Origin: Megaustenia siamemsis | Taxonomy: Eukaryota > Mollusca > Gastropoda > Stylommatophora > Ariophantidae | Direction of reading: 5' to 3' | Assembly: GCA_032433765.1 (NCBI GenBank) | Contig: JAVIAB010000124.1 | Location: 72,093,746-72,157,745 of the forward strand | Length of the DNA: 64,000 nucleotides | In this document: positions 1-64,000 of the stretch, piece by piece | Layout of the letters: each line of letters opens with the position of its first letter | Position numbering within the stretch: the first letter of the stretch is position 1 | Position numbers and translations under genes: made by a program | Notes under the pieces: generated by a model | What the model saw: the letters and a program-made list of their open reading frames with translations, nothing else | What the model was told of the DNA's origin: nothing | The model's database searches: none

Positions 1-374
1 AATTCTCAAAACATAAGACTGGGTGATGAGATGAAGAACAAAAGATTTATTACATGGTTTTAAATGGACAATGTGCTCAGTGCTAGAAGATATGTCTATT
101 TGCTGATACCATCTAACCTAAAAAAATCTTGCTTTATAAAAATGTACATGCATATCAAAAAAAAGCAAGTCAGTGTGCTAAATATGAGTAACCCACACTG
201 ACCATAACAAAGAACAAGAAGTTTGCAGCTGCAAACACAATTACATAATTGGGAAACATAGTAACACTATTACCATGAAAAATGAACAAGATTTAAAAGG
301 GATGCACACAGAAATAAAAAGAATGACCAACAAGATTTAAAATGTCACAGATGGGGGATGTTTTGTAAACTAAA
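1..374. other. AT-rich stretch, nothing identified
   Basis: I see no coding frame, tail or repeat that can be assigned. It precedes a 5'-truncated retroelement and may include decayed parts of it. Confidence 0.4.
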
Positions 375-1990
375 AAAGAGAAATGTTAACAGACACTAAA
401 GATACCAAGAGATGGCAAGAATACATAGCAGAACTGTTCAAAGATGAAAGAGATAAGAAACCAATCATAAGGTGTATTAGGTGTATTGTTATGGTTACAA
501 AATAAAAAATCTGAAGTAGAGAAAGTTATATATGCAATGAAAAATGGAAAAGCTGTAGGGCCAGACAACACACAGTTGGAGATGATAAAATGAGTTTTTA
601 GCACAGAAATTATCACAGACATGTGCAATGGCATATACAACACAAGATAGATACCATATGACCTTAAAATATCAGTATTTATTGTCATGCCCAAGAAGAC
701 CGGTGCTGTAGAGTGTGGAGTGATTTTAGAACAATAAATCTGATGACCAAAAATCTGGCTTAAAGTTGTACAGGGAAGAATACAAAATAAAATCAATAGA
801 GAATTAACAGAACAATTTAGATTTAGAAAAAAACAGTGGGACAAGAGAAGCCATCTCCAGCATTAGAATGTTCTTCTTTCCTTCCTTATTTGCCTTTCAG
901 CATCGAGGGAAGATATAATTTGCGGTCTTTTGTTCTTCTCTTCGCCTCTGCTGCTGTTACGTTTCCTAGTGCTTCTAATATTCCATCGATCCATCTTTTC
1001 GTGGTCGACCCTTTGGTCTGGTATTCTCGTAATGTTTATTGAGGGCTCAATGTGTTGTGTTCCGATTACTCTGCCTTGTCACATGGCCAAGCCATTTTAT
1101 CTGTTGTTTCTTTATATATTCTATGGCTTGGGCTATTTCTAACTTTCTTCTCAGTTCTTCATTTTTTTATCTTATCTCTCAGACTGTTTCCTGTCATTCG
1201 TCTGACACATTTAATATCAGTAGAGGTTATTTTCTTATTGTTCTTGTATCTAGGGTCCAGGACTGGCATTGGTAGCACAACGTTAGGATGAAGATTGTAT
1301 TGTAGTGTGCCCATTTTGCCTCCAGAGTTATTTCCTTGGACTATAGTAGTGATAGCTGTCCAATGATTTGACAAGCTTTGATGCATCTTGAGTCTATCTC
1401 TGCTGTTTGTGAATTGTCATTTGTCAATAAACTTCCTAGGTATGAGAATGTTAGCAGAAAAATATATTGAAGTAAACAAACCAATGTATGCACACTTCAT
1501 TTACTACACCAAAGCTTTTGACAGAACACACAATAAACAACTAATAAAATGTCTAAAAAATATAGATCTAGAAGATGCAGAAATAAGACTGATATGTAAT
1601 TTATATTTGGAACAAACAGCTATGATAACATACAATAATGAGAATCTGTACCTATTGATATAAAAAAAAAGTAAGACAGGGCTACATTCTTTCATCAAGT
1701 CTATTCAACTTATACACTGAGAAAATCTTCAAAGACATCATGGGGATGCCAGGACTAAACATCAATGGATATATAATTAATAATCTAAGATATGCTGATG
1801 ATACTGTATTAATGCCAGAAAATCAAGAATCCTACAACAACTAGTGAACAAAATAAACAAGACAAGCAAAAAACATGGATTGGAAATAAATATTAAAACT
1901 GATTATTAGCAGAGAAAATACACAAAATATACAAGGAAATATTGAAGTAGATGGAAAGAACCTAGAAAGAGTTCAAGAATATAGCTACCT
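375..1990 (+). pseudogene. Decayed non-LTR reverse transcriptase, split by a nested insertion
   Basis: Reverse transcriptase (RT) relic of a non-LTR retrotransposon, broken by several frameshifts and stops. In order it shows the linker/finger region (TDTKDTKRWQEYIAELF, about 390-440), a finger motif resembling KNGKAVGPDN (about 540-590), the start of the conserved FRK..GTREA block (about 815-850), then after a 0.6 kb interruption the YYTKAFD palm motif (about 1,500-1,520), a VRQGYILSSSLFNLY block (about 1,675-1,710) and the YADD catalytic box (about 1,791-1,803). It stops near 1,990 at the ..RVQEYSYL segment, where another element on the minus strand begins. The endonuclease and 3' end are missing. 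The clade is not determined. Confidence 0.75.
868..1440 (-). mobile_element. Nested 3' fragment of non-LTR family R4
   Basis: This minus-strand retroelement end interrupts the plus-strand RT relic above. Read on the minus strand it encodes the RT C-terminal region, including QIIGQLSLL, RRMTGNSLRDKI, IKWLGHVTRQ and a final RPRKR..ALGNVTAAEAKRR segment, in several frames. The same 3' end recurs at 56,358-56,690, 57,085-57,425 and 63,840-64,000, which defines a family here called R4. It is frameshifted and non-functional. Its boundaries are set by where the interrupted RT homology stops and resumes. Confidence 0.7.
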
Positions 1991-3010
1991 TCTTCTACCT
2001 TTTTAGCTCCCAGTGGAGCATAGGTCTTCAACAAACATTTTCCAAGTCGTTCTGTTTTTTGCCATTCTTTTAAGATCATTCCATGTCTTCCCCATTATCT
2101 TCATCTCTGTTTCTATCTGTCTTCTCCAAGAATTCCTTGGTCTTCCTCTATGTCTTTTCCCCTGGGGATTCCAAAAAAGGGCCTGTTGTGTAATACTCTC
2201 AGTTGGCTTCCGTAGTGTGTGTCCTATCCAGCGCCATCGTCTTCGCTGTATCTCTTTATCCACTGGTGTTTGACTGGTACATTTCCATAATTCTATGTTA
2301 GTGATTTTGTCCTGACATTTCCATCCTTTTATTCTGCGTAAGCATCCATTAATGAAAGTCTGTATCTTCATGATTGTCAATTTTGTTGTTCTCCATGTTT
2401 CACAGCCATATAATAGGACCGCCTTAACATTTCAGTTGAAAATTTTTATTTCTGTACTTAACCTAATTTCTTTGGATTTCCATATGTTTCCCAGTGCAAT
2501 GAAAGCTCCTCTTGCTTTTGATATCCTTATTTTGGTTTCATTTTCTGTTCCTCCCTCTTTATCTATATTACTGCCCAGATATATGTAAGATTGCACATCT
2601 AATAGAGGTATTTCTCCTAGTTTTACTTGGTTATTGCCAACTGTATTAATTCTCATAATGTTGGTCTTATCTCTATTAATCTTCAATCCTAGATGTTGTG
2701 ATCTCTCATCAAGTATGCTCATTTTATTCTGCATCTGTTGATGGCTGTGTGATAGGAGAGCTATGTCATCAGCAAAGTCTAAATCATCAAAGTTGTTTGG
2801 TCAGTGACCACTGAATTCCATTTCTGTTGTTTTGAGTTATTTTCATAATCCAATCTATGGCCAGTAGAAAGAGAAATGGAGACAGAAGGCACCCCTGCCT
2901 TACTCCTGTTCTTATTTCAAATGCTTCTGTAAGCTGTCCTTCATGCACCACACTACATTTCGTTCCTTCATACATTGTTATTCTTACTATAGCTATTTTG
3001 GGCATATTAA
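1990..3010 (-). pseudogene. Non-LTR retroelement family R2, RT C-terminal half
   Basis: Minus-strand RT relic. It shows the VRQGCLLSPFLFLLAIDWI palm block (about 2,870-2,910), the DFADDIALL catalytic box (about 2,760-2,780), a thumb with YIYLGSNIDKEGG (about 2,560-2,590), and a C-terminal region with RRRWRWIGHTLRK and RGRPRNSWRR (about 2,110-2,260). It ends at a stop near 2,005. At least two frame changes separate the parts, so it is inactive. The N-terminal endonuclease is missing. Families with this C-terminus are widespread non-LTR elements in animals. I have not assigned a clade. The same family recurs at 6,505-6,838. Confidence 0.8.
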
Positions 3011-4554
3011 AACAAATGATTGAAAAAACTTAACTAGTGGCACATTAGAGCTCTGTACATTCAGTTATTTTCAACAGACCATAGGCTTAAAGAAAAAAAA
3101 TAATAAAACATCATGACTGTCATCATTTCATACAGCCTGAATGAGAAAAAAATCTCTGAATATTTTGGCCAAATAAAATATACAAATAAGAACTGCTCAG
3201 AAGGTTCAAGTAAGAAGAAATGCACACAGAAATAATAGACAGATGATGGTGTTGGATAGAGTATGTGTGTAAGAAGATGCCTGAGATAAAACTGAGTAAA
3301 TCATACATTGTAATATATGGTAAATGGAGAGATTAAACCACAATACCACAGTTATTACTACCCCAGGCAGAGAATGTAGAAATTGGTGGAAAGGAACAGC
3401 AAATCTAGATACTGACATACCATTCATATGATACGAGTTAGTCATATTTCGATGCTTCTTTTTAAATACAGCATATATTCAATTTACATGAAAAAAAGGA
3501 GCATTTTTGTGAAACTTAGCATTTTTTTTCTTCTTAAAATTAATCTACTCATAACATTTTTACAAAATAAAATGTATGCAGAAAAAAACTGGCTTTGCTT
3601 ATTAACTAGCCAATGAAATCGTACCAAAGTACATTTGAACCAGCAATATAAACTGCCTTCTGTCCATGTGGACAAATATAAACACAGAGTTAAAAAGATC
3701 ATGCCTCACCAAGAAGTAGGCAAAACCTGCAAGAAAAGATATAACACAGGTTCAGAAGATCAATTCTACCTTTGAGTATTTAATCACATTTTATGATGTT
3801 GCATTTCAGTTTAGAATAGAAGTATTATTTATCTGTAAGTATTTCTAATAACTTGTAATCTGTTTTTTTCTTCAATGCTACAAATATTTAGTGTTCTAAT
3901 ACATATTTATTTTGAAACTAACTTCTGCCTATTTAATTATTAACACAATTACCACTTTTATATTTTCATTAAGTGAGAAAAACGCAAGTAAGTTAAATTG
4001 TATTTATTAATAATATTTAAATTAGGTCGCAGGTGCTTCTTGAACTGCTGCTTTTTTTTGCTGATTTGTTAGCTATAATTCATTTTTTTCTATGAAAATC
4101 AACTCAAATATTTGCTTTAATGACTGCTAGTTCTGCTCATCATTAATTCAGATTTTGCACAATTAATTAAATTTTACAAATTTTTTAAATTAGATTTCTG
4201 CTTTCAATATAGGGGTTCACCCAAAAGATAGCAAATTTACACAGCGAACGTCTGGAAACTTTGGAATATTTTGAGTTTTTAATCACATTTAGATACACTC
4301 GCAGTGTATTTTTCAACATTTTAATAATTAATTTACTGGATGTTTTTTTTTAAGTTGTTTTTAATTTAGTGCTCATTTAAACATGACTGTGCAACAAAAT
4401 CTGACAGAGATTTCTTAATCACAAAGTTGTTTCTTTATAAGAGACTTTTTTTTAAAGCCCATCTCCATTAATGATGAGTAAGTGCCATATTTAACAGTCA
4501 AATTGCTCGTTTCTGTCCATAACTCTATATTTTTCAATATTTAATAATTAATTT
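3011..4554. other. AT-rich region without identified genes
   Basis: Long homopolymer-rich AT sequence with no assignable coding frame. A weak resemblance to RT C-terminal sequence around 3,180-3,420 was too degraded to call. Confidence 0.4.
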
Positions 4555-4620
4555 ACTGGATGGTAGCCAACTTTTGATGCAGAGACGGCACTCAATGATG
4601 ATGACGACAATGATGAATAA
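4555..4620 (+). mobile_element. Short 3'-end relic of family R3 with GAT-type tail
   Basis: The segment resembling ATGGTAGCCAAC..GGCACTC followed by GATGATGA repeats matches the 3' ends at 11,735-12,000 (plus strand) and 8,737-8,830 (minus strand). Only the last codons and tail remain. Confidence 0.55.
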
Positions 4621-5471
4621 AACCAAATCCTATGACACATTACCATACACATCTGATGGTGTATGTCGGTGGGCTCTCGACGGAACCAGAGAAATAAAGG
4701 CTGCTTGGTCAAAGCAGTCACCACGATGTGTGATTTTTTGCCGCATGGCCACGCACTCCATTATTTACTGGATAATGTACAAAATGTTTTGAATTTATGT
4801 GCAAAAAAATATAAATAAATACTTAAATATAACAATTAACTGAACTGCAAAATTTGAAAAATGGACAATGCTTCAGGGCATGACCAATCGGAACCTACAG
4901 GAAATTATTTATAATATTAAACACTTTTCTAAATTTTATGTGTACAGTTTTCTTCCAATCTATAAGGTTTCTGGTGTACAGGGTCACCTCTATAAGCTAT
5001 GGAAGCTATGGACTGAGCAAATGATATCTGAGAATGATGAAAAGGTATACATTCATCTACGGGGTAGTGGTAAGCTAACAATATTTTCTTGCGACAAAAA
5101 TGGGACATTAGGATAGCAAATACAAGACAGAAAGAAATTATGTAATATTCTTTATTCACAGGGACTATGTAATATTCTTCATTTAAGAAAAAGCAAGCTG
5201 ACAAAAAAGTCAAATAATATAATCATATTGTGCTTACAGCTATTGTTTAGTGACAAAACCAATACACAATTTTAGTACATGTAGAGGCGGATAGTATTTC
5301 ACCATAATTGTACCATGAATATTTCTCCCATGAAGCAATCTTCCGCAGGAAATTTCATTATTTATTAAAATTATTTTTCATCGGATAAAACTTTAAAAAA
5401 TTATTTTAAATTTTCCCAAAAAATAATTAAATACTAGAAGGCACCCTAGAAGAATACCACTAAGACACAAA
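4621..5471. other. No identified feature
   Basis: AT-rich sequence. The short open frames here have no recognisable motif. Confidence 0.4.
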
Positions 5472-6110
5472 GTGAAAAACAAACCAAACTCCTCCTGGAC
5501 ACATGCTTGCACAGATGAATCAGTAACTAATGCAACAGAAAATGGAGGAGCAGGAATTTTCATATGCTCTAAAAATGGAACACAGAAAAGACTCTCTGTT
5601 GCAAGAGGAAAATATTCAAATAACTTTAAGGCAGAGGCAGAAGATCTGAAAACTACGGCTCAAACTCTCTTGAAGGAGTAGGTTAAAAAAGAAAATATTG
5701 AATTCCTCACAGATGCTCCATCAGTAATTTCAGCACTTAGAGTCTAAGAAATGAAGACCTGAAATATCTATGGAAAAAAACTCTAAAAGCTCTGTTAGAT
5801 GTGCAGAACTGTGATTCAGTGGATTCTATTTCCTGCAATATTCCTGGAAACTATGAGGCAAACATGTTGGCAAAGGAAGGTGGCAAATAGACAAGCACAA
5901 CTTATGAGGAATCAAAAAGGTTTGTCAGGAACAAATACATGAACAAATGGGATACAAAACACCAGTGCTACCAGAAAAATTATGCCTACAACCAGCTCAA
6001 CAGAAAAGACCATATAACAATTTTTAGACTCCAGGCAGGCCACAACAAATTGAAACACCACCTTTTCAATACCTTAACCCTCAATTATGATATCAATATG
6101 TGACTCACTT
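5472..6110 (+). pseudogene. RNase H domain relic of a non-LTR retrotransposon (R5-like)
   Basis: Encodes a degraded RNase H domain that would remove the RNA strand of the RNA-DNA hybrid during retrotransposition. Visible parts in order: TDESVTNATENGGAGIF (a TDGS-type first motif with G changed to E), KYSNNFKAEAEDL around the catalytic glutamate, FLTDAPSVISAL (the D motif), and later, in other frames, a segment resembling WIP..CNIPGN..A..LAKEG. There are stops and frameshifts from about 5,680. The RT half and the C-terminal zinc-binding region are absent. Related RNase H relics occur on the minus strand at 21.5-22.0, 24.3, 32.3-32.8 and 50.9-51.3 kb. Confidence 0.75.
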
Positions 6111-6504
6111 GTTTATGATACTGTAGTCAAAATTACTGCTTAAATGTAACATTTTGCTTTAGGAAAATAAAATTTTCTTTGAACTTTTGCTACACAGCAG
6201 TGTGTTTAACCAAGATGAGCTGGGATTCCGATGCAGTTATCATTTCCTGCCTTATAGTAGATTTTTAGCTAGAAATGCTGACAACATGGCTCCCCGGTTT
6301 CCACTGTCTATTCATACGGCGGCTGTAAACTGTCAGATCAGCATGTATATTCTATTCTATACTATTCATGGAATCAGTTTCACTGCATTTGGGGCATCGC
6401 CATATCTTTTCCAATGACCATCCCAACATTTCTCGAAGAGCAAGCAGATTGATTGTTCCTGTAAGGTAGATCTGCATTTCCCATTAAGTACCCTGGATAG
6501 AGGT
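6111..6504. other. No identified feature
   Basis: No coding frame or repeat can be assigned with confidence. Confidence 0.35.
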
Positions 6505-6838
6505 AATGGATGCTTACGCAGAATAAAAGGATGGAAATGGCAGGACAAAATCACTAACATAGAAATATGGAAATGTACCAGTCAAATACCAGTGGATAAA
6601 GAGATACAGCGAAGACGATGGTGCTGGATAGGACACACTACGGAAGCCAACTGAGAGTATTACACAACAGGCCCTTTTTTGGAATCCCCAGGGGAAAAGA
6701 CATAGAGGAAGACCAAGGAATTCTTGGAGAAGACAGATAGAAGCAGAGATGAAGATAATGGGGAAGACATGGAATGATCTTAAAAGAATGGCAAAAAACA
6801 GAACGACTTGGAAAGTGTTTGTTGAAGACCTATGCTCC
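6505..6838 (+). mobile_element. 3' fragment of family R2
   Basis: Plus-strand copy of the R2 C-terminal region seen at 2,003-2,380. It has the GCLRRIKGWK..QDKITNIE segment, RRRWCWIGHT, and RGRPRNSWRRQIEAEMK. A frameshift lies near 6,640. It stops abruptly near 6,838, a few bases short of the expected 3' end, exactly where a family R1 tail starts. R1 therefore appears to have inserted into R2 here. Confidence 0.75.
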
Positions 6839-7252
6839 CATCTATCTATCTATTGACCTTTCAAGCGGTAGCCGGCCCATAGGGCGTAGACCAAGATACT
6901 TCTTCTCTTATCTGAATTTTTGTTCTAGCAGTTTTCAATTCTTTTAAATATATTTTATCAAATCTCGCCATTTGTCTCTGTTCTGTGCAAGCAGCTCTAT
7001 CTCATTGAGGGAGCCGATTCCTGCTGTTTTTGCCTCTCTCAGCAATGTTCTTCTCGGTGTCTCTCTGGGTCTTCCTCTTTTTCTCTTACCTGTTTTCCTC
7101 CAAATGGTCTCCTTGAATCCATTCAATGCCTTTATTACCAGTGCAGCATTTCTTCATTATGAAGTCCATAACAACTCTAACCTTGTTTAACCCCAGTTTC
7201 TACTGGGAAACATTCGCTCAGTCCTTCCTCTGTTCGAACTGCACATGTGTAA
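6839..7252 (-). mobile_element. Family R1 fragment with internal deletion
   Basis: Minus-strand R1 copy. It contains the TATC-repeat tail, the conserved 3' UTR with TTTCAAGCGGTAGCCGG, the C-terminal coding segment (GRPRETPRRTLLREAK..NEIELLAQNRDKWRDLIKYI) and then, after a deletion, an RT fragment corresponding to the GVKQG/palm area. Compared with the 18,091-20,507 copy, roughly 700 bp is missing between the two parts. It cannot encode a functional protein. Confidence 0.75.
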
Positions 7253-7512
7253 CCATAATCTATCTATTTATTGTCCTTTCAAGCCGAAGACGGCACATAG
7301 GGCAGAACCAGAATCTCAAAAACAGAAACCTTGCATGCCAAAATGGTACATATTGCAGAGATCACTGCCTCTAAAATCTATGGCTCTGTTTCCATAACAA
7401 TAGTTTTTACAATGACAGCTTGTCAAACCATCGATCAACCTCCTTAGTCGCCTCTTATGACATGCTTGGAAGGTCACAGTGTCACTATTCTTTACTCATA
7501 ATGAGACACACA
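7253..7512 (-). mobile_element. R1-like tail plus unassigned sequence
   Basis: Starts with a diverged R1 3' tail (CTATCTATTTATTGTCC, then AGACGGCACATAGGGC) at the same internal R1 site used by another insertion at 7,614. The remainder is not assigned. It contains GTCGCCTCTTATGACATGC, a phrase that looks like the end of another interspersed repeat. Confidence 0.45.
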
Positions 7513-8660
7513 GAAACAAGGACAATAAAATACATCCTTGTTTAACCCCAGTTTCTATTGGGAAACATTCGCTCAGTCCTTCCTCTATTCGAACTGCACA
7601 TGTGTAACCATCATCTATCTATCTATTGACCTTTCGAACCGTTGCCGGCCTATAGGGCATAGACCAAGATACACCTTCTCATGTCTGAATTTTTGTTCTA
7701 GCAGTTTTCTTTTAAAGATATTTTATCAAATCTCGCCATTTGTCTCTGTTCTGTGCAAGCAACTCTATCTCATTGAGGGAGCCGAATCCTGTTGCTCTTA
7801 CCTCTCTCATCAATGTTCTTCTCAGTGTCTCCCTGGGTCTTCCTCTTTTTCTCTTACCTGTTGTTTCCCATATGAGGGCCTGTTTTGCTATTCGGTTATT
7901 ATCTCTTCTCATCACATGTCCAACATATGACCATCGTCTTTTCTTTATTACTGAAGATATTAGTGGTTGATTGGCGATTTATCTAATTTCCTCATTTGTT
8001 TTGAATTCGTTCCACGCTATACCAAGTATTTTCCTTAGACATTTATTTTGGAATGCGTTCAACTTTGTTTCTATATCTCTTGTTGTTTTCCAGCTTTCAC
8101 ACGCATACGCAAGGGTTGATAGTACATTTGATTTGAATAGCCTAAGTTTTGTGTTTGTACTGATTAGTTTTGATTTCCACAACTTTTCAAGGCTTCTGAA
8201 AGACATTGCTACTTTAGCTATTCTGATTCTATATTTTGTCATCTATTGGAATTAAACTTTTCATGACTTTAGTGTAACCATCATACATGTCTTTAATAAT
8301 ATTTATGATTTTTATGGTAAACCATACTGCTTCAGAATTTTCCACAAAGAATCTCGATGAATACTGTCAAATGCTTTTTTGAAGTCGATGAAGTTAAGTG
8401 CAGAAGGTTTTTGCTTTTCTATGTGTTCCTCCAATATAAGTCTTAGAGTAAAAATGTGGTCAAGGCAGCTTCTCCTTTTTCCCAGCCTGTTCTTCACGCA
8501 TTACTGTATCTATTGAATCCTTTATTCTATTTAGGATGATTTTGCAGAATAACTTTGAGGCAACTGACAAAAGTGTCATGCCTCTCCAGTTGTTACAATC
8601 TCTAAGATTGCCCTTTTTTGGAATCTTAACAATGATTCCTTTTTCCCATTTATTATTATG
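7513..8660 (-). mobile_element. R1 RT fragment, host of a nested R1 copy
   Basis: Outer R1 fragment in two pieces, 7,513-7,613 and 8,284-8,660. It covers the RT fingers and palm: GVKQGC region, DFKKAFDSIHRDSLWKIL, and the ..CNNWRG and GIIVKIPK segments. The two pieces join cleanly when the nested copy and one copy of its 12-bp TSD are removed. Small deletions and frameshifts (for example near 8,480) make it inactive. Confidence 0.75.
7614..8271 (-). mobile_element. Nested 5'-truncated R1 copy with 12-bp TSD
   Basis: A 658-bp R1 3' end inserted into another R1 copy. The 12-bp duplication GTGTAACCATCA flanks it at 7,602-7,613 and 8,272-8,283. It encodes the RT thumb and C-terminal segments (SFRSLEKLWKSK, TYACESWKTTRD-like, RRWSYVGHVMRRDNNRIAKQAL, GRPRETLRRTLMREV). 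Point changes such as a premature stop near 7,980 disable it. The perfect TSD directly supports target-primed insertion. Confidence 0.85.
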
Positions 8661-8695
8661 CCGGCTACGGCTCGAAAGGTCAATAGAGAGATAGA
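8660..8695 (+). mobile_element. Isolated R1 3' tail, opposite orientation
   Basis: The sequence GGCTACGGCTCGAAAGG followed by a TAGA-type run is the R1 3' UTR and tail in the plus orientation. It is joined directly to the 5' edge of the outer R1 fragment, which suggests an inverted junction or a second very short insertion. Confidence 0.55.
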
Positions 8696-8736
8696 ATTAT
8701 ATGGATGCTGAATAAAAAAACTCATTATTTTTAACT

Positions 8737-8830
8737 TTCATCATCATCATCATCAAGTGCCGTCTCCGTAACGAAGGTTGGCTACCATGGAGCACCATTC
8801 TGCTCTGTCTCTTGCTTTGATTTTTAACTT
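8737..8830 (-). mobile_element. R3 3' end, minus strand
   Basis: Minus-strand copy of the R3 terminus encoding roughly KARDRAEWCSMVANLRYGDGT, followed by a GATGATGATGAT tail (ATC-type on the plus strand at 8,737-8,752). It is nearly the same as the plus-strand copy ending at 12,000. Confidence 0.7.
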
Positions 8831-8984
8831 TGCACTAGTAAATTAATCATAAACAATATTTTAAAAAAGCACACCTACTGCATTCAATCGCGAATCCATT
8901 ATCTTGAAAACTATCATGTGTCAGTGATTATTGATTGAGCCAAAACACTTTAACCCCTTGGGAAAACAGTTAGTCAGGTATAGT

Positions 8985-11043
8985 ATATATATATAGAAGT
9001 ATTAAGAAGATGCGCAAACGAATACTGGAACAATCTATGCTCTGAAATACAGAAAGCCTCAGACAGAGGCGACTCAAAAACCATGCATGACAATATAAAA
9101 AAGGCTCTTGGACCAAAAATAACAAAATCAGCCCCCCTAAAATCCAAGTTTGGAGAACCTATTACTGACAAGGGACAACAAATGCAAAGATGGGTTGAAC
9201 ACTACTCTAATCTATACAGTGACGACAGACCAGCAAACACAGCTCTAGCACAATCAATACCCAAATATCCTACAATGTTTGAACTGGATGTTGAGCCTAC
9301 TATTAACGAACTTGCTGACACTATAAATGCCCTCTCAAGAGGAAAAGCTGCAGGAAATGACAACATTCCCACAGATGTACTAAAGGACAACCTAAACGTA
9401 CTACTTCCACACCTATACAAACTGCTAATTATATGCTGGAGAAGCGGAGAAATACCTCATGATATGAGAAATGCCAAGATTATAACGCTGTACAAGAATA
9501 AAGGAGACAGGGGCGACTGCAATAATTACAGAGGCATTTCTCTCCTTAGCACAACAGGCAAAGCTTTTGCTAGAGTCGTACTTAATCGCCTGCATAGACT
9601 TGCAGAACGGGTGCTTCCCGAGTCCCAATGCGGTTTCAGACCCGGGAGATCAACCATAGATATGATCTTCACTCTTAGACAACTGCAGGAAAAATGTCGG
9701 GAACAAAATATGCCGCTCTATATTGCCTTTGTGGATCTCACAAAGGCATTCGACACAGTAAACAGAGATGGTCTCTACAAGGTGTTAGAAGGCATAGGCT
9801 GCCCTCCTAAATTACTTAGGCTGATAATTTCCTTCCATGAAGACATGAATGGCAAAGTCCATATTGATGGGAGTCCATCAGAGAATTTCAAAGTCAACAA
9901 AGGAGTGAAACAGGGATGTGTCCTCGCCCCCACCCTTTTTGGTATATTTTTTGCTGCCCTCCTAAATTACGCCTTCGAAAACAGCTCAGGAGATATTTAC
10001 ATTCGCACTAGACCAGATGGCTCACTGTTCAACCTAGCACGACTAAGAGCAAAAACCAAAACAAATGTTGCCCTACTTAAAGAATTTTTATTTGCTGACG
10101 ATGCAGCCCTAGTCGCTCATAGTGAAGCCACCCTACAGTCGCTGATCAACAACCTGGATAAAGCATGCGACCTTTTTTCACTGTCAATTAATGTTCAGAA
10201 GACAGTAATACTAAATCAAGGTGACTTCAAACCTCTATCTATTACTCTAAAAGACTGCCCACTAGAATCAGTACAGAAATTTACATATCTTGGATCCACA
10301 GTTACGCAAACCATCTCTCTTGATGAAGAAATAAACTGTCGAATTGGTAAGGCAGCTACGACCTTCGGCAAACTCACAAAAGGGCATGGAACAACACGAA
10401 ACTAACTCGAAAGACTAAACTCCTAATATATCAAACATGTGTGCTTAGCACACTACTATATGGATCCGAAACCTGGACAACATACTCAAACCAGGAAAAA
10501 AGACTAAATGTCTTCCACATGCGATGTCTCCGCAAAATAATGCACATCAAATGGCAAGACAAAATAACCAACTTAACTGTCCTGCAACGTGCTAAGACCC
10601 TAACAATCATGTCGATGCTCAGAAGTCAAAGGCTAAGATGGCTGGGGCATGTCCAACGGATGGAAGAAAAACGCATTCCTAGGCAAATACTATATGGTGA
10701 GCTAAAACACGGAAAAAGACAAATCGGCAGACCTAAACTACGATATAGAGATATCTGCAAATCATCTCTGAAAGACTTCTCCATCTGTGAAAACGACTGG
10801 CAACATCTGGCAAGTGATCGCACATCATGGAGAGCATGTATAAGGAACGGTATAACAACATTTGAGACTGTGCTAAGACAGGACTTAGAAGAGAAGAGAC
10901 TCATGAAAAAGGATGGTAAACCCTGTGGATCAGCGAGCCTGACCTGTTCATTATGTGACCGCGTGTGTTTGTCAAACATTGGTAGAATTAGCCACGAGAG
11001 AAGCTGTTCGGCAAAAACAATACCTCAAAAAAATACGCAATAG
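8985..11043 (+). pseudogene. R6 reverse transcriptase, one frameshift
   Basis: Enzyme that copies the element's RNA at a nicked target. The frame is open from about 8,997 (RRCANEYWNNLC) through 10,405 and continues in another frame from about 10,385 to the stop at 11,043. A single-base loss near 10,382 explains the switch. Motifs: [13 protein letters not shown] fingers (about 9,335), LYKNKGDRGDCNNYRGISLLS (about 9,490), GFRPGRSTIDMIFTLRQLQ (about 9,630), FVDLTKAFDTV (about 9,730, catalytic D), GVKQGCVLAPTLFGIFFA (about 9,903), FLFADDAALVAHS (about 10,087, catalytic DD), FTYLGSTVT (about 10,280). The C-terminus has RLRWLGHVQRM and a CSLCDRVC..GRISHERSC finger-like motif (about 10,950-11,015). 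Only the one frameshift and the missing 5' end disable it. Confidence 0.85.
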
Positions 11044-11075
11044 CCTCCACTAGACCGTCTGACAAGACGAAAAGG

Positions 11076-11083
<8 letters not shown>
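8985..11083 (+). mobile_element. Non-LTR retrotransposon R6, copy 1 (5'-truncated)
   Basis: Nearly complete RT-bearing 3' two thirds of a non-LTR element. It starts right after a short TATATA run and ends at GGGCC followed by a long AT run, so (TA)n lies at both edges. The coding content covers the linker, the RT domain and a C-terminal region with a Cys/His motif. The 5' endonuclease domain is missing, as expected from incomplete reverse transcription. A second copy (11,118-13,215) lies tail to tail with this one, and a third is at 22,771-23,530. Confidence 0.85.

Positions 11084-11118
<35 letters not shown>
11084..11118. repeat. (AT)n microsatellite between two R6 tails
   Basis: An uninterrupted AT run joins the 3' end of R6 copy 1 to the inverted 3' end of R6 copy 2. 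Both flanks carry the same GGCCCTTTT..GTCTTGTCAGAC terminus in opposite orientation. Confidence 0.95.
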
Positions 11119-11121
<3 letters not shown>

Positions 11122-11734
11122 CCTTTTTCGTCTTGTCAGACAGTTTAGTGGAGACAATTGTTTATTTTTTTGGGAGGCCTTGTTTTTGTCAAACAACTTC
11201 TCTCATGACTGATTCTATCAATGTAAACACATACGGCCACAGAATGAACAAGTCAGGCCCACTGATCCATCTTTTTTCATGAGTCTTTCCTTCCATGTTT
11301 TCTTTAGTACAGCCTCAAATGATGTTATGCCATTTTTTAATACAGGCTCTCCATGATGTGTGATCTCTTGTCAGATGTTCCCAGTCATTTTTACAGATGG
11401 AGAAGTCATTCAGAGATGATTTACAAATATCTCTATATTGTAGTTTAGGTCTGCCGATTGGTCTCTTTCCGTGTATTTATTCACCAATAATATTTGCTTA
11501 GTAATGCGGTTTTCTCCCATTCGCTGGACATGCCGCAACCATCTTAACCTTCGGCGTCTAGACATTGACATTACTGTTAGGGTCTTAGCAAATTGCAGGA
11601 CTGTTAAGTTGCTTAGTTTGTTCTGCCATTTGATATGCATTATTCTGCAGAGACGTTGCCTGTGGAAGATATTTAGCCTTTTTTCATGAGTATGTTGTTC
11701 AGGTTTCAGATCCATATAGCAATGTTCTACTCAG

Positions 11735-12000
11735 TAGAACTACTAAATACAATTAAGACAAGACAAATGAAATTTTTGGGGCATGTTAAAAGACACAACA
11801 GCCTACTAAAAGTAATATTGGAAGGGAAAATACAAGGTAACAGAGGCAGACCAAGACTAACATGGACGAGTAACATCAAAAGATGGACAAGTCAATCTAT
11901 GACAGCCTGCACCATCAAAGCAAGAAACAGAGTAGAATGGCGATCCATGGTAGCCAACCTTCGTTGCGGAGAAGGCACTCGATGATGATGATGATGATAA
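11735..12000 (+). mobile_element. R3 3' end inserted into R6 copy 2
   Basis: Plus-strand RT C-terminal segment encoding TRQMKFLGHVKRHNSLLKV..NRGRPRLTWTSNIKRW and ending ..RVEWRSMVANLRCGEGT, followed by a GATGATGATGATGAT tail. R6 homology stops near 11,732 and resumes near 12,001, so this is an insertion of about 270 bp. A TSD resembling GTGTTCT (left copy ATGTTCT) is plausible but imperfect. Confidence 0.75.
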
Positions 12001-12512
12001 CAGTGTTCTGAGCACACAGGTCTGATATATTAGGAGTTTGATCTTTATTGTTATTTTCATGTTGTTCCAGGTTCTTTCTGTGAGTTTGCGGAAAGTCGTA
12101 GCTGCCTTACCAATTCAGCTGTTTATTTCATTATCAAGAGAAATGGTTGAAATAATTGTGGATCCAAGATATGTGAATTTCTGAACTGACTTAAGGGGAT
12201 AATCTTTCAAAGTGATTAACACAGGTTTGATGTCTCCTTGACTTAGAAGTACTGTTTTCTGAACACTAATAGGCAGTGAAAAAAGTTGCATGCTTTGTCA
12301 AGGTTGTCGATCAGTGATTGTAGGGTGGCTTCACAATGAGTGACTAGGACTGCATTGTCAACAAACAAAAGCTCTTTAAGTAGGGCAACATTTGTTTCTG
12401 ATTATGTTCTCAATCATACTAAGTTGAAAAGTGAGTTATCTGATCTTGTGCGAATATAAATATCTCCTAAGTTGTTTTCAAAGGCATAATTTCAAAGGCC
12501 AGCAAAAAAAGA

Positions 12513-12525
12513 TGGGGGGGGGGGG

Positions 12526-12556
<31 letters not shown>
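12513..12556. repeat. Poly-G then (GA)n run
   Basis: A run of about 14 G followed by AGAAAGAGAGAG repeats lies inside R6 copy 2. This is low-complexity expansion. Confidence 0.9.
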
Positions 12557-12557
<1 letters not shown>

Positions 12558-13215
12558 ACAGCACATCCCTGTTTCACTCCGCTGTTGACTTAAAAATAAT
12601 TATCTGATGAACTCCCATCAAAGTGGATTTTGGCATCCATGGGTTCATGAAAGGAAATATTCAGCTTAAGTAATTTAGGTGGGCAGCCTATGCTTCCTAA
12701 CACCCTGTAGAGCCCAGCTCTACTTACTGAGTCAAAGGCCTATGTGAGATCCACAAAGGCAATATAGAGTGACATATTTTGTTCTCAGCATTTTTCATGT
12801 AGTTGTCTAAGTGTGAAAATTATATCTATAGTTGATCTCCTGGCTCTGAAGTAGCATTGAGACTCTGGAAGAATATGCTCTACAAGTCTATGCAGGCACT
12901 TTAGGACTACTCTTGCAAAAGCCTTTCCAGCTGTGCTAAGCAGAGATGCCTATGTAGTTATTGCGATCACCCATATTCCCTTTGTTTTTGTATAGTGTTA
13001 TGATCTTAACATTTCTCATATCACAGGGTATTTCTCCAGCATTTGATTAATAGTTTGTATAGTATGGAAGTTTAAGTTTTCCTTTAGTATCTCTGTGGGA
13101 ATGTTGTCATTTCCTGCAGCTTTGCCGCTTGAGAGGACAATTATGGCAACAGCAAGTTTGTTTAGTAGGTTCAGTGTTCAACTCAGTCATTGTAGGATAT
13201 TTAGGTAATGACTGG

Positions 13216-13388
<173 letters not shown>

Positions 13389-14084
13389 TTTGTCTTGGGA
13401 ATTTTGCCTACTTTTTGGCGAGACATGATCGTTTAAATCTTAGACTAAGGCTTCTAGGTTAAATTAAACCAAAATTGGCATCCAACAATAAATGTGAAAA
13501 TAATTTTGGGGTGGAGCCCATGTGCGTAGCCAGTAAATTGTATTTAAGTATTGTGATATCATTCTAAATGCAAATCACATGATATCGTCAGCTAAATGTG
13601 TTAAAATGAGAGTCCTTTGGCCATTCTCTGTAACTTCATGACTGTAGAATAAGATCGGTTTTCGCCATTTACGGGTGTAGCTATTATATGTAGATAGATT
13701 TGAAGGAGATATAAGCAGAATTTCACAAAAATGGTCTTTACTCATATCATTTGGATTTGTATTAAAAGAAAAACATATAAAAACTATTCTGAATATGAGT
13801 TAATCGTTTAATATGGAAAATATGAGACTACCCAATCTCCAATTAGATATACATTTGTAATGAGTACATCTCAAATCTCATGAGAAGACTGAATTCCTTT
13901 CTGTTTCTGCATTTGATGTAAGGTGTAGTTTCAAGAATTGTATTGCATAATTTATCTTCTTATGAAACTAATGTTTTTTACACAACTAGATCGTTAGTTG
14001 CAATCTTTACCTCCTGCACCTCAGATAGGATCACTTTTGGTACTGGTATCAGAAGGAAGGCATTAAAATATTAATCATCTGATT
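13389..14084. other. No identified feature
   Basis: AT-rich sequence without a recognisable domain or repeat match in the window. Confidence 0.4.
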
Positions 14085-14440
14085 TTTTGTTGCCATTTTG
14101 ATATTTGGATGTTAAATATTGGAAGTTAGCTCTCTTTTTGTTGTGGCCTCTTTCAGAATGTTTTCATTACTTTTCTTAGCCATACAATGTATTCTCAACA
14201 TTCTTCTGTAAAACTACATTTCTACAGCCTCTGGTGATTTTCTTGTCTGTTGTCCTATTGTCCATGATTCACATCCATACTGTAAGATTGCCTCTAGTAA
14301 CATTTAAGAACTTTTTCTTGTTTCTATTGTCAAAAATGGATTGCACAGTATCTTCCTCATTTTTTGGAAAGCTGCTTTTGCCAGAGCCATTCTGCATCTC
14401 ACCTCTATTGTACATCTATCATCTAAGGTTATAAGATCGA
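14085..14440 (-). pseudogene. RT thumb relic, family R7-like
   Basis: Minus-strand frames read TIEVRCRMALAKAAFQKMRK followed by further thumb-like segments. This matches the region of the 33,041-34,420 element reading SRIAQAKIAFQKMKNILCN. It is heavily decayed, with several stops. Confidence 0.6.
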
Positions 14441-14885
14441 ACATCTCGCCAGAATAGAGATCAGCTGCGAAAAACACTACAAGCCCTATGCGACGTCTAA
14501 CGGGGCAGGAAGGATCAAGGATAATGTAACTACTACTGAAATCCCCATGGAGTTCAAAATTCCAGGCATATACATGCTGGAGAAAAAAGTTCTAAGTTCA
14601 ATTAGATAGGATGAATAAACTGCATGCATTCCTGATAAACACACCCCAAAATAACTGCTTTATGACCAGTGACTGATAAGTGAACAGAAAAAACATGTCA
14701 AAGATTTTTTCACAATTTCTTTAAGATGTCTCAACGATGTCATCACTTCTTCAGAAACTCCAGGACAAAACCACTCAATATGATACAGCAACATTACTGT
14801 AGATGCCAATTTTACTGAAAAATGGTAAAATAAAAAAGCACAAGAAAATGGATCCAGCAGATAATAATGGAACAATTAATATGAC
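14441..14885. other. No identified feature
   Basis: No coding frame or repeat can be assigned. Confidence 0.35.
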
Positions 14886-14897
14886 TAGTGCTGATCT

Positions 14898-16077
14898 GCT
14901 GATCTTCCGGTTGTTTCCAAAATGGAGGAATTATTTTTCTCCGGCTTGGTATAGAACCGTTGATCAGAGGTTTAACAAGCCGCTATCGTAAAAACGATGT
15001 TGTTAATGAAACGTAGACCTGATACAGAATGTGTAAATTAGCAGTAGATAAGGACTGAGCGAATGTTTCCCAATAGAAACTGGGGTTAAACAAGGATGTA
15101 TTTTATCGCCCTTGTTATTTGGAATTGTTATGGACTTCATAATGAAGAAATGCTGCACTGGTAATAAAGGCATCGAATGGATACAAGGAGACCATTTGGA
15201 GGACCTGGACTTTGCTGATGACATAGTTCTCATCAGCAATCAGATAAAAACGATGCAGGAAAACACAAATGAACTATCATCAATAGCCAGCAAAATTGGG
15301 CTTGAGGTCAATCATGAAAAGACTAAAGTCATGAAAAGTTTAATTCCAACAAGTGACAAAATATACATGGAAAACAAACCAGTAGAAGAGATCGATCACT
15401 TCATCTATCTTGGAAGTCACATTGATCGAGAAGGGGATACGAGCAAAGAAATTAGAATCAGACTGGCTAAAGCAGCAATGTCTTTCAGAAGCCTTGAAAA
15501 GTTGTGGAAATCAAAACTCATTAGCACAAACACAAAACTTAGGCTATTCAAATCAAATGTACTATCAACCCTTACGTATGCGTGTGAAAGCTGGAAAACA
15601 ACAAGAGATATAGAAACAAAGTTGAACGCATTCGAAAATAAATGTCTAAGGAAAATACTTGGTATAGAATGGAACGAATTCAAAACAAACGAGGAAATTA
15701 GAGAAATCGCCAATCAACCACTAATATCTTCAGTAATAAAGAAAAGACGATGGTCATACGTTGGACATGTGATGAGAAGAGATAATAATCGAATAGCAAA
15801 GCAAGCCCTCATATGGGAAACAACAGGTAAAAGAAAAAGAGGAAGACCCAGGGAGACACTGAGAAGAACATTGATGAGAGAGGCAAGAGCAGCAGGAATC
15901 GGCTCCCTCAATGAGATAGAACTGCTTGCACAGAACAGAGACAGATGGCGAGATTTGATAAAATATCTTTAAAAGAAAACTGCTAGAAAAAAATTCATAT
16001 AGGAGAAGGTGTATCTTGGTCTACGCCCTATGGGCCGGTTACGGCTCGAAAGGTCAATAGATAGATAGATAGATAGA
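14898..16077 (+). mobile_element. R1 copy with candidate TSD and unrelated 5' segment
   Basis: R1 homology runs from about 15,049 to a (TAGA)n tail ending near 16,080. The 12-mer TAGTGCTGATCT occurs at 14,886-14,897 and 16,078-16,089, and fits a TSD, although its first three bases could also belong to the tail. If correct, the insertion includes 150 bp (14,898-15,048) that match no other R1 copy in this window. That stretch could be an R1 5' UTR joined by internal deletion or a template switch. Confidence 0.7.
15112..15972 (+). CDS. R1 RT C-terminal fragment (open frame)
   Basis: A 286-codon open frame. The coding frame actually runs in from about 15,049 (CFPIETGVKQGCILSPLLFG), so the first Met is internal. 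It covers the RT palm catalytic box DFADDIVLI, the thumb (HFIYLGSHIDREGD, SFRSLEKLWKSK, TYACESWKTTRD) and the C-terminal RRWSYVGHVMRRD / RGRPRETLRRTLMREAR / DRWRDLIKYL region ending at a TAA. No frameshift is seen, but the fingers and first catalytic aspartate are missing, so it is a dead 5'-truncated copy. It is closest to the 29,841-32,066 copy (shared SLIPTSDKIY and ILGIEWNEF). Confidence 0.8.
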   Translation: MLFGIVMDFIMKKCCTGNKGIEWIQGDHLEDLDFADDIVLISNQIKTMQENTNELSSIASKIGLEVNHEKTKVMKSLIPTSDKIYMENKPVEEIDHFIYLGSHIDREGDTSKEIRIRLAKAAMSFRSLEKLWKSKLISTNTKLRLFKSNVLSTLTYACESWKTTRDIETKLNAFENKCLRKILGIEWNEFKTNEEIREIANQPLISSVIKKRRWSYVGHVMRRDNNRIAKQALIWETTGKRKRGRPRETLRRTLMREARAAGIGSLNEIELLAQNRDRWRDLIKYL

Positions 16078-16080
16078 TAG
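16058..16080 (+). repeat. (TAGA)n tail of R1
   Basis: Tetranucleotide tail at the 3' end of the R1 copy. All R1 copies in the window have this tail type. Confidence 0.9.
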
Positions 16081-16089
16081 TGCTGATCT

Positions 16090-16925
16090 AACCCGTCCTG
16101 GGGATGTTATGCCTGAATTGGAATTTATAGAAACCTCCATATACAAAAGAGAAGTACAACTACACAAATCCTAACCATTTGTTACCATTACATGCAAATG
16201 GCAACTTTTATTAAATTAGATTAGATAAGATGTTCTGACACTGTAATGGCTTTATGATGAGATCTTGTTTCAACTTTTCATTCAAGTCTTCAATGCTCTG
16301 AGAAAATGTTTCCCATATGCTTGAATTATAATGGCTGCCTTATGATTTCTATAACTAGCATGATTACTAGGTGAACCAAGTAATCCACTTATTTTCAACA
16401 AAGGACCCACATCATGTAAAACATAAGAGTAGCATGTCAGTAACTAATATACTATTTTTTTAAATATTGTCTACCTGCTATTTTAACACCCATGCAACCT
16501 GCTCCTACAACTGCAATTTGCACCATTCTGAATATCCTGTAGATGAGACAGAGATTAACATGATAAAGACATTTAACTGTTAGATGTTTTGTTTTCATCC
16601 TTCATATGAAATTGATTTATTGTTGAAATATTTTAAGGATATCTTCTGTTATGTCAAGTTCTACAAGGCAATAACACCATTGATACAAACTTATTTCTAG
16701 TTTTAAGAATAAATTGTAAGTTATTTCTTTATGTCACTTCAGATATATTGTCAGATTTATGCAGTTAAATGAGTGTCTTTTGAATCAATGAGAAATGCAT
16801 TTGTATTGTTGAACTGATGTTGTAATTTTTATAAGAAACATTATCTTGTTTTCTTCTTTTTCTTCTGTGATCATAGCTCATTCAGACTAGGACTCTGGAC
16901 TCTCTTATGAAATCTGCTGTCTGTT
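16090..16925. other. No identified feature
   Basis: AT-rich sequence, no assignable coding frame. Confidence 0.4.
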
Positions 16926-17123
16926 TCAGTGATTCAGTTGCCCCATAAAGTTTCTCTTCCAGGGAGGTGGGTGTGGGCCCCCTTGCCCTCCTAAGACCTG
17001 TGTACTAAGGACAATACTGTGTTTTGTTGTCATGTTATCCAGTTTATAGTGGCATTGGCTGGTAGTTCCGATTTTGAGTTTGGTGAACGTGTGGTTTCTC
17101 ATTCTGTTGTGGCCAATGGTTAT
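16926..17123 (-). pseudogene. C-terminal zinc-region relic of an R5 element
   Basis: Minus strand reads TIGHNRMRNHTFTKLKIG then TTSQCHYKLDNMTTKHSIV, a decayed version of the RLRTGHN..L..KFKIG..C.CG..ETTEHIL..C end of RNase H-type non-LTR elements. Several cysteines are lost. A Rep400 copy starts immediately at its upstream edge. Confidence 0.65.
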
Positions 17124-17520
17124 GGTTATGGAAGGCCCCAGTATCACTGCAAATGAATTAAAATCCATAATTGCTCAACCGCCCGTGCCAGTGAAATTAT
17201 CCGAATTACTAACTCATCTCCCAAATAAAGAAAGGTAGCTGTAGTCGCTATAATAGCAGTCTCAACACACGCCAAAAGACATAAGGCGAAACCGCACAGA
17301 AAGTGAACACAGACATCTGTTCTCCATCATATGATATCATCATTCATCGTAAACAATTAAAGGATCAAAATTTTCTAAACATAATCAAAACGGATGAAAC
17401 ACACAGCTCACAGTGTGCACAGAGCACTTAACTCAGTAGCTCCTGCAACAAGCCGGACTTGGAATATGAGGAAATTGCAACAAGGAACACTTTTCAGACA
17501 TAGCCTTTAATAGTTCCTGC
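17124..17520 (+). repeat. Rep400, copy 1
   Basis: One of four copies of an unidentified repeat of about 390-400 bp (others at 23,675, 25,493 and 26,591). It starts with GGTTATGGAAGGCCCC and ends near GTTCCTGCCA. One frame gives a basic 60-residue peptide beginning YGRPQYHCK and ending KRHKAKPHRK, with two stops in this copy. Confidence 0.75.
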
Positions 17521-18078
17521 CACCTATCCACCATACTGACCGGAAGTTCACGTCCTCCTGAAAATGATGACCGTCATATTTTTTTTTTATGTATAGCGCT
17601 TGATGATGCTAGGACATTACCATTACCTCAAATCCGAACATATGAAACACAGTTAGTCATCGGACTATCCCCGGTGCACATCAAACAACAGACTGTAAGA
17701 TCTCCCTTCAATGTGATTTTGTGATATTATGAATCCCATCTGACTAACATGAACCTCCGGGAGTCACCCCACTGGTGCAAAGTCATATACAAAACTCCAT
17801 TCCGCCTTTCACTGTTAGCGTACGGCCATTTTAGGGATATACAATCAGCCATCGTGATGACGTAGAACACACAACAATGGCTGCCTCCATAAAATACCAA
17901 TTACTCTAATAAATGCAGCCAACAACGCACAAAATGATGATGCACAATCTCTAAAGTGAAAACTGTGATTGACTTGGCAGAGCAGTCCATATTAATGAGT
18001 TGTAACATGTAAATACTTGGCATCAAACAATTCCAACGATGGCCTTGGAACAGCACTCAATGTGTTGACATTAGCCGC
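17521..18078. other. No identified feature
   Basis: No coding frame or internal repeat can be assigned. Confidence 0.4.
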
Positions 18079-18090
18079 ATATAAACTCTA

Positions 18091-20507
18091 TCTATCTATT
18101 GACCTTTCGAGCCGTAACCGGCCCATAGGGCGTAGACCAAGATACACCTTCTCCTATATGGATTTTTTGTTCTAGCAGTTTTCTTTTAAAGATATTTTAT
18201 CAAATCTCGCCATCTGTCTCTGTTCTGTGCAAGCAGTTCTATCTCATTGAGGGAGCCGACTCCTGCTGCTCTTGCCTCTCTCATCAATGTTCTTCTCAGT
18301 GTCTCCCTGGGTCTTCCTCTTTTTCTTTTACCTGTTGTTTCCCATATGAGGGCTTGCTTTGCTATTCGGTTATTATCTCTTCTCATCACATGTCCAACGT
18401 ATGACCATCGTCTTTTCTTTATTACTGAAGATATTAGTGGTTGATTGGCGATTTCTCTAATTTCCTCATTTGTTTTGAATTCGTTCCATGCTATACCAAG
18501 TATTTTCCTTAGACATTTATTTTCGAATGCGTTCAACTTTGTTTCTATATCTCTTGTTGTTTTCCAGCTTTCACACGCATACGTAAGGGTTGATAGTACA
18601 TTTGATTTGAATAGCCTAAGTTTTGTGTTTGTGCTGATAAGTTTTGATTTCCACAACTTTTCAAGGCTTCTGAAAGACATTGCTGCTTTAGCTATTCTGA
18701 TTTTAATTTCTTTGCTCGTATCCCCTTCTCGATCAATGTGACTTCCAAGATAGATAAAGTGATCGATCTCTTCTACTGGTTTGTTTTCCATGTATATTTT
18801 GTCACCTGTTGGAATTAAACTAGTCATGACTTTAGTCTTTTCATGATTGATCTCAAGCCCAATTTTGCTGGCTATTGATGATAGTTCATTTGTGTTTTCC
18901 TGCATCGTTTTTATCTGACTGCTGATGAGGACTATGTCATCAGCAAAGTCGAGGTCCTCCAAATGGTCTCCTTGTATCCATTCGATGCCTTTATTACCAG
19001 TGCAGCATTTCTTCATTATGAAGTCCATAACAATTCCAAATAACAAGGGCGATAAAATACATCCTTGTTTAACCCCAGTTTCTATTGGGAAACATTCGCT
19101 CAGTCCTTCCTCTGTTCGAACTGCACATGTGTAACCATCATACATGTCTTTGATAATATTTATGATTTTTGATGGTAAACCATATTGCTTCAGAATTTTC
19201 CACAAAGAATCTCTATGAATACTATCAAATGCTTTTTTGAAGTCGATGAAGTTAAGTACAAAAGGTTTTTGCTTTTCAATGTGTTCCTCCAATATAAGTC
19301 GTAGAGTGAAAATGTGGTCAATACAGCTTCTCCCTTTTCTAAACCCAGCCTGTTCTTCACGCATTACTGTATCTATTGAATCCTGTATTCTATTTAGGAT
19401 GATTTTGCAGAATAACTTTGAGGCAACTGACAAAAGTGTCACGCCTCTCCAGTTGTTACAATCTCTAAGATTGCCCTTTTTTGGGATCTTAACAATGATT
19501 CCTTTTTTCCATTTATGAGGCGTCTTCTCTGTTTTCCAAATGATGTTGAACATTTTTTGGAGATGTATTAGATTATGGCTATCAATTGCCTTGAGGATCT
19601 CAGCTGTTAACTTATCCTCTCCAGCAGCCTTGTTATTGGTCATAAGCTTTAAGGTGGTTTCTATTTCACTCAAGGTGAAGTCATCTAAATTTACATTTAA
19701 TTCTGCTGCTGGTGTTTCAGTTTCAAAATCTATTAAACTGTGGGGTAGTGGCCGGTTAAGAATTTCTTTGAAGTGTTCCGCCCAACGGGCTTTTATGTCT
19801 GCGCTTGTTGTTAGCATTGATCCAGATTTGTCTAGAATTGGTGTTCCACTGGATGTATAGGTGTTTGTCAGCATCTTTTGCACAGTATAAAGAGTTCTGC
19901 TGTCTCCTGTAATTGCAGCTGTTTCTGCTTTCTCTGCCAAATTGTCTATATAAGCTCTTGTATCTCTTCTTGCTGAACTTTTCACTTTGTTGTCTAATTC
20001 TTTGTATGTTGCTTTTGCCAGAACCTTTCCAAGATCTGTCTTTACATTAGTCATGGCTCTCTTCGCTTCTCTTCTTTCTTTGATGTATTTCCACGTGGTG
20101 TCTGAGATCCAAGCTCGTTTTTCCATTTTCTTCAGTCCAGCACTTGCTTCTGCTGCTGTCATTAGTATTTTGCTCTGTGAGTCCCACATCTCATTGATAT
20201 CTAAGTCTATTTCACCGAGTGCTGAATAACAATTACTTAGCTCTATGTTAAACTTTTCCTTTATGGCTTCATCTTTCAGTTTATGACTATCAATTTTATG
20301 TGTAATTGACCTCTTCTGTTGGTTTCTAAATTTTAATCTTATTTTCCCAATGCACAGGTTGTGGTCACTATTAACATCAGCACCTCTGTATGCTCTTACA
20401 TCTATTAATGATGATCTGAATTGTTGTTTAATACATAGGTGGTCAATTTGATTTGATGTTCTATCATCAGGAGATATCCATGTTGTTTTGTGGATATTTT
20501 TATGTGG
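18091..20507 (-). mobile_element. R1 non-LTR retrotransposon, recent 5'-truncated insertion
   Basis: A 2,417-bp insertion bounded by a perfect 12-bp TSD, ATATAAACTCTA, at 18,079-18,090 and 20,508-20,519. The 3' end on the minus strand is a short TAGA-type tail preceded by a conserved 3' UTR of about 90 bp. The 5' end is truncated within the endonuclease coding region. It is the best-preserved R1 copy here and serves as reference for the fragments at 6.8-8.7, 15.0, 29.8 and 34.6 kb. Confidence 0.92.
18186..20507 (-). CDS. R1 endonuclease C-terminus plus reverse transcriptase (partial ORF)
   Basis: Open for about 770 codons from the truncated 5' edge (reading in at PHKNIHKTTWISPDD) to the stop at 18,186. 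The first Met in frame (20,189) is internal. Domains: the end of an AP-type endonuclease, with SNQIDHLCI and SDHNLCIG, the SDH being the conserved catalytic His motif (about 20,330-20,460); a linker to about 19,750; RT fingers (KAAGEDKLTAEIL, KIPKKGNLRDCNNWRGVTLLS, about 19,440-19,640); GFRKGRSCIDHIFTLRLILEE (about 19,300-19,350); NFIDFKKAFDSIHRDS with the first catalytic D (about 19,210-19,250); GVKQGCILSPLLFGIVMDF (about 19,025-19,080); DFADDIVLI catalytic DD (about 18,925-18,950); thumb; and a C-terminal RGRPRETLRRTLMREAR region. No internal stop was seen. It cannot transpose alone because the endonuclease N-terminus and 5' UTR are missing. Confidence 0.9.
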   Translation of the reverse strand, partial: PHKNIHKTTWISPDDRTSNQIDHLCIKQQFRSSLIDVRAYRGADVNSDHNLCIGKIRLKFRNQQKRSITHKIDSHKLKDEAIKEKFNIELSNCYSALGEIDLDINEMWDSQSKILMTAAEASAGLKKMEKRAWISDTTWKYIKERREAKRAMTNVKTDLGKVLAKATYKELDNKVKSSARRDTRAYIDNLAEKAETAAITGDSRTLYTVQKMLTNTYTSSGTPILDKSGSMLTTSADIKARWAEHFKEILNRPLPHSLIDFETETPAAELNVNLDDFTLSEIETTLKLMTNNKAAGEDKLTAEILKAIDSHNLIHLQKMFNIIWKTEKTPHKWKKGIIVKIPKKGNLRDCNNWRGVTLLSVASKLFCKIILNRIQDSIDTVMREEQAGFRKGRSCIDHIFTLRLILEEHIEKQKPFVLNFIDFKKAFDSIHRDSLWKILKQYGLPSKIINIIKDMYDGYTCAVRTEEGLSECFPIETGVKQGCILSPLLFGIVMDFIMKKCCTGNKGIEWIQGDHLEDLDFADDIVLISSQIKTMQENTNELSSIASKIGLEINHEKTKVMTSLIPTGDKIYMENKPVEEIDHFIYLGSHIDREGDTSKEIKIRIAKAAMSFRSLEKLWKSKLISTNTKLRLFKSNVLSTLTYACESWKTTRDIETKLNAFENKCLRKILGIAWNEFKTNEEIREIANQPLISSVIKKRRWSYVGHVMRRDNNRIAKQALIWETTGKRKRGRPRETLRRTLMREARAAGVGSLNEIELLAQNRDRWRDLIKYL

Positions 20508-20519
20508 ATATAAACTCTA

Positions 20520-21491
20520 GACAGGGGAAAGTCGCATTCACAAACTTGGACTTGACAAACAACGGTCCAAAGAACATGAACCCTCATTCCACCATGTTGG
20601 AAACGGAAGTCCCCTAGTTTAGTTAATTTAGCACCAATAGAAAGGAAATCCGTGTGGTGGTTTCATAAAGTGTCGACTAGCAGGAAGAACAGTTAAATCC
20701 ATCCATCTAATAGATTATGATTGTATGAGGCATTCACGTTGTTGTTTGTGTGGTTCCCATGGAACTGGAACGGTAATAGACTCGACCCCTTGGTTAATTC
20801 TAAGAGAGCCGATAATCCAACTGCACAGAAAAGGCCAGTTACGAACTAGTTATGAACTTTTAAAGCCACAAGCTATCAGAGGCAGCCAATTTAGGAATTG
20901 AGGGGTATATCTTTCCTTATCGCCGTATAGTCCAGCATTTGCACCCGCTGATCTTCATCCTCTTGACAAGAACATCTTACAGGAATAACAGTTTTAAAAT
21001 AAGATAATCTGGTGATAGCATTGCTTTTATGGGTGCGCTCTATGACCAATGCCTACTTTTGTGATGTAACACTGAAACAGATTCATGAAATATAACAACA
21101 TATCATTACCACGTTTTTTTTCCTATTTATAGGGTCTGATGAGGTCCGTAGTAATGGAGAATAAAAACCGCATGTCCATAGTAGTAGCAACGAAGTGTTA
21201 GGATCAGAGTGTTACTTGTTGATAAAAGACTCATACTAAATTGTGTGGAATGTGATGCTTTTATATTTAAACCTAAGTGTACAGAGTTGTTATCATGATT
21301 GATCTGTCGATGTTGTACCTCTTGTATAGTCCTGTAAATAATATTTGAAAGTAATAATTGTAGTAACAACTGTTGAGCCACACTAGTATATTGTTGTCGA
21401 TCATCATCAAATGGAAGCATTCAGACTTGTTAGTTTGTGCAAGGTTTATGGATCTTTATGCACATATAATATAACAGAAGATGATATTCAT
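20520..21491. other. No identified feature
   Basis: Mixed-composition sequence. A patch near 20,560-20,600 containing ATGTTGGAAACGGAAG could be a retroelement leader, but this is not supported further. Confidence 0.35.
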
Positions 21492-21499
21492 TTATATGT

Positions 21500-22030
21500 T
21501 GTTGAACCTGAAAGCCGTAAAAGGATCAAATCCTACCTCAATAATAGAGTTGTGGCCAATGCGTAGGCGAAGTATGATTTGATCCCTCCTTGATAGTTGG
21601 AGGTATCCATCCCTCTCATTATACTTTGGGCATTCTTGTTTCCATTTTTCATGATGCTGGCCTTTGAAGATGGGTTTGGTTTCATTGTAGCTGACCAGAT
21701 GGATCTCTTGTGGTAATCTCCCTCCCTCCTTAGCAAGTTTGCCTGCGCATTTATTTCCTTGTATATTACATTGTGATGGTATCCACTGGATGACCACTCT
21801 CAGGAAATTATTGTACACTTCGTCTAGGGTTGTTCTCAAGTCATCTAGCTCGTTGTTCCTGGGTTTTTCAGAGCTGTTAGAACTGACAGTGCATCAGTCA
21901 GTATCACCAATTTCTTGTGCACGTTATTTTTGTTCTGGATAGCCAGTTTTGCAGCATCTTCATAGGTTTCAGTTTCTGCTTTATAGTTGTTTTGTAAACG
22001 GTAACTGGGACATTATTAAAGTCAAGGTCA
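21500..22030 (-). pseudogene. RNase H domain relic of family R5
   Basis: Minus strand shows the RNase H D motif (resembling LVILTDALSVLTAL, about 21,870-21,920), then VVIQWIPSQCNIQGN and AGKLAKEGG with the conserved terminal histidine position replaced by Gln or Cys (about 21,720-21,790), then YLQLSRRDQIILRLRIGHN (about 21,540-21,600), the junction to the zinc region. It is truncated after GHN and contains frameshifts. Confidence 0.75.
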
Positions 22031-22744
22031 GAGCAATGTATTTTTAGATGGTTGCTGAGAGACCAGAGAAGAATGGTTAAAAATTGATCATGTGTAGGTC
22101 ATGAGTGAGTGTATGATTTATTATAGATAATGTCCAGACACTACATAAACAGACAGACACTACGTCACCAGATGCGATGTCACCAACAAAAGCTTGAGAA
22201 AATGAGATATTTAAACCTGTAACTGAGAGGAACACAACACTTAGCGCAAAGAACCAGAGAGAGCCGAGATGGCGTTCACCCGACCCCAGAAGGGTCCAGT
22301 GCAGAAAGGGACCTCAAATGGAGCAAACGGCTCACACATCTGAGGGATATATCTGCCAGAGATGGCAAAGGCTAAGTCAAACACAAGAAACGCTCTCTCG
22401 CAAAGAAGTGCAACACTTCAAGACTGAGACTCTCACTTAGTAAGTTGAGAGAGAAATCTGCCAGAATGGCAAGAGGAAGCTAAGTCAACCACAGCTTAGA
22501 GAAGCAATAGACGTAAGATGAGTCACGTAACAAGTCAAAATGGCGATAGATAAGCCGACCAGAAACAAAGAAACACATGGAGAGAGAAAACACACTGTCA
22601 AGCACATGGAGAGAAAGACAGAACCCATGAGCTAGAGTAAGAATATTCACATGAACAGTGTCACAGATCACAGGACTCCATTTCAGATTCCAAGATGTGA
22701 ACTATTTGAGTTGTGTACATAGATACATTTATGACTAGCTTTGG
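22031..22744. other. No gene identified; purine-rich direct phrases
   Basis: Contains repeated short phrases such as ATCTGCCAGA..ATGGCAA and GCTAAGTCAA (about 22,350 and 22,450-22,490), plus AGAGAGAGCCGAGATGGCG. It could be an untranslated leader of a retroelement. No coding frame supports this. Confidence 0.35.
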
Positions 22745-22754
22745 CACAGACTCA

Positions 22755-22770
22755 CTATATATATATATAT
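22755..22770. repeat. (TA)n run at the 3' end of an R6 copy
   Basis: A short TATATA run sits exactly at the 3' terminus of the R6 copy that follows on the minus strand, as at 11,084-11,118. Confidence 0.85.
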
Positions 22771-23530
22771 TGCCTTTGGTGTCCTGACAGACGGTTGGTA
22801 GCAAGCAATCATGATAAGTCAGTAGTTTGGTAAATTTAGTGTCTCATACTGGGCTGCTTTACTGAATATCTTTTCTCGTGGCTGAATTTGCCAATCCTGA
22901 ACAGACAGATCCATCCACAGAATGAGCAAGGTGTACCCACTGTACCCGATCTTGTCTCCTTTTGCTTGCGCCTTTTGTCTTCTGAATTTGGCATTAGCAC
23001 TGTCTCAAAAATTGTTGTGCCATTTTTTATGTTTGCTCTCCATGTGCTACAATCCGCAGCCACATTTTCCCAGTTCCTTTCACTTATAGAAAATTCCCTC
23101 AAGGAAGCCCAGCAAACATCCTTATATTTCAGCACTGGTCTACCCTTTGGTCTCTTTCCGTCCTTAAGTTTGCCATACAATATTTGTTTGGGAATACGAT
23201 TGTTTGCCATTCTTCTTACATGGCCCAGCCACCTTAGTCTACGAATCCTAAGTGTTGCCATGATTGATGGAAGTTTGGCTCATTGTAAGACATTAGAGTT
23301 AGTTACTTTGTTCTACCATTTAATGTTCATAATCTTGCGAAGGCAATGTACATGAAAGCTGTTTAACCTTTTCTCCTGCCCTGCATAGGTAGTCCAAGTT
23401 TCTGATCCGTATAGAAGTGTACTAAGCACACAACTTTGGTAAATTTGAATCTTAGTCCTGACTGTTAAATTGGTGTTGGCACATGTTCTATTTTTAAGTT
23501 TGCCAAATGTGGAAGTTATTTAATCCAGGA
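22771..23530 (-). mobile_element. R6 copy 3, 3' end
   Basis: Minus-strand R6 C-terminal region. It reads from the thumb (TTYAGQEKRLN-like) through HIMKHKIN-type decayed text, then RIRRLRWLGHVRRMANNRIPKQILYG, GRPVLKYKDVCWASLREF and ..CSFCGWICLFRIGKFSHEK near the stop (about 22,836). The last part is the same finger-like motif as in copy 1, with the final Cys lost. The 5' edge is near 23,530. It is a pseudogene fragment. Confidence 0.8.
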
Positions 23531-23674
23531 CACATGGTTCTAACGTTCCATGTGCTGAGTATGAGAGATTGTGTCTTCCTTCTGCTGTGTCCTAACGAGG
23601 ATGGAACTGACATTTCAGCTTGCTTGCTATGCCTGGCCAATAATATGGAGATATTTTGGTCATTTGGTTATTTT

Positions 23675-24038
23675 GGTTATGGAAGGCCCCGGTATCACTG
23701 CAAACAAATTAAAATCCATAATTGCTCAACCGCCTGTGCCAGTGGAATCATTCGAATTAATATCTCATCTCCCAAACAAAGAAAGGTAACTGTAGTCCCC
23801 ATCATAGCAGTCTCAGCACACGCCAAAAGACATAAGGCGAAACCGCGCAGAAAGTGAACACAGCCAACTGTTCCCTGTCATACGATATCATCATTCATCG
23901 TAAACATGTGGAATATCAAAACATGATCAAAACGGATGAGACACATAGCTCACGGTGTGCACAGAGCACTTAAACTCAGTAGCTCCTGCAACAAGCCGTA
24001 CTTGGAATATGAGGAAACTGCAACAAGGAACACTTTTC
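23675..24038 (+). repeat. Rep400, copy 2
   Basis: Plus-strand Rep400 copy, starting with GGTTATGGAAGGCCCC. Its basic ORF (YGRPRYHCKQ to KRHKAKPRRK) is uninterrupted. The 3' end is interrupted at AACACTTTT by the SINE insertion. Confidence 0.75.
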
Positions 24039-24050
24039 ATATGGAGATAT
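24038..24050. repeat. SINE target-site duplication, left
   Basis: CATATGGAGATAT occurs here and at 24,200-24,212, flanking the SINE directly. Confidence 0.9.
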
Positions 24051-24199
24051 AAAAAAAGTAAAGTACCCCCGTCACGCCAAGTGGCGTATAGGGAATATGG
24101 TGTTAGTGACCATAAATTTTACAGACCTTCGGTTGGGATCGAACCCTACCTCTTGTCCTTTGTAGTCCAGTTCACTAACCACTGAGCTATCGCGGCTCC
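24051..24199 (-). mobile_element. tRNA-derived SINE
   Basis: Minus strand begins GGAGCCGCGATAGCTCAG. Its tRNA-like head contains an A box (TAGCTCAGTGG) and a B box (GGTTCGATCCC) at usual spacing, which together form an internal RNA polymerase III promoter. A tRNA-unrelated body follows, ending in TTTACTTTTTTT, which can act as a Pol III terminator. A perfect 13-bp TSD flanks it. About 149 bp long. Its partner LINE is not evident. Confidence 0.9.
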
Positions 24200-24326
24200 C
24201 ATATGGAGATATGCTTTGCCCAAAACGCACTACAACCCCTCTCTTGTCTCCTCTTTATATATATGTTGTAGATATGTTTACATAAAGAAATGTTCAGGAA
24301 GGCACCATACAAGAAAATCTCTGTTT

Positions 24327-24823
24327 TCATTTTGAGAATTTCCCAGTTGCTATTGATTTGGTAATCTCTTCCTGGTTATTCAGTCTCAAGAACACTCCTC
24401 CTCCTCCATTTCTGGTGGCGTTTGTAGCAGAGCCATCTGTGTATATGTGAGACCAGAAGTCCTGTTGGCAGTTGTCATCTATGTGTTCTGCTATGTCATT
24501 TTTCTCTGTGTCTTTTTGGGTGCCTTTTTTCATGATTTCTATTATGCCTACCTTAAGTTTTGGTATTTTATATTTTAGTGGGAAATCATGCAGGATGACC
24601 ATATGAGTTTTGGCATTGTTTGGGACAGTACTGGGTCACTAGCTGTCAATTCTTTGAAGATGCTGAGAAGTTGTTCTGCTTTAGTCTTTCTTTTCCATAA
24701 CTGGTTATTCCTTGGTGCATGGGTTGCTTAGGGAGCCTCTTGTATTTCTCTGCTTGTTGCATTACTTTAGTTTTCTGTCTATCTCCAAAGGTTGTGGGCT
24801 TGGTACTGTTTGTAGAGTCTCTG
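24327..24823 (-). pseudogene. R5-type retroelement: thumb to RNase H N-terminus
   Basis: Minus strand reads VMQQAEKYKRLPKQPMHQ (about 24,720-24,770), then MVILHDFPLKYKIPKLK and IYTDGSATNATRNGGGGVF (about 24,390-24,450), the first motif of RNase H. The VMQQAEK block resembles VLIQAEKFACMP in the 50.6-52.6 kb element, so they are the same broad family. It ends near 24,327 and is cut at its upstream side (24,823) by LTR-like sequence. The missing upstream portion fits the fragment at 29,084-29,430. Confidence 0.75.
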
Positions 24824-25201
24824 TGTAATGGTTGTGTGTGAAAACAGCCTCATGAAGACCCTTGTGAACACCTTTTACTTACAACACCTTTACATTCCGA
24901 TGCCCTGTAAAGAAACGTTCTTGCAACTGTGCCATTCTGATGCTGTTCTATGAACGTCTGGTACTGACTGCTAAGATTCTGCAACCGCCGAGCTTGCTTG
25001 ACTGGACTCGTGACTTTGTTGTTAATAATCTGCCTCCGACTTGACTGAGCCGACAACTCATAAATGGCCAGGACGCGCACTTCATATCCCTCGTGATCGT
25101 TGTAATTGTTAGTACTTCGTGTTGATTGTTATGATATAATAACCTCACTGACTTCTGAGGATCAGATCTTACTTAGCCCGCTACAGGTTTCATTCATCGC
25201 T
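24824..25201 (-). repeat. LTR-like direct repeat, copy 1
   Basis: Direct repeat of about 370 bp, shared with 27,899-28,286. On the minus strand the core begins TGTAGCGGGC and ends CATTACA, so it has TG..CA ends like a long terminal repeat. No gag or pol genes lie between the copies. The LTR identity is tentative. Confidence 0.5.
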
Positions 25202-25255
25202 TACTTTTAGCTCTTCTCTACATATCCATCTTTCCAACTCCTAAACCTTTTCTTC

Positions 25256-25500
25256 GTGGCATCGGTTTTTACCTCTTATCCCTATACCACTATATATACT
25301 CTATATCAATGTGTTCAATCTTCTCCCTATACCACTATATATACTCTATATCAATGTGTTCAATGGCAGGAACCATTGAAGGCTATGTCTGAAAAGTGTT
25401 CCTTCTCTATATCAATGTGTTCCTTCTCTATATCAATGTGTTCAATTCTTATCCCTATACCACTATATATACTCTATATCAATGTGTTCAATGGCAGGAA
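25256..25500. repeat. Imperfect tandem duplication
   Basis: Units containing CCCTATACCACTATATATAC and CTATATCAATGTGTTC are repeated about three to four times. Two of them end in the last 40 bp of Rep400 (GGCAGGAACCATTGAAGG), so Rep400 ends were duplicated along with the local unit. Confidence 0.8.
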
Positions 25501-25881
25501 CCATTGAAGGCTATGTCTGCAAAGTGTTCCTTGTTGCAGTTTCCTCATGTTCCAAGTACGGCTTGTTGCAGGAGCTACTGAGTTAAGTGCTCTGTGCACA
25601 CCGTGAGCTGTGTGTCTCATCCATTTTGATCATGTTTCGATACTCCAATTGTGTACGATGAATGATGATATTGTATGACAGGGAACAGTTGGCTGTGTTC
25701 ACTTTCTGTGCGGTTTCGCCTTATGTCTTTTGGCGTGTGCTGAGACTGCTATGATGGGGACTACAGTTACCTTTCTTTGTTTGGAAGATGAGTTATAATT
25801 CGGATGATTCCACTGGCACGGGCGGTTGAGCAATTATGGATTTTAATTCGCTTGCAGTGATACCGAGGCCTTCCATAACCA
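25493..25881 (-). repeat. Rep400, copy 3
   Basis: Minus-strand copy. The basic ORF is frameshifted after ASGIIRI. It runs in the same orientation as copy 4 with about 710 bp between them. Confidence 0.75.
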
Positions 25882-26590
25882 ATAACCAATAACAATACTC
25901 TATGTGGCTTCAGAATAACCTCTTCTTTAACTTCCTCCATCCTTCGCCTAATACAACTAGCTACCCCCATGACTTGTTACCAACGCAATGTCCTTCCATT
26001 CTGACTGTGTCATGTGCCTACTTTTTTTTCAGTATTCTATGTCATCAGCCTAGTCATCGAATTTATCAATTTCCCCTGTAAACACCTGAATTCTTTTGGT
26101 CATTTCTTGTATCTGTAAGCTCTCCCCCAATTTGTCTATAGCCTCCCCCATCTTATGCATGGTTTGCCACATATACATCTCCTGACTCCCTCCTTCCATT
26201 TCCCTTGCTGTCACTACTTTATGTCAATAAATTTCAAATATTATTACAACACTACTTTACATTACATAATAGATTAACAATATGACATTTTCACGAACAG
26301 GAAAGAAAGGAAGCAGATTAATGGCCAGAAAGAAAGGAGGCAGATTAAGATGGCGTGGTCATGTTTGCGTCAACGTTCACTGTTACGTATTTTGTGCCGG
26401 AAAGCTGGTTAATTCTATCTTTCCAATGCAGATCAGTGTATAGATAAAAAGTTCCACTGTTGGGAACTTCCCCGGTGAAGCGGAGTATGCATGTGATCTG
26501 AAATCCTCTACAGTGTGCGTGATAGTGTGTTCTGTGTTGATTGCAATTCAGTATACGTCATCGTTGGAATACCGGTCAATATGACGGTTA
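25882..26590. other. Spacer between two Rep400 copies
   Basis: Holds a short duplication of the phrase GAAAGAAAGGAGGCAGATTAA (about 26,302-26,348, imperfect). No gene was identified. Confidence 0.4.
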
Positions 26591-26982
26591 GGCGTCAGGA
26601 ACTTTTAATTGCTGTGTCTGAAAAGTGTTCCTTGTTGCAGTTTCCGCATATTCCAAGTCTGGCTTGCTGCAGGAGCTACTGAGTTAAGTGCTCTGTGCAC
26701 AACGTGAGCTGTGTGGATCATCCATGTTGATCATGTTTCGATGTTCCAATGGTTTACGATGAATGCTGATATCGTATGACAGGGAACAGTTGGCTGTGTT
26801 CACTTTCTGTGCAGTTTCGCCTTATGTCTTTTGGCATGTGCTGAGACTGCTTTGATGGGGACTACAGCTATCTTTCTTTGCTTTGGAGATGAGTTAGTAA
26901 TTCGGATGATTACACTGGCACGGACGGTTGAGCAATTATGGATTTTAATTCGTTTGCAGTGATACCGGGGCCTTCTATAACC
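26591..26982 (-). repeat. Rep400, copy 4
   Basis: Minus-strand copy with an uninterrupted basic ORF (YRRPRYHCKR to KRHKAKLHRK). Confidence 0.75.
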
Positions 26983-27898
26983 AAATAACATTACATATGT
27001 TGCAGTAATCTTTACATTTATTATCTCATAATCACTCTATCATCACATGCACTAAAACTCTTATTGTCATAACTCTCATACTATGTTATCACATCTCCAT
27101 CACTTTCTTTTTATCACCTATCATCCAACAAAATGTATTTATCACTCCTCATATTTCATTTGTAGACTCAACTCATACCATAAAAAAAAATTCCTCTACA
27201 ACATCTTGTCATCAATTATCATTCAGTTCATATCACCACCATGTGTGTCCTATTTGTTATCAAGTCTACTTCCTTATTCCCTATTCTATTCTACTCTCCC
27301 CTTCCCTTCTCCAATGTTTGTTTACGCTACTAGGTCTAAACTAAAGAAAAACTATTGGACACACACGACTGTGATAGTTGTTAACATTTGTACATCCCAT
27401 TCATCCTTCTTATACCTAGTCTTATTTATAAACCTGTGGAGAGAACCACAACAAAACAACAAACAAATTCATGTCTCCAAATAACAAAATTATATAACAC
27501 TTTCCACTGTACTTTCACTCAAATTAATTAATATCCTACTTACTTATACTAACACACTTCCTCGACGATCCTTGGAATTGATCATTGTTTTGTTCACAAT
27601 GTTTCTACACCACACAAACTCCTTGTCTCTGTACTCCCTAGTTTATTAGAAAGTCTTTTCTTCCTTTCTTTCCTGTTCGTGAAAATGTCCTATTCTTGTT
27701 TCTTCTGCTCTTTCTCCCATTTTGCTTTAAAACTTTCTTTCCTGCCCGTTTGCCTCGCTGCAACACACCTTGAAAAATGACACCAGCTCTTGTTCTTCAA
27801 TTATCTCCACACACCTTGTCAAATCTTGCCTTGAGTTCACGCTTCAGTGCAGTCGTAGTATTTCAAACTGACCCTAGCATGGGTTATACACCATTTTA
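26983..27898. other. Pyrimidine-rich region, no gene identified
   Basis: CT/AT-rich sequence. The open frames are compositional and carry no motif. Confidence 0.4.
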
Positions 27899-28286
27899 TG
27901 TAATGGTTGTGTGTGAAAACAGCCTCATGAACACTCTTGTGAACACCTTTTACTTGTAACACTTTACATTCCGATGCCCTGTAAAGAAACATTCTTGCGA
28001 CTGTGCGTTCTGATGCTGTTCTATGAACATCTGGTACTGACTGCTAAGATTCTGCAACCGTGTCTGCCGCTGACGAGCTTGCTTGACTGGACTCGTGACT
28101 TTCTTATTAACTATCTGCCTCTCACTTGACCGGGCCGGCAACTCATAAATGGCCAGGACGTGCACTTCGCGTCCCTCTTGATCGTTCTAATTGTTAGTAC
28201 TTCGCGTTGATTGTTATGATATAACATCCTCACTGACTTCTGAGGATCAGATCTTACTTAGCCTGCTACAGGTTTCGTTCATCGCT
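27899..28286 (-). repeat. LTR-like direct repeat, copy 2
   Basis: Second copy of the repeat at 24,824-25,201, in the same orientation and about 3.07 kb away. On the minus strand, TGG preceded by five bases follows CATTACA (TGGTGTATAACCC), a position where a tRNA primer site could lie. This is weak evidence. Confidence 0.5.
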
Positions 28287-29083
28287 AGGCCACATACATA
28301 TAAACACTGACGAGATTTGCAAGTCAAAGGAAATCCAAGCTTAAAACAACAAACTCAAGTTTATCCATGAACAGTCTCTCACTGAACAACATTTTAACAT
28401 TCAGCCAACAACTTGGTTCTCGGCTGTTCACATTTACTAATAATTGTCAGATCCGGGGCTTACAAACTGAGCTCATATTACTTTTGTTCACTCACTGTCT
28501 ATACAGGAAGCATTTCCTCTCAATCTGACTGATTCAGCTCCTAACGCTAATTCACACAATTGTTTTTGGTTTAACCTAGAGCTGTCGATCTAACCTTGAA
28601 TAATTCTTAACTCACATATGCACCTAGTCGACTCATAGTTTCACAAACTCACTAGCACACTTAACACTAACATTGTGGAGGTTTTATGATTGTTTCCCGA
28701 AGACATTTGCCCTCAGGTCTATCTGCTTGAGTAATAACTATTTACACAGCTTAACTGAACACTAAGCAAAATATCTGCGAGCTCCAGCTCGCCCAACTGT
28801 CAACCTGTAACATCTAAAAGAAAACTCCCTGGTAAAGCTAACATGGCTACCACTCTACGGTACCAGCTCACAAGCCGTCCGCCTTGAGTAAGTGTCATCT
28901 CTAGACTGTTAACTCTAACTGGTAGCTTTCACTAATACCTTTCCCTTCCAGCCAATCACAAATTGTTTTAAATTCTTCCTTCTTTCCTGATTTCCTCTCA
29001 CCTCTTCACTGGAAACTCAATGTTTTTATCTGAGTTCACTCTTACCACTTTCCCGTGACTTCTACTATCGCTCACCTATTGTC
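28287..29083. other. No gene identified
   Basis: On the minus strand this stretch starts TGTAGCAGTGAG at 29,107 and could be a longer part of the same LTR-like unit. It holds no coding frame of note. Confidence 0.35.
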
Positions 29084-29430
29084 CTACAATCTGTACTCAC
29101 TGCTACATCTATAGGTGTAGATTTCCATAGCACCTGTGATGATACGGGCAGCCTGATTTTGTGTTCTGTTAATTTTGATAAACTGTGATTTGAAAGCTGT
29201 AGCCCAGGCTGTGATTCCATACTCTAGGACTGGTCTTACTCTTCCTGTGTGTAGTCGTTTCAAGATATTGCTGTCAACTCCCAAGTCCATTCCTGCTAAT
29301 TTCTTCATAATATCTGTTCGCTTTCTGGCTATTTTGTTTGCTCTTTGTGTATCTGATTTTTCCATGTCATTCTGCGTTTATGATGACGCCAAGATTTTAG
29401 TTAGTTGTAGTAGCCTCTGTCAATCATAGT
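29084..29430 (-). pseudogene. R5-type RT thumb fragment
   Basis: Minus strand reads KIARKRTDIMKKLAGMDLGVD, LHTGRVRPVLEYGITAWATA, INRTQNQAARIITGAM, then in another frame KSTPID. This is the thumb region of RNase H-type non-LTR RTs. The expected continuation (a Met-Glu-Lys/Leu-Gln segment followed by QAEK) is found at 24,823 downwards, 4.3 kb away on the same strand. One element may therefore have been split by the intervening block. Confidence 0.75.
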
Positions 29431-29747
29431 TAACTAGATTTTGCAGTGCCCTAGAAATGTTATTTTTTCTTTTCTTTTTTTGCAGTGCATTCTCTTTTTC
29501 TGTGAATCTGTTCTAGGTGTATAAGCAATATTTAAGCTGACTAACATTTACCTGCAGATATAAAATGTTACCTTCTGCCTTAACACACATTCAGTGCATA
29601 ATGGTTGAGACAAGTTCTAGTTAACTGTGTCTTGCAAGAAATTCTAAAGACTAAACCATAGGAAAACAGTATAAAAACAATGGGTTTTTCATTAAAAAAA
29701 AAACATTAATTGTAGTAATTGATGGATCATTACATATGCACTTAATT
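29431..29747. other. No identified feature
   Basis: AT-rich sequence without an assignable frame. Confidence 0.4.
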
Positions 29748-29757
29748 ATAACCATAT

Positions 29758-32066
29758 CTATCTATTGACCTTTCGAGCCGTAGCCGGCCCATAGGGCGTA
29801 GACCAAGATACTCCTTCTCCTATCTGAATTATAACCATATCTATCTATTGACCTTTCGAGCCGTAACCGGCCCATAGGGCGTAGACCAAGATACACCTTC
29901 TCCTATATGAATTTTTGTTCTAGCAGTTTTCTTTTAAAGATATTTTATCAAATCTCGCCATCTGTCTCTGTTCTGTGCAAGCAGTTCTATCTCATTGAGG
30001 GAGCCGATTCCTGCTGCTCTTGCCTCTCTCATCAATGTTCTTCTCAGTGTCTCCCTGGGTCTTCCTCTTTTTCTTTTACCTGTTGTTTCCCATATGAGGG
30101 CTTGCTTTGCTATTCGATTATTATCTCTTCTCATCACATGTCCAACGTATGACCATCGTCTTTTCTTTATTACTGAAGATATTAGTGGTTGATTGGCGAT
30201 TTCTCTAATTTCCTCGTTTGTTTTGAATTCGTTCCATTCTATACCAAGTATTTTCCTTAGACATTTATTTTCGAATGCGTTCAACTTTGTTTCTATATCT
30301 CTTGTTGTTTTCCAGCTTTCACACGCATACGTAAGGGTTGATAGTACATTTGATTTGAATAGCCTAAGTTTGTGTTTGTGCTAATGAGTTTTGATTTCCA
30401 CAACTTTTCAAGGCTTCTGAAAGACATTGCTGCTTTAGCCAGTCTGATTCTAATTTCTTTGCTCGTATCCCTTCTCGATCAATGTGACTTCCAAGATAGA
30501 TAAAGTGATCGATCTCTTCTACTGGTTTGTTTTCCATGTATATTTTGTCACTTGTTGGAATTAAACTTTTCATGACTTTAGTCTTTTCATGATTGACCTC
30601 AAGCCCAATTTTGCTGGCTATTGATGATAGTTCATTTGTGTTTTCCTGCATCGTTTTTATCTGACTGCTGATGAGAACTATGTCATCAGCAAAGTCCAGG
30701 TCCTCCAAATGGTCTCCTTCTATCCATTCGATGCCTTTATTACCAGTGCAGCATTTCTTCATTATGAAGTCCATAACAATTCCAAATAACAAGGGCGATA
30801 AAATACATCCTTGTTTAACCCCAGTTTCTATTGGGAAACATTCGCTCAGTCCTTCCTCTGTTCGAACTGCACATGTGTAACCATCATACATGTCTTTGAT
30901 AATGTTTATGATTTTTGATGGTAAACCATATTGCTTCAGAATTTTCCACAAAGAATCTCTATGAATACTATCAAATGCTTTTTTGAAGTCGATGAAGTTA
31001 AGTACAAAAGGTTTTTGCTTTTCAATGTGTTCCTCCAATATAAGTCGTAGAGTGAAAATGTGGTCAAGACAGCTTCTCCCTTTTCTAAACCCAGCCTGTT
31101 CTTCACGCATTACTGTATCTATTGAATCCTTTATTCTATTTAGGATGATTTTACAGAATAACTTTGAGGCAACTGACAAAAGTGTCACGCCTCTCCAGTT
31201 GTTACAATCTCTAAGATTGCCCTTTTTTGGGATCTTAACAATGATTCCTTTTTTCCATTTATGAGGCGTCTTCTCTGTTTTCCAAATGATGTTGAACATT
31301 TTTTGGAGATGTATTAAATTATGGCTATCAATTGCCTTGAGGATCTCAGCTGTTAACTTATCCTCTCCAGCAGCCTTGTTATTGGTCATTAGCTTTAAGG
31401 TGGTTTCTATTTCACTCAAGGTGAAGTCATCTAAATTTACATCTAATTCTGCTGCTGGTGTTTCAGCTTCAAAATCTATTAAACTGTGAGGTAGTGGACG
31501 GTTAAGAATTTCTTTGAAGTGTTCCGCCCAACGGGCTTTTATGTCTGCGCTTGTTGTTAGCATTAATCCAGATTTGTCTAGAATTGGTGTTCCACTGGAT
31601 GTATAGGTGTTTGTCAGCATCTTTTGTACAGTATAGAGAGTTCTGCTGTCTCCTGTAATTGCAGCTGTCTCTGCTTTCTCTGCCAAGTTGTCTATATAAG
31701 CTCTTGTATCTCTTCTTGCCGAACTTTTCACTTTGTTGTCTAATTCTTTGTATGTTGCTTTTGCCAGAACCTTTCCAAGATCTGTCTTTACATTAGTCAC
31801 GGCTCTCTTTGCTTCTCTTCTTTCTTTGATGTATTTCCATGTGGTGTCTGAGATCCAAGCTCGTTTTTCCATTTTCTTCAGTCCGGCACTTGCTTCTGCT
31901 GCTGTCATTAGTATTTTGCTCTGTGAGTCCCACATTTCATTGATATCTAAGTCTATTTCACCGAGTGCTGAATAACAATTACTTAGCTCTATGTTAAACT
32001 TTTCCTTTATGGCTTCATCTTTCAGTTTATGACTATCAATTTTATGTGTAATTGACCTTATTGTAA
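29758..32066 (-). mobile_element. R1 copy with duplicated tail and repeated TSD
   Basis: R1 copy flanked by ATAACCATAT at 29,748-29,757 and 32,067-32,076. A third ATAACCATAT at 29,831-29,840 separates an extra R1 tail of about 73 bp (29,758-29,830) from the main copy (29,841-32,066). This is either two insertions into the same site or a tail duplication that carried the target sequence. Confidence 0.88.
29934..32060 (-). pseudogene. R1 reverse transcriptase, two single-base deletions
   Basis: Same domain order as the 18,186-20,507 ORF from the linker onward: KAAGEDKLTAEIL, CNNWRGVTLLS, DFKKAFDSIHRDS, GVKQGCILSPLLFG, DFADDIVLI, thumb, RGRPRETLRRTLMREAR and DRWRDLIKYL. The frame is open from the 5' truncation to about 30,470. 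One base is missing in a C run there (CCCTTCTCG instead of CCCCTTCTCG) and another near 30,371 (AGTTTGTG instead of AGTTTTGTG), splitting it into the 523-codon and 116-codon frames. Everything else is intact, so inactivation looks recent. Confidence 0.88.
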
Positions 32067-32244
32067 ATAACCATATGCCCTTTGAAAAATTGTTGGCAAA
32101 TGTTTTTTAACCATGTTATCAAGTTTGTTACGCAAGCGGTTATTTGTCACTACACAACAAGTTTTCTGTAATATTGCCTATCTATCTGGTTTTCCTTGTG
32201 TCTTGAAATTATATTTCTTGTTACTGTACATTGAGTTATTGAGT

Positions 32245-32765
32245 TATTTGTGGGTCATCATCATTGCACTCCGAACATGTCCATAGGTGCTCAGATCCCC
32301 TCATCAGCAATTCTCTCAGTGTCCAGCGACTGATGACTCCAGTTCTATGTTGGTTGATAAGTCTTCTTACACGGCCACTAAGTTTAGGACAAAGGTGACC
32401 TAACGTATTTTGGATTTCTGCAATGACTCTACCCATTGCATGCGTACAGAGCCCGCTTCCACTTTTTTAATCATGCTCATCGAATCACTCAGTATACATG
32501 CGTGGGTGTAGTCTTGTGACTCTAACCATTTGAATGCCTTGGTCACTGCCATCGCCTCCATTGTCATGCTACTCGTGGTCATGATGCATGCACCACTGTC
32601 TTCCTTGACTATTTTGCCTGCCGAGCGTGCTGTAAATGCCCATGCACTTCTTTCGTGTCGTCTTACAGATCCGTCTGTATAGATGACTGCATCTATCTCA
32701 TCGGTGTTATCGCAGATGAAACCGTTGACCTCGGCATTAACCACGACCGGGTTACTGTAATACAT
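32245..32765 (-). pseudogene. RNase H-domain protein of a retroelement
   Basis: Minus strand reads AVIYTDGSVRRHERSAWAF (first RNase H motif), MTTSSMTMEAMAVTKAFKWL (catalytic Glu), ACILSDSMSMIKKVEAG (Asp motif), MQWVESLQKS, then a deletion and RVRRLINQHRTGVISRWTL, followed by EHLWTCSECNDDD at the C-terminus. The domain is recognisable and has four acidic positions, but the final His-containing segment is deleted. No RT accompanies it. It is distinct from the R5 RNase H. Confidence 0.75.
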
Positions 32766-33040
32766 GGCAGAAACTTATTAAGATGCATTGTAATACTTTC
32801 AAGCTATGTTCGATGTAATATGGCTCAAACAATTTTTTTATATGGTATAGACATTTCTCATCTTTTCTGCCAAACAGTGATCTCTTCTTAAACATCTTAT
32901 TTCACATTAATTAAACATTCTCTTTAGTGAAAGGATCATATCTGAAATTTATAACAGAAAATGAATAAACTGTTTAATATTTGATGCTTTGTTGCTATTT
33001 CAATGTTTCAGCAATGGCAGCAATTTGATTTGCCAATTCC

Positions 33041-34420
33041 TTCATCATCACCATCATCATGTGCTGTACCGGTTGGCGTTGGCGATCATGTCCTTCCACA
33101 ATCTTTTATCTACAGTGCATCGTATGAGTTCCGTTGTTGACTGTTTTCCATGCTATGACACCAAGCTATCCAGTATTTTCTCTCTTTGTCGTCCGTGATC
33201 TCTCTTTCCTTTTATTTTGCCAGTTGTAACCAAGTATTCCAACTTTCCTCTTCTCATGATGTGCCAAAAAAATGTTGATTGCTTCTTTCTGATATTTTTT
33301 AAGAGCTCCCTTTTTGTGTTGACCTCTTTGAGAACTTTCTCATTGGTCTTTTTAGCTGTCCAGGGAACTTTCAACATTCTTCTGAGAAATCCCATCTCTG
33401 TGGCCTCTAATCGTCTTTTCATTTGTTTGTCTATTGTCCATGATTCGCTTCCATAGGTCAGAATCGGTTCTATATAGCATCGATGAATTCTCTTTCTCAT
33501 TTCTATTGACATAGATTTGTTGCATAAGATATTTTTCATTTTCTGAAATGCTATTTTGGCCTGAGCTATTCTGCTTATTATTTCTGTGTTGCATCTTCCA
33601 TCTGATGTTATCACTGTGCCCAAGTATATCAAACGTTGCACTTGTTTCAGATTTGTCTTGTTTATTTTTATGCTGCATGATGGTGATAATTGTTTCTTCG
33701 ATATAACCATTACCTCTGTTTTCTTACTATTCAGACTGAGACCTTTCTTGTTGTTTTATTTTACTATTATATCTATCATTTCTTGTAGCACATTCTCTGT
33801 CTCTGCTATTAAGACTGTGTCATCTGCATATTGTAAATTATTTATGTTGTGACCGTTGACTTCAATACCTTTTTTGTCTACTATTGATCTCATAATATGT
33901 TCGCTGTAAAGTGAAAACAAATCCGGCGACAGAACACAGCCTTGTCTGACTCCTTGTTTTATAAATTGAAATTGTCCTGTTTGGTTGTTAATTCGTATAG
34001 CTGCTGTTTGTTGGCAGTACATGTTTTTTAATGATTCGTAGATTCTTGCCATTAATGTTTAATTTCTCCAGCATATTTATTATTGCCTCGTGCTTTACTT
34101 TGTCAAATGCTTTCGTGTAGTCTATAATGCACATATATAGATCTTTCTTTACGTCTGTAGATCTTTCTATCAATGTTCTTAAGATGTATTTTGCATTATT
34201 GGTGCCCTTTCCTTCCATAAATCCACATTGTTCCTCACTTATTTCTGGTTTTATTTTGTTCCTTACACGTCTCATGATGATTCTTAGTAATATTTTAGTC
34301 ATATGGCTCATGAGACTAATAGTGCGATGGTCTTCACAATTCCTTAGCCTTCTGATATTTTGTTTGGTTGAGATTAGGGCATATTTCATCAGAGAGAAAC
34401 ACTGGAACATACAAAGTTAC
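33041..34420 (-). pseudogene. Non-LTR reverse transcriptase R7 with (GAT)n-type tail
   Basis: Minus-strand element with a 3' tail resembling GATGATGGTGATGATGA at 33,041-33,060. In order it shows TISLMSHMTKILLRIIMRR (about 34,260-34,330), EEQCGFMEGKGTNNAKYILR (about 34,180-34,240), CIIDYTKAFDKVKHEA with the first catalytic Asp (about 34,080-34,130), GVRQGCVLSPDLFSLY (about 33,905-33,955), NLQYADDTVLIAETE with the catalytic DD (about 33,795-33,840), a thumb (RLIYLGTVITSDGR, about 33,600-33,640) and a C-terminal FFWHIMRRGKLEYLV..GKRDHGRQREK segment. Three frame changes or stops separate the blocks. The 5' end is truncated near 34,420. Confidence 0.82.
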
Positions 34421-34639
34421 ATACTAAATGTCCACACTTAATTTTAATAAATAAGAGAACCTGAATTGAGAAGTGATCTAATTTATGACTTTCAACAGTA
34501 TTTGAGAACCACAGTAGTTTTATTGTAACATCATCATCAACTAAGACGAGATCACTCTTTCGCTGAAATAAATTTTCGGACTAAACTAGAACTTTACTTT
34601 ACTTAAACTAAATATTAAATATATTATACTTACTAATAT

Positions 34640-34828
34640 ATTCTATCTTTCTATCTATCTACCTTTCGAGCGGTAGTCGTCGGGCTATATGGCATAGACT
34701 AAGATACTCTCTCCCTGTTTCGAAAATGTTATTTCTAGCAGTTTCAATCCTTGTTGTAAAGATCTTTTGTCAAACCTCGCCATTTGTCTCTGTTCTGTGC
34801 AAGCATCTCGATCTCATTGAGGAAGTTA
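34640..34828 (-). mobile_element. R1 3' fragment ending at an AT microsatellite
   Basis: Contains the TATC-type tail, a diverged 3' UTR (TTTCGAGCGGTAG) and the last coding block (LAQNRDKWR-type). Homology stops at GAGGAAG, where (AT)n begins. Confidence 0.75.
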
Positions 34829-36085
<1,257 letters not shown>

Positions 36086-36125
36086 ATCATCATCATCATG
36101 TGCCAAACCGGTTGGCGTAGGCGAG
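36086..36125 (-). mobile_element. R7-type 3' terminus only
   Basis: Minus strand reads a GCCTACGCCAACCGG..TTTGGCAC end plus an ATGATGATGATG tail, matching the 3' end of R7 at 33,041-33,090. Only about 40 bp remain, immediately next to the Penelope-like 3' region. Confidence 0.6.
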
Positions 36126-36200
36126 GAAAAATTGAAAAAAAAAATTAAAAAATGGTATGTTAGAAGCTTTACGTGATTAATAGACGACACAGATTCGAAC

Positions 36201-36229
36201 GACGTTTCGGCCAATAGGCCTTCAGCAGG
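36201..36229 (-). ncRNA. Hammerhead-ribozyme-like core in PLE 3' region
   Basis: The minus strand reads CTGCTGA (consensus CTGATGA, one change), a short hairpin with AGGCC and GGCC arms, then GAAACGTC. PLEs are known to carry hammerhead motifs. The CTGATGA change probably reduces or abolishes cleavage. Similar cores occur at 50,549-50,576 and 61,465-61,494. Confidence 0.55.
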
Positions 36230-36509
36230 AACAAACAAACAACATACACACACAGATATGTGAATAAATAAAACTAATCCTACATAGCTAACTAGTAATG
36301 AAACATCAAAAACAAAATAATCGAAATATGTTGACTTCCCTGTGTGTCGTGGACAGTGGTCAGGCTATGAAAGGAATTTCTCACGGGTGTAGCTGTAATT
36401 TATACCCTGTGGTCAGTGGTGAAGGGTTCTAAAAATACACGAGTGGGGGGAACGCTATCTAGGTACGTCGACTACAAAGGCACAGGCAATATCTGAAAGT
36501 ATCTAAGGG

Positions 36510-36730
36510 CCCATAAATACATGTATACACACATACAGATGCGTGTATACATATGTACACGTGCAAGAAGAAGTGCACATACTAATACATATCAACATAC
36601 ACATACAAATACACACACATACATGTGTATGCATACAAGCAAGAGCACATATACATGCATGTATATGCGTATACATATATATACCAATACCCGTGCCTAT
36701 GGACACATACATGCATGTTGTGCACGTCCA
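36510..36730. repeat. CA/TA-rich microsatellite region
   Basis: Irregular ACATAC, GTATAC and CACATA repeats inside the PLE 3' UTR. ORFs in it are compositional. Confidence 0.8.
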
Positions 36731-37041
36731 TACGGGGACAATCGTATGTGTGGAAGGGTTCAAACCGGGGTCAGTGTGCAAACTCGAAGGAGAAAGAATA
36801 GAACAGTGGAATGACAGGTACTCAAAAGGCGGAAAGAGTGAGATGTATGAGGGTGTGGTGCAATAAAAACATATGAGGGCTAAGTAGCGCAGAAAAAAGG
36901 TATATAGGAGAACACCGAAGTGCCTCAACGGGGACTAGTGGAGAAGAACTAAGAATAGCGTGGCATAGTAGATAGACTAAAGAGCCACCACATGGGTGGT
37001 AGAGAGGGCTATGCAAGAGGGGAGGAGCAGCCGAAAGGAAA

Positions 37042-38941
37042 CTATGTGTATGAGTGTGATACATTCATGCCTCGTGGGGTCAGCGAACCATACTGGACTA
37101 TGAGGCGATTTTCCAAAGTATAGCGGCTGCGGTCGCCAGAGTGACAGAGGACAATACCAGTGACACGGATGTCGTCTTTGCCCTTGTGATCTGGGGAGTT
37201 GAAATGGGAAGACACTGGAGTGCCAGTATTCTGTTGGACATCACGTAGATGTTCACAAAATCTTTCCGCTAATCTTCTACCAGACTCGCCTATATAGGTC
37301 ATGTGGCATCGTTGGCATATAATTGCATAAATGATGTTGCGGGACACACATGTGAAGCCATGCTTGATCTCGAACCGTCCATTGGGGAATAAGACCGAGT
37401 CAGTAGGGAGCACATAGGCACAGGTGATACAGTTACGACCACAAGGGGCCGTACCGAAGTGTTGAGGGTCGGAGCGAGGGAGACGGCTCCTAACCAGAAT
37501 GTCACCAAATTCCTGTCGCGCTTGAAGGCGATCATCGGGGGATCACTAAAAAGTAGACGGGTAGTGGGATCAGAGAGGAGAATGGAACGGTAGCGGTTGA
37601 GTATCCTCACAGCTGCTAAGTTGTGAGGATGATATGTGAGGGTGAGTATAGTTCTCTCAGAAGGGGGGCGGTTGGAAGGGGTGAGTGCCTCGGGACGAGA
37701 GATAAGGAGGACCCGCTTGAGGGCAGACTGGAGGATCGAGTCTGGATAAAGCCGGCGGCTGAAGAAACCTAACATGAGGTGAGCCTGTCGGAGGAAATCT
37801 TGGTCATCCTGGCAGATGCGACGGAGACGCAATAACTGTGAGAATGGAATAGAGTCGCGACAAGAAGGTGAATGGGATGAAGTATAGAGAAGGTAGCAGT
37901 GGGCGTCTGTGGGTTTATAGAAAACCGAGGTGTGGAGGCCAGAAGTACCGAAAGAAACAATAAGATCTAGGAAGGTGACAGAGGAAGTGGATATACAAGA
38001 TGTGATCTTGATAGCTTCGTGATAGCTACCAATATAGTCGATAAACCTGGAGAGGTCATCCTCAGGTAGATCAGTAAGTCCGAAGCAGTCATCAATGTAC
38101 CGAAGGTATATGATGGGGAGAGGACCTTGATAAGAATTGAGAATTTGGTACTCCAGGTAACCCATGAATAGGCAAGCATAGCTAGGGCCCATCTTGGTGC
38201 CCATGGCTACTCCACTGACCTGGTCATAGAAGTTACCATTAAACTCAAAGGTGTTGAGGTTGAGTACAAGCTCAGTGAGGCGGAGAAGAGTTGCAGTATC
38301 AACAGAGGGGTGTTGTCTCTGGTCAAGAAAGAAACGTAGAGCCAGGAGGCCGTCGGAGTGAGGAATAGAGGTGTAGAGAGAGCAAACATCAAGGGTAAAA
38401 AGTCGGTATGAGCGACCTCGGGAGAGAGAGATGGAAGAGAAGATACTCAATGCATGGTTAGTGTCCTTGACATATGAGGGAAGACTAACGACCATAGGCT
38501 GGAAGACACTGTCTAGATAGTCAGATATGTGTTCAGTCGGGCAAGCACACGCTGACACGATGGGGCGTCCTGGATTGCCGATTTTGTGAATTTTGGGGAG
38601 CATGTAGAAAGATGGTTTCCCAAGACCACTATTATGAATAATGAGGCGGGACGCGCTAGGAGGGAGCCGGTTGGTTCGGATCAGTTCCTTGATGGTAGAT
38701 TTGACCTGCTTATTGTAGAGGACAGTGGCGTCGTCAGGGCGGGGTTTATAAAAAGTGGTATTGGATAGCTGTTTGTTGCCCTCAGAAATATATAAGTCTT
38801 TGCGCCAAACTACCACCGCTCCCCCCTTGTCTGCCGGTTTGATAACAATGTCCTCCCGGCGGCGGAGATTAGAAAGGGCCCGAAGCTCAGAGGGAGATAG
38901 ATTAGAGCGGTGAAGTTTTCTAGGGCACAGTTGTTGTATCT
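37042..38941 (-). pseudogene. PLE RT plus GIY-YIG endonuclease, one frameshift
   Basis: One polypeptide broken by a single-base loss near 37,521. RT part (38,941 to about 37,520): KPADKGGAVVVWRKD near the N-terminus, a signature of PLEs; PSFYMLPKIHK and GRPIVSACACPTEHIS; TLDVCSLYTSIPHSDG with the first catalytic Asp; GVAMGTKMGPSYACLFMGYL; and YLRYIDDCF, the catalytic DD box. A Cys-rich linker, CGRNCITC, follows in the shifted frame (about 37,425). Endonuclease part (37,042-37,413): IIYAIICQRCHMTYIGESG carries the paired IY and YIG motifs, then LAERFCEHLRDV with the conserved Arg and His, and a later ENRLIVQYG with the catalytic Glu. All key residues seem present. Only the frameshift and 5' truncation are obvious defects. 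Confidence 0.9.
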
Positions 38942-39080
38942 AAAGACTTATATATTATTAAATATCATGTATTTGCAAACATGAATTCAATTGGTTACAA
39001 TTAGTCTTGTCCTTCGGTCACCATTAGACCCCAGGACGTCCTAACTACAGCTGGAATTGAATTCATCTTAATTTTAATCA
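38942..39080. other. Junction between PLE and transposase A
   Basis: Short AT-rich joint with no feature. It should contain the 3' end of the left transposon, but no inverted repeat partner was found. Confidence 0.35.
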
Positions 39081-40291
39081 TTCCGAATCTGACGATTCCA
39101 AGAGGTTGATAATCATTACTGGCTGGACAAATAGTAATCCATCTCGTTTCCAGTACTCATCTTCCACCAGCAGCACATGTTCAACACACTTCTTCCAGAA
39201 CGGAATGTCTATTTTTGAGAGAGACTCGCGTGTCAGAACTTCAACATCGCACATTTTAAACGCCCTGTTCTGTTCTGCAACTTGTCCTTTGACGTGAGCC
39301 CAGACAAGTTCGATTGGATTAAGGTGCGCATGATATGCAGGGAGTCGAAGAGAGGTGTGGCCGTATTACTCAATGATTTTGTCAACATGGTACACCTTTT
39401 TCTTATTCGTATTCTTCACAAATTGTAACAATTCGGGTTTTAAATATGTGTCGTCAAATTTGACATTTTCATTCGCAAGCCATGTCCTAATTTGCTCTTT
39501 TGTATTTGATGCAGTAGGCACTTTGTCTTCCTCTGATACGACATTGTGGTATGATGCATTATCCATGACTATGCATGAAGGTCTCTCCAGGATTGGTAAA
39601 AGATCGTTCTCCAACCAGTGCCTGAAAATGTTTCCATTCATTTCAGTATGGTAGTCCCTACCGTCGGTAGTTTTTGATTGAAAAATAAGTCATGGACATC
39701 ATGGACAAGACCGTTTTCAGTGCTTCCAGTATGCGTTAATATAATGCGCTGGCCTTTGCTGCTCGGAATTGTTCTTTTGAGTTTGCCATTTACTGACTGA
39801 TATTCTTTAGCATAAGTGTGGTGTGCGTTGACCCATGATTCGTCCAAATATACAATACCATACCGTTCACTCCGCCGCTCACGGATCTGTCTCAGGTATT
39901 TTCTTCGAGCAATGACCAAGTGTGGTTTTTCACAAAGAATATTCCTGCGTCCAACAGTTTTTCTGAAAGTGAAGCCGGCTCCTCTCACAATCTTCCATAG
40001 AGTACTTTTAGAAATGTCAATATTGCAGTCTGCATGCAATTTTAATTTCAAATTCCTGAGAGTAACAAGTACATTATTAGCAAACATTTTCAATACCTCA
40101 CGTTTTATGACATCCATGTCAAAGCTGTCGACTTTCCTTTTCCTTCCTTGATTGACATGAGTGCACTCTGAGTCTTGTTTAATCCAACGAGAAAATGACG
40201 ATCTATTAAGACCAAGCGCGAGTTGCGTTCGTCTCTCTGGGTCATGAATATCACAATATAAATGCCCCATCAGTAGTATAGCAGGCTCCAT
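39080..40291 (-). pseudogene. Transposase A, Tc1/mariner group with long D-E spacing
   Basis: DDE transposase that would cut and join transposon ends. Minus strand: an N-terminal helix-turn-helix region (ALGLNRSSFSRWIKQD, then KSTLWKIVRGAGFTFRK), the first Asp in YLDESWVNAHHT, the second in CIVMDNASYHNVV, and the Glu in AHLNPIELVWAHVKGQVAEQ about 83 residues later. This spacing is far longer than the 34-39 of common Tc1/mariner proteins and resembles the DD82E group called Sailor in the literature (my recollection). It ends ..NLLESSDSE. Defects are a frameshift near 39,672 and a stop before YGHTSLRL. Its 5' end overlaps the outer edge of the large palindrome. Confidence 0.85.
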
Positions 40292-40313
40292 TTGACCCCA
40301 TTGTGGCGCTAAA

Positions 40314-40583
40314 TTAACAATTATATATAGGGCGGCGCGCCTTTCGCGCGAAATGTACACGAGAGACAAGGGGAGTTAATCGGTCGTGCGACGGCGTGAC
40401 CCCTCGTGCGGCGGCGCGTGGTGACCTAGGGGCGGATCGCGTGTTGGCGGGTGACCCCTCGGGGATTATCTCGAGTGGTTCGGACAGCGTGCTATCGGAT
40501 CGGGGATTATCTCGGTTCGGTGGGACGCTATCGCGCCAGGTAGCCGTTAGAAAATATTTATAGCTATGTAGTTGGGTGTCCAC
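40314..40583 (-). other. GC-rich block with 89-codon ORF, left copy
   Basis: Strikingly GC-rich sequence in AT-rich surroundings, with an 89-codon frame (starting MDTQLHSYKYF, rich in Pro, Arg and Ser) mirrored at 47,371-47,640. No homologue is recognised. It lies between the PolB C-terminus and the outer edge of the palindrome, where an element's terminal repeat would be expected. It may be non-coding terminal sequence. Confidence 0.5.
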
Positions 40584-40671
40584 TTAGCGTTGACCCATAA
40601 ATGAGTCATAAGGGGTGAAACAGTTAGAGATTCCTGGTTAGTCTAAGCGGGTAGTGTAAAGAGTTAAATAT

Positions 40672-41370
40672 CTAGAGGCGTAGTCGAGACGTTATCATCA
40701 GCTACATTTCTTTTTATATAGAAATAGGAAAGAGCATTTCTTGTTTGACTGTAGGAAAATATGGAATTATTTAAGACTTTGAATCCTACATTTTTCCCAC
40801 CCTTGGCCTTTTGCGTAGCGAGAACCCCTAAAAACATATCTTTATCTAGTTTGTTGTGTTGCTTATTTAACCCTTTACAACTGATTTTTTTTATCGTAAT
40901 CCCCACTGCAATGGTAAGTCTTACTACATAAGCTAACAAGGGCTGTCCCTTCATACTCTAATTTAAAAAGACCGGGCGTTCGTTTTGGTGTATGCTTTAA
41001 CACCTTTACAGTTTATACAGTCTGTCTTGATAATATGCTCATCGCAAAACTCGGCAGGAAACCAGTCTTTATATACACTATTAAACTCATCCCGCAGACC
41101 TGACTTAACTATGTCCTCTAACTTAGGGGCGCTTAAGGCTAAGTATAAACTATCAGTATCTGTTTCACATAACTGAAAGTCGGACCTATCTACAAACTTA
41201 TCTAAGAACTCAAAATAAAAATCTAACATACGAAGTTTCGCATATTGATACACGAAGAAACCGATTTGTAGGGTAAGTCCCAAACAGTTTTCTTTTTCTC
41301 CATCTCAATTTCGAAAAGATCCACACCTATTTCAGTCATCTTTTTAAACCGGGAACTGTTTATCATTTTC
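40672..41370 (-). pseudogene. Family B DNA polymerase C-terminal remnant, left arm
   Basis: Remnant of a viral/Polinton-type DNA polymerase. Minus strand shows RFKKMTEIGVDLFEIE, then IGFFVYQYAKLRMLDFYFEF, the catalytic motif C in ETDTDSLYL, a Cys-containing TDCINCKGVKAY segment, then in other frames ALVSLCSKTYHC, KGLNK, and NALSYFYIKRNVADD. Residues near VWDL are out of frame because one C is missing at about 41,274, unlike the right arm. A frameshift after KTNARSF and another near DYDKK are shared with the right arm. The exonuclease domain, palm motifs A and B, and most of the protein are absent. Assignment to the Polinton/adintovirus group rests on recognition of the C-terminal pattern. Confidence 0.75.
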
Positions 41371-41389
41371 TAGACTTCTCTGTATTGCT

Positions 41390-41403
41390 CTCTCTCTCTC
41401 TCG

Positions 41404-41437
<34 letters not shown>

Positions 41438-41440
41438 TCT
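41390..41440. repeat. (TC)n microsatellite
   Basis: CTCTCTCTC run, mirrored by a (GA)n run at 46,508-46,570 in the right arm. The lengths differ slightly. Confidence 0.95.
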
Positions 41441-41724
41441 AACCCCTACTAGACTTCTTTCCTACCATTCGTACTTTATATACATCACCATTAATACAAC
41501 TGAAATTCCTTTAATGATAACCTATCACATCGTTATGAGATAAGAGAAAAACTGAAAAAAAATTCAACTTACACCGTAAAATATTCCACTACAACACAAA
41601 CCGCTAGACTGAACAGTACTATGAAAATAAACTTCCGTGAATCAAGCGCGCTTATAACACGGAGTCTCACATCCGACTAGTTTAAATATAATCTGGTAAA
41701 TAAAAGTTGGACGACACTATTCCA

Positions 41725-41885
41725 CCCTCGACTAACATCTAGGTTAACCAATCAGAGAGAGGATTTCTATCGGACACCCATCAACGAAATGACTGACCTT
41801 TGGATTAACCAACCAGAGAAGAGGATTTCTATCGGACACCCACCAACGAAATGACTGACCTCTGGATTAACTAATCAGAGAAAAA
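41725..41885. repeat. Three tandem copies of a ~57-bp unit
   Basis: Units containing GGATTAACCAACCAGAGA, ATTTCTATCGGACACCCA and ACGAAATGACTGACC. They are mirrored at about 46,060-46,215. Confidence 0.85.
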
Positions 41886-42289
41886 GATTACTGTTATCGT
41901 GATAACTGACCTCATTTTCAACTTGGAGTTCTGTCGAGTCTGACGCGTGGGTTACTTTAAATCGAGTCGGCCCCTGATACAATCCACCTAGCGGGTCAAT
42001 GGTGGGAGGAAATAATACAAGTGACGGGTTACTTGAACGCGTTTTGACCCCTGATGCAATACCAGGAGTTCCATGACAGTCATAAATAGTTGGATAAAAC
42101 GAGCAGGAAGTTATATTCAAGGTCCAAAATGTTAGACCAAATCACTAAGATTTTACCACCAGAACACACAAATTTAGGCTCATATTCAAAAAGTCGACCT
42201 TAAAACCATACAAATCTACTCCCATACTCATAAAATTTAGACACATCAAACAGATAATTACTTCCAAACTCCAAAAAGTTAGACCAAAT

Positions 42290-42830
42290 CACGCCTCGAT
42301 CGTTCTTTAACATTGCCTCGATCGTTTTCTAACATTGCCTCGATCGTTCTCTAATATTACCTCGAGCGTTCTCTAACATTGCCTCGATCGTTTTCTAACA
42401 TTACCTCGATCGTTCTTTAACATTGCCTCCAGCGTTCTTCGATCGTTCTCTAACATTACCTCGAGCGTTCTCTAACATTGCCACGATCGTTCTTTAACAT
42501 TGCCTCCAGCGTTCTCTAACATTCCCTCGCTCGTTCTTTAACATTGCCTCCAGCGTTCTTCGATCGTTCTCTAACATTACCTCGAGCGTTCTCTAACATT
42601 GCCTCGATCGTTCTCTAACATTACCTCGAGCGTTCTCTAACATTGCCACGATCGTTCTTTAACATTGCCTCCAGCGTTCTTCGATCGTTCTCTAACATTA
42701 CCTCGAGAGTTCTCTAACATTGCCTCGATCGTTCTCTAACATTACCTCGAGCGTTCTCTAACATTGCCACGATCGTTCTTTAACATTGCCTCCAGCGTTC
42801 TCTAACATTCCCTTGCTCGTTCTCTAACAT
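42290..42830. repeat. 22-bp tandem array, left arm
   Basis: About 24 head-to-tail units of the pattern TCGATCGTTCTCTAACATTGCC, with variants CGAGCG, CCAGCG and CTCGTT, sometimes alternating as 44-bp dimers. The units are contiguous with no unique spacers. Confidence 0.95.
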
Positions 42831-43022
42831 TTTCATTAGTTGGAGTCTTTGTGTTGCCTTCTCTAGAGTGAGATTCTCTACGTGTTTCTTCAGGCTAAAT
42901 TGTCAGTCTAGTTGTATTCCTAAAAATCTACTTCCATACTGATACTAGTTAGACACATCGAACAGATAGTTACATCCAAAGTCCCGCCAAATCGCAAACA
43001 TTTTACCCCCAGAACACAAAAA

Positions 43023-44714
43023 TGTAAAAAAAAAACATTTTCGCATCGTGCTTTTAGCACCATACATCTGCGTAGTATGCACGGCTCAAAAACCACTGTC
43101 TACTACTAGTTTTTTTTGTCAAATATTATGTTTGGGGTATGCCTTGAGGTTATATTTCAATTTTTTTATCGATTTCAGGGGCGTAACCCTCAAAAATGGT
43201 CAGGGGGGTAACAATTTGAAAAGTGTTTTTTAAGTTAATTTTTGGTGTGGGGATGTCTAAAATAAAGTTGTAGGTAAGCCTACGTGCTAAATTTACGATT
43301 TTTTTCGATTTCATGGGCGTAACCCTCAAAAATGGTAAGGGGGGGGGGGTTACAATTTCAAAAGTGATTTTTAAGTTAATTTTTGGTGTGGGGATGTCTA
43401 AAATAAAGTTTTAGGTAAGCCTACGTGCTAAATTTACGATTGTTATCGATTTCAGGGGCGTAACCCTCAAAAATGGTAAGGGGGTTACAATTTCAAAAGT
43501 GATTTTTAAGTAAATTTTTGGTGTGGGGATGTCTAAAATAAAGTTTTAGGTAAGCCTGCGTGCTAAATTTACGCTTTTTATCGATTCCATGGGCGTAACC
43601 CTCAAAAAATGATAAGGGGGTAAAATCCTAAAAGTGGTTTTTAATGTAAATTTTTGCAATGGGGATGTCTAAAATAAAGTTTAGGGTATGCCTAGAGTGA
43701 AAATTTACGCTTTTCGTCGAATTCAGGGGCGTAGTCACCAAAAATGGTCAGGAGGTAAAATCCTAAAAGTGGTTTTTAATGTAAATTTTTGCACTGGGGA
43801 TGTCTAAAATAAAGTTTGGGGTATGCCTAGCGTGCAAATTTACGATTTTTACCGATTTTATGGGCGTATCCATAAAAAATGGTCAGGGGGTAAAATCCTA
43901 AAAGTGGTTTTTTATGTAAATTTTTGCTATGGGGATGTCTAAAATAACGTGTTTTTTTTGGACTTTGAATATAACTTTCTACTCGTTGTGTTTAACTATT
44001 ATGACTATGTGAGTAGCTTTTTTGGATTTTTAGGTCGACTTTTTGAATATGAGCCTACATTTTTGTGTTCTGTAGGTAAAATATTTGCGATTTGGCCAAA
44101 CTTTTTTTGGTTTTAGAAATAACGATCGGTTCGATGAGTCTAACAATTATGACTATGTGAGTAGTTTTTTGAAATTTTTAGGTCGACTTTTTTAATATGA
44201 GCCTACATTTTTGTGTTCTGTGGGTAAAATATTGGCGATTTGACCAAACTTTTTGGGTTTTAGAAATAACGATCGGTTCGATGTGTCTAACAATTATGAC
44301 TATGGGAGTAGATTTGTAGAGTTTTAAGGTCGACTTTTTGAATATGACCCTAAATTTGTGTGTTCTGGTGGTAAAATCTTAGTGATTTGGTCTAACATTT
44401 TGGACCTAGAATATAACTTCCTATTCGTTGTGTCTAACTATTACGACTATGTGAGTAGCTTTTTGGGATTTTTAGGTCGACTTTTTGAGTATGACCCTAC
44501 ATTTTTGTGTTCTGGGGGTAAAATATTTGCGATTTGGCGGGACTTTGGATGTAACTATCTGTTCGATGTGTCTAACTAGTATCAGTATGGAAGTAGATTT
44601 TTAGGAATACAACTAGACTGACAATTGAGCCTGAAGAAACACGTAGAGAATCTCTATTACGACTATGTGAGTAGCTTTTTGGGATTTTTAGGTCGACTTT
44701 TTGAGTATGACCCT
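43023..44714. repeat. Palindrome 1 spacer: two satellite-like arrays
   Basis: Non-palindromic centre. First half (about 43,100-43,955): six units of about 135-136 bp marked by GATTTCAGGGGCGTAACCC and TGGGGATGTCTAAAATAAAG. Second half (about 43,956-44,870): units of about 147 bp marked by AGGTCGACTTTTTGAATATG, GTGTTCTG..GGTAAAAT and GTGTCTAACTATTATGAC. Both unit types also occur in palindrome 2. Confidence 0.9.
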
Positions 44715-44880
44715 ACATTTTTGTGTTCTGGGGGTAAAATGTTTGCGATTTGGCGGGACTTTGGATGTAACTATCTGTTCGATGTGTCTAACTAGTATCA
44801 GTATGGAAGTAGATTTTTAGGAATACAACTAGACTGACAATAGAACCTGAAGAAACACGTAGAGAATCTCACTAAGAAGG
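44455..44880. repeat. Duplicated 147-bp-type segment
   Basis: A stretch of about 190 bp (from TTACGACTATGTGAGTAGC to AAACACGTAGAGAATCTC) is repeated almost identically at 44,447-44,654 and 44,657-44,868. One copy is truncated at its end. Confidence 0.85.
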
Positions 44881-44904
44881 CAACACAAAGACTCCAACTA
44901 ATGA

Positions 44905-45655
44905 AAATGTTAGAGAACGAGCAAGGGAATGTTAGAGAACGCTGGAGGCAATGTTAAAGAACGATCGTGGCAATGTTAGAGAACGCTCGAGGTAATGTTA
45001 GAGAACGATCGAGGCAATGTTAGAGAACTCTCGAGGTAATGTTAGAGAACGATCGAAGAACGCTGGAGGCAATGTTAAAGAACGATCGTGGCAATGTTAG
45101 AGAACGCTCGAGGTAATGTTAGAGAACGATCGAGGCAATGTTAGAGAACGCTCGAGGTAATGTTAGAGAACGATCGAAGAACGCTGGAGGCAATGTTAAA
45201 GAACGAGCAAGGGAATGTTAGAGAACGCTGGAGGCAATGTTAAAGAACGATCGTGGCAATGTTAGAGAACGCTCGAGGTAATGTTAAAGAACGATCGTGG
45301 CAATGTTAGAGAACGCTCGAGGTAATGTTAGAGAACGATCGAAGAACGCTGGAGGCAATGTTAAAGAACGAGCAAGGGAATGTTAGAGACCGCTGGAGGC
45401 AATGTTAAAGAACGATCGTGGCAATGTTAGAGAACGCTCGAGGTAATGTTAAAGAACGATCGTGGCAATGTTAGAGAACGCTCGAGGTAATGTTAGAGAA
45501 CGATCGAAGAACGCTGGAGGCAATGTTAAAGAACGATCGAGGTAATGTTAGAAAACGATCGAGGCAATGTTAGAGAACGCTCGAGGTAATATTAGAGAAC
45601 GATCGAGGCAATGTTAGAAAACGATCGAGGCAATGTTAAAGAACGATCGAGGCGT
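44905..45655. repeat. 22-bp tandem array, right arm
   Basis: About 34 units of the reverse-complement pattern GGCAATGTTAGAGAACGATCGA, with the same variants as the left array but more copies and a different variant order. Confidence 0.95.
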
Positions 45656-46507
45656 GATTTGGTCTAACTTTTTGGAGTTTGGAAGTAATTATCTGTTTGA
45701 TGTGTCTAAATTTTATGAGTATGGGAGTAGATTTGTATGGTTTTAAGGTCGACTTTTTGAATATGAGCCTAAATTTGTGTGTTCTGGTGGTAAAATCTTA
45801 GTGATTTGGTCTAACATTTTGGACCTTGAATATAACTTCCTGATCGTTTTATCCAACTATTTATGACTGTCATGGAACTCCTGGTATTGCATCAGGGGTC
45901 AAAACGCGTTCAAGTAACCCGTCACTTGTATTATTTCCTCCCACCATTGACCCGCTAGGTGGATTGTATCAGGGGCCGACTCGATTTAAAGTAACTCACG
46001 CGTCAGACTCGACAGCACTCCAAGTTGAAAATGAGGTCAGTTATCACGATAACAGTAATCTTTTTCTCTGATTAGTTAATCCAGAGGTCAGTCATTTCGT
46101 TGGTGGGTGTCCGATAGAAATTCTCTTCTCTGGTTGGTTAATCCAAAGGTCAGTCATTTCGTTGATGGGTGTCCGATAGAAATCCTCTCTCTGATTGGTT
46201 AACCTAGATGTTAGTCGAGGGTGGAATAGTGTCGTCCAACTTTTATTTACCAGATTATATTTAAACTAGTCGGATGTGAGACTTCGTGTTATAAGCGCGC
46301 TTGATTCACGGAAGTTTATTTTCATAGTACTGTTCAGTCTAGCGGTCTGTGTTGTAGTGGAATATTTTACGGTGTAAGTTGAATTTTTTTTCTGTTTTTC
46401 TCTTATCTCATAACGATGTGATAGGTTATCATTAAAGGAATTTCAGTTGTATTAATGGTGATGTATATAAAGTACGAATGGTAGGAATGAAGTCTAGTAG
46501 GGGTTAG

Positions 46508-46540
<33 letters not shown>

Positions 46541-46572
46541 CGAGAGAGAGAGCGAGAGAGAGAGAGAGATAC
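46508..46572. repeat. (GA)n microsatellite
   Basis: Mirror counterpart of 41,390-41,440. It lies just upstream of the PolB remnant. Confidence 0.95.
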
Positions 46573-46587
46573 AGAGAAGTCTAGAAA

Positions 46588-47288
46588 ATGATAAACAGTT
46601 CCCGGTTTAAAAAGATGACTGAAATAGGTGTGGATCTTTTCGAAATTGAGATGGAGAAAAAGAAAACTGTTTGGGACTTACCCCTACAAATCGGTTTCTT
46701 CGTGTATCAATATGCGAAACTTCGTATGTTAGATTTTTATTTTGAGTTCTTAGAAAAGTTTGTAGATAGGTCCGACTTTGAGTTATGTGAAACAGATACT
46801 GATAGTTTATACTTAGCCTTAAGCGCCCCTAAGTTAGAGGACATAGTTAAGTCAGGTCTGCGGGATGAGTTTAATAGTGTATATAAAGACTGGTTTCCTG
46901 ACGAGTTTTGCGATGAGCATATTAGCAAGACAGACTGTATAAACTGTAAAGGTGTTAAAGCATACACCAAAACGAACGCCCGGTCTTTTTAAATTAGAGT
47001 ATGAAGGGACAGCCCTTGTTAGCTTATGTAGTAAGACTTACCATTGCAGTGGGGATTACGATAAAAAAAATCAGTTGTAAAGGGTTAAATAAGCAACACA
47101 ACAAACTAGATAAAGATATGTTTTTAGGGGTTCTCGCTACGCAAAAGGCCAAGGGTGGGAAAAATGTAGGATTCAAAGTCTTAAATAATTCCATATTTTC
47201 CTACAGTCAAACAAGAAATGCTCTTTCCTATTTCTATATAAAAGAAATGTAGCTGATGATAACGTCTCGACTACGCCTCTAGATATTT
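46588..47288 (+). pseudogene. Family B DNA polymerase C-terminal remnant, right arm
   Basis: Better copy of the polymerase fragment. An open 134-codon frame (46,588-46,992) holds SSRFKKMTEIGVDLFEIE, IGFFVYQYAKLRMLDFYFEF and motif C ETDTDSLYL. A frameshift near 46,988 (shared with the left arm) moves into KLEYEGTALVSLCSKTYHC, another near 47,065 moves into SCKGLNKQHNKLDKDMFLG and SQTRNALSYFYIK, and a last one near 47,245 leads to RNVADDNVSTTPLDI at the stop (47,288). The order and C-terminal signature fit protein-primed PolB of Polintons/adintoviruses. Only roughly the last 235 residues are present, so it cannot replicate DNA. The coding direction is outward, as in the left arm. Confidence 0.78.
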
Positions 47289-47370
47289 AACTCTTTACAC
47301 TACCCGCTTAGACTAACCAGGAATCTCTAACTGTTTCACCCCTTATGACTCATTTATGGGTCAACGCTAA

Positions 47371-47640
47371 GTGGACACCCAACTACATAGCTATAAATAT
47401 TTTCTAACGGCTACCTGGCGCGATAGCGTCCCACCGAACCGAGATAATCCCCGATCCGATAGCACGCTGTCCGAACCACTCGAGATAATCCCCGAGGGGT
47501 CACCCGCCAACACGCGATCCGCCCCTAGGTCACCACGCGCCGCCGCACGAGGGGTCACGCCGTCGCACGACCGATTAACTCCCCTTGTCTCTCGTGTACA
47601 TTTCGCGCGAAAGGCGCGCCGCCCTATATATCTTTTTTAA
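47371..47640 (+). other. GC-rich block with 89-codon ORF, right copy
   Basis: Mirror of 40,314-40,583. The predicted peptides are the same except at the last two residues. No function is recognised. Confidence 0.5.
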
Positions 47641-47690
47641 TTTAGCGCCACAATGCGAGTCAAATTTACCTTGCTATACTACTCCCATCT

Positions 47691-48049
47691 TGGACTCCCT
47701 AAGGAAGTGCTGATATAGTAAAAAAGTAACCTTTTGCATAGTTATAAATTTGCATTTCAAACTCATTGTAATTTAGATATAAATGTTGGTATTTAAAGTC
47801 AACAAATTGTCTACTGAGTCTTCACAAAATTAATAAAGATACGCCTTCACTTCGGTAATTAATGCCAAGGCCGTGGTGCGTCATGTCGTTCAATATTCAG
47901 GTTTGTGCACGGGATTTTCCTGAAGTTAGTGTTTCTGCAATAGCCAAACTATTTTACGTGAACGACCGCACCAAATTAATGTATATATCCTAAAATGGTG
48001 TCAAATTCGAACAGGGCGAATTTAATATAGCCTAAAGAAGAAAACTTTT
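47691..48049. other. AT-rich spacer, no gene
   Basis: Unique sequence between the palindrome edge and the left repeat of transposon B. Confidence 0.4.
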
Positions 48050-50314
48050 AAACTATAGCTTGTTTCATAACTCGTGCTCCACTTTTAAAATCGATAGCTT
48101 TTTAACCGCTTGTTGTAAGTTGTTCAAAATTTGCATGTAAAGTTATAATGATTAGAACCCAACAGGGAATTAATTTCATTAAAAAAAAACATTTGCTTAT
48201 TATTGTTGCTTATTTGATTTATATAAATTTAGAACGACCCATTAATGTAGTCAAAACTTAATGTTTACAGTATTTTAAGTTAAAAATAGCGAGTAAAAAT
48301 CCATACACGGTAAAATTGACGTGTTTGCACGCTTTCGCCGTGGTTTTTTGACACAATTAGACACTTGTAAAGAACACGAGAAATTGTGTGTTCCATTTCC
48401 GTTCATTCATAGGTGAGAACGTGGAACGATAACATTTATCATGAGTCTTAAAATGAAATTCTGCAGTTTACAAAACATCGCAATAAAAATGTATGACTAT
48501 TTTTGCAAAGAGGCTAAACGAGGAAGATTATTTCATTCTTTAGAAAACCCTGAGAATAGAACAAGACACATTTTGGATTTATCTAAACGGTCATTTAATC
48601 GCTGGATTCAAGCACGTGACCGTCAATGTTCAAAATATACAAAATCACAAGGAAGAGCAAAAATGTTGGATAATTTCGACAGTGAACTTATTAGAAGTGA
48701 AATTCGCAAAATGTTGGGTATGAATGAAACTGTTACAATAAGAAAATTAAAAGTATCTCTGAAATAGAACAACAGTATTGAAATATCAAAGTCTACATTA
48801 TGGAGGAATGTGAGAGCTGCAGGCTTTACTTTCAGAAAGTATTCCAATGGACGAAACATCATCTGTGAGAAGCCACATATAGTAGTCATAAGAAGCAAGT
48901 ACTTACGTGAAGTAAAAGAGGTGCGCAAGCAAGGTTATGATATTGTGTACTTGGATGAAACATGGATCAATGCTCACCACACTAACCAAAGGGAATGGCA
49001 GTCATCAGATTGAAAGATTAAGAGATTAATACTTAGCAGCAAAGGATAGCGCTTGATAATTGCTCATGCAGGTAGTCGACAACATGGACTAATACAGAAT
49101 GCAGAGCTCATTTTTCTTTCAAAATCCATAGACAATCGGGATTATCACTCCGAGATGAATGGTCACATATTTAGATATTGGATTGAAAATTATGTTCTCC
49201 CATCACTAGATCGACCATCTTGCCTAATAATGGACAATGCAGCGTACCACAACATTGTTGCACTTGAAAATAAAGTCCCGACGTCATCCAGTACAAAAGA
49301 TGCTATTAAGATATGGCTCACAAAGGAGCACATACAATTTAATAACATGTACTTAAAACCTGAATTACTATCTCTAGTAAAGCAAAAACAAAGGACAAAG
49401 ATTTTTCAAATAGATAAGATTATCCAAGAGCACAGTCATATAAGTTTGAGACTGCCACCTTACCATGCTCATTTAAATCCAATAGAACTAATCTGGGCAA
49501 AATTAAAAGGACAAGTGGCAGATGAAAATACAACATTCAAAATATGCGATGTAAAGACTCTTGTTAATCTCGCTTTATTAAATATAGACAAAGATTATTG
49601 GGCTAAATGTGAAGACCACGTCTTAAAACAGGAAGAGGAATATTGGAAAAATGATGGTTTGTGGAATGTTCAACCCCAAACAGTTATTAATCTTTTAGAC
49701 TCGTCTGATTCAGAATGAAAGTATATAGCCCCCACAATGTTGGCCCCTATATTACCTTAAATTAGTTCAACAAACGGTCCTTATCAGGACCACACCACTA
49801 TGAAAATTGGACATACAGGTATACCTTGATATTATCGTCCGTCCTCGAACTGAGAAGACAATAATTCTCCTGGTGTTTTGTCTTATTAGGTTATTTCCCC
49901 ATTACGGCCACGCCTTTACCTAGTGAAAATTAATCATAGACCAGCAACTACGGTAATTTCTATTATTTAGGGGTTCACAATTTACAATTTTGACAAACAT
50001 CAAAGAAATTCGCCGCTTTAAGAAAACTGCAGCTGCAAGATATTTGTTAAATATTCATTTAAAGGGTCTTTTGCATTCTAATAACATTTGGAAAATGTCA
50101 ACAGTTTTTAACAAACGGTTACTGAGTAATAGCGTTTTGAAGTTGGGCACGTGATTTGAAACGAGCTATAGATCAAATTTCTCAGAGCAAAAATTATTTC
50201 TATAACGTCATCAATAATCTAAGATTCCATGCAAAATTTGAAAGCAAAATAACAAACGGTTATCACGCAAAACTAATTCAGGTGTGATTATGAATTTGTG
50301 AACGGACTATAGAT
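48050..50314 (+). mobile_element. Transposon B (Tc1/mariner group, long-spacing DDE)
   Basis: A transposase pseudogene framed by diverged inverted repeats. The left repeat is at about 48,050-48,155 (CTATAGCTTGTTTCAT, AACCGCTTGTTGTAAG), the right at about 50,072-50,172 in inverse orientation. A second direct unit at about 50,231-50,314 has the same AACAAACGGTTA and CGGACTATAGAT phrases. Two repeat units per end is the IR/DR arrangement known from many Tc1-type elements. The left side shows only one unit, perhaps cut by the neighbouring palindrome. Confidence 0.65.
48441..49718 (+). pseudogene. Transposase B, two in-frame stops
   Basis: About 425 codons. Helix-turn-helix region (DLSKRSFNRWIQARD; KSTLWRNVRAAGFTFRK), first catalytic Asp in YLDETWINAHHT (about 48,955), second in LIMDNAAYHNIV (about 49,235), Glu in HLNPIELIWAKLKGQV (about 49,490), 83 residues after the second Asp by my count. 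It ends INLLDSSDSE. Stops lie at about 48,766 and 49,012, plus a TAG (likely from CAG) near 49,047. Nothing else is broken. It is roughly 55-60 percent identical by eye to transposase A, so the two are paralogues and not mirror copies of the palindrome. Confidence 0.88.
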
Positions 50315-50479
50315 GAGATCAGACTAAGCGCATTACAATTATGTCGTTGATGTGTTGCTTAGTGGCTGTTGGAAAAGGTTGAAGCACTCGTTGGCTTGAA
50401 CCAACGCAACATTTAATTTGAATGAAATTGTAGTCCACACACAATACTAGAAATGTCTTGAAATATTTTTGTGGAACCA

Positions 50480-50600
50480 GTAGTGGGGTGTGATATACAC
50501 TCCAAGAGATGGTGACAGCTTTACAAAAAAGGAACACGACAAAATACTGACGTTTCTGCCGGCAGCCTTCAGAAGACGGGAACAACGACAATAAACGGTC
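50480..50600 (-). mobile_element. PLE-like 3' tail with hammerhead-like core
   Basis: Minus strand reads CTTCTGA, AGGCTGCC/GGCAG hairpin, GAAACGTC (50,549-50,576), then TTTTGTCGTGTTCC and TATATCACACCCCACTACTGG. The same order is seen around the mariner at 61,465-62,900, so this is an unoccupied paralogue of that site. Confidence 0.65.
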
Positions 50601-52612
50601 TATCTATCTTTGTTCGCCCGAAGTATTGTCTATATCAGCAATGTCGTTTCCTGTATAAATTTTACTGTCTTTTGTAATTCTTGCAGTGGCCCATATAGTT
50701 TTGTCTATAGTGTTGTATCTATGGTCCAATGGATTTTCCTTTGTCTACTATATTCAGTGCAGTTTTGAAGTATGTGTTCAGCAGTCTGGAGCGCCTGTCC
50801 ACATGTACAAGTAGTTGATGTGCCGATCTTGAATTTTGTATACATATGACTATGGAGTCGATTGTGTCATGTTCTGAGGCGTATAATGATAATTTGTTCA
50901 TATCTATTCATATTATGAAAGGCATCCTGATTTGGGGCTTGTGGTCCTCTGATTGATTTGATTATCTGTTTCTTATGATGGTATGTAACCGGTGTATCTA
51001 ATTGTGTGCCTGTTGAGCCTTCCTTTGCCAACTGATCTGCTTTCTCATTACCTGGTCTTCCACAGTGAGATGGGATCCACTGCAGGGCAACCCTGTGGTG
51101 CTTGCAAAGTTCAGTCAATAAGGTCTGCAGATGTGGTAATTTTCTGGATTGTAGTGCCTGGAGTACTGATCTTGCATCTGTCATAAACACTACAGGCTGT
51201 GGGCTAAGATTACTGTTCAGCAGTTTTTCTATTGCCAACTTTATTGCTTGTATTTCTGCATCATAATTATGACAATATTTCCCTGTTGCTATTTTATTCA
51301 TCCCTAGTGTTATTTGGGTACTCTATATATGCACCTGCTCCCCCATTCTTTACTGCATTCTGTGCTGATCCATCTGTGAACACACGAATCCATAGGTCTT
51401 GTGGGTATTCTTCATCCAGGAAACTGAGAGTTATTGTTTATCACTGTAGACTATTCTGTTCCTCTTTGTCAACTATTCCTTTCACTTCTGTCCGTATTTG
51501 AACTGATAATCCTGATTCCTCTGTCCATGGAGTCTGTTCTGGTATGTGCAGTAGGGGGTTAACAACTATTGGCATGTCTGGTGTTTGTCTACTAATTCGC
51601 TTGGCTCAGTGGATAAAACTGCTTCTCTTAAGTCGTCCCAATGCAAGATTTTGGAATCGGTCTTTCATTGGATGTCTCGGCATGCATGCAAATTTTTCTG
51701 CCTGTATCAGCACCTTTGTGTCTTTCCGTTCTCTCAGAGCTGGGATCCTCCACAATTTCTCCATCTCCAATATTGGTGTTGATTTCATTGCTCCTGTGAT
51801 GATCCTAAGTGCCTGGTTTTGTACTTTATCCAGTTCTTGCGATGTGGTGTTTGATGCTGAGCACTATGCGGAGGATCCATATTCTAAATGTGGGCGTATA
51901 CTCTATTGGTAAACTTTACTGAGTATTTTCCCACTCGCACACCATCTGGTTCCACACAGCTTTCTTAGAATAGTCACTTTCCTCCTTGCTGTTTGGGTTG
52001 CTTTATTTATCGGCTGTTTCCAAGATAGTTTGTTATCAAATGTAACTCCGAGATATGTAGCTTGTATGTGTCTTCTTTCGTAGGCTCATTGTTTATGTAG
52101 ATGGCGCCTGCATTTTGTTTTGGGGAGAGAGTGAAAAGTGTAGTACTGCATTTGTCTGTATTGATGCTGATACACCATCTATTTGTCCATGAATTCAGTG
52201 CATTCATAGCAATTCGGAGGCCACTGTTGCATACTCCTCTGTGCACCACATTACCAAGTCATCTGCATACATTGCCACTTTGATACCATGTGGTAGTTTA
52301 GTAACAAGGTCATTGGTGTAGACTAGAAAACGTGTTGGAGATAATACCCCTACCTGTGGGACGCCCTGAAGCAGTAAGACCTTCTTACTCTTAACTGGCT
52401 CACCTGGTATGCAGGTATGCTTTGATCAACGTGTACATCCTCCCATTTACTGAGTAATTTCTCAGTTTCTTCAAAAGCCCTTCCTTCAATACCTTATCAA
52501 ATTATCTCTTTAGGTCTATCCATGCTGCTAGTACCAGTTTCTTTTCTTGAAACGCATCCTCAATGTCCTGGGAAAGGTAAGTTGCAGTAGTATAGGTGGC
52601 AGTGAACCCTCT
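50601..52612 (-). pseudogene. R5 retrotransposon: RT palm to RNase H and zinc region
   Basis: Minus-strand non-LTR element with RT followed by RNase H. ATYLSQDIEDAFQEKKLV and AAWIDLKR (first catalytic Asp, about 52,505-52,590), QGVPQVGVLSPTRFLVYTNDL (about 52,310-52,375), MYADDLVMW with the catalytic DD (about 52,255-52,280), thumb (GAMKSTPILEMEKLWRIPALR, about 51,730-51,800), QAEKFACMPRHPM, RNase H with a GKYCHNYDAEIQAIKLAIE Glu motif (about 51,230-51,290), FMTDARSVLQAL (Asp), VALQWIPSHCGRPGNEKAD (His), YEQIIIIRLRT, and a zinc-like CTCGQA..AEHILQNC end (about 50,750-50,830). Several frameshifts and stops occur. The fingers and endonuclease are missing here, but an endonuclease of matching type lies on the same strand at 59.4-60.6 kb. 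Confidence 0.85.
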
Positions 52613-53030
52613 CAAAAGTGCACGCACATGCACCGAAAGACAATAGATTTGGCACCGATACTGCACGAAACATGCACCCAAAACAAAAAAAACAAATTTT
52701 TTTTGAATTCGCTATTTTTTCGAAATTGATTATTTTTTTTTTGGAGGGGGGGGGAATTTTTTTTTTTTTTTTGGTTCGTCAGTTTGTCGACACGGTCTAC
52801 TGTGTCTGAGAGATTAACTCAGGTAAATTCAAAAGATCGTGACGGCTTATCGTGCTGGTACGGTGATCCCCTCTCGCGGTGTGGCGTGACGGTGATCGGC
52901 GCCTCGCTCGTGGTGTGCGTTAAAGAGTATTTTAAAAGAGTATATTTGTGAAAGTAAAATTCAGAATTATTTTTTAAAATATGTATTTGTGAAAGTAAAC
53001 TCAGAATTATTAATAAAAAATTAAAAAAAA
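52613..53030. other. Low-complexity and duplicated sequence, no gene
   Basis: Contains runs of A, T and G (52,680-52,775) and the phrase ACGGTCTACTGTGTCTGAGA (52,791-52,810), repeated at 53,402. Confidence 0.5.
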
Positions 53031-53450
53031 AGTCTCCCACCAGGATTCGAACACGGGGTCTACTACGTGACAGGAGGCGACATGTAAAAAAATGCTGACA
53101 AGCAATGACGTTGAAGGCTAGGTTGTGATTGTTGAATGTCGACTTCCGGTTTTGGTGGCGTACTCACGCATCGTGGTGTGCGTGAAAGAGTATTTTAAAA
53201 GAGTGTATTTGTGAAAGTAAAAATTCAGAATTATTTAAAAAATATGTATTTGTGAAAGTAAAAAACTCAGAATTATTAAAAATAAAAAAAATTTTAAAAA
53301 AAGTCTCCCACCAGGATTCGAAAACGGGGTCTACTACGTGACAGGAGGCGACATGTAAAAAAAATGCTGACAAGCAATGACGTTGAAGGTTAGGTTGTCG
53401 AACGGTCTACTGTGTCTGAGAGATTAACTCAGGTAAATTCAAAAGATCGG
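52791..53450. repeat. Direct duplication of ~265 bp with tRNA-like segment
   Basis: Blocks containing GAAAGAGTATTTTAAAAGAG, CTCCCACCAGGATTCGAA, GACAGGAGGCGACATGTAAA and GCTGACAAGCAATGACGTTG occur at 52,920-53,125 and 53,185-53,397. The last two phrases occur a third time at 53,837-53,886. The region is bounded by two copies of ACGGTCTACTGTGTCTGAGA. Confidence 0.85.
53030..53070 (-). other. tRNA-like B box followed by T run
   Basis: Minus strand CGTGTTCGAATCCTGG resembles a Pol III B box / T arm and is followed by a T-rich run. No A box or full cloverleaf could be built, so this is probably the 3' half of a decayed tRNA-derived repeat. A second copy is at about 53,305-53,335. Confidence 0.4.
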
Positions 53451-53654
53451 CCGTCAATCAGTCCGGCTCAGGATATTTCAGTTAACCAACTCAGGTAAAA
53501 CCCCGATTGAAAAGAAAACGGACTTATGTTAAAAATAATAAAATATAATGATGAAAAATCAATATTTTTAAAAACTTAAAATGAAGGGAAATTTAAAATT
53601 ATAGGCGATCTCGTAACTGATTGGGTCGCGGATCTCGCACTACATTTTTTAGTG

Positions 53655-53795
53655 ATCATGTGCCACCCTCAACACCAGCATCAACCCTTCATGTCCTATC
53701 ATCATCATCATGTGCCACCCTCAACACCATCATCAACCCTTCATGTCCTATCATCACCAACATACCACACAAACTATCAAACCGATTATTATTCG
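53655..53795. repeat. Outlying copy of the palindrome 2 minisatellite
   Basis: Units of CATGTGCCACCCTCAACACC plus CCTTCATGTCCTATCATCA, the same as inside palindrome 2, lying about 0.6 kb outside its left edge. Confidence 0.85.
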
Positions 53796-54186
53796 ACAGC
53801 GGTCGGCATGTGAGAAGGGGGGGGGGGGGGTATTAGGTGACAGGAGGCGACATGTAAAAAAATGCTGACAAGCAATGACGTTGAAGGGGTATTGTTAGGA
53901 AAAGGATTAGGTAAATACGACTAGCTCGCGGGCGGGAACAGGTTGGTTGACACAGGTGTGTTATTGTAGTATCGCTAACAGCATGTGCCAGGATAGCGGT
54001 TCTTGGGGAAAGATTATTGGTCGTGTGTGTTATCGCTACCAACATCATCATGTGTCGTGTAGTAAGGTGTGCTAATATTAAATAGTGACGCTCGCTCTCT
54101 CTCATTCATGGTAAAGCAAAACAAAATTCTATATTTCACAACTTTATTAATACATCATATATATTACTGTCCGGTTGATGATAATT

Positions 54187-54426
54187 TTAACCGTCTGGGT
54201 TTCCTACACAACCGCCCTCCATTTTGACAAAACCTTGATCAAAGCTGGAATAGGTAATCGGTGACTTTGCTGAAACATCCTGGGCATCCATATTGGCTGC
54301 CGGAGCTGTCGTCTGATTAACAAGACTGAGGTCCCCTTGGTTAACAAAAAAGGGCGTGTAGTTGATCTGGTTAACAACAGGCGGCATGTAGTTGAGGTTG
54401 GCATAAGCGTTTTCGAGACTGCCTTA
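54187..54426 (-). CDS. Unidentified ORF end with polyadenylation signal
   Basis: Minus-strand frame of about 80 codons, starting inside palindrome 2 (LENAYANLNYMPPVVNQ) and continuing outward through TPFFVNQGDLSLVNQTTAP to ..GCVGNPDG and a stop at 54,187. An AATAAA lies about 35-40 bp past the stop. It is rich in Asn, Pro, Val and Gln, with no membrane segment. A stop precedes it in the same frame within the palindrome arm, so it is either a final exon or a broken gene. I do not recognise it. A structural protein of the parent DNA element is only a guess. Confidence 0.4.
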
Positions 54427-54464
54427 ACGCCATCTTTAGACAACGGAACTACCCCCTCTGCCTT

Positions 54465-55090
54465 CATGTCCTATCATCATCACGTGCCACCCTCAACAAT
54501 AGCATCATCCCTTCATGGCCTATCATCATCAGCATGTGCCACCCTCAACACCATCACCATCCCTTCATGTCCTATCATCATCATCACCAAGACACACAAA
54601 GTGACACATCATCAACATATGCCACCCTCAACACCATCATCATCCCTTCATGTCCTATCATCATCATCCCTTCATGTCCTATCATCATCAAGCCACACAA
54701 AGTATCAAACCGATTATTAGTGACACATCATCATGTGCCACCCTCAACACCATCATCAACCCTTCATGTCCTATCATCATCATGTGCCACCCTCAACACC
54801 ATCATCCCTTCATGTCCTATCATCATCAGCATGTGCCACCCTCAACACCATCATCAACCCTTCATGTCCTATTATCATCATCATCACCAAGACACACAAA
54901 GTGACACATCATCATCATGTGCCACCCTCAACACCATCATCATCCCTTCATGTCCTATCATCATCATCCCTTCATGTCCTATCATCATCAACCCACACAA
55001 AGTATCAAACCGATTATTAGTGACACATCATCATGTGCCACCCTCAACACCATCATCAGCCCTTCAGGTCCTATCATCAAGCCACACAAA
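54465..55090. repeat. Minisatellite, left arm of palindrome 2
   Basis: Variable units of about 45-50 bp combining CATCATCATC, GTGCCACCCTCAACACC and CCTTCATGTCCTATC, with intermittent CACACAAAGTGACACATC. The long His/Ser-rich frames over it are compositional. Confidence 0.93.
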
Positions 55091-55599
55091 GTATCAACCA
55101 GCGAAATTCTCTCTCTCTCTGTCTCTCTCACATTCATGGTAAACCAAAACAAAATAGGCTCATACTCAAAAAGTCGACCTAAAAATCCCAAAAGCTACTC
55201 ACATAGTCGTAATAGTTAGACACAGGGAGTAGAAAGTTATATTCTAGGTCCAAAAAGTTTGACCAAATCACTAACAATTTACCCACAGAACAAAATAAAT
55301 ATAGACTCATATTCAAAAAGTCGACCTCAAATCCATAAAAATCTACTCCCATACTCATACTAGTTAGACACAACGAACCGATCGTTATTTCTAAAGCCAA
55401 AAAAGTTTGGCCAATTCGCAAATATTTTACCACCATAACACACAAATTTAGGCTCATATTCAAAAAGTCGACATCAAAACCATAAAAATCTACTCACATA
55501 GTCATACTAGTTAGACACAACGAGCAGGAAGTTATATTCAAGGTCCCAAATGTTGGACCAAATCACTAAGATTTTACCACCATAACACACCCACGACCT

Positions 55600-56345
55600 C
55601 TCGAACCACGCACTTAACAAACTACAAACTTAATAAACCACAACCCCACGAACCATGGACTTAACGAACCATCAACTAACGAACCACGAACCACGACCCC
55701 ACGAACCACGGACTTAACGAACCATCAACTCACGAACCACGAACCACAACCCCACGAACCATGGACTTAACGAACCATCAACTCACGAACCACGACCCCA
55801 CGAACTCACGAACCACGGACTTAACGAATCATCAACTCACGAACCACGAACCACGACCCCACGAACCACGGACTTAACGAACCATCAACTAACGAACCAC
55901 GAACTCACGAACCACGGACTTAACGAACCATCAACTCACGAACCACGAACCACAACCCCACGAACCATGGACTTAACGAACCATCAACTCACGAACCACG
56001 ACCCCACGAACCACGAACTCACGAACCACGGACTTAACGAACCATCAACTCACGAACCACGACCCCACGAACCACGGACTTAACGAACCATCAACTAACG
56101 AACCACGAACCACAACCCCACGAACCATGGACTTGACGAACCATCAACTCACGAACCACGAACTCACGAACCACGGACTTAACGAACCATCAACTCACGA
56201 ACCACGAACCACAACCCCACGAACCATCAACTCACGAACCACGAACTCACGAACCACGGACTTAACGAACCATCAACTCACGAACCACGAACCATGGACT
56301 TAACGAACCATCAACTCACGAGCCACGAACCACGACCCCACGAAT
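55600..56345. repeat. ACGAACCACG array, left arm
   Basis: Array built from 10-13 bp modules (ACGAACCACG, ACCCCACGAACC, ACTTAACGAACCATCAACTC) in a varying higher-order pattern of about 50-65 bp. Confidence 0.95.
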
Positions 56346-56357
56346 CATGTACTTAAC

Positions 56358-56690
56358 AAAGGCAGCGTCGAGGAGAGATATAATTTGCGGTCTCTTGCTC
56401 TTCTGTTCGCCTCTGCTGCTGGTATGTTTCCTAGCGCTTCTAATTGTACATCGACCCATCCTTTTTCGTGGTCGACAGTTGGGTCTGGTGTTCTCACAAC
56501 ATTTTGCTGAAGGCTCGTTGTGTTTTTGATCTGTCTGCCCTGTCACCTAGCCAAACTATTTTATCTGTTGTTTCCTTATATATTCTATGATGGGGGCTAT
56601 TCCTAGCTTTCTTCTCAGTTCTTCATTTCTGAGCTTATCTCTCAGACTGTTTCCTGTCATACGTCTAACACATTTCATCTCTGAGATCAC
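56358..56690 (-). mobile_element. R4 fragment captured in left arm
   Basis: R4 3' end reading on the minus strand into HNEPSAKCCENTRPNCRPRK and related frames. It is present as an inverted copy in the other arm, so it joined the unit before the arms were formed or was copied between them. Confidence 0.8.
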
Positions 56691-56842
56691 AAAAATTTAG
56701 GCACATACTCAAAAAGTCGACCTCAAAACCATAAAAAGCTACTCCCACATTCATCTAAAAGTTACACCAAAACCGCACCAGATTTGCAACGTGCAAAAAC
56801 ATGCACAAGTTTGACACGCGAACCAGTTTGGCACAATGCACC

Positions 56843-56934
56843 AATAGACATCCCCATACCAAAAATTTACTTTGATAATCACTTTTATGATTGATACGCC
56901 CCTTACGAAGGCTGATTGTTACGCCCCTTACGAA
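56843..56934. repeat. Palindrome 2 spacer
   Basis: About 92 bp of non-palindromic centre. It contains GACATCCCCATACCAAAAATTTAC, the reverse complement of a phrase of the 135-bp units in palindrome 1, and two copies of ACGCCCCTTACGAAGG. Confidence 0.85.
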
Positions 56935-57084
56935 GGTGCATTGTGCCAAACTGGTTCGCGTGTCAAACTTGTGCATGTTTTTGCACGTTGCAAATCTGGT
57001 GCGGTTTTGGTGTAACTTTTAGATGAATGTGGGAGTAGCTTTTTATGGTTTTGAGGTCGACTTTTTGAGTATGTGCCTAAATTT

Positions 57085-57425
57085 TTGTGATCTCAGAGAT
57101 GAAATGTGTTAGACGAATGACAGGAAACAGTCTGAGAGATAAGCTCAGAAATGAAGAACTGAGAAGAAAGCTAGGAATAGCCCCCATCATAGAATATATA
57201 AGGAAACAACAGATAAAATAGTTTGGCTAGGTGACAGGGCAGACAGATCAAAAACACAACGAGCCTTCAGCAAAATGTTGTGAGAACACCAGACCCAACT
57301 GTCGACCACGAAAAAGGATGGGTCGATGTACAATTAGAAGCGCTAGGAAACATACCAGCAGCAGAGGCGAACAGAAGAGCAAGAGACCGCAAATTATATC
57401 TCTCCTCGACGCTGCCTTTGTTAAG
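57085..57425 (+). mobile_element. R4 fragment captured in right arm
   Basis: Mirror of 56,358-56,690. It encodes LRRKLGIAPIIEYIRKQQ-type and RPRKRMGRCTIRSARK-type segments in different frames. Confidence 0.8.
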
Positions 57426-58125
57426 TCCATGGTTCGTGGGGTCGTGGTTCGTGAGTTGATGGTTCGTTAAGTCCGTGGTTCGTGAGTTCGTGGTTCGTGA
57501 GTTGATGGTTCGTTAAGTCTGTGGTTCGTGAGTTCGTGGTTCGTGAGTTGATGGTTCGTTAAGTCCATGGTTCGTGGGGTTGTGGTTCGTGGTTCGTGGT
57601 TCGTTAGTTGATGGTTCGTTAAGCCCGTGGTTCGTGGGGTCGTGGTTCGTGGTTCGTGAGTTGATGGTTCGTTAAGTCCGTGGTTCGTGAGTTCGTGGTT
57701 CGTGGGGTCGTGGTTCGTGAGTTGATGGTTCGTTAAGTCCATGGTTCGTGGGGTTGTGGTTCGTGGTTCGTGAGTTGATGGTTCGTTAAGTCCGTGGTTC
57801 GTGAGTTCGTGGTTCGTGGGGTCGTGGTTCGTGAGTTGATGGTTCGTTAAGTCCATGGTTCGTGGGGTTGTGGTTCGTGGTTCGTTAGTTGATGGTTCGT
57901 TAAGTCCGTGGTTCGTGAGTTCGTGGGGTCGTGGTTCGTGAGTTGATGGTTCGTTAAGTCCATGGTTCGTGGGGTTGTGGTTCGTGGTTCGTGAGTTGAT
58001 GGTTCGTTAAGTCCGTGGTTCGTGGGGTCGTGGTTCGTTAGTTGATGGTTCGTTAAGTCCATGGTTCGTGGGGTTGTGGTTTATTAAGTTTGTAGTTTGT
58101 TAAGTGCGTGGTTCGAGAGGTCGTG
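57425..58125. repeat. Array of CGTGGTTCGT units, right arm
   Basis: Reverse-complement counterpart of 55,600-56,345 (units such as GTGGTTCGTGAGTTGATGG). The Thr-Asn-His frames over it are artefacts. Confidence 0.95.
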
Positions 58126-58619
58126 GGTGTGTTATGGTGGTAAAATCTTAGTGATTTGGTCCAACATTTGGGACCTTGAATATAACTTCCTGCTCGTTGT
58201 GTCTAACTAGTATGACTATGTGAGTAGATTTTTATGGTTTTGATGTCGACTTTTTGAATATGAGCCTAAATTTGTGTGTTATGGTGGTAAAATATTTGCG
58301 AATTGGCCAAACTTTTTTGGCTTTAGAAATAACGATCGGTTCGTTGTGTCTAACTAGTATGAGTATGGGAGTAGATTTTTATGGATTTGAGGTCGACTTT
58401 TTGAATATGAGTCTATATTTATTTTGTTCTGTGGGTAAATTGTTAGTGATTTGGTCAAACTTTTTGGACCTAGAATATAACTTTCTACTCCCTGTGTCTA
58501 ACTATTACGACTATGTGAGTAGCTTTTGGGATTTTTAGGTCGACTTTTTGAGTATGAGCCTATTTTGTTTTGGTTTACCATGAATGTGAGAGAGACAGAG
58601 AGAGAGAGAGAGAATTTCG

Positions 58620-59390
58620 CTGGTTGATACTTTGTGTGGCTTGATGATAGGACCTGAAGGGCTGATGATGGTGTTGAGGGTGGCACATGATGACGTGTCA
58701 CTAATAATCGGTTTGATACTTTGTGTGGGTTGATGATGATAGGACATGAAGGGATGATGATGATAGGACATGAAGGGATGATGATGGTGTTGAGGGTGGC
58801 ACATGATGATGATGTGTCACTTTGTGTGTCTTGGTGATGATGATGATGATGATAGGACATGAAGGGTTGATGATGGTGTTGAGGGTGGCACATGCTGATG
58901 ATGATAGGACATTAAGGGTTGATGATGGTGTTGAGGGTGGCACATGATGATGTGTCACTAATAATCGGTTTGATACTTTGTGTGGCTTGATGATGATAGG
59001 ACATGAAGGGATGATGACGATAGTACATGAAGGGATGATGATGGTGTTGAGGGTGGCACATGATGATGATAGGACATGAAGGGTTGATGATGGTGTTGAG
59101 GGTGGCACATGATGATGTGTCACTAATAATCGGTTTGATACTTTGTGTGGCTTGATGATGATAGGACATGAAGGGATGATGATGATAGGACATGAAGGGA
59201 TGATGATGGTGTTGAGGGTGGCATATGTTGATGATGTGTCACTTTGTGTGTATTGGTGATGATGATGATAGGACATGAAGGGATGGTGATGGTGTTGAGG
59301 GTGGCACATGCTGATGATGATAGGCCATGAAGGGATGATGCTGTTGTTGAGGGTGGCACGTGATGATGATAGGACATGAAGGCAGAGGGG
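58620..59390. repeat. Minisatellite, right arm of palindrome 2
   Basis: Reverse-complement counterpart of 54,465-55,090 with about 150 bp more sequence. Confidence 0.93.
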
Positions 59391-59447
59391 GTAGTTCCGT
59401 TGTCTAAAGATGGCGATAAGGCAGTCTCGAAAACGCTTATGCCAACC

Positions 59448-60564
59448 TCAACTACATGCATGCTTTCGAGAAGTTTCCATGTCATTGTGCATTTGCTCTA
59501 GTTCACTACTCCAGTATAGTTTGTAGTGTTTTCGTGCCCCTCTAGGTATTGTTTTACTGGCAGCTTGCATTATTAGTCTACTGAATTCATCAACTATTTT
59601 GGTGATGTCTCTGTCTGTATTGATATCTTTAGTCAGTACACTGGTGTAGTGTTGATACATTTGCCAGTCTGCCTTTTTGTAATTCCATCTGGAGAGAGTG
59701 CTGCTTTCCCTGACCGCCTCATTTTGCACCACTAAAAAGACTGGTCAGTGGTCGCTGCCTCCAAGTTGTTTCCCAACAATACGTGAGATATTCCAATCCA
59801 GGTCTGGTGAATGGAAAGCAAGGTCTGGTGTAGATGTGGTATGGCATGATCTGGAGTAGAATGTTGGTGGATCTGTTGTCTGATTTAATAGTATAAGCCA
59901 ATTGTCATCCTGCCAATTTTCAAGTTCTTCACCTCTCTTGTCCATATGCTCATAGCCCTAACTCTGTGAATGGCTGTTAAAGTCTCCACATACAATTATT
60001 CTTTCTTTTAATGTAATTGTGTCTAGTGCTAGTGGGCAATCGCTCGGACAGTAGTAGTTAAGTAGATGGAAGTCTGCATTTCCTGTGCTGAGGTGCAGTA
60101 TTTGATATTCCGCCCCATCCATATACACTTTAATCTGACATGCATTGATGTTGTTCTTTACAAGTGTCAATATTCCGCCCTTTTGTCTGTTTTTTCCTGT
60201 CAGATCGGTTGCATTGGTATCCCCTAATCTTCACGGCTATGTCGTTGTTTAGATGGGGTTTCTGCAAACAGCATATGCTTATTTGTTCTTCATGCAGGAT
60301 ATTTTCTAATGCTATCTTTTTATTGTACCCATATCTTTTGCTGTTGATGTCTTCAGCATTCAAGTGCTTTATTTTGAGTGGTCTTATTTTGGATTGGCCA
60401 GTAGCTCTATTCTCTCGCCCCCTGACTCCACAGAGCGGTTGAGAAGGACATCCAGTAATAGAGGTTGGGCCATTTCGAGGCTGAGAGACCGGCGCTGCAC
60501 ATGCCTGAGTGTCCATCACAGGGCGAGTGCCATATCGATTTGCGGTTATAGACATACTTGCCAT
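59448..60564 (-). pseudogene. R5-type endonuclease domain (5' part of a non-LTR element)
   Basis: AP-type endonuclease that nicks the target for priming. Minus strand: a leader region, then IKHLNAEDINSKRYGYNKK (first catalytic Asn), ISICCLQKPHLN (consensus QETHL, catalytic Glu lost to Lys-Pro), YQILHLSTGNADFHLLNYYCP, IIVCGDFNSHSQS (Asp-Phe-Asn-Ser-His), GEELENWQDDNWLILLNQ, PPTFYSRSCHTTSTPDLAF, and GGSDH followed by a stop (catalytic SDH). It then runs to AVRESSTLSRWNYKKADWQMYQ and ends at HNDMETSRKHA at 59,460, exactly at the palindrome edge. Several frameshifts are present. The RT-RNase H part at 50.6-52.6 kb is on the same strand and could be the remainder. Confidence 0.82.
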
Positions 60565-60759
60565 TGGCGTGAGTGCGTGGCATCCTGATTGTTGTAGTGC
60601 GCCTTTTGGCTGATTGCCTCCGACTTCAGCACTTAAACTTGCTAGAGCAGACTGTGGTCTTGCTCAGTTGTAGGGATGCCTGGCCAGTCTTGGTTTCCAG
60701 TCCCTGGTGACTGTTAAGCCCCATCCCCACGACAAGGAGCTGACCTTGATGAGGACAAC

Positions 60760-61440
60760 AAACGGCGATACAGATACTTATAGCTACATGTCGGATGATG
60801 AAGTTAGATAGAGGTGGACAGAGGGAACAGAAATGGTATGGTGAGGCGAGAAAGAGATGTGTCACATGTTAGAAAATAGGTGAAGTGTAGAGATATAAAG
60901 TCGTAAGTAAAGATAATTAATGTATTACTGAAAGCTAAAAAATGAAGAATAAAAAGTATAAAATGTATAAAGTATACTATATATTAATTTATCCGGCCTC
61001 GAGACAGAGAGGTTGTGGGTTCAAATCCCTGCTACACCGGTTGAGATTTGTATTTATGAATTCTCTCTGCGGCAACCACCCCTGGTCCCAGCAGCGAGGC
61101 CCGGCTTGAAACGTCAGTTACTCATCGACAGAAAAAAAACATGAACAAAGATATCTACAGACAGGTAGCTACTAAATGCAAAAGAAAAATTAGAAGTGGT
61201 ATAATAGGAAGAAATAAAGAGAGGTGGTCAGCTAATAATGGAAATATTGAAGTAGATAAATAGAGAGGTGGATATAAAAGGGGTGGTGGGGGAGGGGTGT
61301 CGTATGGCAAAGAAGTTAAATAAAGGAGTGGTGTCACATGTCTTTCTCGTCTCACCATACCATCTCCTATCTCTCTGTCCACCTCCCTCTAACTTCATCA
61401 TCCGACATATAGCTATAGGTATCTGTGCATCACCGTCTGT
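60760..61440. repeat. ~110-bp inverted repeat pair around a 450-bp centre
   Basis: 60,765-60,875 and 61,325-61,440 are inverted copies (shared phrases ATGTCGGATGATGAAGTTAG, GAGGTGGACAGAG, ATGGTATGGTGAG). The centre includes a tRNA-like B box at about 61,015-61,035. Probably terminal parts of a PLE or a fold-back unit. Confidence 0.7.
61012..61050 (+). other. tRNA-like T-arm sequence
   Basis: TGGGTTCAAATCCCTGC matches a B box / T arm. No A box is found at the right distance, so it is not called a tRNA. Confidence 0.4.
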
Positions 61441-61464
61441 TGTAGTTTCCCTCGTCTTCTCCCG

Positions 61465-61528
61465 CAGATGAAGAAGACCGGAGGCCAAAACGTCATTATT
61501 TTGTTGTGTTCCTTTTTTTACTGAAGGG
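61465..61528 (+). mobile_element. PLE-like tail, left part, hammerhead-like core
   Basis: CAGATGAAG, then ACCGG/GGCC hairpin-like arms and AAAACGTCA, followed by TTTTGTTGTGTTCC. It continues after the mariner at 62,849 (GTATATCACACCCCACTAC). Compare 50,480-50,600. Confidence 0.6.
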
Positions 61529-62848
61529 AGGTCAAAAAGTAATGCACACCAATTTTTTTCTCGGAAACTATTCGGGCAAAATGTGTGAAATTTTCACAGA
61601 TTGTAGCTGAACATCCCCTTTACACTACCTATTTTTCAACATAATCTCCGTCCAAGCGTATTGCCTTACGCCAACGCGAAACTAGGTCATGAATGCCTCG
61701 TTTGTACCAAGTTTTGTCCTGCTCGCGTAGCCATTTGTTAACTGCACGGATCACATCCTCATCATTGTCAAAGTGTTTCCCACGCAGGAAATTTTTGAGT
61801 GGTCCAAACAGATGGAAATCTGAATGAGCCAGATCAGGGCTGTAAGGAGGATGGGGCAGTACAGTCCAACTAAATTTGTTGATTGCTTCCCGTGTTACCA
61901 GACTTGTGTGAGGGCGTGCATTGTCATGTTGAAGCAACAAATCTGCAGATGGCTTATTAGGCCGAACTCTGTGGAACCGATTTTTTTAGTTTTGTCAGTG
62001 TATTGATGTAAGCTGTCGAGTTGATTGTCTCACCTCTTGTCATTACATCAACAAGAATCACACCATCAATGTCCCAGAAGACAGTGATCATCACCTTTCC
62101 GGCTGATGGAGATGTTTTGAATTTTTTTCTTTTTGGTGACTGCGGATGATGCATTGACTGCATTTTTGTTTCAGGCTCATAATAATGTGCCCACGTTTCG
62201 TCACCGGTAACAATTTTTGGACAAAAACATTTCTCCTTCAACACCGAAACGCTCCAACAATTCAGAACAGAATGTTTTCCTTTGAACTCTGTGATCATTT
62301 GTTAGGCACCGAGGAACCCATCGGGCGCAAATCTTTGAATATCCGAGAGTTTTAAAAATTGCGATTGCACTTCCCTTGCTGACTGTAAGCTGCAATGCCA
62401 ATTGCTGACTAGTGATACGCCTATCCTTACGAATAATGGCATCAGCCCGGTTTAACATGTCTGTGCTGGTAGCCGAGGCAACACGTCCAGAACGCGGTAA
62501 ATCATGCAGCTCCACTCGTACACTTTCTGCAGCTTTAATTCTCTGAACCCAGCGACTAACTGTGCTCCTATCGACTGCAGAACATTTGTACACTGCACAC
62601 AGTCGTTTATGAATGTTTGCCACAGTTTCTTTTTCCGCAACCAGAAATTCTATGACAATTCGCTGTTTGTAACGGACATTGTTGACAAGCTCCATTTTAA
62701 CGGTTCATAGATTGCGTAATATTTATCAAAATGCTGTGCAATTTGGTACACATAATTGGAACATATCATATTCCAAGTGTGCAAAATTTCATATTCCTAT
62801 CTTTATTATTAGTCGAGAAAAAAATTGGTGTGCATTACTTTTTGACCT
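61529..62848 (-). mobile_element. Mariner transposon, 1,320 bp
   Basis: 35-bp terminal inverted repeats, AGGTCAAAAAGTAATGCACA.. at 61,529-61,563 and the exact complement at 62,814-62,848. Total length and repeat length are typical of mariner. A flanking TA is present on the right (62,848-62,849, shared with the repeat end) but the left equivalent reads GA, so one target base has probably mutated or the boundary is off by one. Confidence 0.93.
61629..62695 (-). pseudogene. Mariner transposase (D,D34D), two frameshifts
   Basis: Paired helix-turn-helix N-terminus (VDRSTVSRWVQRIKAAE; ITSQQLALQLTVSKGSAIAI), first Asp in VTGDETWAHYYEPE, second in LLQHDNARPHTS, third in YSPDLAHSDFHLFGPLK 34 residues later, which is the mariner signature. 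The frame starts at ATG 62,695 and ends at TAG near 61,629, about 350 codons. One frameshift lies near 62,236 and one near 61,980 in an A run. All catalytic residues remain, so inactivation is by indels only. Confidence 0.93.
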
Positions 62849-62904
62849 ACGTATATCACACCCCACTACTGGCTCCTTGCTACCAGCTTTACCGTAGCAC
62901 TGAA

Positions 62905-63244
62905 ATTAATTGCTTCTTTTCCCTAATATTCTTGTATTGAAGTTGGAAGGGGCGGTTCTCCAGCTCTCTTTGTCCATCTCACTCTATCTCTCCAGCTCTC
63001 CCTACGGATTCAAAGGAGGGTTCCCTGTAAAATACAAATCTCCGCCAGTTTGACAATTAATTGAACAAAAGACTCGCTATGCAAGTAATTGTTGACACTG
63101 TGGTCTCTTTGTAGTTTTTCTAGGCTCTTTCTGGTATGTTTTTACAATTTTCATTTATCCTCTGGTAGTTTTTTTAAAAATAATTGTCAGTCGATGCTCT
63201 GGCTGCAGTACACGTGAATGAGTCTGACAGCTGAATTATTTTAA
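62905..63244. other. No identified feature
   Basis: Pyrimidine-rich then mixed sequence without an assignable frame. Confidence 0.4.
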
Positions 63245-63660
63245 TTAAAAATGTACTTGATCCACTGCGTAGTGGTCTCCTGGAATCTTCACAGGTTCGA
63301 AAATATGTACTTGTGTCAACCGAGATTCAGGAGGCAAGTGTACTTTACGATCTTTCATGCTGGGTATCGATGTGAAAAAAATTGTCCTTTTCCTCTCTAA
63401 AAAGTAAATAGTTTTTACGTCGTTTCGTTCACTCCCTTTTTGCGACCCCTCAACGTGTTTGAGCATTTTTCGCAGAAGACATGGAAAAGTCAAATGGAGC
63501 AGTTCAGCATGTGAGATTTCATTGAGAACAATATCGTATAAGTGCCCAGTAATAATATTCTCGTTCGTTAGCTCAAACCATCTGTGGGCAAGTTGATTGG
63601 GCTGAGATTCACGACACACCACACAGAACCAAGCTGGGTTTTCTGAAAGAATCGTCCAAA
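63245..63660 (-). CDS. Unidentified ORF
   Basis: Minus-strand frame of about 138 codons, open upstream of the first Met (63,622) back to about LWTILSENPAWFCVVCRES, and ending ..KIPGDHYAVDQVHF at 63,245. It has balanced amino-acid use, no low complexity, a CVVC pair, a Leu-rich helix-like middle (ELLHLTFPCLLRKMLKHV) and no clear membrane segment. It may be the 3' exon of a host gene or a piece of a transposon protein. I do not recognise it. Confidence 0.4.
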
Positions 63661-63839
63661 GCTTTTTTATAAAGTACTTCTCGAGCTATCATTGTTAAAG
63701 TTTAGACTACCCGTCTTATAACCGTGGCGACATAGAAATCATAATTATTTTCTATATTTGCCAAATAAAGTTCACTATCGCTTTCAACCCCATCCTACTT
63801 TCTTTTGTTACAAAATTACAGTTCCAGCTGTTAGCACTG

Positions 63840-64000
63840 TTTCGTCCTCTTCTTTCCTTCCTCATCTGCCTTTCAGCGTCGAGGGGAGATATAATTTGCG
63901 GAATTTTGCTTTTCTGTTCACCTCTGCTGCTGTTATGTTTCCTAGAGCTTCTAATATTCCATCCATCCATCCTTTTCGTGGTCGACCAATGGGTCTGGTA
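63840..64000 (-). mobile_element. R4 3' end, runs off the window
   Basis: Same terminus as at 868-1,040 (GTCGAGGGGAGATATAATTT and CCTTTTCGTGGTCGACC on the plus strand). It continues beyond the window end. Confidence 0.75.

Follow-up and report, generated by a model that had tools for sequence, protein, structure and literature searches.

Palindromic elements derived from Mavericks form a repeated family, of probable snap-back origin, in the genome of the gastropod Megaustenia siamemsis

Long palindromes are usually regarded either as unstable chromosome accidents or as products of viral replication that lead nowhere, and the locus described here raises the question of whether either view suits a palindromic structure that carries the end of a viral-type DNA polymerase in both arms. 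The window, meaning the whole stretch of DNA that was analysed, comprises 64,000 nucleotides of M. siamemsis contig JAVIAB010000124.1 (assembly GCA_032433765.1, positions 72,093,746 to 72,157,745, forward strand). A first-pass annotation, made from the sequence alone, had described a 7.4-kb palindrome in it and read this as a single fossil snap-back derivative of a Polinton-type element.

The mirrored arms are real, consisting of long inverted blocks about 99% alike (410/414, 555/559, 115/115, 1028/1036, 411/412, and 157/160 identical bases in the inverted alignment of 40272-43026 with 44714-47683), though their lengths are corrected to 2.76 and 2.97 kb. The arms differ by 209 bp in the length of one array, and their outermost 25 bp are identical at 21 of 25 positions. 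The alignment ends at 40272 and 47683, directly adjoining a perfect 6-bp target duplication, CCCATC, and the element so delimited begins with AGTAGT and ends with ACTACT. The 7.4-kb palindrome thus stands as an inserted element with inverted arms, but its centre, 43027-44713, is non-palindromic. The features of the locus are as follows:

39078..40271, minus strand: Tc1/mariner-like (DDE_3) transposase gene, body, broken by the insertion
40266..40271, no strand: target site duplication CCCATC, left copy
40272..43026, plus strand: left palindrome arm, terminus AGTAGTATAGCA, from the arm alignment
40664..41304, minus strand: PolB C-terminal relic of the left arm, outward, in broken pieces 40966-41304 and 40664-40957
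42293..42831, plus strand: 22-bp tandem array of the left arm
43030..43107, plus strand: central-loop remnant, bounded on the right by ACTACT (43102-43107) and lacking the left half of the loop (compared by eye with relatives L021, L022, and L027)
43163..43947, plus strand: 135-bp tandem array, in the window copy confined to the right of the loop
43954..44870, plus strand: 147-bp and 216-bp tandem arrays of the right inner part, left counterpart mostly missing
44714..47683, minus strand: right palindrome arm, terminus TGCTATACTACT, from the arm alignment
44906..45653, minus strand: 22-bp tandem array of the right arm, longer than the left
46585..47252, plus strand: PolB C-terminal relic of the right arm, outward, in broken pieces 46585-46989 and 46998-47252
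47684..47689, no strand: target site duplication CCCATC, right copy
47684..47766, minus strand: first codons of the same transposase gene (beginning MSLK), beyond the far end of the element

Once the element is removed, its flanks become collinear with a paralogous transposase, restoring the empty site, and the right flank alone matches that paralogue with a score of 65, which was reached by none of 4932 random pieces of the window. Because a single 6-bp target duplication encloses the element and the transposase gene is split by it, the element was already palindromic at insertion. Scans of the window for tRNAs and RNA families were empty.

The window element belongs to a repeated family. Among 26 PolB-end loci listed from the same genome, 20 of the 22 examined are palindromic, the remaining two (C46 and C90) showing no palindrome over the fetched stretch; the 26 were those that scored highest against the arm of the window element, with 40 of 5464 candidates scored, and other copy types may therefore be under-sampled. 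A query with the central loop, for which 40 matches were scored, led to 12 fetched loci, all of them palindromic. In 15 elements for which both ends were fetched, selected by the AGTAGT..ACTACT motif or by the arm boundary, this motif pair stands at both ends; the 6-bp duplication is perfect in 14 of them and matches at five of six positions in the fifteenth, each duplication lying at a different site. Family members thus had palindromic form when they inserted; each has (AGT)2//(ACT)2 ends and a single 6-bp target duplication, and the same single terminus occurs at both ends of the window element and of its relatives. The notion of a single fossil gives way to 32 palindromic loci (20 found via the PolB end, 12 via the loop), some with arms 99.9% alike.

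Elements range from 3.4 to 13.6 kb, and their inverted repeats, of about 1.4-6.3 kb, make up most of the length of many of them. Six young elements are 10.6-13.6 kb long with arms 99.4-99.9% alike, and where the arms of young elements are full-length, each arm holds an outward-facing zinc-finger PolB that is nearly complete but broken. The full form of the family consists of the terminus, the outward zinc-finger PolB, a 135-bp array (found beside the centre in nearly all relatives of the window element), and the loop, followed by the mirror image. The window copy looks like an internally deleted derivative of this form. The first-pass annotation had placed a head-to-head junction at the 22-bp array; comparison with relatives moves it to what remains of the loop, near 43030-43107, in a copy that lacks the left inner part. 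Independent turn-round points in different elements were considered and rejected, deletions from a common plan accounting for the shorter arms. Palindromy seems to be inherited because the centre is conserved among copies, and "snap-back fossil" appears right in kind but too modest, as palindromy looks like the inherited form of a family. Neither a unit-length element nor a canonical parent with two different ends occurs among the 22 PolB-end and 12 loop loci examined, and no description of palindromic Mavericks was found among the literature matches listed (titles and the starts of abstracts).

The polymerase gene links the family to Mavericks. The outward C-terminal PolB end described for both arms was recovered as relic pieces on each side, frame-broken in both, and relatives likewise carry PolB open reading frame (ORF) pieces facing outward on both sides. 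For the 46585-46989 piece, 90 of 95 candidates reach E≤0.01 (best 1.6e-35). An 858-aa piece of the family PolB matches at least 1395 proteins at E≤1e-10 (7990 scored), the best match with an organism name, among those listed, being a Pomacea protein at 52% that bears PF03175. This domain is present in 8 of 13 members of alignment A2, of which 12 were hand-picked among 120 matches listed. On the family's own PolB pieces, Pfam returned zinc-finger matches and no polymerase family. No relative turned up in viral contigs scanned with the PolB pieces and with two alignments, short PolB pieces had no relevant match in Pfam or among solved structures, and alignment A2 gave zinc fingers, weak Vsr-endonuclease similarity (E 0.22-0.28), and no polymerase in the same comparison; from alignment A1, one stray Tetraspanin match was discarded. 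Judged by sequence similarity, the family carries a protein-primed PolB gene, a Maverick/Polinton feature. In a survey of vertebrate Mavericks, these elements have (AGT)2//(ACT)2 ends and 6-bp target duplications (PMC8097293), and the earlier link to Polintons is upheld by the Maverick-type PolB, the AGTAGT..ACTACT termini, and the 6-bp duplication.

Differences at codon positions 1/2/3 number 49/39/94 between L032 and L026 (84 synonymous and 79 non-synonymous codon changes), 18/7/37 between L032 and L048, and 4/2/16 between the window PolB piece and L028. Comparisons within the young subfamily gave 4/1/1, 2/2/3, 3/2/2, 7/6/3, 7/6/3, and 6/5/9. At the level of codon substitutions, constraint on PolB is thus moderate between subfamilies and slight or nil among young copies, and the third-position excess between subfamilies, absent in young copies, suggests that PolB was under selection in the mobile lineage. 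Other Maverick genes were sought by eye among ORFs of at least 70 aa in three stretches of element C124, where no retrovirus-type integrase, capsid, ATPase, or protease was recognised; the ORFs were PolB pieces, antisense ORFs, and ORFs in repeats or flanks, and ORF lists of other copies at a higher cut-off gave a similar picture.

Arms carry substitutions of their own, and arm identity within the six young elements is 99.43-99.91%, as against 99.14-99.63% for the best match to another element, own arms being closer in 6/6; the mean for the 60 between-element pairs is 98.97%. Along the 3' part of PolB, own arms are closest to each other in only 10 of 16 elements, the other six comprising four ties and two elements (C41_57 and C47_80) with an arm closer to another element. 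Substitutions occur in the outermost 45 bp of 4/15 elements, strongly clustered in two, a feature outside the predictions of the explanation favoured below.

The centre of the palindrome bears on its origin. The loop, about 150-220 bp with stems included, is bounded by AGTAGTATA..TATACTACT, so that the terminal motif recurs in inverted order. It stands on both sides of the centre in seven young elements (L040, L041, L043, L044, L045, L046, and L062), in variant form on both sides in L022, L023, L025, and L027, and on one side only in the window copy, L021, L026, and L042; L024 lacks it at the centre, and L063 and L065 show no exact AGTAGTATA motif there. Loop orientation varies among copies, which is uninformative because a palindrome can insert either way. 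A strong hairpin at the centre merely restates the palindrome.

We favour, with a probability of roughly 0.64, a repeated, Maverick-derived family of palindromic elements that would have arisen by snap-back, would use an integrase in trans, and would include the window copy as an internally deleted member. The element would replicate as a linear molecule by protein priming, both its ends being the same. In a displaced single strand, the 3' terminus (..TATACTACT-3') may have looped back to an internal AGTAGTATA and served as the primer for its own elongation, so that the opposite end became a copy of the PolB side and the first palindrome arose; priming at the terminal motif would leave the centre as a loop bounded by that motif. 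The hairpin-forming single strand would then help the arms stay alike. PolB would be supplied by intact source copies of the palindromic family itself, and the integrase, perhaps also the capsid, by canonical Mavericks with the same ends (AGTAGTATAC), internal deletions yielding short derivatives with a broken PolB, the window copy among them. Of the earlier proposal that the PolB end replaced the other end by snap-back, the presence of that end on both sides and palindromy before insertion stand, while snap-back itself is an inferred origin, the best fit to the motif order at the centre.

The strongest rivals are two, both unlikely. Ordinary Maverick terminal repeats may have lengthened stepwise by gene conversion, engulfing PolB, leaving little unique sequence and making snap-back unneeded; the range of terminal repeat lengths in vertebrate Mavericks (46-1,447 bp, mean 402; PMC8097293) and the likeness of the arms here agree with this, but it does not predict an inverted terminal motif around the centre, and among the 22 loci, most of them read in part, none stood out as an intermediate with further Maverick genes. 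The loop could instead be a small AGT..ACT element inserted in mid-palindrome, or into one half before duplication, and so say nothing about origin. Its length and inverted AGTAGTATA ends would suit such an insertion, but the flanks AAAATT/AATTTT lack a 6-bp direct duplication, and all 12 loop loci fetched of the 40 scored, of which three more were already known, lie in palindromes. Far less probable are head-to-head dimers, formed by two linear elements joined at their ends or by one inserted beside another: each half does resemble one unit from loop to terminus, but end-to-end joining predicts a central ACTACT-AGTAGT, the opposite of the observed order, which already disfavours this origin, and a single 6-bp duplication encloses the whole palindrome in 14/15. 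Long palindromes are prone to mis-assembly, but an artefact of assembly, or host DNA duplicated locally in inverted orientation, is very unlikely for the family given target duplications at 14/15 loci, each at a different site, besides the restored empty site of the window and the arms' own substitutions.

Snap-back palindromes are known from adenoviruses, in which symmetric recombinants and snap-back defective genomes (Ad12 SYREC) carry the same viral end on either side of a giant palindrome with a non-viral middle, as virion or cell-culture products of a linear protein-primed replicon. The family shares the repeated end, the non-viral middle and, by inference, the type of replicon; unlike Ad12 SYREC it is integrated and repeated in an animal genome, with a PolB on which selection apparently acted in the past. 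Foldback-type and MITE-type DNA transposons likewise have very long inverted repeats, internal tandem arrays, and many non-coding derivatives, but lack the Maverick-like ends, duplication size, and PolB of the family, whose full copies have a polymerase gene per arm. As in Mavericks/Polintons, (AGT)2//(ACT)2 ends and a 6-bp duplication accompany terminal inverted repeats and a protein-primed-type PolB; unlike those described in the vertebrate survey, which are 12.7-24.6 kb long (PMC8097293), the family is smaller, its inverted repeats are longer, and PolB lies in both arms, and the integrase, capsid, ATPase, and protease of Mavericks were not recognised in C124, the element with the full ORF list. 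Bidnaviruses are also small replicons with a protein-primed PolB but are single-stranded DNA viruses (PMC4061559); no capsid gene was recognised in the palindromic family.

Whether the family amounts to a distinct class of mobile element is evenly balanced. Such a class would replicate as a near-perfect palindrome with two outward protein-primed polymerases, two identical ends, and a hairpin-forming centre, self-replicating and borrowing only an integrase, like a satellite of Mavericks. Repeat annotation easily mistakes such copies for separate PolB fragments or satellite DNA. The family offers a way to test how protein-primed elements initiate, fold back, and maintain similar arms, as well as the idea of a polymerase-only element living off the integrase of complete Mavericks. 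In this animal genome the palindrome seems to be the inherited layout of a repeated mobile family, whose polymerase bears signs of past selection, and, if the class is a distinct one, palindromy would be a way of life and not damage.

The palindrome in the window, whose alignment limits lie at 40272 and 47683, consists of two arms that align in six blocks (414, 559, 115, 1036, 412, and 160 bp), with 209 bp of array as their sole noted length difference; the mirror-image arrangement reported by the first-pass annotation is thus borne out.

40272-43026: left arm of the palindrome, ~99% identical to the right arm
44714-47683: right arm of the palindrome, ~99% identical to the left arm

The sequences AGTAGTATAGCA and TGCTATACTACT stand at these two limits, each directly flanked on its outer side by the six bases CCCATC. 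A minus-strand Tc1/mariner-like transposase gene, identified by weak HTH and DDE_3 matches, is cut off at the left end, and its first codons (MSLK..) lie directly past the right end. Read as an empty site, the joined flanks align with a paralogous transposase at 48441 (score 175); for the right flank by itself the score in one frame is 65, and none of 4932 random window pieces scored as high. Given the CCCATC duplication and a transposase split over both flanks, the window holds an inserted palindromic element with a 6-bp target duplication. The paralogue is a second, diverged transposase relic (48417-49718), ~0.7 kb beyond the insertion and directed away from it.

Other repeats are present in the window. 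A second palindrome of 5.1 kb (54384-59459; arms 99.4% alike, 2356/2370 aligned bases) has 147-bp units in common with the first; it bears no AGTAGT motif at its ends and no evident target duplication, and its left flank seems continuous with the arm via a 30-bp tandem repeat. An older inverted duplication of LINE reverse-transcriptase sequence (9246-13219, ~79-82% identity) includes a self-palindrome at 10446-11729. Two LINE copies (18087-20312 and 29838-32058) are 98% identical, and the end of this LINE also occurs in the central spacer of a related palindrome at locus C151 (L040 2238-2507). A minus-strand reverse transcriptase ORF (37045-38939; RVT_1 below cut-off), its end overlapped by a further ORF, is presumably Penelope-like.

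A search of the 2.59-Gb, 155-contig host assembly with window 40299-41300 returned at least 50 matches at 26 or more distinct loci, with the best 40 of 5464 candidates scored; locus counts are therefore lower bounds, biased to close relatives. Twenty-six loci were listed and 22 examined; 20 of these are palindromic and bear PolB sequence in each half, and the other two, C46 and C90, are not palindromic within the fetched extent. The first-pass annotation had proposed a single snap-back fossil, of which the snap-back-like form stands, but the singularity gives way to a repeated family. At C90, an 868-bp PolB-end fragment (L064 1940-2807), 100% identical to a young copy, adjoins the array in the direct orientation, not the inverted one. 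Elements range from 3.4 to 13.6 kb, and 14 of the 15 with both outer ends fetched are flanked by a perfect 6-bp duplication, at a different site each (the remaining one matches at 5 of 6 bases; C41_57, missing its left end, was excluded).

Four copies (C151, C124, C73, and C59_26) measure 11.8-13.6 kb, with arms of ~5.4-6.3 kb that comprise, from the outside in, a non-coding terminus, then PolB, read outward in large open segments, followed by the zinc-finger N-terminal part and finally a tandem array of 135/136-bp units that is ~75% identical to window array 43163-43947. The window copy, C49, C91_58, C143, and C155_33 follow this plan minus inner parts, the loss being mostly one-sided.

Each arm retains, as initially claimed, a relic of the PolB C-terminal end; at E≤0.01, 90 relatives match the piece at 46585-46989 in the window. 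An 858-aa piece from a younger copy has at least 1395 relatives at E≤1e-10 among 7990 scored. The 120 matches listed include Pomacea, Elysia, and Littorina proteins, and the close relatives named among them are molluscan; the Pomacea protein, 52% identical across the whole 858-aa piece, bears PF03175 and a C2H2 zinc finger. PF03175 was found in 8 of 13 aligned relatives and was not directly detected in the family's own PolB pieces. Positions 848-920 of that alignment's profile show weak similarity, inside PolB proteins, to Vsr mismatch endonuclease (E 0.22-0.28), a label that one source gives to a PolB relative.

In vertebrate Mavericks the end motif reported most often is 5'-(AGT)2//(ACT)2-3', target duplications are 6 bp long, and the terminal repeats measure 46-1,447 bp (mean 402; PMC8097293). 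The window element resembles these Mavericks in its ends and 6-bp duplication but not in its repeat length. PolB is likewise similar, but gene content differs: no integrase or capsid gene was recognised in C124, where the ORF list of its three stretches, judged by eye, held PolB pieces, antisense ORFs, and ORFs within repeats or flanks, and no gene candidate beyond PolB. Because ends, duplication, and PolB fit but gene content fails in C124, the family is, as far as read, Maverick-derived and not a Maverick. Snap-back derivatives are alike in mode of working, but here the form is a repeated family. Among the papers listed in literature searches, none dealt with palindromic Mavericks to judge by title or abstract start.

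At the centre of seven young elements (L040, L041, L043, L044, L045, L046, and L062), AAAATT closes the inner sequence and AGTAGTATA comes next, an order mirrored opposite, with ~150-220 bp from motif to motif; the arrangement in L022, L023, L025, and L027 is alike, with CTAGTAGT..ACTACTAG as the motif pair. The motif is present on one side only in the window copy, L021, L026, and L042 and on neither side in L024; no exact match to it was found in L063 or L065. Stem letters vary between elements, but those of any one element are mostly complementary. One loop served as query (best 40 of 1739 candidates scored; 12 fetched with 700 bp per side): all 12 loops lay between inverted arrays and none formed the outer end of an element. 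The central order is arm, AGTAGTATA, loop, TATACTACT, arm; the joining of two finished ends predicts the opposite. A single strand ending in ..TATACTACT-3' would instead fold back onto internal AGTAGTATA and extend itself, yielding this order and a PolB end at both ends, and the palindromes probably originated in this way. No unit-length parent was found among the loci examined. Protein-primed polymerases use triplet repeats for jumping back, which the tandem AGT repeat at the element ends recalls.

Self-folding of a long single strand may also be a route to keeping arms alike. In six young elements, the two arms share 99.4-99.9% identity over the outer 3.5 kb, and in every one of the six this exceeds the best match to any other element. 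Over a short PolB 3' stretch, own arms are closest in 10 of 16 elements, with four ties and the opposite result in C41_57 and C47_80. Of 15 elements, four have substitutions in the 45 bp at the very ends, strongly clustered there in the window copy (5 in the outermost ~45 bp vs 7 in the next 954) and in C155_33 (L021; 4 vs 4). Overall, a palindromic Maverick-derived family of snap-back origin is given a probability of about 0.64, and not higher because two elements oppose arm-to-arm likeness and two centres are without the exact motif.

Both window arms have a PolB frame break in common, and L021 shows the same reading end; in this subfamily PolB was therefore broken before the arms were last made alike, and the subfamily must have spread with help. 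Differences at codon positions 1/2/3 number 49/39/94 between L032 and L026 (84 synonymous and 79 non-synonymous codon changes), 18/7/37 between L032 and L048, and 4/2/16 between the window piece and L028, while pairs of young copies give 4/1/1, 2/2/3, 3/2/2, 7/6/3, 7/6/3, and 6/5/9. The third-position excess is thus the main trend between subfamilies and hardly present among young copies, the pattern of a gene apparently kept working in the mobile lineage under moderate constraint and decaying once inserted. The working gene may belong to canonical Mavericks that lie hidden and share this PolB; since all elements compared are palindromic, the simplest reading is that the palindromes themselves carried it.
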